Shown in pieces: positions 1 to 29,515 of a stretch of 29,515 nucleotides of DNA; the stretch's first letter is position 1, and every line of letters begins with the position of its first letter. Location: IMG/VR virus record IMGVR_UViG_3300045919_000305, positions 64,001 through 93,515 of that record. One strand, 5' to 3'. The position numbers were made by a program, and so were the translations under genes. The notes beneath the pieces are model-generated. The model did no database searches. It was not told the origin of the DNA and worked only from the letters and a program-made list of their open reading frames with translations. This stretch comes from a virus.

Positions 1-2
1 CG

Positions 3-2015
3 GAAGTTTTGAAAGGTATTGAAAACCCGGAAACAAAAGAAGACTATCAACGTTTATTAAAAATCCGCATAGATGCTGTGCAGCCTTATTTGTCCGAGCC
101 GCTAAGCTTTCAAGATTTGCGCATGACATTAAACCCAGCCCAGCGCGCGCACTTCGACCAACTAGCGGCCACCGAGACGCGGACCGCGCGCAAAGCTAAA
201 GAGGATAACCAACGCGCGCACGTTCCGACCATGAACGCGGCGACTAGTGGCGAAATTCGCCAAACAACACACACGAAGACCGGCCGCGCTTTATTTGTGG
301 TGGTGCCCGCGGATCGCGTAGAATCAGACGTTTATAAACTATGGAACAGTACCGCTAAAAGGCTAGGCGGCTATTATTCATCGTTCCGCGGCGTGGGGGC
401 AATTCCCGGCTTTCAATTCCCGACGATGGGAGCGGCGGAAGCGTTCAACGCTTTCATAGGCGGCGATAAAGGACAAGCAAGCGAAGCAATCAAAGTCGCG
501 CGGAATGCTTACCTAGACGACAAAACCCAGACCACGGCCGAACGCTTGCGCGAGATGGCCAACGCTTTAACCGACAAGGCAAAAAGCGCGCTTAATCAGG
601 ACCGCAAAACAAACACCCATCGAAGAGCGGACGCGGCCGCGCGTGCTGATAGTGCAGCCCGTAAAGACAAGGCACTGGCCGAAACAATGCTAAATATCGC
701 CGAAGGTTTAGAAAATAACGCGCTGATTTTTCTTGATAAGGTCCGCGCAAAAACACAGGTCGAACTGTTAAACACTTTTGTAAAAAACGCCCAGTACAAA
801 CAGCAAACAACACTCTACAAAACTTATTTAGAGCGCGAACAGCACCAAGGCGAAGAGCCGAACACCGAGACGGCCGATTATATCGACTTCCCGAACTTTG
901 TTGCGTATCGCTCAGATTTGGCGAAAATAGCGCGCGTTTTAGTGAACCTGGACGGCTCAAGAATGTTAGGTAAAGAGCTACTTAAGATCGCGGACGATAC
1001 CAGCAAAGAGTACGATACTTTTGCCAAAAAGAATCTATTATCTGTTTCGCGTTTCACTATTAAGGATGGGGCAGCATGGGCGGAATTCAGCACCAAGCGA
1101 GACGCGGAAACGTCAATTTTCAGCTCGGGCTTAAGCGCGGTTGCTTCCGTTTTACAGGTCAAAAAAGGCGAGTATAGAATAATTCTTAGCGCTTCCGAAG
1201 CCATAAAGCGCGGAATATGGGAAGGCGACCACGACAAGAAAATCAATCTTTCATACAGTACCGGCGTTGAAATGGTAGAAAAATTAGGACGCGCGGCGCG
1301 TAAAAATTCAAGCGTTTCTATCCCGTGGCAATTTGAGAACGTTTACAACACGCGCAAAAAGCTAAGCGCGTTGGGTATCGAAAACCCGGCGGAATTACGC
1401 GCGGCGGTCCGCGAATTCATTAACCTGAAAGCGGCCACCCAACAAGAAGACCAGATAAAAAAGCTTGAGCGCTCAATGGTCGGCCGAAGTAATGACGGGC
1501 TTGATTTTTTCCCAACGCCCACCGAGACGGCCGACTTAATGATAGATTGTGCCGACTTGCGGGAAGGTTTAATAATTCTTGAACCGTCAGCCGGTTGGGG
1601 GCATATAGCCGAACGTATACGCGCGGCGGGTTTTGAGCCGGACGTTTGCGAACTTTCATCGAGTCGCCGCGAATTGTTAGAGCTGAAAGGTTTTAACGTG
1701 GTAACGATGGATTTTATGACGCGGACCCCGATAGAAACTTACGACCGCATAATCATGAACCCGCCGTTTAGTGATCGCCGAGACGCTGAACACGTACAAC
1801 ACGCCTACCACTTATTGAAAAAAGGCGGGCGGATCGTGGCGCTAATGGGCGAGGGTGTATTTTTTGGATCAGATAAAAAGGCGGTTGCCTTTCGTGAATG
1901 GCTTGAAAGCGTGAACGGCTCAGACGAAAAGCTGGACGCGGGAACGTTTCAAGATTCTAGTTTACCCGTGAATACTTCCGTTAGTGCGCGACTCGTGATT
2001 ATTGACAAGGTTTAA
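3..2015 (+). CDS. Large phage/plasmid protein with C-terminal adenine-type DNA methyltransferase domain (5' partial)
   Basis: The reading frame is open to the left edge of the window. The first possible start (TTG at 9) has no properly spaced ribosome binding site, so the gene probably begins upstream. Counting from that TTG, residues about 496-668 form a class I SAM-dependent methyltransferase: an FFPTP entry motif near 499, the SAM-binding loop EPSAGWGH from about 525, and the catalytic NPPF tetrad at 584-587, as in N6-adenine enzymes. The first ~480 residues match no family I can name. They include a basic, Ala/Arg-rich helical stretch (about 170-230) and an RLGGYYSSFRGVGAIPGF segment near 120 that recalls multidomain plasmid and phage proteins. 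The likely role is modification of phage or host DNA at an early stage. The methyltransferase call is firm; the N-terminal role and target site are unknown. Confidence 0.8.
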   Translation, partial: EVLKGIENPETKEDYQRLLKIRIDAVQPYLSEPLSFQDLRMTLNPAQRAHFDQLAATETRTARKAKEDNQRAHVPTMNAATSGEIRQTTHTKTGRALFVVVPADRVESDVYKLWNSTAKRLGGYYSSFRGVGAIPGFQFPTMGAAEAFNAFIGGDKGQASEAIKVARNAYLDDKTQTTAERLREMANALTDKAKSALNQDRKTNTHRRADAAARADSAARKDKALAETMLNIAEGLENNALIFLDKVRAKTQVELLNTFVKNAQYKQQTTLYKTYLEREQHQGEEPNTETADYIDFPNFVAYRSDLAKIARVLVNLDGSRMLGKELLKIADDTSKEYDTFAKKNLLSVSRFTIKDGAAWAEFSTKRDAETSIFSSGLSAVASVLQVKKGEYRIILSASEAIKRGIWEGDHDKKINLSYSTGVEMVEKLGRAARKNSSVSIPWQFENVYNTRKKLSALGIENPAELRAAVREFINLKAATQQEDQIKKLERSMVGRSNDGLDFFPTPTETADLMIDCADLREGLIILEPSAGWGHIAERIRAAGFEPDVCELSSSRRELLELKGFNVVTMDFMTRTPIETYDRIIMNPPFSDRRDAEHVQHAYHLLKKGGRIVALMGEGVFFGSDKKAVAFREWLESVNGSDEKLDAGTFQDSSLPVNTSVSARLVIIDKV

Positions 2016-2019
2016 GCTA

Positions 2020-2175
2020 ATGAACTATTACCCGACCCGATACGAAGCCCGCATAAACAGCGGCCACAAAATCATAATAAAGCGAATCGTTAAAGGCGAC
2101 CATGCCGGACTATTCGCCGCGTTTACAAATTGGGTTACTTATGGCCGCTATAAGCGCGGCGGTTTAATCCGGTAA
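2020..2175 (+). CDS. Small basic hypothetical protein (51 aa)
   Basis: An ATG follows four bases after the methyltransferase stop codon, with AAGG about 10 bases upstream inside the preceding gene. The product begins MNYYPTRYEAR, is rich in Arg and Lys, and ends just before leader repeat A. Nothing in it identifies a family. The tight spacing and same strand suggest co-expression with the methyltransferase gene. Confidence 0.5.
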   Translation: MNYYPTRYEARINSGHKIIIKRIVKGDHAGLFAAFTNWVTYGRYKRGGLIR

Positions 2176-2240
2176 TTAAAACCCGAACACCCAAGCCACG
2201 GACGGCCTGCAAACAATTAATTTTTAACTTAACTAGAGGA
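2174..2240 (+). repeat. Leader repeat A, copy 1
   Basis: This non-coding stretch is nearly identical to 4333-4398. Shared blocks are AATTAAAACCCGAACACC, AGCCACGGACGGCCTGC and TTTTAACTTAAC.AGAGGA. The last block includes the ribosome binding site for the gene starting at 2250. It begins at the stop codon of the preceding gene. Its conservation beyond the ribosome binding site suggests a regulatory or recombinational role. Confidence 0.8.
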
Positions 2241-2249
2241 TTAAAGACG

Positions 2250-3056
2250 ATGGAATTTTCAAAAGCGCATCAAGATGAATGCAACCGTTACGCCCTAAAA
2301 AATCGCCTTGCCAATTACAAGGTGCAAGCCGAGCGAATTAATAACGGCACTGAACGCCGAGTTATCGGACCAATTCACCCCGCCCCGCTAACATGGCGCG
2401 AAGCGCGCAAAGAATACCCGGCCAATAAAATCAGGCCGTTAGCTCTCATAAAAGCCGCGAATACCCGCGCATTAAACCAAGACAAAGACGCGCTTTACTT
2501 AGACGCATTCAAAGACATGCCCGGCTATGTTGCAGAACCGAAAGACGCTGATAAATGTTGCCGCATGGACTATACCGGATGGTTTACAACCGAGGACGGC
2601 TGGACAGGCGAAACGTTAATCGGCGTCGTCGTGTCAATCCGCCACCCGCAAAAGATAAACCCAGAAACAGAAGGCCATATATTTTATATGGCAGGCACTA
2701 AGCACTCAGATTGGGACGGCGTGACTGTTTACACCGGCGAACTGTTCGAAGAAGAAAGGGCCGCGGCCAGACGAGCCGACCAGATCGCAGAAAGGGAAGC
2801 GGAACAATGCAGGGAAGAGGATCAAAAATATCAGGCACAAGAAAAGATAGCCGAACTTAAAAAGGAATTCCACGAGCTGAACGTTCAAGCGCTGGAAGTT
2901 ATTAAAGACGCGCGAAACGCTTCCGGTTTATTCCCGGCGTCAATATGCGAACTGATTAAAAGCAAGCTGGACGAAACTTTAGAACGCAAGCGCGATATAT
3001 TGCGCGGCGTTAAAGAGTTAACAGATACGCCGTGGATCGTTAGCGAATGGCGCTAA
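2250..3056 (+). CDS. Hypothetical protein with C-terminal coiled coil (268 aa)
   Basis: The ATG is preceded by AGAGGA about 10 bases upstream, within leader repeat A. The first ~160 residues are mixed and contain a Trp/Gly-rich stretch (TGWFTTEDGWTGETLIG, about 109-125), suggesting a compact beta-rich fold. Residues about 165-215 are strongly charged (EEERAAARRADQIAEREAEQ) and should form a long helix or coiled coil, possibly for oligomerisation. I do not recognise the family. It is the first of a run of small same-strand genes of similar style. Confidence 0.7.
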   Translation: MEFSKAHQDECNRYALKNRLANYKVQAERINNGTERRVIGPIHPAPLTWREARKEYPANKIRPLALIKAANTRALNQDKDALYLDAFKDMPGYVAEPKDADKCCRMDYTGWFTTEDGWTGETLIGVVVSIRHPQKINPETEGHIFYMAGTKHSDWDGVTVYTGELFEEERAAARRADQIAEREAEQCREEDQKYQAQEKIAELKKEFHELNVQALEVIKDARNASGLFPASICELIKSKLDETLERKRDILRGVKELTDTPWIVSEWR

Positions 3057-3103
3057 GCTAAACAAACCCGAACATTTGAACCAAACTTAAAGAGGATAGG
3101 AAA

Positions 3104-3418
3104 ATGAGCTTAACAATCAGCATAGACGTAGATTTAAGAATCCGCGACCTACTTGAAACAGTGGCGAGGGATAGCGCCCTGATACAAAAAGAATCAAGAA
3201 AGCTAGATAGTAAAATCAGAGAGCAAGCGGAAACAATTAAGGGTTTAACCGAATCCAAAAGCCGCGAATTAGAATTGCTCAACACTTTAAGCGATATTCT
3301 CTTTATCATCAACGAAGATAAAGACGGCTCTTTTTTCCTTTGTGAAGAAGCCGCGGAAACGTTAAACGATGCGCGCGAGTTAGTAGCCCGCGTTCAAGCG
3401 TTAAGGGGGATTAAATGA
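3104..3418 (+). CDS. Small coiled-coil hypothetical protein (104 aa)
   Basis: An AGAGGATAGG ribosome binding site precedes the ATG. The product is almost wholly helical, with heptad-like spacing of Leu/Ile from about residue 10 to 65 and a second helix near the C terminus. There are no catalytic or metal-binding motifs. Its stop overlaps the start of the next gene by four bases, indicating translational coupling. Its function is unknown. Confidence 0.65.
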   Translation: MSLTISIDVDLRIRDLLETVARDSALIQKESRKLDSKIREQAETIKGLTESKSRELELLNTLSDILFIINEDKDGSFFLCEEAAETLNDARELVARVQALRGIK

Positions 3419-3621
3419 GCCCTGAATTATTAAAAGCACTTTGTGCAGTCTATGAACTAGCCCAACAAAACGTAAACGACTTTGAAACAGACGGCGAACA
3501 AGAACTCGAAGAAATGTTAATACAAAATGAAAAGGATTTAGAAACGGTTTTAGCTTTCATTCGTAAGCACCAAAAGGAAAGGCTAGAGTTAAAAACCGCT
3601 ATTGATGGGGTTATTCAATGA
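3415..3621 (+). CDS. Small acidic helical hypothetical protein (68 aa)
   Basis: It starts with an ATG overlapping the previous stop, with AAGGGGG just upstream, and ends by overlapping the next start. The product is acidic and helical (DFETDGEQELEEMLIQ region), with no recognisable motif. It lies between two coupled genes, so it is probably translated as part of the same polycistron. Confidence 0.6.
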   Translation: MSPELLKALCAVYELAQQNVNDFETDGEQELEEMLIQNEKDLETVLAFIRKHQKERLELKTAIDGVIQ

Positions 3622-3857
3622 GCCCCTCAGAACTCAAACAAAACTATTTAACCAATAACCCAAACGGATTATTTTTTAACGCTAAGAACATGAAATTCGC
3701 CGGCGATACGATGATGAATTACGGAGTCAGGCACGCCGCTATAAACGGCGGCGTGGAATGTTGGGAACTCTACCGCAAGCGGCCGGTTAAGCACGGCTTA
3801 CAGACAAGCGCTTATTTCGATAAGCAAACATTTAAAAAGTTACGTAAAGAGGATTAA
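3618..3857 (+). CDS. Conserved small phage/mobile-element protein (79 aa)
   Basis: It overlaps the upstream stop by four bases. The sequence NPNGLFFNAKNMKFAGDTM followed by NYGVR and VECWELYRKRPVKHG resembles a short protein I remember from many phage, plasmid and integrative-element gene clusters. No function is established for it as far as I know. The conserved aromatic and basic residues suggest nucleic-acid or protein binding, but that is inference. Confidence 0.7.
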   Translation: MSPSELKQNYLTNNPNGLFFNAKNMKFAGDTMMNYGVRHAAINGGVECWELYRKRPVKHGLQTSAYFDKQTFKKLRKED

Positions 3858-3860
3858 GCA

Positions 3861-4121
3861 ATGTTTTTAAGCAAACAAGAAAAAAGATTAGAAGTTGCTA
3901 AACAGGTTGACATTCAATTGTTGCGGTTACGAACCGCCGTGTTCCAAAAAATTGAAAAAGCGTTTTTAAGTAACGCTATACCCGATGACTGGTTAGAAGA
4001 CGACAACGCCGTTTTAGCCCTGGCAATCATGGAATCATTACATAAAGACGCGGCTTTAGATTTGAAACGCTTTACCAAGCGAACAGCGAAGGAAATAAAA
4101 AACTTACATTTGTTTTTATAG
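3861..4121 (+). CDS. Small hypothetical protein (86 aa)
   Basis: AAGAGGA lies about eight bases before the ATG. The product is basic at its N terminus (SKQEKRLEVAKQ) and largely helical, with no known motif. It sits three bases after the preceding stop, in the same operon-like run. Confidence 0.6.
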   Translation: MFLSKQEKRLEVAKQVDIQLLRLRTAVFQKIEKAFLSNAIPDDWLEDDNAVLALAIMESLHKDAALDLKRFTKRTAKEIKNLHLFL

Positions 4122-4146
4122 CCCAACCACCCATAAGGAAACTACA

Positions 4147-4338
4147 ATGAACACTCAAAAAACCAAAGATCAAACCCAAACAACTAACGCTTTCTTTTTA
4201 ACAGACGATGACAGCGACTTAACCTTTATCGCGGCAGACGTAAGCGTTACGCGCCCCGGATCGTTTGAATTCGCAGGAATTGAAGCCCAGCGTATCACCC
4301 GAGATTGGGACATATCGGATGCTTACGGCTGGAATTAA
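4147..4338 (+). CDS. Small acidic hypothetical protein (63 aa)
   Basis: AAGGAAACTACA precedes the ATG. The product has a polar, Thr/Gln-rich N terminus followed by an acidic segment (LTDDDSDLTFI). Its stop codon lies inside the start of leader repeat A copy 2. No family is recognised. Confidence 0.55.
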   Translation: MNTQKTKDQTQTTNAFFLTDDDSDLTFIAADVSVTRPGSFEFAGIEAQRITRDWDISDAYGWN

Positions 4339-4398
4339 AACCCGAACACCGAAGCCACGGACGGCCTGCTACCAATTTATTTTAACTTAACGAGAGGA
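4333..4398 (+). repeat. Leader repeat A, copy 2
   Basis: This is the second copy of the repeat seen at 2174-2240, with the same AATTAAAACCCGAACACC, AGCCACGGACGGCCTGC and TTTTAACTTAAC blocks. Here it includes the stop codon of the upstream gene and the AGAGGA ribosome binding site of the gene at 4406. Confidence 0.8.
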
Positions 4399-4405
4399 TA
4401 GAAAA

Positions 4406-4585
4406 ATGGCCGAATATACAGTAGTTTGGAAAATAGACATTGAAGCAAACAGCCCGCGCGAAGCGGCGGAGCTGGCCTTAAAAATTCAGCGCGATAAAAA
4501 AAGCACGGCGACTGTATTCGATGTTGCAGAATTCGAAGGATCGGACGACGATTACGAAATGATTGATTTATCGGAGGAAGTTTAA
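4406..4585 (+). CDS. Conserved small mobile-element protein (59 aa)
   Basis: The ATG is preceded by GAGAGGATAGAAAA in leader repeat A. The product begins MAEYTVVWKIDIEANSPREA and continues with LALKIQRDKKSTATVFDV. That pattern is common in short proteins of plasmids, integrative elements and phages that I remember, with a beta-alpha-beta look and no known activity. The length is typical for those proteins. It ends four bases before the next gene. Confidence 0.65.
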   Translation: MAEYTVVWKIDIEANSPREAAELALKIQRDKKSTATVFDVAEFEGSDDDYEMIDLSEEV

Positions 4586-4588
4586 ACC

Positions 4589-4840
4589 ATGTGCGAACTA
4601 ACCGAAACAAACAAAGCGCTAGACGTTTATCTAGCAGCCCAAGCCGAACGCGACAAGTTATGGGACGCTATAGAAACCACCGAAGACGTGTATATCGCCG
4701 AACGCGCAGAAAAGGAAGCGCTAGAACAGGTCCAGCGTGCGTTTTATACCGATACTCAGACTATAAACAACTTGGCGGATTGTATGACAGTCCCCTTAAA
4801 AAGCTTTATGCGCATGACTGGACGGGAGCCAAGACGATGA
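4589..4840 (+). CDS. Small helical hypothetical protein (83 aa)
   Basis: TCGGAGGAAG lies upstream of the ATG inside the end of the preceding gene. The product is helical and charged through residue ~50 (AQAERDKLWDAI, AERAEKEALEQV). Its stop overlaps the start of the gene at 4837. A competing frame over the same bases gives an unnaturally Arg-rich sequence and was rejected. Confidence 0.6.
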   Translation: MCELTETNKALDVYLAAQAERDKLWDAIETTEDVYIAERAEKEALEQVQRAFYTDTQTINNLADCMTVPLKSFMRMTGREPRR

Positions 4841-4977
4841 TTAACGTTAACGACTTAACCGACGAGCAAATGAAGGCGCTATACCAGATCATCGACGGCG
4901 AAGTACCGCAAGCGATACGCGAACTTTCAGACGATGAATTGCTTAACGAATTAACAGAGGATTCTAAAAATGATTAA
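4837..4977 (+). CDS. Small acidic hypothetical protein (46 aa)
   Basis: The ATG overlaps the preceding stop (ATGA). The product is acidic (LTDEQMKALYQ, LSDDELLNELTED) and probably forms two helices. An upstream in-frame start would run through the whole preceding gene in another frame and was not used. It overlaps the next gene by eight bases. Confidence 0.55.
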   Translation: MINVNDLTDEQMKALYQIIDGEVPQAIRELSDDELLNELTEDSKND

Positions 4978-5260
4978 AGAAATTAAACCCGGCGCTGAAC
5001 AACTAAGAGCCGAAGAAGCCGCGCGGCTTAAGTCAGAAGCCTTAAACCGTGCACTTACCCAAGCCGAAACTAAACACGCGGCACTAGACCGGAGTTTTCA
5101 AAGCTTCATCAATAGAGCGGCTTATGTGGGCGCGGTGTTAATCCTGTGTATACTGGCTGAAAGCGCTATTATCTGGACCCAAGCGCAGAAGGAATGCGCC
5201 CCGGCTAAAACATGGGGCTACCAAGACAAGAGCCAAACAGCCGAGCCAAAGAAGCATTGA
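4970..5260 (+). CDS. Single-pass membrane protein with cytoplasmic helical domain (96 aa)
   Basis: AGAGGA lies upstream of the ATG. Residues 1-45 are charged and helical. Residues about 50-69 (AYVGAVLILCILAESAIIW) form one hydrophobic membrane segment, followed by a short polar tail ending PKKH. Topology is probably N-in. Function is unknown; small inner-membrane proteins are common in early phage regions. Confidence 0.65.
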   Translation: MIKEIKPGAEQLRAEEAARLKSEALNRALTQAETKHAALDRSFQSFINRAAYVGAVLILCILAESAIIWTQAQKECAPAKTWGYQDKSQTAEPKKH

Positions 5261-5261
5261 T

Positions 5262-5648
5262 ATGAACCCAGACGAACGCCAAGACATTGAAGACCGAGTG
5301 TTTCAACTTAGCGACCTGATTGAAGAGCGCATAGGGCAACTGGCTAACATCGAAGCGAATATTGAATCTATTAAGTTTATGGCTCAGGGACGCGTGCCGC
5401 AAGGGGAAGAAAACGACCGGCTACACCGGAACTTCAAAGCCCTGCACGCGAAACGCTGCCAGCTTAAAGAATACCGAACCGAAGTTTACCATTTAAGAAA
5501 ACGGCTAGAACCGGAAACGCAAGCCGAAAGGGATACCCGAAGCCTAGCCCTATTTAAGCTTCTTAAAGAAAAGTTATATAACCAGCTTGGGGCAAACGCC
5601 TTTGCTAATTTAATCAACGAATGCAATCGAGAGATTGACGGATACTAA
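5262..5648 (+). CDS. Charged helical hypothetical protein (128 aa)
   Basis: It starts one base after the preceding stop. The product is highly charged and helical throughout, with probable coiled coil around residues 8-40 and 55-85. There are no metal-binding or catalytic motifs. No family is recognised. Confidence 0.6.
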   Translation: MNPDERQDIEDRVFQLSDLIEERIGQLANIEANIESIKFMAQGRVPQGEENDRLHRNFKALHAKRCQLKEYRTEVYHLRKRLEPETQAERDTRSLALFKLLKEKLYNQLGANAFANLINECNREIDGY

Positions 5649-5660
5649 AAGGATACTAAC

Positions 5661-5810
5661 ATGAAAGTAAGAATCGTAAAAAACCAACGCGTCATAGCAA
5701 CCGCACAGATCAAAAACGCAGATTGCGCCTCAGTCCGTATTTACTATGCAACCGGCCACCAAGTTTTAACGAAAAGCGGGACAGATTTAACCGATCGGCT
5801 ATACCGCTAA
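5661..5810 (+). CDS. Small basic hypothetical protein (49 aa)
   Basis: AAAAGGA lies before the ATG at 5661. The product begins MKVRIVKNQRVIATAQIKNA, looks like a short beta-rich domain and ends DLTDRLYR. No family is recognised. It is followed directly by leader repeat B copy 1. Confidence 0.5.
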   Translation: MKVRIVKNQRVIATAQIKNADCASVRIYYATGHQVLTKSGTDLTDRLYR

Positions 5811-5841
5811 ACCAAACACCGCAGTCAAACCTTTTTGGAGA
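5811..5841 (+). repeat. Leader repeat B, copy 1
   Basis: The block ACC.AACACCGCAGTCAAAC, then a T-rich run and TGGAGAAAA, recurs at 6085-6120 with few differences and more loosely at 6528-6560. Each copy ends in the ribosome binding site of the next gene. Confidence 0.75.
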
Positions 5842-5847
5842 AAAACC

Positions 5848-6084
5848 ATGTTGCTTTATGAAAACCGTTTTTTAGTACTCGCTATTATCCTGTTCGGAAT
5901 TGGCAATCTATTACTAGGCATAGGGATAGGCCGTTTAACAACCCAAATGGAAAAAACCGGGAAGCCTACCCGCGAGCAGGTATATGCGCCATCAGACATG
6001 AAACCGCAGCCTTGTATGCTCGATTTCCATCCTACTCGTTTATTCGATTCGGCAGACCCTAATTGCCTTAAGGCATACCACTAA
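5848..6084 (+). CDS. Small membrane-anchored protein (78 aa)
   Basis: TGGAGAAAAACC precedes the ATG. Residues about 7-29 are strongly hydrophobic and Gly-rich (LAIILFGIGNLLLGIGIG), giving a single N-terminal membrane segment. The polar remainder has two Cys residues (near 56 and 73). Probably an inner-membrane protein with its tail in the cytoplasm or periplasm; function unknown. Confidence 0.6.
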   Translation: MLLYENRFLVLAIILFGIGNLLLGIGIGRLTTQMEKTGKPTREQVYAPSDMKPQPCMLDFHPTRLFDSADPNCLKAYH

Positions 6085-6120
6085 ACCGAACACCGCAGTC
6101 AAACATTTTCTGGAGAAAAT
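6085..6120 (+). repeat. Leader repeat B, copy 2
   Basis: It matches 5811-5841 (ACCGAACACCGCAGTCAAAC, T-rich run, TGGAGAAAA), fills the whole gap between two small membrane-protein genes and supplies the ribosome binding site for the gene at 6123. Confidence 0.75.
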
Positions 6121-6122
6121 TT

Positions 6123-6260
6123 ATGCCCGTTATTATCGCCGCAGTTATCGCCGTTGTACTTTACAAAGCGCATCAGGCTATTTTTAACACCGAAAAAACT
6201 GGTAAACAACGTAATTTTCTGGTATACTTATACGCACTGTTTTTAAGGCTACACCAATGA
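6123..6260 (+). CDS. Very small membrane protein (45 aa)
   Basis: TGGAGAAAATTT precedes the ATG. The product starts MPVIIAAVIAVVLYKAHQ, a short hydrophobic segment, and has a second hydrophobic stretch (FLVYLYALFL) near its end. Its stop overlaps the next start. No family is recognised. Confidence 0.5.
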   Translation: MPVIIAAVIAVVLYKAHQAIFNTEKTGKQRNFLVYLYALFLRLHQ

Positions 6261-6382
6261 AATTAATCAAAGCAGTCCCGACGCTAATTAGCGTCTTTTT
6301 TAATGTCGCGATTGGAGCCTATCTAGTCGCACGGATTAAACCCGACGGAGAAAAGCGATGCGCGAATACCTCAAAGCACTGA
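6257..6382 (+). CDS. Possible very small membrane protein (41 aa) containing a terminator-like palindrome
   Basis: The ATG overlaps the upstream stop (ATGA). The product, MKLIKAVPTLISVFFNVAIG onward, has one hydrophobic segment. The coding bases 6280-6301 form a textbook hairpin plus six T, which would be odd inside a translated gene. Either the palindrome is an attenuator within a real gene, or the frame is fortuitous. It overlaps the start of the gene at 6358 by 25 bases. Confidence 0.4.
   Translation: MKLIKAVPTLISVFFNVAIGAYLVARIKPDGEKRCANTSKH
6280..6301 (+). terminator. Candidate intrinsic terminator or attenuator
   Basis: GACGCTAATTAGCGTC is a perfect palindrome (6-bp stem, AATT loop) followed directly by TTTTTT. 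It lies about 50 bases downstream of a TGGTATACT extended -10-like element (6221-6228), whose -35 is poor. Confidence 0.6.
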
Positions 6383-6570
6383 ACGTTTTGTGCCTTTTCA
6401 TAGCGTGCGCGGTTATCGTCTTTTTCTTGACAACCTTTGCCACGGACGCATCGAATAACTGTTCGCAGTTTAGCAACCCAACGCGCCACGAGCTGTGTGG
6501 ATCGAACCTACATCCAGACCTCGTTAAGCCGAACACCGCATTCGAAAATCTTCTGGAGGATTTGAAATGA
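6358..6570 (+). CDS. Small membrane-anchored protein with extracytoplasmic Cys pair (70 aa)
   Basis: GACGGAGAAAAGCG precedes the ATG. Residues about 8-27 (LNVLCLFIACAVIVFFLTTF) form a membrane anchor or uncleaved signal. The remainder is polar with two Cys at about 35 and 47 that could form a disulfide if exported. The last codons overlap a copy of leader repeat B, and the stop overlaps the next start. Its role is unknown. Confidence 0.6.
   Translation: MREYLKALNVLCLFIACAVIVFFLTTFATDASNNCSQFSNPTRHELCGSNLHPDLVKPNTAFENLLEDLK
6528..6560 (+). repeat. Leader repeat B, degenerate copy 3 (inside coding sequence)
   Basis: GCCGAACACCGCATTC with a following TTCTGGAGGA resembles copies 1 and 2, but here it lies within the end of the gene at 6358-6570. 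It still ends in the ribosome binding site of the next gene. Confidence 0.55.
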
Positions 6571-6752
6571 CCGCTAAACAAAAGAAAGTAATGTTTTTTG
6601 GAACAATAGCCATAGGTTTGTGGCTATTCGGCGTCTACGCTTTAGCCGGAGTAAAAGGGGTAATACTAGCCGCCTGTTCGATGGCCGCAGGGATACAGCT
6701 TTTGTCCTGTATACACGACTATTTAACCCATGATAGTCAGTCGAGCCGCTAG
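6567..6752 (+). CDS. Small two-segment membrane protein (61 aa)
   Basis: CTGGAGGA lies upstream of the ATG, which overlaps the previous stop. There are two hydrophobic segments, residues about 8-27 (VMFFGTIAIGLWLFGVYALA) and 30-47, separated by a short turn with one Lys. It is the last of a tandem set of membrane microproteins. Function is unknown. Confidence 0.6.
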   Translation: MTAKQKKVMFFGTIAIGLWLFGVYALAGVKGVILAACSMAAGIQLLSCIHDYLTHDSQSSR

Positions 6753-6921
6753 ACGAAAAGCCGAAATGCACGGGCAAGCCTATTACGAAACAGGTAAGCC
6801 CTGTAAGCACGGGCATGTTACACTACGCAACACCGAACACCGGCACTGCCGGGAATGTAAACGATTACAATCCGCTGCGCAACGCGCGGCTTTGAAACTA
6901 CAGGAACAAAACCCATGTTAA
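6730..6921 (+). CDS. Small zinc-finger-like protein (63 aa)
   Basis: It starts within the end of the preceding gene. The motif PCKHGH at 24-29 with HCREC at 39-43 gives C25/H27/H29 and C40/C43, as in the treble-clef zinc knuckle found at the start of some HNH or endonuclease VII-like phage proteins. The nuclease core is absent, so DNA or RNA binding is likelier than cleavage. The N terminus is basic. Confidence 0.6.
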   Translation: MIVSRAARRKAEMHGQAYYETGKPCKHGHVTLRNTEHRHCRECKRLQSAAQRAALKLQEQNPC

Positions 6922-7136
6922 ACCATTTCACTGAAGAATTTTTTAAACAACTCTTCGTCCACCATACGTCCGAAGTTGTTTGTAAGCAGATAAAACGCCA
7001 CTGCCACCATAATTCAGTTAACCCTAAAGATATTTTTACTACAGAACAATTGCTGGCAGCGTTAACCGATGCCGAGATCATTGCCGAATTCGAAGCGCGT
7101 AACCTGGACGATCATTGCTGTGATCCGTATAGTTAA
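6915..7136 (+). CDS. Small His/Cys-rich hypothetical protein (73 aa)
   Basis: CAGGAACAAAACCC precedes the ATG, which overlaps the end of the previous gene. The product contains a His/Cys-rich stretch (KRHCHHNS, about 28-35) and ends DDHCCDPYS, so it may bind a metal. No family is recognised. Confidence 0.55.
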   Translation: MLNHFTEEFFKQLFVHHTSEVVCKQIKRHCHHNSVNPKDIFTTEQLLAALTDAEIIAEFEARNLDDHCCDPYS

Positions 7137-7224
7137 TCTAGTTCCCGATATATTTGGGCTATTTATAGGGGTTTGGCTACCAATGGAAGCCGCGTACCGC
7201 GAGTTTGTCGCATACTTAAATTGA
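7120..7224 (+). CDS. Possible very small membrane protein, GTG start (34 aa)
   Basis: A GTG-initiated frame overlaps the previous gene by 17 bases and encodes IRIVNLVPDIFGLFIGVWL, a single hydrophobic segment, then a short amphipathic tail. No convincing ribosome binding site is visible, so translation would depend on coupling. The stop codon lies in the -35 box of the promoter at 7221. Confidence 0.35.
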   Translation: MIRIVNLVPDIFGLFIGVWLPMEAAYREFVAYLN

Positions 7225-7249
7225 CAAACAACCTAAAACCCTGTAAACT
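7221..7249 (+). promoter_or_regulatory. Sigma70-type promoter (TTGACA-17-TAAACT)
   Basis: A perfect -35 (TTGACA, 7221-7226), a 17-base spacer and -10 TAAACT (7244-7249) are followed by ATTAGCCC, an element shared with four other promoters here. A hairpin with a T-run begins about eight bases after the expected start site. It would transcribe the genes from 7314 if the hairpin is passed. Confidence 0.75.
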
Positions 7250-7262
7250 ATTAGCCCTATAC

Positions 7263-7289
7263 AAGCCCGCTTACTTAGCGGGTTTTTCT
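7263..7289 (+). terminator. Hairpin plus T-run directly after a promoter
   Basis: CCCGCT-TACTT-AGCGGG (6-bp stem, extendable outward by weak pairs) is followed by TTTTT. It lies between the promoter at 7221 and the gene at 7314, so it acts either as a terminator for the upstream operon or as an attenuator. Confidence 0.65.
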
Positions 7290-7313
7290 ACACCTAAAAT
7301 AAGGAGAACCGCA

Positions 7314-7583
7314 ATGTTTGGATGGTTAAAAGCGAAACCCGCTAAACAAATACTGAACGAGTACGACGCAGGGTTTCTGCGCGCTTGTAAAGTCGCGTTG
7401 TATGGCGGGGCCGTTAACGAACACCCAATTTCAAAATCTTACAGGGCGGGGGAAGAGGAAGCGATTAAGATGATACGCTTGCGTCTTAACTATGCGGGGC
7501 CTATCTGCGATATACCGCATCTGGATTTTGTAGTGCAAAACCCGGAAAGAATGGAAGAATTACAAAGGTTAAGGGATAGCTAA
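7314..7583 (+). CDS. Hypothetical protein (89 aa)
   Basis: AAGGAG sits seven bases before this ATG. A longer frame from 7173 would run through the promoter and hairpin and was rejected. The product begins MFGWLKAKPAKQILNEYDAG and is helical, ending with a charged helix (ERMEELQRLRDS). No family is recognised. The stop overlaps the next start. Confidence 0.65.
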   Translation: MFGWLKAKPAKQILNEYDAGFLRACKVALYGGAVNEHPISKSYRAGEEEAIKMIRLRLNYAGPICDIPHLDFVVQNPERMEELQRLRDS

Positions 7584-7765
7584 TGAGTAAGGAACCTTCA
7601 CCTTTATTAATAACTGCTCTTGTGTTTATTATGGTACCTGCATTATGTATAGCGGCCATTTGGTCGCAAGAGCATTATGCCATTTACGGCCCCCTGCCTT
7701 TTTTCATTGTATGGGGGATTTGCCTATTAGTTGTTTGGTATGTACTTAGGGAAGCTAATAAATGA
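7583..7765 (+). CDS. Small two-segment membrane protein (60 aa)
   Basis: The ATG overlaps the preceding stop (TAATG). There are hydrophobic segments at about 9-27 (LITALVFIMVPALCIAAIW) and 38-55 (LPFFIVWGICLLVVWYVL), joined by a short polar loop. Probably an inner-membrane protein with both ends on the same side. Function is unknown; it is coupled to the following zinc-finger gene. Confidence 0.6.
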   Translation: MSKEPSPLLITALVFIMVPALCIAAIWSQEHYAIYGPLPFFIVWGICLLVVWYVLREANK

Positions 7766-8010
7766 GCGACGACGCGGATTTTTCAAGTCAACTAGAGATT
7801 GACGAACACCAACGGATCTTTAAGGATCGAGCACTGAAACAAGCGGAAGAAAAGAAACTGCTTGGCCAAGTGCGAATAGAATGTGGGGTTAAATACTGCA
7901 TCGACTGCGAAGAAGAAATACTCCCAAAAGCCCGATCGCAATTAGCATGGGTCGCTCGGTGTATAGATTGCCAAGAATTCTTGGAGCGGGAAAGTAAAAG
8001 CTACAATTAA
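7762..8010 (+). CDS. DksA/TraR-type C4 zinc-finger protein (82 aa)
   Basis: Cysteines at 46, 49, 67 and 70 form the C-X2-C-X17-C-X2-C zinc finger of the DksA/TraR family, with the typical surroundings IDCEEEILPKAR and RCIDCQ. The length matches short TraR-like phage and plasmid members. Such proteins insert into the secondary channel of host RNA polymerase and reprogramme promoter choice without needing ppGpp. An N-terminal acidic helix (DDADFSSQLEIDEHQ) fits the channel-entering helix. A role in shifting host transcription is likely but inferred from the family. Confidence 0.85.
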   Translation: MSDDADFSSQLEIDEHQRIFKDRALKQAEEKKLLGQVRIECGVKYCIDCEEEILPKARSQLAWVARCIDCQEFLERESKSYN

Positions 8011-8043
8011 AAACGCTTAGGCTCAACCAGCGTTTAAATTTTT
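8011..8043 (+). terminator. Weak hairpin with T-run
   Basis: AAACGCT and AGCGTTT (7-bp stem, 11-base loop) are followed by AAATTTTT. It lies directly after the TraR-like gene and before the gene at 8063. The loop is long and the tract interrupted, so it is at best a partial terminator. Confidence 0.4.
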
Positions 8044-8062
8044 AAAAAACTGGAGAAAATTA

Positions 8063-10069
8063 ATGTCAGAATTCAATACTCTAAAAACTAAAGCCCAAGC
8101 TCGGTTTAACGAGCTGTCTCAGCATGAAATGTTTTTGGTCGATCTCGGCCGAAACGACATCAACGACGCCTATCTAGCTGCGTTACCTGAAGAAGTCCGC
8201 CAAGAGCATAATTGCTCATGTTGCCGACACTTTTTACGCGACATTGGTGGCGCAGTAGCGATCATTGACAACGAAGTGGAAACCCTATGGAACTTCGAGG
8301 TAGACTACCCTTATTCCGAAGTGCCAAAAGCACTTAAAAAGATCGTATTGGATGCGATCGAGAATGCCAAAATAGGGCGACTGTTGCGTTTCGATACGAG
8401 AAACGTCGGTATCGATCACAATTTAAAAGTGACCGGCCCTGATTCTTTTATCCGTTACGAGCATTTTCATTTATTGCTACCTAACGACAAGCTGGTTACG
8501 CCAGGAAAAAGCATAGCAAGCGTTAACGGCCTATTTACCGCTGCGGTAGAAACCACACAGCGGGCACTAAGTGAGCTGACAATGGACGCAGTGGATACCG
8601 TGTTAGAGTTAATTAATCAGAACAGCCTTTATCGTGGCGCTGAGTTTAAAAACACGTTGGTCAGATTCCGGGCAGCTAAAAAAGAATACGACAAGTTGAG
8701 CGGATTATCCGCAGCACTTTTTGCCGTAGAGCATTACAACAAAGGTTTCAACATCCGCAATTCGGTAATCGGTACGTTACTCGATGACTTGTCGTCTGGT
8801 GTTGAGCTGGATCGCGCTGTGCGTTCTTACGAAGCGAAAGTAGCGCCGTCTAATTACAAACGACCTACCGCGTTAGTGACTAAAGGCATGATCGAAACCG
8901 CAGAAAAAGAAATTAAAGCGTTAGGGTTATTAAATTCGTTATACCGCCGTTATGCGGTGCCTACGGATATCCCAGTCAGCAAAGTGCTGTTTGTTAACCG
9001 CGCTGTCAGGATGCCAGCATTCGACGCATTTGCCGCGTTAAAGGAAGAAGTGCCGGTATCGGCTAAGGAATTCTCCCGCGTGGAAGAAGTGCCGATTGAC
9101 ACATTCTTAACCAGCGTATTGCCGACCGCTACCAGCTTGGAAGTATTACTGGAGCGCCCGCTTGCAAGTAACTTCATGAGTCTGGTCGCACCAGTCCACG
9201 AAGATGCGCCGCATTTGTTCCAATGGGATAACGGAATCTCTTGGGCGTACCAAGACGGTTTATCGGATTCCGTAAAGGGACGGGTAAAAGCAGCGGGCGG
9301 ATCAGTAGAAGGGGAACTCCGCGTTTCTTTGGAGTGGTTTAACTTGGATGATTTAGATCTTAGTGTTGTTGAGCCGTCAGGGAATAGAATTTGTTACAGC
9401 AATAAGGTATCCCCTGTATCGGGAGGTTTCCTGGATGTAGACATGAATGCTGGCGATTTGAAATCTCGCGAAGCAGTAGAAAACATCGTGTTCAAAGATA
9501 AAAATAAAATGCGCGATGGCGTTTACACCGTCTTTGTCCATAACTTCAGGAAGCGTGAAAGCATCGACGTAGGTTTTAATTTAGAAATCGAGTGCAGTGG
9601 AGAAACCTTGTTACTTGGCCAAGAAACACCTGTTGGCCACGGCGAAAGCATTAAATCAGTGGATATCCACTACTCCAAAGAGCGCGGTATTACGGAAGTA
9701 GTTAAGCACATTGGAAGTAAACAAACACCGTCTAAAGAAATATGGGGGTTGTTTACTAACCGTTTTCAGCCGGTATCAATGGTGCTGAACTCACCGAACT
9801 ATTGGGAAGGCAACGCGAAAGGCAACCGCCACACGTTCTTTATCTTGGAAGGGACTAAAAACCCGAACTCGCCGCGCGGTATTTTCAACGAGTATTTGAA
9901 ACCCGAGTTGTTGGCGCATAAGCGGGTGTTTGAACTACTCGGCAGTAAAATGATAGTGGAGGACTCTGAGCAGCAATTGTCAGGCTTAGGCTTCTCGTCC
10001 ACTCAACGAAATTCAGTTACGATCAAAGTAACCGGCAAAACTACACGCGTTATTAAAGTTAATTTTTAG
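8063..10069 (+). CDS. Large conserved phage protein with DUF2135-like domain (668 aa)
   Basis: AAACTGGAGAAAATTA precedes the ATG. The N-terminal part has a CSCCRHF motif near residue 51 that could bind metal. Residues about 415-520 (ELRVSLEWFNLDDLDLSVVEPSGNR, DVDMNAGDLKSREAVENI, YTVFVHNFRKR) match the DUF2135/YfaP-like beta domain in DxDLxVxxPxGxxI layout. The C-terminal part carries HTFFILEGTKN and LSGLGFSSTQRNSV, which I remember as invariant in phage homologues. It is usually followed, as here, by the ~120-residue partner at 10081. The function is unknown; the abundance of such genes in early or middle phage regions suggests a host-interaction or replication-associated role. Confidence 0.75.
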   Translation: MSEFNTLKTKAQARFNELSQHEMFLVDLGRNDINDAYLAALPEEVRQEHNCSCCRHFLRDIGGAVAIIDNEVETLWNFEVDYPYSEVPKALKKIVLDAIENAKIGRLLRFDTRNVGIDHNLKVTGPDSFIRYEHFHLLLPNDKLVTPGKSIASVNGLFTAAVETTQRALSELTMDAVDTVLELINQNSLYRGAEFKNTLVRFRAAKKEYDKLSGLSAALFAVEHYNKGFNIRNSVIGTLLDDLSSGVELDRAVRSYEAKVAPSNYKRPTALVTKGMIETAEKEIKALGLLNSLYRRYAVPTDIPVSKVLFVNRAVRMPAFDAFAALKEEVPVSAKEFSRVEEVPIDTFLTSVLPTATSLEVLLERPLASNFMSLVAPVHEDAPHLFQWDNGISWAYQDGLSDSVKGRVKAAGGSVEGELRVSLEWFNLDDLDLSVVEPSGNRICYSNKVSPVSGGFLDVDMNAGDLKSREAVENIVFKDKNKMRDGVYTVFVHNFRKRESIDVGFNLEIECSGETLLLGQETPVGHGESIKSVDIHYSKERGITEVVKHIGSKQTPSKEIWGLFTNRFQPVSMVLNSPNYWEGNAKGNRHTFFILEGTKNPNSPRGIFNEYLKPELLAHKRVFELLGSKMIVEDSEQQLSGLGFSSTQRNSVTIKVTGKTTRVIKVNF

Positions 10070-10080
10070 GAGAAAAACCC

Positions 10081-10452
10081 ATGTTCGAAAAAGCATCAAG
10101 AGTAAAATTACGTTTCTCAACCACTCAAGGCGTATTGGCAACCGAAGACCTGTGGGATTTAAAACTGACCGCACTGGATGTTTTAGCGCGTGCTTTGCAT
10201 AAATCCTTGGAGGAATCCGAAATCAGCTTTATCACGCCAGCGACAGCAGCTAACGAAACGGCTAAATTGAAATTCGATATCGTGAAACACGTTATTGACT
10301 CTAAATTGGCGGCACAAGAAGCTGCACGAACGCAAGCTGAAAAAGCAACCCAAAAAGCCCGCATCTTGGAAATTTTGGCTAAGAAACAGGACGCTAGTTT
10401 GGAAGCTAAGACCACCGAAGAACTGTTGAAAGATCTGGAAGCGTTAGGTTAA
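10081..10452 (+). CDS. Conserved phage protein, partner of the 668-aa protein (123 aa)
   Basis: TAGGAGAAAAACCC lies just before the ATG. The N-terminal half (MFEKASRVKLRFSTTQG, LATEDLWDLKLTALDVLA) is a pattern I remember from many phages next to the upstream gene. The C-terminal half is a charged helix (AAQEAARTQAEKATQKARILEILAKKQD) likely to form a coiled coil. The 11-base spacing indicates co-translation. The function is not established. Confidence 0.75.
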   Translation: MFEKASRVKLRFSTTQGVLATEDLWDLKLTALDVLARALHKSLEESEISFITPATAANETAKLKFDIVKHVIDSKLAAQEAARTQAEKATQKARILEILAKKQDASLEAKTTEELLKDLEALG

Positions 10453-10453
10453 T

Positions 10454-10482
10454 TTAACAGGTAGGGGTTAATTGGTTAAACT
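10454..10482 (+). promoter_or_regulatory. Sigma70-type promoter (TTAACA-17-TAAACT)
   Basis: TTAACA (10454-10459), a 17-base spacer and TAAACT (10477-10482) are followed by ATTAGCCC, identical over 14 bases to the promoter at 7221. It lies in the gap before the gene at 10518 and overlaps a 12-bp inverted repeat. Confidence 0.65.
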
Positions 10483-10494
10483 ATTAGCCCCTAC
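10461..10494. repeat. 12-bp inverted repeat spanning the -10 region
   Basis: GTAGGGGTTAAT and ATTAGCCCCTAC are complementary over 12 positions with one G-T pair and enclose a 10-base loop that contains the -10 box. It has no T-run, so an operator or an RNA structure in read-through transcripts is likelier than a terminator. Confidence 0.6.
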
Positions 10495-10517
10495 TATTTA
10501 GGACAACTGGAGAAACT

Positions 10518-11000
10518 ATGACCAAATTACCTAAAGGCGTTATCACAAGTGCTGCGCTGGACGAGCTTGTGACTAAAGGCCGTACAACGCCTATCGTAGA
10601 TCAGGGGGTATTGTCGCACATAACCGAGGAAAGGGTAAAGGTGCTAGTCACACCCGACATGGCCGACACGGAAGCACGACTATCTGCGGCTTTAACCGAA
10701 GGTGGCGTAGAAGTATTAGCCGAAACGGTAGAAGACGAAGGGTGCCACGAGGCACCAATCGATCACGTCTTTGAACTACACGCAGACCCTTTCAGAGCCG
10801 GACGTAGATTCGGCAACGGAGCACGGCTGGCAGCAGCGATGGCTATGCTAGGCACCCTGCCATCTGGGGGCTACTCAGCAGAGCCTACGGCTCATGATCG
10901 GATTACCGCCAAGGTGCACGATAACCAAGGGGCCTTAGATCGGGCTAAAGCCAAGCGAGAACGAAAACTACAACGTAACGCGAGGATCAACAATGGATAA
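10518..11000 (+). CDS. Hypothetical protein with basic C-terminal tail (160 aa)
   Basis: AACTGGAGAAACT precedes the ATG. The first ~75 residues are acidic; the tail (DRAKAKRERKLQRNAR) is strongly basic and could bind nucleic acid. The segment GGYSAEPTAHDRITAKVH recalls phage proteins of unknown function. It overlaps the next gene by eight bases. Confidence 0.65.
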   Translation: MTKLPKGVITSAALDELVTKGRTTPIVDQGVLSHITEERVKVLVTPDMADTEARLSAALTEGGVEVLAETVEDEGCHEAPIDHVFELHADPFRAGRRFGNGARLAAAMAMLGTLPSGGYSAEPTAHDRITAKVHDNQGALDRAKAKRERKLQRNARINNG

Positions 11001-11280
11001 AACCCGACAAGATCAGGTAGACAACCTTGTAACATCCCGACTAAGGGATGAAGAGTCCCGCCGGGCGTTACACGGAAAGTTCGTAGCCAGCGTAACTAGC
11101 AGCCTCAAGGCTAAAGGCTTAATCCGTGACGAAGACGGCGTGCCCAAGCAACCTGACGCACGACAGATCGAGATAGATCAATTACGCGCTGAGGGATTTA
11201 AACAAGGATACCAGCAAGCACTCAACGACATGAAAAAACAACTCGAAGAGCTGCAACAACGTAGACGAGGTATTGTATGA
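10993..11280 (+). CDS. Hypothetical helical protein (95 aa)
   Basis: GCGAGGATCAACA precedes the ATG. The product is charged and helical, with a C-terminal coiled-coil-like segment (ALNDMKKQLEELQQRRRG). No catalytic motif is visible. It overlaps both neighbouring genes, indicating coupling. Confidence 0.6.
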   Translation: MDKTRQDQVDNLVTSRLRDEESRRALHGKFVASVTSSLKAKGLIRDEDGVPKQPDARQIEIDQLRAEGFKQGYQQALNDMKKQLEELQQRRRGIV

Positions 11281-11447
11281 CCCCTGAACAATTAACTGAC
11301 ACACTAGCCGAAACAGTCGAATTAATGCACCGCATATCTGAAACAATCGTCGTAATGGCAGATCGTTTAGTGGCTCTGGAAGAGCGCGTAACCAGAATAG
11401 AACGCTCTTCATCCACCATCGGTTGCCAACCCACGTTATTCAATTAG
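11277..11447 (+). CDS. Small coiled-coil protein (56 aa)
   Basis: The ATG overlaps the upstream stop (ATGA). The product is a single amphipathic helix with heptad spacing (LAETVELMHRISETIVVMAD, LVALEERVTRIE), suggesting a dimeric coiled coil. Function is unknown. Confidence 0.55.
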   Translation: MTPEQLTDTLAETVELMHRISETIVVMADRLVALEERVTRIERSSSTIGCQPTLFN

Positions 11448-11455
11448 GAGAAACC

Positions 11456-11866
11456 ATGAGCATTTTCAAAGACCAAGCCGATTTTATGACCGCTGGCGGT
11501 CAAACGGTAATAGCAGGTAACGGCGAGCAGATTATCCTTTACGCAGGACTCATCGAAGAGGAATCCGTTGAATTCTTCCAGGCTGATGCTTTTATCGACG
11601 AACCAAATTTTGTATCGGCTGAATCCATTAAAGAGGCATACGATACAATTGTGGTAGCCGCAGGCTATTTGATCAGTGCGTTAGGCGTCGGCGGAGCGCA
11701 AGCAGGGTGGAACTTAGTCCACGAGTCTAACCTATCTAAAGTGTCTGGCGTGGTGGAAAAGCGCGCTGACGGCAAGATTCTGAAAAACGAAGAATATAAA
11801 AAAGTTCGCAAAGCGAAGTTGATGGCAGACTTGACGGTATTATTGCAAGTAGCAGAAAAAAACTAA
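11456..11866 (+). CDS. MazG-like nucleotide pyrophosphohydrolase-family protein (136 aa)
   Basis: TAGGAGAAACC lies just upstream of this ATG; a start at 11423 would overlap the previous gene and lacks this site. The sequence shows the all-alpha NTP pyrophosphohydrolase pattern: an EEE-x2-E cluster at residues 34-39, E60-x2-D63, and the WNLVHESNLSKV block near 85-96 with a following DGKILKNEEYKKV, as in phage MazG/PRA-PH-like proteins. Such enzymes hydrolyse nucleoside triphosphates or related alarmone-like nucleotides with metal. Substrate is unknown. Its stop codon overlaps that of the convergent gene. Confidence 0.75.
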   Translation: MSIFKDQADFMTAGGQTVIAGNGEQIILYAGLIEEESVEFFQADAFIDEPNFVSAESIKEAYDTIVVAAGYLISALGVGGAQAGWNLVHESNLSKVSGVVEKRADGKILKNEEYKKVRKAKLMADLTVLLQVAEKN

Positions 11867-12147
11867 CCCCGCTTCTCTATATTCCCCGTAAAACAATCCG
11901 GTAAGTGCTTAGGTTCTAAGCATTGCCGGATCGTATCAAATACCTTTTCTATATCCTCAACGTTTCGTAACTGCCTCTCCAGATAGCAAATTTGTAGAGC
12001 GATAGCCGGTAATGCTTGTGTTAACAGCGGTAGTAATATTTCAGCCATCGCTTCGGCACCCGCTTTGTAGGTACTTTCAGGTTTTAGGAGGTTTGCGTGA
12101 AAACAACTGTATTCTTTTCGGATACGTTCATCAAGGTGGGCGTTCAT
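11863..12147 (-). CDS. Small hypothetical protein (94 aa)
   Basis: It is the last gene of the leftward unit. The product is helical with a Leu/Ala-rich middle (AGAEAMAEILLPLLTQALPAIALQ) and four Cys residues spread along it. Its stop codon shares bases with the stop of the MazG-like gene on the other strand. A strong hairpin (11896-11931) lies within its last codons. No family is recognised. Confidence 0.6.
   Translation of the reverse strand: MNAHLDERIRKEYSCFHANLLKPESTYKAGAEAMAEILLPLLTQALPAIALQICYLERQLRNVEDIEKVFDTIRQCLEPKHLPDCFTGNIEKRG
11896..11931. repeat. Strong hairpin at the convergent gene junction
   Basis: The arms ATCCGGTAAGTGCTTAG and CTAAGCATTGCCGGAT pair at about 16 positions with one bulged G, one G-T pair and a three-base loop. 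On the minus strand TGTTTTA follows, a weak T-run; on the plus strand there is none. It may end rightward or leftward transcription at the junction. Confidence 0.6.
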
Positions 12148-12365
12148 AACTCTACCCCTTCATCTAAAACTAACGTCGCGTTACTGGCGTGAACCGGATT
12201 AAACATCGCGTCGGCTTGGATGCCCGTCACCTCATCGGAATAAGCCAACACCCGTAACCGAACCTTAGTGAGTTCAGCATCCAGTTTAACACTCAGCTTC
12301 TGCGCTTCTTGCGTTCCAGACCAGCGCAGGTATTCTTTCAGTTCTTTGATGAGTTCTTCATTCAC
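12144..12365 (-). CDS. Small hypothetical protein (73 aa)
   Basis: The product begins MNEELIKELKEYLRWSGTQEAQKLSVKLDAEL, a charged helical segment, followed by a short mixed region. Its stop overlaps the start of the next leftward gene, and it starts two bases after the preceding stop. No family is recognised. Confidence 0.6.
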   Translation of the reverse strand: MNEELIKELKEYLRWSGTQEAQKLSVKLDAELTKVRLRVLAYSDEVTGIQADAMFNPVHASNATLVLDEGVEL

Positions 12366-12367
12366 GA

Positions 12368-12847
12368 TTAGCCTCCTTTGTTTAGTTTTTCACAAAGCAG
12401 TTCAGCCCGTTTTATCTTCTCTTCGTAGCTGCCGTAATCCCCAGTTAGCCTTAAGCATTCGTCATGCTCAAAGCAGCTTTCAATTAGGGTAACTTGGCCG
12501 CAAGCGGTTACGCTTACGCGCCACTCAGAAGGGTTTTCAACTGGTTTTTTCGCCTCTACCTTTGGCAAACTTTCCAGCCAGTTGTTAGCGTCAGTAAAGG
12601 ATTTAATGCCTAGGTCGTTACATAAGCTAACCGCAGCATCCCTAGGATGATTAAAGTTATGATCGTTCCAAACAAAGGCCAGATGCAATGTTTGCCGGGC
12701 TAAACGGTACAAAGCAGTTTGTTCAAGATCTGGTTTTGGATAATTCCAAGACCAACGGTCTTCTTTAATCTCTTTCTCAACCCACGGTTGCATATCCAAC
12801 CGCTGTTCCCAGTTTTCCGGCACCTCTATAACCACGTTAATTTTCAT
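12368..12847 (-). CDS. Hypothetical phage protein (159 aa)
   Basis: The ATG overlaps the primase stop by four bases. The N terminus (MKINVVIEVPENWEQRL) starts with a beta strand. The middle carries LHLAFVWNDHNFNHPRDAA and LGIKSFTDANNWLESLP, a pattern I recall from small phage proteins of unknown role. The C terminus has three Cys and a helix. It sits in the replication unit, so a link to DNA metabolism is possible. Confidence 0.6.
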   Translation of the reverse strand: MKINVVIEVPENWEQRLDMQPWVEKEIKEDRWSWNYPKPDLEQTALYRLARQTLHLAFVWNDHNFNHPRDAAVSLCNDLGIKSFTDANNWLESLPKVEAKKPVENPSEWRVSVTACGQVTLIESCFEHDECLRLTGDYGSYEEKIKRAELLCEKLNKGG

Positions 12848-15444
12848 ATCAACCCTCCCTTCGCATTATATGCGTCTAGTCTATTCATAATGATTTGTTT
12901 GGCTACGTCCATAGCAGGGACGTTCCCGGCAACTCGTTTCGCCCATAAACATTGCCGTTCGCCCTGGATACGGGCACGGCCTAGTTTTGTGTACCCCAGT
13001 TGTAACAAGGCTGAAGTTAAGCGATATTCATTGTCGGCTTTAATTGCGCCATTAGATTGCGCCATTAGGCGTTTAAATAGCGGCGTGAAGCAGATAGCAT
13101 CTTCCATAAATAACGGGTCTTGATCGTCTTCAATGATTTCAGAAACCACCTCAGACAACTCGTCTTTACAGACTTTAATAATGTTGTTCTTAGCATCCGT
13201 CTTCGGCGCGTGGCCGTTTGGATTGAAATCTTTATGCCGTGGCACATCCAGCAGCCAGCGCAGCATAGCCCCGCATTGATCAGAGACAATGGCTTCGTGC
13301 AGATTGTCGAAGTACCCTGGCTCAGTAGCTTGGATTTCTTTTAATGGGAAAGCCGATTTCAACACAAAATATCGGCGGTCTTTATCCCCTAACGGAATAG
13401 CGTCTTCATAATTGGTGGTCAGAATGTAGTTAGCGGTGTTCGCTACCGTGCGGGTTTCTTTGCCTTTTTCATGGCATTCGATTACGTCATTCGTCAGTAC
13501 ATCTTTAATGGAGTTAGTTATTTCATGACGGTTGTGACCATGCCACTTGATTTCCTCGATGAATCCTAAGCAATGCCCCTCTACCCATCCGCTAAATGAC
13601 GTTTTGGCGCTGTTGGCTATTGTAGAGCCTTTAATCGCTTTGGTGTTATTCGGCCCCAAAGCGCGCATAAGCAGTTTAAAGAATAAACTCTTGCCGTCGC
13701 CCTCGTCGCCCAATAGCAGTAGCGCCCAACGGATCTTGATAGGCGGAGCGCCCATGCAGGACGCTAAGAAGTTACTTAACAATTGCGCTTCTCGATTCCA
13801 GCCGCCGCAAACTAACGTTATATGCCGCTGTAGCAAACTGGCCGCCATTTCCTCATCTAGTCCATTTATGGACTCGGGAACCTCGCAGCGAAAACGATCG
13901 GAATACGTGTTAACGCAGGTTACACCGCTATCCAAAAAGTAAAGGGGGAAATTAGGCATGTACTTTTTTGACATGACCTTGGCTACGAAATAATTGTCCC
14001 TTACAAAAGCAGCGGCTGCGGTAGGGCTTCCCTCACCTTGTGGTAAACGAGAATCAAAGTGCCCGTTAAACCCCTTGGTGGTTAACCGAACACCGGTCTG
14101 GGTATTTAAAAAAAGCTCATCTGAGGATACCCAAACCCAATCCGCCGCCCAAGTCGGCGCGTTAGGGTGAACGAAAGCGGCCTCCGGTGCGTTGATCGCC
14201 TCGTTATTAGAATGCCGCATTTTCATGGCGCGATTAGCTTCGGCAATCGACAGCGTGTCCCCTTCCCGAAGTTCAGCATAACGGGCGATCAACCCACGGC
14301 GGAAATCTTTTTCCAAAACTACGTTGCCCTTGGCCAGCTTCCAAAGCGCCGGAGCCACTTCGCGGGTCAGCGTCATGTAGTCTTCGCAACCTGATAAGAA
14401 GTCCCGTGCTTTTTCAGCGGCTTGAGTATCTTGAGTTTTTTTTACCTCTCTGTGCGTTTCGCGGTAGGCTTTAACCAACGTTTTAAAGGTAATCTGGGGT
14501 CCCTCCGTACGCCTGCCGAAGCTCATCCAAGCGTTAGAAACGTCTTCAAACCCTTGATATTCCCGAACATTTTGCGACCATTTATCGAATAGCACTAACG
14601 CTTCATAGGAGCCTTCGAATTGGTGGTGCAGTATCATCCCTACGTCACGCCACTGCGAGTAAGATTGGTCGCCCGCTTCCGGCAAGTACTGTTCGGCATT
14701 ATCTAAGGTAATGTCCGGTAGCCTACGGCCATCGGCTTCCGATAAAGGAATGAAACCCTCGTCGTTGGTTTCTACAGAAGCAGCAGGGGCAGGGGCAGGG
14801 AGCGCCCGTTGTTTCTCGATAACTAGGTAGTCTTCAGGCGGAAAAACCTTGAGCATTTCCTCAGCCGTGAAAGGGGCAGCGCCCGATTCGTGGATTAAGG
14901 AAACGCGAAACGGTTCGCCTTTGCAGTGAAAGAAGCCCGGTACACGAAGTACCCGCGCCAGATCTTTCGCGTCAGGGTCAGATCCGAAATACGAAACCAT
15001 AATCGCTTGCAAGCGCGCATGTTCGGCAACGGATACCCCATCGACTAAAATAATCTTGTGAAACTTGCCAGGACTAGTTTCCGTAATGATGTGCGGCTCA
15101 ATCGGCAGTTGAATACCTAAACCCTCATCGTCCTCTACCCAAATGGCACGAACCCGAGTGATGTTCGCTAATTTACGACCGTGCGTGTCCGTCTCGTTAA
15201 CGGTAACAAAAATTCCAGCACGCTGGCGGTTTAACGCTAGAAGCTCTTTAGAAAGGTCAGCCAATTCGCCGTGTAGTATGCGCGATAAGGCTGGGTTTTT
15301 CTTGCTCTTTGGGTCTGAAAACGTCTGAAACGTGAAACCATCAGGGAACCCATCAAACAGCGAACGCATACAAGCCGCAGGATCCAGTAAATTCAGGAAT
15401 CGCGCGGCTTGGTTTAAATCTGGTTTTAATGTGTTGGGAGCCAT
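12844..15444 (-). CDS. Primase-helicase: RepB-type primase + PriCT-2 + SF3 helicase (866 aa)
   Basis: Residues about 70-200 form a RepB/AEP-type primase: acidic pair in WVEDDEG (D105, D106), H129 in GKFHKIILVDG and DLARVLRVPGFFHCKG at 161-175. Residues about 245-330 match the PriCT-2 linker (QYSYSQWRDVGMILHH-like region, then KTLVKAY). Residues about 560-700 are an SF3/DUF5906 helicase: Walker A GDEGDGKS at 579-586, Walker B GFIEEI at 627-632, sensor TTNYED at 676-681 and arginine finger R690/R691. It should unwind the phage replication fork and prime synthesis for the family A polymerase encoded at 22997. No good ribosome binding site is visible before the ATG, and an intrinsic terminator lies upstream, so expression is probably controlled. 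Confidence 0.92.
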   Translation of the reverse strand: MAPNTLKPDLNQAARFLNLLDPAACMRSLFDGFPDGFTFQTFSDPKSKKNPALSRILHGELADLSKELLALNRQRAGIFVTVNETDTHGRKLANITRVRAIWVEDDEGLGIQLPIEPHIITETSPGKFHKIILVDGVSVAEHARLQAIMVSYFGSDPDAKDLARVLRVPGFFHCKGEPFRVSLIHESGAAPFTAEEMLKVFPPEDYLVIEKQRALPAPAPAASVETNDEGFIPLSEADGRRLPDITLDNAEQYLPEAGDQSYSQWRDVGMILHHQFEGSYEALVLFDKWSQNVREYQGFEDVSNAWMSFGRRTEGPQITFKTLVKAYRETHREVKKTQDTQAAEKARDFLSGCEDYMTLTREVAPALWKLAKGNVVLEKDFRRGLIARYAELREGDTLSIAEANRAMKMRHSNNEAINAPEAAFVHPNAPTWAADWVWVSSDELFLNTQTGVRLTTKGFNGHFDSRLPQGEGSPTAAAAFVRDNYFVAKVMSKKYMPNFPLYFLDSGVTCVNTYSDRFRCEVPESINGLDEEMAASLLQRHITLVCGGWNREAQLLSNFLASCMGAPPIKIRWALLLLGDEGDGKSLFFKLLMRALGPNNTKAIKGSTIANSAKTSFSGWVEGHCLGFIEEIKWHGHNRHEITNSIKDVLTNDVIECHEKGKETRTVANTANYILTTNYEDAIPLGDKDRRYFVLKSAFPLKEIQATEPGYFDNLHEAIVSDQCGAMLRWLLDVPRHKDFNPNGHAPKTDAKNNIIKVCKDELSEVVSEIIEDDQDPLFMEDAICFTPLFKRLMAQSNGAIKADNEYRLTSALLQLGYTKLGRARIQGERQCLWAKRVAGNVPAMDVAKQIIMNRLDAYNAKGGLI

Positions 15445-15471
15445 ATAACACTTATAGTTTTAATAACCGAT

Positions 15472-15493
15472 AAAAAACCCTGCAAAAGCAGGG
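15472..15493 (-). terminator. Intrinsic terminator between regulator and primase-helicase
   Basis: Read on the minus strand, CCCTGC-TTTT-GCAGGG is followed by TTTTTT: a perfect 6-bp stem with a six-T tract. It lies 31 bases after the regulator's stop codon and 28 bases before the primase start. Confidence 0.85.
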
Positions 15494-15523
15494 AGCAGAG
15501 CCCGTGGGGGCAAGCAGAAACGT

Positions 15524-15823
15524 TTAAATTTCTTCTTGCTCTCTCAAATAGTGCGGGCACTTCGAACAGGCAGCGCACAAGTCGCCGCGTGTCAGTGGAA
15601 CGGGGGCATCGGGTATTTGTTTGTTGATAACCAGCATCGCATCGACCAGATTGCCTGCCTTCTCTGCGGACATAGCTCGACGCCCCGTAATCCATTGCTG
15701 GCGCATATCTTTAGACGCTTTCGCTAATTCGGCCAATAGGTTCTTGACTTCAGGGGAAGCCTCTTCAAGCCACTCGCGTAACGCGTGGACAGGCGGGTAT
15801 TTGTACTTAACAGGTTCGGACAT
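15524..15823 (-). CDS. Cro/YdaS-like helix-turn-helix regulator with C-terminal Cys cluster (99 aa)
   Basis: Residues about 24-66 (VKNLLAELAKASKDMRQQW, ITGRRAMSAEKAGNLVDAM) follow the Cro/YdaS-type helix-turn-helix pattern, including the W-x-x-G-R-R-x-x-x-x-E-K-A segment. The tail LTRGDLCAACSKCPHYL carries C83, C86, C89 and H91, where classical YdaS proteins have a Leu-Arg-Pro-Asp tail; a CxxCxxC variant is one I remember from other phage regulators. It is the first gene leftward from the divergent control region, so it probably binds there. A GAGAA ribosome binding site precedes the ATG. The family call is by pattern, not alignment. Confidence 0.75.
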   Translation of the reverse strand: MSEPVKYKYPPVHALREWLEEASPEVKNLLAELAKASKDMRQQWITGRRAMSAEKAGNLVDAMLVINKQIPDAPVPLTRGDLCAACSKCPHYLREQEEI

Positions 15824-15848
15824 AAAAGGGTTTTCTCGGTTAAAGTTT

Positions 15849-15873
15849 TAGCACGATATAGCATATGATAGCA
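15849..15873. promoter_or_regulatory. Candidate operator: three TAGCA repeats at 10-bp spacing
   Basis: TAGCA occurs at 15849-15853, 15859-15863 and 15869-15873, exactly one helical turn apart, and again at 15901-15905 beside the rightward -35 box. The central copy is part of TAGCATATGATA, one base from the palindrome TAGCATATGCTA at 26085. The array overlaps the leftward -10 box. Confidence 0.55.
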
Positions 15874-15893
15874 GGTTAAAAACAATCTGGCAA
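15865..15893 (-). promoter_or_regulatory. Leftward sigma70-type promoter (TTGCCA-17-TATCAT)
   Basis: On the minus strand, TTGCCA, a 17-base spacer ending in TGC (extended -10) and TATCAT lie about 42 bases upstream of the regulator gene. Each hexamer matches consensus at five of six positions. Confidence 0.7.
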
Positions 15894-15906
15894 GATTAAA
15901 TAGCAC

Positions 15907-15935
15907 TTGACACCGCCTTTTCAAGCGAGTAGAAT
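15907..15935 (+). promoter_or_regulatory. Rightward sigma70-type promoter (TTGACA-17-TAGAAT)
   Basis: TTGACA (15907-15912), a 17-base spacer and TAGAAT (15930-15935) give a near-consensus promoter for the rightward replication unit. The expected transcript has a leader of about 115 bases before the gene at 16058, containing a possible three-codon frame (MNR, 15997-16008) after AAGAGGG. Confidence 0.8.
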
Positions 15936-16057
15936 ATCTCTCGTCAGTTTGGAAACAAAATAAGATTTTTCTAACGCTTATCAAGAGGGCAACGTCATGA
16001 ACCGTTAAAGGAATACCTGACTCTGAAATTTACCATCAATCAAATCTGGAGAAGTGA

Positions 16058-16585
16058 ATGTCATTAGAACAAGTGATACAAGAACAAACGGCCGCTATCA
16101 AAGCGCTGACCGAAGCACTGGGAAGTTTTAAACTCCCGGTGGTGGCCACGGCGGAGAAAACTGAAGTATCCGCCGAAAAAAGCGCACCGGCTAAAGCCGC
16201 TGCTAAAGCAGAACCCAAAGCAGAACCCAAAGCAGAACCTGCTAAACCTAAAGCTAAAACCGCTGAAGCGGAGCAAAAAGAAGCTTTACAAGAAGTGCTG
16301 GATGAAGAAGGCGAATTCGAAGAGGAAGAAGTTGATCCTAACGCCTTACCTAAAGGCAAAGTAGATGAGAACTTCATTCGGGCTCACGTTATGCCAAAGC
16401 TAATGGAGCTTAGCAAACTAACCAGCAAAGAAGAAGTAATCGCGCTGATTGGTAAATATAAGACTTCGGCAGGTGCTCCCGTCACTAAGTCTACCGAACT
16501 AACCGCGGCCGATGTGCCTAAAGTTTGGAAGTTGGCTTTGGCGGGTATCGCAAAAGCGGAAGCGGCTAAAACCGAAGAAGTTTAA
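16058..16585 (+). CDS. Hypothetical protein with Ala/Lys/Pro-rich linker (175 aa)
   Basis: ATCTGGAGAAGTGA precedes the ATG. The protein has a short N-terminal helix (EQVIQEQTAAIKALTEAL), a low-complexity linker at about 40-75 containing three KAEP repeats, an acidic stretch (LDEEGEFEEEEVD) and a folded C-terminal region (about 105-170) with KLTSKEEVIALIGKY. The layout suggests two small domains tethered by a flexible linker. It is the first gene of the rightward unit, directly before the nuclease and strand-binding genes, so an accessory role in replication or recombination is plausible. Confidence 0.7.
   Translation: MSLEQVIQEQTAAIKALTEALGSFKLPVVATAEKTEVSAEKSAPAKAAAKAEPKAEPKAEPAKPKAKTAEAEQKEALQEVLDEEGEFEEEEVDPNALPKGKVDENFIRAHVMPKLMELSKLTSKEEVIALIGKYKTSAGAPVTKSTELTAADVPKVWKLALAGIAKAEAAKTEEV
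16205..16240 (+). repeat. 12-bp tandem repeat, three copies
   Basis: AAAGCAGAACCC occurs three times in a row (the last ends in T) and encodes three KAEP units in the linker of the 175-residue protein. Copy number could vary by slippage. Confidence 0.8.
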
Positions 16586-16587
16586 GC

Positions 16588-18147
16588 ATGTCTGCCGAAG
16601 TTCAACACCATCGCTACAGTGCTTCCGGTGCAGAGGGTTGGTTAGTCTGCGCCGGTAAGATAGCGATGGAACGCGGCTTAAAAGAGCAGTACAGCGCTTA
16701 TGCCGATGAGGGCAGCGCAGCGCACTATCTAGGATCTGTTTGTTTAACCGAGGGCAGTGAGACAGAGAAATACGCGGGTGATACTATCATTTGTTGGGAA
16801 CTGTCCGGCGAACGCGACGGCCAATCCTTCGCTGGTGAAACGTTACCAGCGGGGGCTAAAGAGCGTAGCCGTTGGGAAGTCACTGACGAAATGGTTCTGG
16901 AGGTCGATAAGTATGTTCAGCTTGTACGGGGCAAAGTAAAAGGCGGTGAGCTATTTGTTGAACGCCGCGTAGAGTTCGGTGCCTCCGTGGGTTTTGCGGG
17001 TGCTTTCGGCACTTCTGACGTGGCGATACTTTCCAAAGATGGCAAAAAACTTTCGGTCGTGGATCTTAAGTACGGCTATTCCTTAGTAGAAGCCGAACTT
17101 AACCCCCAGTTGATGCTTTACGCTATCGGCACTATTTACGAGCTGGAAAACGAGTTTTACGATGTGTCGGATCTGGAAACGTTAGAGCTAACGATCGCGC
17201 AGCCCCGTGTAAACAATTTCCCGTCTTGGACGGTTAGTTTAACCGACAGAAACGATGACGGCGAAACGATCCTTGAATGGTTTGCCGGTGTGTGTAAGGC
17301 CGCTATTAACCGTTCGGAAGAGGTTTTGGGTGCGGCGGAAGCGATCAAGCTTTTGCCCGCTAAAGAAATCGACACCGCGCAGCGGGCTTGGTTTAAGTAT
17401 TACTTAAAACCCAGTGAAAAAGGTTGCAAATGGTGCAAAGCAGGTAGTTTCTGCGTAGCGCGAACTGAAGAAAGTTTGAGCACGATGCTGGTTCCCTCAG
17501 CAACGGCAGATAACCTGTATGATTTAGACGCGCCCTTGATTGATCAGGTTTCCGATCTGGATACCGCAGTTAAAGAGTCTATTCAGTTAATACGGGGCCT
17601 TTCATTTCAGGATTTACAACGGGCTTATAAAGCGCTGGACGCCATTGATGCTTGGAAAGATGCCATCGCATCGCGCTTCCATGCTGAAATGATGGCCGGT
17701 GAGCAGAGCACCGAATTTAAACTGGTGACGGGGCGGGAAGGCAATAACGCTTGGATGGATGTTAACGAAGCGGAAGAAGCGATGCGGGCTATGCGCTTGA
17801 AGGCCGATGAAATGTACACCAAAAAGGTTATTACTGCACCCGCCGCTAAAGTGTTGCTTGCCAAGAAACGGCCTAAGCTGTGGGCTAAACTGGAACCGTT
17901 AATCGGCAGATCACCGGGTAAAGCTATCGTGGTGCCTATGTCTGATAAACGGCCTCCGATTAACCCTTACGCGAATTTGCCGGAACTGCCAGATCTGGAC
18001 GAGGAAGACAATCGAAAAGTATCACTACAAGAGTTGGTGCCCGATGTGGATCTCTCACCAGAACCGGAAATGGTGGCCAAAGCAGCCCGACTGACCAAAA
18101 AAGCGCCGGTAATTGTGCCGGACGAAGACGACGAAGACTTTATTTAA
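16588..18147 (+). CDS. DUF2800 protein: Cas4/RecB-like nuclease with Fe-S-type cysteines (519 aa)
   Basis: The start overlaps nothing and lies two bases after the preceding stop, with GAAGAAG upstream. The sequence fits the DUF2800 family: a RYSASGAEGWLVCAGK N terminus, a PD-(D/E)XK core with D144 (GTSD), D159 and K161 (VVDLKYG), and Q174/Y178 (NPQLMLYAIG). C21 with C280, C283 and C289 forms the one-plus-three cysteine pattern that holds a 4Fe-4S cluster in Cas4/AddB-type nucleases. It probably processes DNA ends for phage recombination or replication with the DUF2815 protein encoded just downstream. The C-terminal ~150 residues are acidic and less defined. Confidence 0.85.
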   Translation: MSAEVQHHRYSASGAEGWLVCAGKIAMERGLKEQYSAYADEGSAAHYLGSVCLTEGSETEKYAGDTIICWELSGERDGQSFAGETLPAGAKERSRWEVTDEMVLEVDKYVQLVRGKVKGGELFVERRVEFGASVGFAGAFGTSDVAILSKDGKKLSVVDLKYGYSLVEAELNPQLMLYAIGTIYELENEFYDVSDLETLELTIAQPRVNNFPSWTVSLTDRNDDGETILEWFAGVCKAAINRSEEVLGAAEAIKLLPAKEIDTAQRAWFKYYLKPSEKGCKWCKAGSFCVARTEESLSTMLVPSATADNLYDLDAPLIDQVSDLDTAVKESIQLIRGLSFQDLQRAYKALDAIDAWKDAIASRFHAEMMAGEQSTEFKLVTGREGNNAWMDVNEAEEAMRAMRLKADEMYTKKVITAPAAKVLLAKKRPKLWAKLEPLIGRSPGKAIVVPMSDKRPPINPYANLPELPDLDEEDNRKVSLQELVPDVDLSPEPEMVAKAARLTKKAPVIVPDEDDEDFI

Positions 18148-18160
18148 ACTGGAGAAAATG

Positions 18161-18733
18161 ATGGCCGAACAAATTTTAATTCAAGAAGCGCGAATTGCTT
18201 TCCCTGACCTTTTTGAAGCAGTACAGTTTCAGGGGCAAGGGCCTTTCCAATACCGTTGTACCTTTTTAATCCCGCCGGAAAACCCTGCGGTAAAACATAT
18301 CAACGCGGCAATGGTAAAAATTGCGGCGGATAAATGGGGCGCTAAAGCTGAAGCCATTTTGAAGCAGATTAAAGCGACTTCTGGTAAGTGCTTTTTTGTT
18401 GACGGGGACACCAAAGCGTATAACGGTTATGCGGGTAATTGGGCAGTTACCGCGACCCGCAATCAAGATGCCGGCGCACCGTTGGTCGTTGGCCGTGGCG
18501 GTAGAAAGGACGTTTTGTCAGCAGCGGACGGAAAGATATACTCAGGTTGCTACGTCAATGGCACCATTGAAGTGTGGGCGCAAGATAACAGTTTTGGCAA
18601 AGCTATCCGTGCTACTTTAGTAAATGTCCAATTTGTTAAGAACGGCGAGTCCTTTGGCGGCGCGGCTCCGGCTAACGCTAACAACTTGGACGAGCTGGCC
18701 TTCGAGGACGACGAACTCGACGAAGATATTTAA
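18161..18733 (+). CDS. DUF2815 single-strand-DNA-binding-type protein (190 aa)
   Basis: Of two adjacent ATG codons, the second gives better spacing to GGAGA and was chosen. The sequence matches DUF2815: an early ARIAFPDLFEA, then FQYRCTFLIPPENP, GYAGNWAVTATR, GCYVNGTIEVWAQDN and IRATLVNVQFVKNGESFG, ending in an acidic tail (LAFEDDELDEDI) typical of single-strand-binding proteins. It should coat single-stranded DNA during phage replication or recombination, and its acidic tail may dock partners. The gene pair with DUF2800 upstream is a common phage arrangement. An intrinsic terminator follows. Confidence 0.85.
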   Translation: MAEQILIQEARIAFPDLFEAVQFQGQGPFQYRCTFLIPPENPAVKHINAAMVKIAADKWGAKAEAILKQIKATSGKCFFVDGDTKAYNGYAGNWAVTATRNQDAGAPLVVGRGGRKDVLSAADGKIYSGCYVNGTIEVWAQDNSFGKAIRATLVNVQFVKNGESFGGAAPANANNLDELAFEDDELDEDI

Positions 18734-18785
18734 TTTCTAACCGCTGGCAGATCGGGATATTGTCTGCTACCTCAGAAGGTACCTA

Positions 18786-18813
18786 GCCCTGTGCAGTTTG
18801 CGGGGCCTTTTTT
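18786..18813 (+). terminator. Intrinsic terminator after the DUF2815 gene
   Basis: GCCCTG and CGGGGC form a stem of about 6-8 pairs including G-T pairs, with loop bases CAGTT, followed by CTTTTTT. It lies in the 90-base gap before the gene at 18824. No clear promoter is visible between it and the next gene. Confidence 0.65.
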
Positions 18814-18823
18814 CGGGATAGTT

Positions 18824-19135
18824 ATGTCTGATATATTTGATCACGAACTGGACGCTTGGGAATCTTACGGACGGGACGACGGAGAAGGCGCTGCCGGAAA
18901 CCCAGATTATTACCACGTCTGGGTGGAAGTTAACCGTATATTGTTAGAAAATAACGTCTGGACGCGAGTAGAATTAGTTCCAGGATTTGAGTTAAATGTC
19001 GCCTCAAAACTTATCCGCAAAACAAAACCTTCCGGAAGCCGGATGAAAATATTTGTCCACGGGGAAACTTTCAAAAAAATATGCCAACGCGAACAATCGC
19101 ACCAATTAGCCGAATTACCAGTTTACGAGGATTGA
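18824..19135 (+). CDS. Hypothetical protein (103 aa)
   Basis: This ATG lies after the terminator; a longer frame from 18791 would begin within the hairpin and was rejected. A ribosome binding site is weak (GGGATAG). The product has an acidic N terminus (DIFDHELDAWESYGRDDGEG) and a basic middle (LIRKTKPSGSRMKIF). No family is recognised. Confidence 0.6.
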   Translation: MSDIFDHELDAWESYGRDDGEGAAGNPDYYHVWVEVNRILLENNVWTRVELVPGFELNVASKLIRKTKPSGSRMKIFVHGETFKKICQREQSHQLAELPVYED

Positions 19136-19138
19136 CAT

Positions 19139-19381
19139 ATGAAACTTGAAATCTACCCTAAAAGCGGAAAAGTTCGAGGCGTGTGTTTCGTTTGCGGCAA
19201 ATCGACTAAATTAAATATTCACGGTGAATGCAGCCAGATAGCCGATGCAGAACGTAAAAAAGTCGCTAAGGGCAAACCGCAATCTCGTGATAGCTATGAA
19301 CGGGGCGCGCGTAAAGCAACAAAGAAGAAGTATTCCGCAGGCGAATTACCGGGCCTTAGCCCGAAGGATTTAGAAGTATGA
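19139..19381 (+). CDS. Small zinc-knuckle protein (80 aa)
   Basis: GAGGATTGACAT precedes the ATG. The N-terminal half carries C16-x2-C19 with H28 and C31, a probable zinc knuckle, and the C-terminal half is basic (RGARKATKKK). It may bind nucleic acid. Its stop overlaps the next start. Confidence 0.6.
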   Translation: MKLEIYPKSGKVRGVCFVCGKSTKLNIHGECSQIADAERKKVAKGKPQSRDSYERGARKATKKKYSAGELPGLSPKDLEV

Positions 19382-20064
19382 TAATCGATGGGGTAGAGTA
19401 TTTTTTTGTAGCTGAACCCGAACAAGGTGATCCCTGTTACGGGTGTGCCTTTGAAAACGATCCTGCTTTGTGTGATGAAGCAGAAATCCGGCTAGATTGC
19501 CTGAGCGAGAAAATTATTTGGAAAGAGGCCAAGACCAAAGGTGATGCGGAGAAAGCGCTAAAGCAAGATGCTGAAAGAGAACCTTCGTTAGAGGATCTCC
19601 CACCAGAAAAGCAAGCCGCTTTTAGGGAATCGATGCAAGCGTTACGAGATAAAGCTAAAGACGACGCTCCCATAGGTGAATGGCATCCAGTAACTCCAGG
19701 CACCCTCATGGATATAGCGAAACGAGACGCTAAATTAGCTGAGATACGTGCCGCTAGAGCGAGTCAAGAACGCCCTAAAATGCCAGCTAGAAAAATAGAT
19801 GTAGAAGATGATTTAACCGCTTCAGAACATGAGCACTTGGAAAAATACCCGCACTATTACCGAGATATTCGGCATTTGAACGTGCTGGACATTTACCGGG
19901 TACTGGATCTTTTTTCAACGGGGGATAGCGCTTTAGATCACGCGGCTAAGAAAATTCTGGCAGCGGGTAAACGCGGCGCAAAAGACAAAGAGAAGGATAT
20001 TAAAGAGGCGATAGATACGCTCACTCGCCGATTAGAAATGTTGCAGGAGGACAAACGCAAATGA
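19378..20064 (+). CDS. Cys-motif N terminus fused to DUF3310-like domain (228 aa)
   Basis: The start overlaps the preceding stop. The N terminus has C20-x2-C23, C32 and C41 in a CYGCAFE context I remember from several phage proteins. A charged helical linker covers about 50-145. Residues about 149-228 (YPHYYRDIRHLNVLDIYRVLDLF, HAAKKILAAGKRGAKDKEKDIKEAIDTL) resemble the DUF3310-type domain found in many phage nucleotide-related proteins. The biochemical role is not established. The stop overlaps the next start. Confidence 0.65.
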   Translation: MIIDGVEYFFVAEPEQGDPCYGCAFENDPALCDEAEIRLDCLSEKIIWKEAKTKGDAEKALKQDAEREPSLEDLPPEKQAAFRESMQALRDKAKDDAPIGEWHPVTPGTLMDIAKRDAKLAEIRAARASQERPKMPARKIDVEDDLTASEHEHLEKYPHYYRDIRHLNVLDIYRVLDLFSTGDSALDHAAKKILAAGKRGAKDKEKDIKEAIDTLTRRLEMLQEDKRK

Positions 20065-20483
20065 AGACACCTATCGCTTACCACTACCGGATTTACAACT
20101 CGTTTACCGATAAGGTGACAGACGCTTTTACGATTAGTAAAGATATCGCTTTAGAGTATGATCAACGACCTACACCCCTATATGTGAATTACTGGGTACC
20201 GGTTACTGAAGAACTACCAAAGAAAAGCGTTTTAGTTTGTTACGTGAATAGCGCTGGTAAAAAGCGACGACTTAAAGCTTTTTACGTGCCCAAATTCACA
20301 AACGAAGCCGATATGGATTATTGGGATGAGGAACACGCTGAATACAACGAGGGGGACGATACCTACTATGAAGCAGAAGGCTGGTACGAGGAATGCGATA
20401 TGAATACTGACTTTTCCGGGTGGTTTATAAATGACGGTAAAGTGACGCACTGGATGGCGCTACCGGAGTTTTCTGATGTTTAA
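20061..20483 (+). CDS. DUF551-domain protein (140 aa)
   Basis: AGGAGGACAAACGCAA precedes the ATG. From residue about 45 (WVPVTEELPKKSVLVCYV) to the end (VTHWMALPEF) the sequence follows the DUF551 pattern of a Trp-Pro-Val start and a THWMxLP finish, with a Tyr/Asp/Glu-rich insertion in between. DUF551 proteins are common in phages and prophages and have no known activity. Confidence 0.75.
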   Translation: MKTPIAYHYRIYNSFTDKVTDAFTISKDIALEYDQRPTPLYVNYWVPVTEELPKKSVLVCYVNSAGKKRRLKAFYVPKFTNEADMDYWDEEHAEYNEGDDTYYEAEGWYEECDMNTDFSGWFINDGKVTHWMALPEFSDV

Positions 20484-20670
20484 TGTAATCTTCGTGCTCT
20501 TCGGAATCCCCCTCATACTGTTAGCAGTTATTGGCCTAGCCCTGTGGCATTTCGGGGAGAATTTCTGGCGAAGCGCTTCAGGCAGGCCGGTTATACCGAT
20601 GCCCAAGGCTAGAGTAGCGCGTTTCTGTGACCGTTTAAAAAACTGGGTAATTGAATATGACCTCGATTGA
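20476..20670 (+). CDS. Small membrane protein (64 aa)
   Basis: It overlaps the preceding gene by eight bases. Residues about 3-26 (NVIFVLFGIPLILLAVIGLALW) form one membrane segment. The remainder is basic and probably cytoplasmic (KARVARFCDRLKNW). No family is recognised. It overlaps the next gene by 14 bases. Confidence 0.6.
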   Translation: MFNVIFVLFGIPLILLAVIGLALWHFGENFWRSASGRPVIPMPKARVARFCDRLKNWVIEYDLD

Positions 20671-20860
20671 AGCTAATTGGAGCGTGGAATTAAACTGCGT
20701 GTGCCCTGAATGCGAAGAGTACGTGGATTTACTGGATTACGCGGATTTCTGGGACAGGCGTAGCTTAGATCTTGCCGAGCACGGCACTGAGCGCAGTAAG
20801 GGCGTGGGAGTAGTTTGCCCTGGATGCTACCACGAATTTGAAGTGGATTTAAACTACTAG
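20657..20860 (+). CDS. Small zinc-ribbon phage protein (67 aa)
   Basis: This ATG was chosen over a TTG six bases upstream. C16-x2-C19 and C54-x2-C57 form a zinc ribbon, with the sequence YVDLLDYADFWDRRSLDLAE and HGTERSKG between, a combination I remember from many phage genomes. The function is unknown. A ribosome binding site is not obvious, so translation may be coupled to the overlapping upstream gene. Confidence 0.7.
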   Translation: MTSIEANWSVELNCVCPECEEYVDLLDYADFWDRRSLDLAEHGTERSKGVGVVCPGCYHEFEVDLNY

Positions 20861-20880
20861 CATGTGCTATACTATTAGCT
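20858..20880 (+). promoter_or_regulatory. Extended -10 promoter with palindromic operator
   Basis: TAGCATGTGCTA (20858-20869) overlaps an extended -10, TGCTATACT (-10 TATACT at 20868-20873), followed by ATTAGCTC. A -35 at the expected position is poor (GGATTT). It starts in the stop codon of the preceding gene and serves the gene at 20904. Confidence 0.6.
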
Positions 20881-20903
20881 CTTAAAAATTCTGGAGAGAA
20901 TAA

Positions 20904-21143
20904 ATGAGTTCAGTTACAATAAGCCCCCGTTTGATCGGACGACCCGTAGAAGTAAGCACTTATCGCACGGTGGATGGAAAGGCCGTTAGGACAAAAGAAG
21001 CTACCGGACGGTTTCACGCTTTTGGTATTGATTACGAAATGTTCGATAACACAGCGCAGTTTACTACGGCCATTGTTGAGCTGACTGACGGGACTTTGAG
21101 AAACGTACCTGTACGCCTTATCAAGTTTCTGGATCGCGAATGA
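20904..21143 (+). CDS. Hypothetical protein (79 aa)
   Basis: TTCTGGAGAGAATAA precedes the ATG. The product looks like a small beta-rich domain (VEVSTYRTVDGKAVRTKEAT, FTTAIVELTDGTLRNVPVRLI) of the kind seen in small beta-barrel folds. No family is recognised. The stop overlaps the next start. Confidence 0.6.
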   Translation: MSSVTISPRLIGRPVEVSTYRTVDGKAVRTKEATGRFHAFGIDYEMFDNTAQFTTAIVELTDGTLRNVPVRLIKFLDRE

Positions 21144-21454
21144 ACTTTTGTAAAACATGCAATTTTTGGCGCCAGAGGTCAACTACCCGAGAAGAAGTTA
21201 TTATGGTTTGCGGCCACCCTAAGCTTACTGAACCGGGGTCTTGTGACCGAAGCGCTACGGATGAGTTAATCTACTCTTATGATGAGTGTGGCTACTTCGA
21301 AACGGGTCCTGATTTTGGTTGTGTGCACCACGCAACAGGTATGGTTAGGATATATCAAGGCGCTAAACCTGAGAATGCAGAGGATAAACCGGAAGGCGAT
21401 TTGGTGATGGAAATACCTTTAACGCTGTGGAGCCACGGGAATGTGCCAAAATGA
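21140..21454 (+). CDS. Cys-rich phage protein (104 aa)
   Basis: Cysteines at 4, 7, 24, 35, 50 and 61 with YSYDECGYFETGPDFGCVHH match a small phage protein type I remember, in which YSYDEGG and GPxFGCVH are conserved. It probably binds zinc. The function is unknown. It starts and ends in overlap with its neighbours. Confidence 0.7.
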   Translation: MNFCKTCNFWRQRSTTREEVIMVCGHPKLTEPGSCDRSATDELIYSYDECGYFETGPDFGCVHHATGMVRIYQGAKPENAEDKPEGDLVMEIPLTLWSHGNVPK

Positions 21455-21798
21455 GCGATAGTGGGTCTTTTGTTACGGAATATATTTATTGCGACAAGTG
21501 TTTTGAAGCAGCTAAAAAAGCGCTTCTCCGCCGGGAAAAATATATGTGCAGCACGATTATTCCGAGTTGGGCAAAAACGGAGACTGAAGGATTGCCTATC
21601 ATAGCGGGTAAAATAGGCGGCTTGTACTCAGGGGAAGAAATAGACAGTTTCGAGCAGTATGTAATACCTGATGAGTTGGAGCCGGTAATCTGCCACCCAT
21701 TACGAATAGCGGTATTGGCCGAATCAGGTTCGGCAATCCTATGGGCTTATCCTAAAGACTGGCAAGGGGAAACGAATGACGCCACACGAATTGCTTAA
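21451..21798 (+). CDS. Conserved small phage protein (115 aa)
   Basis: This ATG overlaps the previous stop; a start at 21427 would lie deeper in the preceding gene. The sequence FVTEYIYCDKCFEAAKKAL (C14, C17) followed by LPIIAGKIGGLYSGEE and ICHPLRIAVLAESG is a pattern I remember from several phages. Function is unknown; metal binding by the CxxC is likely. Confidence 0.7.
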   Translation: MSDSGSFVTEYIYCDKCFEAAKKALLRREKYMCSTIIPSWAKTETEGLPIIAGKIGGLYSGEEIDSFEQYVIPDELEPVICHPLRIAVLAESGSAILWAYPKDWQGETNDATRIA

Positions 21799-22009
21799 AA
21801 AGCTCCAGTCAGAGTTGCATCTTGACGTAGAGCAATATCAATATGAATCGCCAAACGGGGCGATTTATTTTTCTCCAAATAAAATGAAGTGGGCCGCTAT
21901 CCTGGACGCTAAGGACGGTATTCGGCATTTAGGGTATTTCAAAACGCGTCGCGAGGCTAGGGACGAGCACAAAGAGGCGACCGAACAATTTAAGTGGGTG
22001 GTGAAATGA
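21776..22009 (+). CDS. Small AP2-like domain protein (77 aa)
   Basis: AGGGGAAACGA precedes the ATG, which overlaps the upstream gene. Residues about 38-70 (KWAAILDAKDGIRHLGYFKT, REARDEHKEATEQF) follow the AP2 DNA-binding pattern seen in homing endonucleases (W-x-A, HLGYF, then a helix with Ala/Glu). There is no HNH nuclease part. It may bind DNA. The family assignment is by eye. Confidence 0.55.
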   Translation: MTPHELLKKLQSELHLDVEQYQYESPNGAIYFSPNKMKWAAILDAKDGIRHLGYFKTRREARDEHKEATEQFKWVVK

Positions 22010-22221
22010 AGAGAACCTGCAACGGGTGTAAAGCTTTTGATTCGCATGGTTATTGCTTGCTAGGCCACCCGATAAAGACAACCCTTGAAGAAAAAACAAA
22101 ACGGGGTTTTACCTTAGCCTATACGCCTACGGTGCAATGTGAAAAACCGTTAACTATTGACGCGTACCTTTTAGCTAAAGAGTTTAGGGATGTGAGGGGC
22201 GATGAGAGAAGTTCTTTATAA
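22006..22221 (+). CDS. Cys-motif small protein (71 aa)
   Basis: The ATG overlaps the preceding stop. C5-x2-C8, C17 and C45 lie in a CNGCKAFDSHGYCLLGHP context, resembling short phage proteins with a probable zinc site. It overlaps the next gene by 20 bases. Function is unknown. Confidence 0.6.
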   Translation: MKRTCNGCKAFDSHGYCLLGHPIKTTLEEKTKRGFTLAYTPTVQCEKPLTIDAYLLAKEFRDVRGDERSSL

Positions 22222-22576
22222 CAGAGATCTGGAACCGATAACCGTGTTCCACTTCAAACCCTATTTTTATCAGTATATCGCACTGAACGGGGTGGTTCGT
22301 GTACCGGTATACAAGATGCACTTGGGCAGAGCAATATCAGAATCTGAGGGCATCCCTCGGTGCCCAGATAACCATATAGTTACCATAGAGCCTTTCCGGT
22401 TTAACTTTTATGGAAAAATAAAGTGCATTTACGTGACAGCCGATGAAGAATCCGCACTACTTTTAGAGAGCGTCTTTTTACCAGGGCAGCTACGCGCGCT
22501 AAACGAAATTAAAAAAGAGCAGTTTGCTAACGGTTTCCGTGATGCTTTTAGTAAGTTTATAGATTTTGGAGATTGA
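22202..22576 (+). CDS. Hypothetical phage protein (124 aa)
   Basis: GTGAGGGGCG precedes the ATG inside the preceding gene. The product is aromatic-rich at its start (VFHFKPYFYQYIALNGVVRVPVY) and ends in a helix (LRALNEIKKEQFANGFRDAF). It has no catalytic or metal site I recognise. Its position suggests co-expression with the DNA polymerase. Confidence 0.6.
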   Translation: MREVLYNRDLEPITVFHFKPYFYQYIALNGVVRVPVYKMHLGRAISESEGIPRCPDNHIVTIEPFRFNFYGKIKCIYVTADEESALLLESVFLPGQLRALNEIKKEQFANGFRDAFSKFIDFGD

Positions 22577-22588
22577 GAAGGGGGACGT

Positions 22589-22801
22589 ATGAACGCCGAT
22601 TACAGAAAACTAAACGACGGTAGCCAAAGCAGTTCTACCTACCACAAAAAAGACGGGACTTCGGTACGGGCTATTTTATATAGCCAGAACACCGGCTTCT
22701 ATCTGGGTAAGCGCTGCCCTAAATGCAAAAGCGCGTTGATCGGAGATAGAGCGGAGAATCAATGGTGCAGCAATGTGAAATGTGATTATGGAGTTGAGTG
22801 A
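22589..22801 (+). CDS. Small zinc-ribbon protein (70 aa)
   Basis: GAGAAGGGGG precedes the ATG. The C-terminal half has C43-x2-C46 and C60-x4-C65, a small zinc ribbon (KRCPKCKSAL, NQWCSNVKCDYG). The N terminus is polar. Its last base is shared with the next start. Function is unknown. Confidence 0.6.
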   Translation: MNADYRKLNDGSQSSSTYHKKDGTSVRAILYSQNTGFYLGKRCPKCKSALIGDRAENQWCSNVKCDYGVE

Positions 22802-23004
22802 TGCGTGTAAAGATTGTGGAAAAGGTAACAACCGAAAAAAGCATAGAGCTCTCTGAGAGCGATCTTGAAAACATTCTTAGAGATCATTCTATGATGCCAA
22901 CAGGAAAACTCGACATAGAACTGGGCGGCGGAAATTACTTGCCCTGTTTCACATTAACTGAAACTGTGACTATAAATACTCCCGTGGAAGAAGTAGATGC
23001 CTGA
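22801..23004 (+). CDS. Small hypothetical protein (67 aa)
   Basis: An ATG at 22801 overlaps the previous stop and was preferred to a GTG directly before it; GGAG lies about seven bases upstream. The product has an N-terminal strand (RVKIVEKVTTEKSIEL), a helix and a C-terminal strand. No family is recognised. It overlaps the polymerase start by eight bases. Confidence 0.6.
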   Translation: MRVKIVEKVTTEKSIELSESDLENILRDHSMMPTGKLDIELGGGNYLPCFTLTETVTINTPVEEVDA

Positions 23005-25396
23005 AATCATTTTATGGTCCGACACAGAAACTTCCAGCACCTGTGACTTAGGTTCTGCGGGTACCGCGAAGTACGCTGAGCATCCGTCAACACGGGTTCA
23101 GCTTTTTTCGTTTGCTTTTAATGACAACCCCGTGGATCTTTGGAGCCCTGAAGACGGCGAAATCATGCCTGCGGATCTGGAAGAAGCCCTCGAAGACCCT
23201 TCGGTAATTCTACAATTTCATAACGCCTTTTTTGACCGGTCTGTGCTGATCGCGACTAAAAGGCACTTACGCCGGTTATCCCGCCGCAAAAAGGATTGGG
23301 ATTTCAGCATTGAGCGATTTCGTTGTTCGATGGCGCAAGCTCTATCCCACGGCTTACCGGGAGGGTTGGAGAAACTGGGGCATATCTTAGGTATCCGTGA
23401 GGACGCTAAGAAGATCGCCGATGGCCATCGGTTAGTTCGACTATTCTGCAAGCCGTGCGGTTATATGCCCGACGGTAAAACCTATAAATGGAACACGCCG
23501 GAAACGCACCCCGAGGATTGGGCAAAGTATAAGGAATACTGCATTAGCGATACCGGTTCCATGAGAGAAGTAGTTAAGAAGATCCCGCGTTGGAATTACC
23601 CAGGCAACGCGCATGAGGTTGAATTATGGCGTATGGATCAAACAATTAATAATCGTGGTATGTTTATCGACTTGGATCTGGTAAACGCCGCCATGAACGC
23701 GATTACCGTAACGCAAGCGCAATTATCCTGCTCCACTAAGGAAATGACCGGCGGCAAAGTACAGAATGCTACACAGCGGGATGAAATGCTCAAACACATA
23801 TTGGCGGAGTTCGACATTGAGCTACCCAACATGCAAAAAGCGACGCTTAATCGCTTAATCGAAAACGAGGATACGCCGCCGGCTTTACGCGATTTGCTGG
23901 AAGTCCGACTAAGCGCCTGTACCACGTCAACGGCTAAGTATAAACGGATCGTGCAGGCTACCTGTGAGGATGGGCGATTAAAAGGCACAATCCAGTTTGC
24001 GGGTGCTTCACGCACATTGCGGGATGCGGGGCGCATTACCCAAGTTCAAAATTACCCATCACGAGGATTAATGAGCGTTAAAGATACCAAATTTGGCATT
24101 GAAGCGCTTAAGTATGGCATGGAGGAAATCTTTGATCTGGACGTGATGTGGTTAACACAATCGGCGTTACGTTACACGATCGTAGCGCCGCCCGGTAAAA
24201 AACTCTTAGTTTCCGACTTAGCGAATATCGAAGGGCGGGTATTATCGTATTTGGCAGGGGAGGAATGGAAATTAGAAGCTTTCCGCGCTTATGACGCGGG
24301 CACCGGTCCGGATCTTTATAAACTGGCATACGCAAAAGCCTTCGGTGTTAAGGTTTCTGATGTGACCAAAGAGCAAAGAAACTATGTCGGCAAAATTATG
24401 GAATTGGCTTTTGGATATGGTGGGGCAAGTGCTGCGGTAGTTACTTTCGCTTTATCCTTTGGTTTAAAACTATCCGATTTGGCCGAACAGATTATTCCTA
24501 ACGTACCTGATACCGTGCTAAAAGAGGCGCAAAGCTTCTTTGGGTGGTTGGACGAGCAAGACATAACCAGCGCTCGGGCAAAAGCGAAAAAAGCGGGCAC
24601 CCCGAAGGAATGGTTTCAATACTATGAGCGTAAGCGGACGGGAGGCTTACCCATCGAGCAGTTTATCGCCTTTGAAAGTTTGAAACGTTTATGGCGTGCG
24701 GAACATCCGGCTACGGTGGCTTTCTGGAAGGATACCGAGAGCGCGTGCCGTGACGCAATCGACGTGCCGAATAAAAGTTTTTATTTCGGCAACGGATGTT
24801 ATGCCCGCCGATCGGGTAAATGGGTTCGGTTGGTGTTACCCAGCGGCCACGCACTTTGCTATCCGGGTATGGAAGTTGGCGGCGGCACCAAGGTATTTAA
24901 GATCACACAAAGCGGCCCTAAAAAGCACTATTTCGTCACGGAAGAAGGCGCTGAGAAACCTAATACGGGTTTTGAGACGATAGAAGAGGCACGTAGAAGT
25001 ATAGACAGTAAGGCCGACTCTGGGAACATGACTAAGGTGCCCTTAACGGATTGCTTGGAAGCGTATCGGATATCTAGTGGAAGTTCTGGTTTGAGGTTTA
25101 AAGGCGTTCACCCAATTTCTAAAAAGTGGGGTTGGATCTATACTCATGGGGGCCGCCTATCAGAAAATTTATCTCAGTCTTTCGCCCGTGACATTTTCAA
25201 ATATGGCCAACTTGAAGCGGAACGCCAAGGGTATCACGTTATTCTTCCAGTGCATGACGAGTTGGTTAGCGAAGTGCCGGACACGGACGAATATACGATC
25301 CACCACCTCGAAGGTATTATGGCGACCGTACCGCCGTGGGCTAAAGGCATTCCGCTGGCGGCCGAAGGCTTTGCAGATTACGCTTATCATAAATAA
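22997..25396 (+). CDS. polA: Family A DNA polymerase with 3'-5' exonuclease domain (799 aa)
   Basis: The exonuclease domain is N-terminal: D9/E11 (SDTET), a NAFFD motif with D80, and Y181-x3-D185 (YCISD), the DEDDy set. The polymerase domain shows motif A SDLANIEGR (D407, E412), motif B from R461 through K466 and Y474, and motif C VHDELVSEV (H753, D754, E755). In motif B the residue four after the conserved Lys is Leu rather than the usual Phe/Tyr, as in a phage subgroup I remember with ELAxGYGG. It should be the replicative polymerase, working with the primase-helicase and strand-binding protein of this window. Its last 13 codons and the following promoter are duplicated at 26032. Confidence 0.95.
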   Translation: MPEIILWSDTETSSTCDLGSAGTAKYAEHPSTRVQLFSFAFNDNPVDLWSPEDGEIMPADLEEALEDPSVILQFHNAFFDRSVLIATKRHLRRLSRRKKDWDFSIERFRCSMAQALSHGLPGGLEKLGHILGIREDAKKIADGHRLVRLFCKPCGYMPDGKTYKWNTPETHPEDWAKYKEYCISDTGSMREVVKKIPRWNYPGNAHEVELWRMDQTINNRGMFIDLDLVNAAMNAITVTQAQLSCSTKEMTGGKVQNATQRDEMLKHILAEFDIELPNMQKATLNRLIENEDTPPALRDLLEVRLSACTTSTAKYKRIVQATCEDGRLKGTIQFAGASRTLRDAGRITQVQNYPSRGLMSVKDTKFGIEALKYGMEEIFDLDVMWLTQSALRYTIVAPPGKKLLVSDLANIEGRVLSYLAGEEWKLEAFRAYDAGTGPDLYKLAYAKAFGVKVSDVTKEQRNYVGKIMELAFGYGGASAAVVTFALSFGLKLSDLAEQIIPNVPDTVLKEAQSFFGWLDEQDITSARAKAKKAGTPKEWFQYYERKRTGGLPIEQFIAFESLKRLWRAEHPATVAFWKDTESACRDAIDVPNKSFYFGNGCYARRSGKWVRLVLPSGHALCYPGMEVGGGTKVFKITQSGPKKHYFVTEEGAEKPNTGFETIEEARRSIDSKADSGNMTKVPLTDCLEAYRISSGSSGLRFKGVHPISKKWGWIYTHGGRLSENLSQSFARDIFKYGQLEAERQGYHVILPVHDELVSEVPDTDEYTIHHLEGIMATVPPWAKGIPLAAEGFADYAYHK

Positions 25397-25456
25397 TTTT
25401 ACATAGCTAATAGCATGTGCTATACTATTAGCTCGTTTTTACTGGAGAGAGTAGTG
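25358..25456 (+). repeat. Direct repeat, copy 1: polymerase 3' end plus promoter and start codon
   Basis: The stretch from the codons for AAEGF..DYAYHK through the promoter, ribosome binding site (CTGGAGAGAGTA) and start codon recurs 674 bases downstream at 26032-26130 with scattered substitutions and no gaps. The two copies bracket the genes at 25454 and 25963. Confidence 0.85.
25398..25433 (+). promoter_or_regulatory. Promoter TTTACA-17-TATACT with palindromic operator
   Basis: TTTACA (25398-25403), a 17-base spacer and TATACT (25421-25426) with an extended TGC. TAGCATGTGCTA (25411-25422) overlaps the -10, and AGCTAATAG...CTATTAGCT (25405-25433) is a perfect 9-bp inverted repeat around it. 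It serves the GTG-start gene at 25454. Confidence 0.75.
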
Positions 25457-25966
25457 AGCAGAGAAGTTAGAAGAGTGCCTAAAGGTTGGCAACACCCTAA
25501 AAGCGATGAGGGTGAATTTATTGGCCTTTCGGAATTATCGGGGCCGTTTAAAGAGATAGACGACGAATGGAACGAAGGCCGTGCTAAGTGGCTGGAAGGG
25601 TACAGCAGAGACTACAGCACTCCGTTATCAGAAACATGGGTAAAAATAGACCCTGAATATGCTCGTTTACGGTATACCGACTATTGCGGCCGCCGCCCCA
25701 GCCCCGATGATTACATGCCTGAATGGGGGGCCGAAGAGGCTACGTGGTTCATGATGTATGAAACGGCATCAGAGGGCACGCCCATAAGCCCTGCTTTTGA
25801 AACACCTGAAGAACTCGCTAGATGGCTGACCGATACAGGGGCTTCGGCCTTTGGTAAAAGTACGGCTTCTTATGAAGCGTGGTTGCGGGTATGTAACGGG
25901 GGGTACGCACCTTCTATTGTGGTTACGAATGGCGTCATATTAAATGGAGTGGAGGCTTTGTCGTGA
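25454..25966 (+). CDS. Conserved phage hypothetical protein (170 aa)
   Basis: A GTG start with CTGGAGAGAGTA upstream was chosen; a longer frame from 25415 would begin inside the promoter palindrome. The sequence SREVRRVPKGWQHPK, DYMPEWGAEEATWFMMYETASEGTP and TPEELARWLTDTGASAFG matches a protein type I remember from many unrelated phages, of unknown role. It lies inside a duplication of the polymerase tail and promoter, which suggests late insertion into this locus. Confidence 0.8.
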   Translation: MSREVRRVPKGWQHPKSDEGEFIGLSELSGPFKEIDDEWNEGRAKWLEGYSRDYSTPLSETWVKIDPEYARLRYTDYCGRRPSPDDYMPEWGAEEATWFMMYETASEGTPISPAFETPEELARWLTDTGASAFGKSTASYEAWLRVCNGGYAPSIVVTNGVILNGVEALS

Positions 25967-26070
25967 AGCTTCTAAAAATACTCGCCATAGGGATTTTTAC
26001 CACAGGCGCAGCTCTGTTGTCGCTTAAAATAGCGGCTGAAGGGTTTAGCGATTACGCTTATCATAAATAA
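25963..26070 (+). CDS. Chimeric membrane microprotein ending in a duplicated polymerase tail (35 aa)
   Basis: A GTG overlaps the upstream stop, with GGAGG seven bases before it. The product starts KLLKILAIGIFTTGAALLSL, a single hydrophobic segment, and ends AAEGFSDYAYHK, nearly the same as the polymerase C terminus (AAEGFADYAYHK). The shared tail comes from the duplicated segment at 26032. It may be a real microprotein or an accident of the duplication. Confidence 0.5.
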   Translation: MKLLKILAIGIFTTGAALLSLKIAAEGFSDYAYHK

Positions 26071-26130
26071 TTTTACACAGCCAATAGCATATGCTATACT
26101 GTTAGCTCGGTTTTACTGGAGAGAGTAATG
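26032..26130 (+). repeat. Direct repeat, copy 2: polymerase-tail codons plus promoter and start codon
   Basis: It is colinear with 25358-25456 at an offset of 674 bases, from the AAEGF codons to the start codon (ATG here, GTG in copy 1). Substitutions include synonymous changes in the shared tail codons and one Ala-to-Ser change. Confidence 0.85.
26072..26107 (+). promoter_or_regulatory. Promoter TTTACA-17-TATACT with perfect palindromic operator
   Basis: TTTACA (26072-26077), a 17-base spacer and TATACT (26095-26100), preceded by TGC. TAGCATATGCTA (26085-26096) is a perfect 12-bp palindrome over the -10. It is followed by GTTAGCTC. It serves the Prs-like, NAMPT-like and thymidylate synthase genes. 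Confidence 0.75.
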
Positions 26131-26988
26131 ATTAAATTAACCTACCGCAGCCATTTACAGGTCGTGACCACTGAGATCACTGAATTCCTGACATTTTCAG
26201 GCGGTGAAGAGCACGTCCGCTTGGCTATTGAGTTCGATCCTGGTTCGCCTATTACTATTACCGCACGGCTTACCTCTTCTCAGTGGATTATGCGACTGTT
26301 CTTGGTAACGGATGCACTGGATGGAATGGGCGCTAATAGAAAAGATATCGGCTTAGTTATCCCTTATTTGCCGTATGCCCGCCAAGATCGGGTGTGTTCC
26401 CCTGGAGACGCGTTTAGCTTACGGGCTTTCGTAAGGTTGATTGCCGCGCAAGGCTACAGCCAGATCGCTTGTTTAGACATTCATAACGGAGAAAGCTTAA
26501 AGCTATTTTGGAACCACGACATACGGGTGCACAACCAGACGAGTACGATTTTTTCTCGGTATTTCAAAGTCCCTGAAATAACGCACGTTGTAGCACCAGA
26601 CAAGGGAGCAGGTAATCGGGTAAGCGCGTGGCACGGCGCCATGAAAGCCGATAACCCCGAATTAAAATACCTCCAGATGGATAAAAAACGGAATCCTGCT
26701 ACCGGGGAAATAACAGGGCTTAGCTTACCGTACCTTGACCACGCAGACAAATTAACAGGCGCCTTTTGTCTAATCGTTGACGATATTTGCGATGGCGGCC
26801 GCACTTTCATAGAAGCGGCTAAGTTACTGAAAGGGAAAGGGGCTAAACGGGTAGAGCTTTTTGTATCCCACGGGATATTTAGCAAAAGATTCGATGAATT
26901 ACTGTCGCCAGAGGCTATCGATTTTATCCACACAACCGATTCGATTTGCGTTAGCGAACACCCAAGATTGAGAGTATTCAAGCTATAA
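26128..26988 (+). CDS. prs: Ribose-phosphate pyrophosphokinase-like enzyme (PRPP synthetase or ADP-ribose pyrophosphate synthetase) (286 aa)
   Basis: The protein has the two-domain phosphoribosyltransferase-type fold of PRPP synthetases: YARQDRVCSPGDAFS (83-97) is the catalytic flexible loop, LDIHNGES (116-123) the pyrophosphate-binding region, APDKGAGNRV (156-165) the SPDxGG-equivalent, and VDDICDGGRTF (217-227) the PRPP-binding loop. At 286 residues it is slightly shorter than bacterial Prs (~310). It should use ATP to pyrophosphorylate ribose 5-phosphate or, if it is the NARP1 enzyme Adps, ADP-ribose. The NAMPT-like gene 14 bases downstream is its obvious partner. The family is certain, the exact substrate is not. 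Confidence 0.85.
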   Translation: MIKLTYRSHLQVVTTEITEFLTFSGGEEHVRLAIEFDPGSPITITARLTSSQWIMRLFLVTDALDGMGANRKDIGLVIPYLPYARQDRVCSPGDAFSLRAFVRLIAAQGYSQIACLDIHNGESLKLFWNHDIRVHNQTSTIFSRYFKVPEITHVVAPDKGAGNRVSAWHGAMKADNPELKYLQMDKKRNPATGEITGLSLPYLDHADKLTGAFCLIVDDICDGGRTFIEAAKLLKGKGAKRVELFVSHGIFSKRFDELLSPEAIDFIHTTDSICVSEHPRLRVFKL

Positions 26989-27002
26989 TAACTGGAGAAA
27001 AT

Positions 27003-28484
27003 ATGTCTTTCGCACCCCACCAAAAAGATGCCTATAAAATAGGCCACCCCCACCAGTACCCTAACGGCACTACCGAGATTTACAGTAATCTTACCGCGCG
27101 TAGCGGTAAGTTAAGTAACGTACCGGGGTCAAAAGGCGTTGTATTCGTCGGACTACAACACTTCATTTTGGATTACCTAATTGTTGAGTGGGATGAATCG
27201 TTTTTCTTTCGCCCTGAAGGAGAGGTTATCTTTAAGTATCAACGTCGGGTTTCTAAGATCCTAGGTTATGAAGTCGATGTATCCCGCATGCTCGCGTTGC
27301 ACCGACTGGGGTATTTGCCTGTGAAAATAAAATCGCTTCCCGAGGGCAGTTTTGTCCCTTACGGCGTTCCGATGTTAACTATCCGTAACACCTTGCCAGA
27401 GTTTTACTGGGTTACGAATATGCTGGAATCTGTTATGTCCGCAGAACTTCACCAACCTATTACCACGGCGACTATGTACTGTGCATACCGGCAGTTATTG
27501 ACAGATTACGCTAAGAAGACGGGCGCGCCATTGGATTTCGTGCAGTTTCAAGCCCATGATTTTTCTTATCGGGGCATGGCCGGCCGTCATGCGGCAGCGA
27601 TTTCGGGCTTTGCTACCTTAGCTTGCGGTAACGTGGGGACAGATACCATTGCAGCGATCGACATTGCCGAAGACTTTTACGACGCAGATGCGGACCAAGA
27701 GCTAATCGGCTGTTCGGTTAATGCGACTGAGCATTCCGTTATGTGTGCCGGAGGTATGAATAACGAGTTAGAAACATTCCGACGTTTACTGGAAGATATC
27801 TACCCCGGTAAGATAGTTTCAGTAGTTAGCGATTCATGGGACTTCTGGGGCGCAGTAACAAAAATACTCCCTGCCTTAAAAGATTTAATTTTGTCTCGGG
27901 AAGGTAAACTGGTGATTCGTCCGGATTCTGGCGACCCAGTGGACATTATTTGCGGCACAGATTACGAGCAACCGCAATGGCCAGAGGGCAAAGGGCTAAT
28001 CCAATGTTTGTGGGATACCTTCGGCGGTACTGTTAATGAGAAGGGCTACAAAGTTCTAAACCCTAAAGTCGGCGCTATCTATGGGGATTCTATAACGCTA
28101 GAAAGGGCGCAAGAAATCTTGTCGGGCTTGGAGGCAAAAGGTTTTTGCAGCAGTAATATCGTTTTTGGCGTTGGCAGCTACACGTATCAGTTAGTAACCC
28201 GCGACACGCACGGTATGGCAGTAAAAAGCACTCATGCAGTCATTAACGGCGAAGATACCCCCATTTTTAAAGACCCTAAAACGGGTGATGGCTTAAAGAA
28301 ATCAGCTAAGGGTTATTTGCTAGTTGTTACTGATACTAAAACCGGCGAATACGTTTTACAAGATCAAGTCTCTCGTCGCCAGGAAAAACACGGCTGTTTA
28401 CGGACTCGTTTTAGTAACGGTACGACGTACAACAAAACGACATTAGCTAAGATCCGTGCGCGGGTAGCGAAGAGGTTTGAATGA
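27003..28484 (+). CDS. nadV: Nicotinamide phosphoribosyltransferase-like enzyme (NAMPT/NadV, or Namat of NARP1) (493 aa)
   Basis: CTGGAGAAAAT precedes the ATG. Residues align with human NAMPT from memory: D9-x-Y11-K12 near the start, H185-D186-F187 and R190 (HDFSYRG), GTDT with D214 for the nicotinamide amide, ATEH with H244, SVVSDSWD, and VIRPDSGDP with R306 and D308. The length (493) matches the family. It should join nicotinamide to PRPP, giving NMN; in the NARP1 system an annotated NAMPT relative instead joins nicotinamide to ADP-ribose pyrophosphate, giving NAD+ directly. The gene overlaps the thymidylate synthase start by four bases. No NMN adenylyltransferase is seen in the window. Confidence 0.9.
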   Translation: MSFAPHQKDAYKIGHPHQYPNGTTEIYSNLTARSGKLSNVPGSKGVVFVGLQHFILDYLIVEWDESFFFRPEGEVIFKYQRRVSKILGYEVDVSRMLALHRLGYLPVKIKSLPEGSFVPYGVPMLTIRNTLPEFYWVTNMLESVMSAELHQPITTATMYCAYRQLLTDYAKKTGAPLDFVQFQAHDFSYRGMAGRHAAAISGFATLACGNVGTDTIAAIDIAEDFYDADADQELIGCSVNATEHSVMCAGGMNNELETFRRLLEDIYPGKIVSVVSDSWDFWGAVTKILPALKDLILSREGKLVIRPDSGDPVDIICGTDYEQPQWPEGKGLIQCLWDTFGGTVNEKGYKVLNPKVGAIYGDSITLERAQEILSGLEAKGFCSSNIVFGVGSYTYQLVTRDTHGMAVKSTHAVINGEDTPIFKDPKTGDGLKKSAKGYLLVVTDTKTGEYVLQDQVSRRQEKHGCLRTRFSNGTTYNKTTLAKIRARVAKRFE

Positions 28485-29323
28485 AACCGTATCATGATTT
28501 ACTTCAAAAAATCCTAAACAAAGGTGAAAGATCAGAGGATAGAACAGGCACTGGGACGATCTCACTCTTCGGTGAACGAATGGAGTTCGACTTAACAAAA
28601 GGTTTCCCTTTATTAGCGACCAAGTTCACCCCCTTTAATCTCGTTAAGGCAGAACTGCTTTGGTTTCTTTCAGGCAGCACAAATAATGAAGACCTGCGCG
28701 AGTTAAACGGGAACGATAAGCCTACAATTTGGGGGGAGTGGGCTACGGAAGATGGGGATCTCGGGCCGATCTATGGTGAACAATGGCGGTCATGGAGTTC
28801 TGATTACGATCAAATATACGTTTTGGTGCGTGGGTTAGTTAAACAGCCGAAAAGCAGAAGGCATGTTGTAAGCGCGTGGAACGTTTTGGATTTACCTAAC
28901 GAAAACCACACCGCTCAGCAGAACGTAAAGGATGGTCGGATGTCTTTAGCGCCCTGCCACATGATGTTCCAATGCTATGTCGATAAAGACAACGGTTTGC
29001 ATCTACAAGTCTATCAACGTAGCTCGGACTGTTTCTTGGGTGTACCCTTTAATATCGCCAGTTATGCACTCTTGACACACTTATTGGCGGCACAGACTGG
29101 GTTAGTTGCAAAACGTTTAGTCTGGGTTAGTGGCGATACCCACGTCTATATCAATCATATCGATCAGGTTAATAAACTTCTTAGACGTGATCCTGAAAGG
29201 CACCAATTACCGAGACTGATGTTGAGTCCGGGAATTGAGTCTATCGACGACTACACTATGGGCGATATTATCCTTGACGGATACAGCCACTTCGCAGCAA
29301 TTTCAGCACCGGTGTCTGTATGA
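28481..29323 (+). CDS. thyA: Thymidylate synthase (280 aa)
   Basis: The folate-dependent ThyA family is clear: R21, catalytic C159 in LAPCHMMFQ, R180-S181 with D183 in YQRSSDCFLGVPFN, N191, and H221/Y223 (GDTHVYINH), all at a constant offset from E. coli ThyA. Asn191 marks dUMP rather than dCMP use, so it is not dCMP hydroxymethylase. The tail ends APVSV, like the conserved closing APVxI. It makes dTMP from dUMP for phage replication and ends the metabolic trio with the Prs-like and NAMPT-like genes. Confidence 0.95.
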   Translation: MKPYHDLLQKILNKGERSEDRTGTGTISLFGERMEFDLTKGFPLLATKFTPFNLVKAELLWFLSGSTNNEDLRELNGNDKPTIWGEWATEDGDLGPIYGEQWRSWSSDYDQIYVLVRGLVKQPKSRRHVVSAWNVLDLPNENHTAQQNVKDGRMSLAPCHMMFQCYVDKDNGLHLQVYQRSSDCFLGVPFNIASYALLTHLLAAQTGLVAKRLVWVSGDTHVYINHIDQVNKLLRRDPERHQLPRLMLSPGIESIDDYTMGDIILDGYSHFAAISAPVSV

Positions 29324-29505
29324 TCGATAAACCCCTAATCGCTGACCGCACACGGTGTTACGGCTACCGATGCGGGGAGAAAGAAACTTGTATGCGGTTC
29401 TTAACGATACCGTTAGACGACCCTTTAAGAGCGTATTCCTATGTGAACTCGTTGATACCACCACTTTTAGACACCTGTAAAGATAAACTACCACTGGAGA
29501 AATGA
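29320..29505 (+). CDS. Small Cys-rich phage protein (61 aa)
   Basis: The ATG overlaps the thyA stop. C13, C18 and C24 (RCYGYRCGEKETCMRF) plus C53 suggest a metal site. The pattern CxGxxC-x-x-x-x-TC is one I remember in short phage proteins. The function is unknown. Confidence 0.65.
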   Translation: MIDKPLIADRTRCYGYRCGEKETCMRFLTIPLDDPLRAYSYVNSLIPPLLDTCKDKLPLEK

Positions 29506-29506
29506 T

Positions 29507-29515
29507 ATGCACGAA
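29507..29515 (+). CDS. Start of a further gene (3' partial)
   Basis: An ATG follows the previous stop, with CTGGAGAAATGAT upstream in the standard leader style of this phage. Only the codons for MHE lie within the window, so nothing can be said of the product. Confidence 0.45.

Follow-up and report, generated by a model that had tools for sequence, protein, structure and literature searches.

Cluster K mycobacteriophages carry start-associated sequences (SAS and ESAS), whose function is unknown (PMC3203893). SAS are short asymmetric repeats that lie, nearly always in one orientation, immediately upstream of the starts of many small non-structural genes. About half of them have an additional inverted-repeat element upstream; a role in translation has been suspected, and they are possible targets for recombination (PMC3203893). 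In Citrobacter phage Mordin, a 26-bp repeat accompanies eight genes; the authors compare it to SAS, and Felix O1-like phages have such repeats too (PMC4611695). In the Mordin sequence, we found that most junctions of that tract repeat the whole intergenic module, from the stop codon to the Shine-Dalgarno (SD) sequence. (One 91-nt Mordin copy has 1439 matching places in 287 phage records.) Two other elements are worth comparing: the T7 gene 10 leader with its epsilon enhancer (PMC8748333, PMC9590205; we took the epsilon sequence from PMC9590205) and the PeSL promoter/stem-loop cassettes of T4-like phages (Arbiol 2010 and Comeau 2014, as cited in PMC4503421).

The window that we analyzed spans 29,515 nt, from base 64001 to base 93515 of a virus record of 93,515 bases (G000). 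The same 127 bases occur, exactly, at both ends of the record (G000:C1:1-127 and 93389-93515), which suggests that the map is complete and circular, at about 93.4 kb. Its family A polymerase is 44-45% identical to the polymerases of named phages, its terminase resembles those of Burkholderia, Pseudomonas and Klebsiella phages, and it has a methyltransferase domain like F116's. In these matches, the large genes resemble those of podovirus-type phages of Gram-negative hosts. We considered F116-like phages as a counterpart and rejected them: the methyltransferase domain is shared, but the gene context is different. Positions 2000-8100, searched as DNA against named phages, showed no similarity.

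We found one close relative, IMGVR_UViG_3300020045_006155 (stretches L004 and L017; record G001). Its homologue of a 668-aa protein is 82% identical, and its end is colinear with positions 2960-8063 of the window. A protein search for further relatives found only this one close contig (L004/G001), and a genome scan added just two distant loci. Several other features of the pair are recorded here. Before the 668-aa gene there is a hairpin (window 8011-8036; L004:3614-3634) whose loop, TAGGCTCAACC, is identical in both phages and whose stem has a compensatory change (GCT/AGC vs GCC/GGC). A promoter-like sequence, TTTTCTGGTATACTTAT / TTTTCTAGTATAATTAT, is kept before the homologous gene at 6257 / L004:2790 (window 6205-6240; L004:2740-2770). 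And L017 has palindromes like the attC sites of integrons between small genes (reverse-complement coordinates 1337, 1826, 17263, 18702, and 18976), one of which adjoins a homologue of window gene 25415-25966. A strict stem test on these palindromes was passed by two in L017 and none in G000, and a search for a plasmid match found none.

The first-pass annotation had reported two repeats, A and B, at the boundaries of small genes, and self-matches place both far beyond chance. Leader A1 (2174..2249, on the + strand like all of the window's leaders) runs from gene 2020-2175 to gene 2250-3056, and leader A2 (4333..4405) separates genes 4147-4338 and 4406-4585; the two are 91% identical over 68 nt (2174-2241 vs 4333-4399, E = 7e-18). 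A1 consists of the stop codon, CCGAACACC, a hairpin (GCC-ACGGAC-GGC, 2195-2206), TTTTTAACTTAA, and the SD sequence AGAGGAT; A2 holds the upstream stop codon, the hairpin, and the SD. Leaders B1 (5801..5847) and B2 (6075..6122) include the last codons and the stop codon of genes 5661-5810 and 5848-6084, respectively, and are 91% identical over 45 nt (5801-5844 vs 6075-6119, E = 4e-10). Leader B3 (6524..6566) is 85% identical to B2 over 34 nt (6525-6558, E = 2e-5). A and B have a common core, as the annotation had proposed, but the CCGAACACC core is all that they share, and their 3' halves differ. The core-like site that it had pointed out at 3068 belongs to a shorter leader, A' (3057..3103), with the form CCCGAACA...AAACTTAAAGAGGAT; A' precedes gene 3104-3418 and has a counterpart at the same junction of the relative (L004:205-249). 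The family has three more leaders shortly before the start of the window (L013:18201-18270, 19081-19161, and 19540-19597), one of which repeats the A hairpin with a 4-bp stem (GGCC-ACGGAC-GGCC).

B3 had been described as a copy within coding sequence. In the window, no stop codon precedes the core in gene 6358-6570, so B3 is read as coding. The homologue in L004, however, stops directly before CCGAACACA, and the leader there that matches B3 is non-coding and is followed at once by the homologue of gene 6915-7136. A coding stretch at 7412-7440, TTAACGAACACCCAATTTCAAAATCTT, resembles B3 (81% over 31 nt, E = 0.02); perhaps this is another leader that was absorbed into a gene, or perhaps it is chance. 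The coding copies of the core at 858 (Pro-Asn-Thr) and 6833 (Thr-Glu-His) are ordinary codons and not leaders.

All of these leaders have the same anatomy: a stop codon, CCRAACA 0-11 nt further on, a G-poor stretch, an SD sequence, and a start codon. The core lies 0-11 nt past the preceding gene's stop codon in all 10 leaders that we measured. The 5' edge of the copies is at the upstream stop codon or slightly before it, which the annotation had not mentioned (this codon is inside the repeated stretch in A2, B1, and B2), and every copy stops at the SD of the next gene, as the annotation had said. The G-poor stretch contains a small hairpin in A-type leaders and, in some leaders, TAACTTWA, which resembles T7 epsilon. 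An Rfam search found no match.

The leaders occupy a particular kind of junction. Most genes of the tract overlap or nearly touch, and a listing of all gaps shows few of at least 37 nt. Gaps of at least 30 nt contain CCRAACA in 7 of 10 cases in G000 and 4 of 9 in L004, or 11 in 19 altogether, where 0.16 would be expected for that length of sequence. Overlapping genes in the same tract mostly have no leader. With up to one mismatch, CCGAACACC occurs 16 times in the window vs 5.2 expected, and none of 100 shuffles reached 16.

Like SAS, these repeats keep to one orientation directly before several gene starts (CCRAACA occurs 13 times forward and 3 times in reverse across the tract at 62.0-72.1 kb in G000). 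However, they fail as SAS on both sequence and gene association. The SAS consensus, GGGATAGGAGCCC, has no match in the window with up to two mismatches. ESAS are largely tied to gene families across phages, but here the two phages share the core at no more than 2 of 6 leader junctions, namely those that precede the homologue of 3104 and follow that of 6358. Also unlike SAS, the modules include the upstream stop codon. In Mordin, a phage of a Gram-negative host, the repeat CCAACAATCCTAAACTGGAGAATCTA finishes in the SD of small genes, as here. The module there also goes from stop to SD and has both a hairpin and an A/C-rich stretch; the architecture is the same in other letters. The common sequence is only a loose CCaACA...CTGGAGAA, and Mordin differs in having more copies and a larger GGGG/CCCC hairpin. 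Overall, the leaders are similar to the SAS of cluster K and to the intergenic repeats of Mordin. This kind of element has already been described in a few other phages.

We then examined RNA structure and translation signals. With leader and non-leader starts assigned by hand, leader starts are less structured (median minimum free energy -9.7 vs -15.2 kcal/mol for other starts, p = 0.002) and more often unpaired at -45..-15 (0.68 vs 0.48, p = 0.001); these differences follow in part from low G content, and duplicated copies are not independent. The accessibility of the SD and start was no different between leader and other starts (0.49 vs 0.54, p = 0.13), and some leaderless genes, such as 4147, also have open, G-poor upstream regions. 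Strong RNA structure was sought in the leaders, and they fold no better than shuffles.

The sequence TAACTTWA also points towards initiation. On the forward strand, an SD and a start follow it in 7 of 8 cases, compared to 10% in a composition-matched background and 0 of 5 cases on the reverse strand (two pairs among these cases are duplicates, so this is less independent evidence than it might seem). As in the T7 gene 10 leader, an exact copy of the full epsilon sequence, TTAACTTTAA, precedes the SD in one leader, shortly before the window begins (G000 62247), and the epsilon-like element TAACTTAA is found in A1, A2, and two L004 leaders. Unlike T7, the B leaders have no epsilon-like part. For T7, no copying of this leader as an intergenic module is known to us.

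Could the leaders instead be transcription elements, with promoters or terminators repeated for co-regulation, as in PeSL? As far as PeSL are described in the source that we cite, the two are alike as repeated intergenic regulatory elements that are linked to gene shuffling, and reused promoter leaders do occur in this phage: a different repeat, at 20854, 25407, and 26081, has an extended -10 promoter-like site (TGTGCTATACT/TATGCTATACT). But PeSL, by that description, contain an early promoter, and between 1900 and 8100 there are only 4 promoter-like calls vs 7.9 in shuffles, with none in the A or B leaders. Terminator calls across the same region are at the level of shuffles, the hairpin has no directly following U-tract, and no promoter or terminator call falls inside any leader. 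Those calls leave a promoter or terminator role unsupported, and we consider it very improbable.

The comparison with the relative bears on how the leaders are related to gene content. Orthologues are in identical order in the two phages, but leaders do not track genes. L004 has its own near-identical leader pair, CCCAAACAACTAACTTAAAGAGGATT, at 218 and 1914 (self-match E = 1e-12), with further leaders at 2509 and 3058, so each genome has its own families. At junction 4339-4405, L004 keeps only the hairpin, with GCCAGGGACGGC (L004:1667-1678) for GCCACGGACGGC, and the rest of the leader differs.

The annotation had suggested that the repeats are sites for exchanging gene cassettes, and the strong form of this idea is that they are primarily homologous-exchange sites, or linkers, that swap small genes, with a secondary role in translation. 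Some changes in gene content do adjoin leaders. The small gene between the direct repeats B1 and B2 (5848..6084) is absent from L004, as are genes 6567-6752 and 6730-6921 (6567..6921), directly 3' of B3, and two leaderless genes at 4589..4977, where L004 has a CCCAAACA leader instead. Near the polymerase, a 100-nt repeat brackets a gene that is missing from that place in the relative. Other changes lie outside the leaders. Gene content differs at 7 of 12 junctions, namely 4 of 6 with a leader in either phage and 3 of 6 without, which is not a significant association (Fisher p = 1). Also, the edges of the repeats are functional edges (the stop codon and the SD), which is not required of an exchange site. 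The annotation had named two observations that would speak against exchange, namely the same gene order with unrelated leaders and breakpoints outside the repeats. Both were seen at least once (for the former, gene pair 4147-4338 / 4406-4585 keeps its order in L004 with a mostly unrelated leader), and therefore the leaders are not exclusive exchange sites and the cassette suggestion is only partly borne out. We think it unlikely that exchange is their primary role.

Copies that contain the end of an upstream gene indicate how the leaders spread. First, the L004 copies at 218 and 1914 share TAATGGATRAATAATATAAACCC / TAATGGATRAATAA directly upstream of the leader. This shared tail is a gene's coding end at 1914 and is non-coding at 218, so this copy of the leader brought along a tail whose gene is missing there. 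Second, B1 and B2 have last codons in common (ATACCRCTAA). These tails are short, at about 8 nt in B1/B2 and 3 nt in A1/A2. Third, and this is the strongest case for copied gene tails, the 100-nt repeat near the polymerase (25358..25457 and 26032..26131, both +) is 89% identical between its copies. Copy 1 comprises the last 12 polymerase codons, the stop, the extended -10 promoter-like site, the SD, and the start, and copy 2 lies before the gene for ribose-phosphate pyrophosphokinase. The first 39 nt of copy 2 are a remnant of a polymerase tail (AAEGFSDYAYHK stop). This reading agrees with the relative's polymerase, whereas the window's own polymerase has AAEGFADYAYHK; the remnant may therefore have been acquired from another phage. 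(In the relative, the polymerase-end motif occurs only once, after pol.) Because upstream tails are inside the copies, the copied unit is a gene end, stop, leader, and SD. As leaders do not follow genes and some copies carry upstream tails, they appear to have been duplicated from junction to junction by recombination. The copying itself is supported; that its route was recombination is what we infer.

The annotation's other suggestion was that the leaders bind a post-transcriptional regulator. Nothing that we found supports a dedicated regulator that binds all copies; only the hairpin of A-type leaders fits a known one. The CsrA/Rsm core consensus is CANGGANG, which the A hairpin fits. Host CsrA/RsmA might block or time translation by binding both the hairpin, with its ACGGAC hexaloop, and the GGA of the SD. 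ANGGAN hexaloop hairpins with an all-GC stem occur upstream of 4 of 156 starts vs 0.11 in shuffles, and all four are A-type leaders or the orthologous L004 junction, where the loop is changed at the N position only. The second GGA, in the SD, is about 38-43 nt downstream of the hairpin as read from the sequence, a spacing inside the 10-60 nt range applied in PMC4066749. An ANGGA hairpin loop with a second GGA that overlaps the SD within 10-60 nt is seen in A-type leaders only.

But three of the four hairpins duplicate one element. The B, A', and C leaders and all other L004 leaders lack an ANGGAN hairpin. In L013, at about 18225-18243, the hairpin of a sister leader contains no GGA. Under the CSRA_TARGET rule (PMC4066749), 3 of 13 leader genes qualify vs 4 of 35 others, with no clear enrichment; A1 passes but A0 and A2 fail. 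No CsrA gene was found in either phage record (G000 or G001). A scan of the collection for an A leader with the hairpin gave 55 matches, which is near chance by a rough estimate, and nearly all were GC-rich and not leader-like; a second leader pattern had no matches. Elsewhere in the record, a strong hairpin followed by a T-rich stretch (AGCGCC-AAGGAT-GGCGCT, G000:C1:13532-13549) looks like a terminator and has a CsrA-like loop. We consider it quite improbable that the leaders are regulator sites of this kind. The hairpin is the only part of a leader that is clearly kept at an orthologous junction in the relative, and it is also present at two further genes; the CsrA-like form (C-ANGGAC-G) at that one junction is an unproven lead. 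There seems to be only a slim chance that host CsrA/RsmA controls early phage genes by way of the hairpin and SD site of A-type leaders. If it does, then the phage spreads a host-sensing translational switch along its genome.

A role in initiation without any regulator, which the annotation had not raised, fits better. With moderate confidence, and on the basis of sequence comparisons, we predict that the repeats are intercistronic translation-initiation leaders that were spread by recombination. Each leader would close one cistron with a stop codon at or near the leader's 5' edge, then provide an A/C-rich, G-poor, weakly structured region for the approach of the ribosome (CCRAACA, and in some copies the epsilon-like TAACTTWA), and finally the SD of the next gene. 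We infer that initiation from the leaders is stronger. Genes that do not overlap their upstream neighbor would have no translational coupling, and because coupling is unavailable they would need a self-contained leader. A good leader would be copied to other junctions by recombination within each phage lineage. The 3' join would fall at the SD, and the 5' join would coincide with the upstream gene's end or lie just within it; because copying would be within each lineage, the sharing of sequence would be recent and genome-specific. The copies would then be patches of homology beside which small genes were gained or lost.

Reports of reused start-associated leaders cover few phage groups, and these phages add a Gram-negative one. 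The upstream-gene tails within copies are sequence evidence for how such leaders spread. And the pattern suggests a rationale that can be tested: genes that do not overlap their neighbors may need a self-contained initiation leader.

Follow-up and report, generated by a model that had tools for sequence, protein, structure and literature searches.

The locus lies within the window, the 29,515-nt stretch of DNA analyzed here, which comprises bases 64,001-93,515 of a 93,515-bp virus record. Bases 1-127 of the record recur as an exact direct terminal repeat at bases 93389-93515. From this 127-bp repeat we judge the record to be probably complete and its map to measure about 93,388 bp; the repeat may itself represent the assembly overlap of a circular map. 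Phage records searched by megablast with 9.5 kb of window sequence gave no match. The features of the locus, in window coordinates, are:

26032-26131, + strand: second copy of a 100-nt duplication; it shares 89% identity with the first copy at 25358-25457
26072-26100, + strand: promoter TTTACA-N17-TATACT with extended -10, preceding the operon; 26072 is the start of the -35 hexamer
26085-26108, + strand: 24-nt motif TAGCATRTGCTATACTRTTAGCTC, the last of three genome copies
26128-26988, + strand: adps-like gene, 286 aa, Prs superfamily; predicted ADP-ribose pyrophosphate synthetase
27003-28484, + strand: namat-like gene, 493 aa, NAMPT superfamily; predicted nicotinamide ADP-ribose transferase
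28481-29323, + strand: thyA, thymidylate synthase, with a 4-nt overlap with the namat-like stop codon

The adps-like and namat-like open reading frames are both intact, are separated by a 14-nt gap, and are each preceded by a plausible ribosome-binding site. The first-pass annotation had described adjacent Prs-like and NAMPT-like genes with this gap, and the family profiles agree with it. The 286-aa protein belongs to the ribose-phosphate pyrophosphokinase families (TIGR01251, 144 bits against a cut-off of 113; phrog_619, E 3e-67), and the 493-aa protein belongs to the NAMPT/NAPRT families (phrog_448, E 4e-190; NF006629, 521 bits against a cut-off of 405). PADLOC gave only weak matches, to ShosT and PsyrT, which we ascribed to the shared phosphoribosyltransferase domain and set aside. 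Because thyA overlaps the namat-like stop codon, the transcription unit probably includes at least three genes, with thyA carried on the same transcript as the pair. We know of no part played by thyA in phage NAD+ reconstitution pathway 1 (NARP1), the system to which the first-pass annotation had tentatively assigned the two genes.

NARP1 was described in 2024. In this pathway, Adps produces ADP-ribose pyrophosphate (ADPR-PP) and Namat produces NAD+ (PMC12774641). The chemistry and the anti-defense effect were shown for Bacillus phage SPbetaL1 (PMC12774641) and genetically for ICP1 NrsAB (PMC11559045). ICP1 NrsAB is needed for plaquing on Vibrio cholerae that carries Nezha, an NAD+-depleting system (PMC11559045), and a gene pair from mycobacteriophage DyoEdafos also yields NAD+ in vitro (preprint PMC13232231). 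The generic family models, taken at their word, name our two proteins differently, as a PRPP synthetase and a NAMPT. Such a pair would carry out ordinary salvage, passing NMN to the host NMN adenylyltransferase. NAMPTs (KVP40-like V09, Xcc, human) and PRPP synthetase do share the folds and core chemistry of the window proteins.

The namat-like protein groups with the characterized Namats of SPbetaL1 and ICP1 (NrsB). In a 43-row tree it is split with 100/100 support from the NAMPT side, which held V09 (KVP40-like), phT4A, CcrBL9, Methylosinus, Cupriavidus and Xcc NAMPT. The rows closest to it come from two metagenomic phages (66-67% identity), and among characterized relatives ICP1 NrsB is the nearest, at 52%. 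Among solved structures, the best sequence relatives are 9w5x and 9w5w (481 bits), followed by 9ke8 (403), mammalian NAMPT (at most 227) and Xcc NAMPT (200). 9W5X and 9W5W are Namat with nicotinamide and with NAD+, respectively (PMC12774641), and over the 432 residues compared the crystallized chain matches the SPbetaL1 gene with 100% identity. An AF2 model of the window protein (pLDDT 92.9, pTM 0.91) superposes on 9w5w with a Z score of 48.7 (1.4 Å over 473 residues), on Haemophilus ducreyi NadV with 46.7, and on human NAMPT with 43.4. Structure prediction and alignment, the means suggested in the first-pass annotation for telling the two enzyme types apart, thus both place this protein with Namat rather than with true NAMPT.

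The namat-like protein matches 28 of the 30 Namat-diagnostic columns and keeps the catalytic core (in SPbetaL1 numbering Asp13, Tyr15, Phe189, Arg192, Asp215, His245, Arg306 and Asp308). All of the nicotinamide- and ribose-contact residues checked are also kept: Asp13, Tyr15, Phe189, Ser190, Arg192, Asp215, Ala242, Arg306, Asp308, Gly360 and Asp361. The Namat helix motif GSx-phi-x-phi-x-phi-TRD is present as GSYTYQLVTRD, with the aromatic Tyr393 at the third position. The NAMPTs compared, at 27-34% identity, have GG(G/A)LL where the window protein has GSYTY, and this replacement argues against ordinary salvage.

The adps-like protein likewise falls outside the true-Prs group, with tree support of 100/99. 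The true-Prs set comprised six proteins (E. coli, Bosea, B. subtilis and three archaeal). Ten columns were taken as diagnostic, each with a state that prevails among 91 Namat-linked Adps-like proteins but occurs in none of the six Prs; the window protein scores 7 of 10 and each Prs scores 0. The 91-protein set was chosen by Namat linkage, which makes the score partly circular; it is anchored by ICP1 NrsAB and by the SPbetaL1 pair, which has been tested. The clearest difference is in the substrate loop, which reads D/S/N-T-G/A-G-T-(L/I/M) in Prs (DTGGT-L/I/M in PRPP synthetase) and D-G-G-(R/G/A)-T-F in Adps. In the window protein it is DGGRTF, with Phe227, and the canonical Prs ribose-5-phosphate loop D-T-G/A-G-T is absent. 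The loop Phe occurs in 91/91 Namat-linked Adps-like proteins versus 0/6 Prs, and Gly replaces Thr in 87 of the 91. As a caution, the window protein differs from most Adps proteins at residues 106, 120 and 122 (HNGE for HSxV). A fold comparison with the Adps model gave Prs structures only; with no Adps structure among the top matches, it cannot tell the two types apart. The tree and the Adps-type loop, which take up the alignment suggested in the earlier annotation, both set this first protein apart from true Prs.

In Prs, this loop holds the 5′-phosphate of ribose 5-phosphate. Loss of the phosphate-binding Thr would fit a substrate that carries AMP on its 5′ phosphate. The alignment thereby suggests a testable basis for Adps specificity, described as obscure in PMC12774641: the phosphate-loop Thr has been lost and an invariant Phe gained. 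With both proteins outside the Prs and NAMPT groups at full support, and with the Prs loop replaced, we regard ordinary salvage as very improbable.

The two genes also travel together. With the adps-like protein as sole query, 80 viral loci were retrieved. A Namat-like gene lies downstream in 76 of these and upstream in 2, and a contig end interrupts the remaining 2; the gap has a median of 56 nt. A chance origin of the adjacency can be rejected, since the two genes are paired in 78/78 loci uncut by a contig end. In the loci of eleven relatives no other gene matches the window genome, the leftover matches being open frames antisense to this pair. The pair thus behaves as a cassette that moves as a unit between unrelated phages. 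One related viral locus (L045) has a partial extra Namat-like frame (6434-6994) between the Adps-like gene and the intact Namat-like gene (8229-9710).

According to the first-pass annotation, no NMN adenylyltransferase was visible, and finding such a gene just outside the window would have pointed to NARP2 or salvage. The statement holds for the genome as a whole: a PF01467 search of the entire 93,515-bp record found no member, and the same search was positive in 14/14 control genomes. The absence of this enzyme is supportive of NARP1 and not decisive, because a plain NAMPT route could run through the host enzyme. It does bear directly on NARP2, in which a NAMPT and an NMN adenylyltransferase come from the same phage. 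The NAMPTs of that type (CcrBL9, beside NadM, and KVP40-like V09) also lie in the other clade; no observation speaks for NARP2, and the chance that this locus represents it is close to negligible. Of the companions found near other NARP1 loci, the macro domain PF01661 was not found in the genome, with controls positive, and the RyR-domain cADPR glycosidase PF02026 had no match in the genome and none in the controls either, which makes this negative uninformative.

The weak point of the NARP1 reading is the adenine-stacking clamp of the namat-like protein. The preference for ADPR-PP has been ascribed to the helix motif GSx-phi-x-phi-x-phi-TRD (SPbetaL1 Phe392 and Tyr396) together with a loop residue, which is Arg40 or else Lys/Tyr followed by a stacking residue; the position-7 aromatic of the motif and the clamp-loop stacking residue are described as typical, not universal (PMC12774641). 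The window protein keeps one of the three stacking sites, Tyr393 at the SPbetaL1 392 position. The other two are aliphatic, with Leu397 for Tyr396 and Lys36-Leu37 for Arg40. ICP1 NrsB shares the clamp-loop Lys but has a Tyr after it and a Tyr at 396. Of the 89 Namat-clade sequences in the retrieved loci, 9 lack an aromatic at 396, Kuttervirus and Pakpunavirus included, and for this reason we do not take the position-7 aromatic as defining NARP1. In six of the nine, the loop too has neither Arg nor an aromatic: the window protein, L040, L072, Kuttervirus pertopsoe, Pakpunavirus Ab1 and phiPsa267. An Adps-like gene is close by in 6/6 of these, which argues that the weak clamp is a recurrent state and not decay in the window phage.

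A weak clamp would suit ordinary salvage. It would also suit a dual-use module, in which a true Adps is combined with a clamp-poor Namat that accepts ADPR-PP and PRPP to about the same extent and so serves both defense reversal and general salvage. The two aliphatic sites, and the same clamp state in six Adps-linked enzymes, speak for dual use, and SPbetaL1 Namat itself still accepts PRPP in vitro (PMC12774641). However, single substitutions in SPbetaL1 Namat lower NAD+ synthesis only 1.3- to 1.7-fold, and the 392 position, which is part of the strongest double mutant (PMC12774641), is kept in the window protein. We consider dual use unlikely, though a good deal less so than plain salvage; it overlaps with NARP1, and the two readings are not exclusive.

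NadV of Haemophilus ducreyi (plasmid pNAD1; PDB 9ke8, a crystal structure with NMN) is the other relative that must be weighed here, as a working NAMPT that would favor ordinary salvage. NadV (L118:256-1743) has a Namat-clade sequence, branching with SPbetaL1 Namat (99/89), and is 45% identical to the window protein. Nevertheless it makes NMN in E. coli, where intracellular NMN rose 7-fold when nicotinamide was given (PMC6095924). Belonging to the clade is therefore not enough to define the substrate. NadV differs from the window protein in lacking the GSY aromatic (GAQTYQRNTRD), and no Adps gene is listed in the pNAD1 stretch compared. The discriminating features are Tyr/Phe at 392, the GS pair and an Adps partner, and the window has all three. 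The aromatic at 392, present here and absent from NadV, weighs against salvage. NadV, long known as a NAMPT and without the adenine-stacking residues, is possibly a Namat turned NAMPT. The two enzymes offer natural variants for probing the ADPR-PP preference of Namat, with the clamp-poor, Adps-linked enzyme described here on one side and clamp-less NadV as the opposite control.

We conclude that the gene pair is very probably a NARP1 module, with its chemistry and anti-defense role predicted by analogy to characterized relatives. Clustering, nearest structures, the Namat motif and catalytic residues, the Adps-type loop, the linkage and a genome without NMN adenylyltransferase all support the tentative NARP1 assignment of the first-pass annotation. 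The Adps-type enzyme would transfer pyrophosphate from ATP onto ADP-ribose, giving ADP-ribose pyrophosphate, and the Namat-type enzyme would join this product with nicotinamide, a direct route to NAD+ that needs no NMN adenylyltransferase. In infected cells whose TIR, SIR2 or SEFIR defense effectors have cleaved NAD+ to ADP-ribose and nicotinamide, the pathway would restore it and so undo a common suicide defense of bacteria. A caution comes from a relative: in PaP1 infection NAD+ drops despite the presence of related genes (PMC12846349). The locus adds a new NARP1 module from a phage genome without a near match in the phage record collection. It shares with SPbetaL1 NARP1 (PDB 9w5w/9w5x; PMC12774641) the gene pair and its order, the catalytic residues, the GSx...TRD motif and the fold, at 49% identity for the second protein and about 26% for the first; it differs in the first-protein loop (SFGGTF in SPbetaL1) and in being followed by thyA. 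Gene order is also shared with ICP1 NrsAB (orf228/orf229; anti-Nezha NAD+ regeneration; PMC11559045), whose first-protein loop is CDGAASF.

The pair had been described as having its own promoter, and this was borne out. A general promoter scan performed at chance level (6 sites found versus 6.3 expected from shuffles) and was replaced by an exact-motif search. The exact pattern TTTACA-N17-TATACT with extended -10 has two occurrences in the window against an expectation of none, and in the copy before the operon the -35 hexamer begins exactly at 26072, the position given earlier. The promoter at 26072 includes the motif TAGCATRTGCTATACTRTTAGCTC, which has exactly three copies in the 93.4-kb genome (20858-20881, 25411-25434 and 26085-26108), each of them directly preceding a ribosome-binding site with its start codon. 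A 12-nt palindrome, TAGCATRTGCTA, makes up the left half of the motif and overlaps the extended -10. This placement suggests that the palindrome TAGCATATGCTA is a candidate operator, and the three copies mark a candidate regulon of NARP1 and two function-unassigned genes (20904-21143 and ~25454-25966).

Combining the clamp and the promoter, we tentatively propose a minimal-clamp form of NARP1 with one stacking residue. In this proposal, which is possible but which we would not expect to hold in full, the Namat reads ADPR-PP unlike the SPbetaL1 enzyme, or makes no distinction between PRPP and ADPR-PP, so that the published clamp rule would be incomplete; the operon would be switched by a phage regulator at the palindrome over the -10 box, in common with the two function-unassigned genes.

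The duplicated 100-nt block contains the 3′ end of the DNA polymerase gene, the promoter and the ribosome-binding site. Because the polymerase 3′ end lies inside the copied block, the 35-aa open reading frame at 25963-26070 terminates in a copy of the polymerase C-terminus. The duplication looks like the scar of a recombination event that may have imported the NARP1 genes or, alternatively, the gene lying between the two copies. Elsewhere in the window, positions 1-2015 encode part of a protein of ~805 aa (gene start near genome base 63,598); its C-terminal region has matches to DNA methyltransferase families and to PADLOC mad2. Outside the viral loci, a 632-kb Bacteroidota plasmid (Persicobacter; L121) carries an adjacent Adps-like/Namat-like pair at ~2501-4769, with an intact clamp motif, GSFTYQYNTRD.
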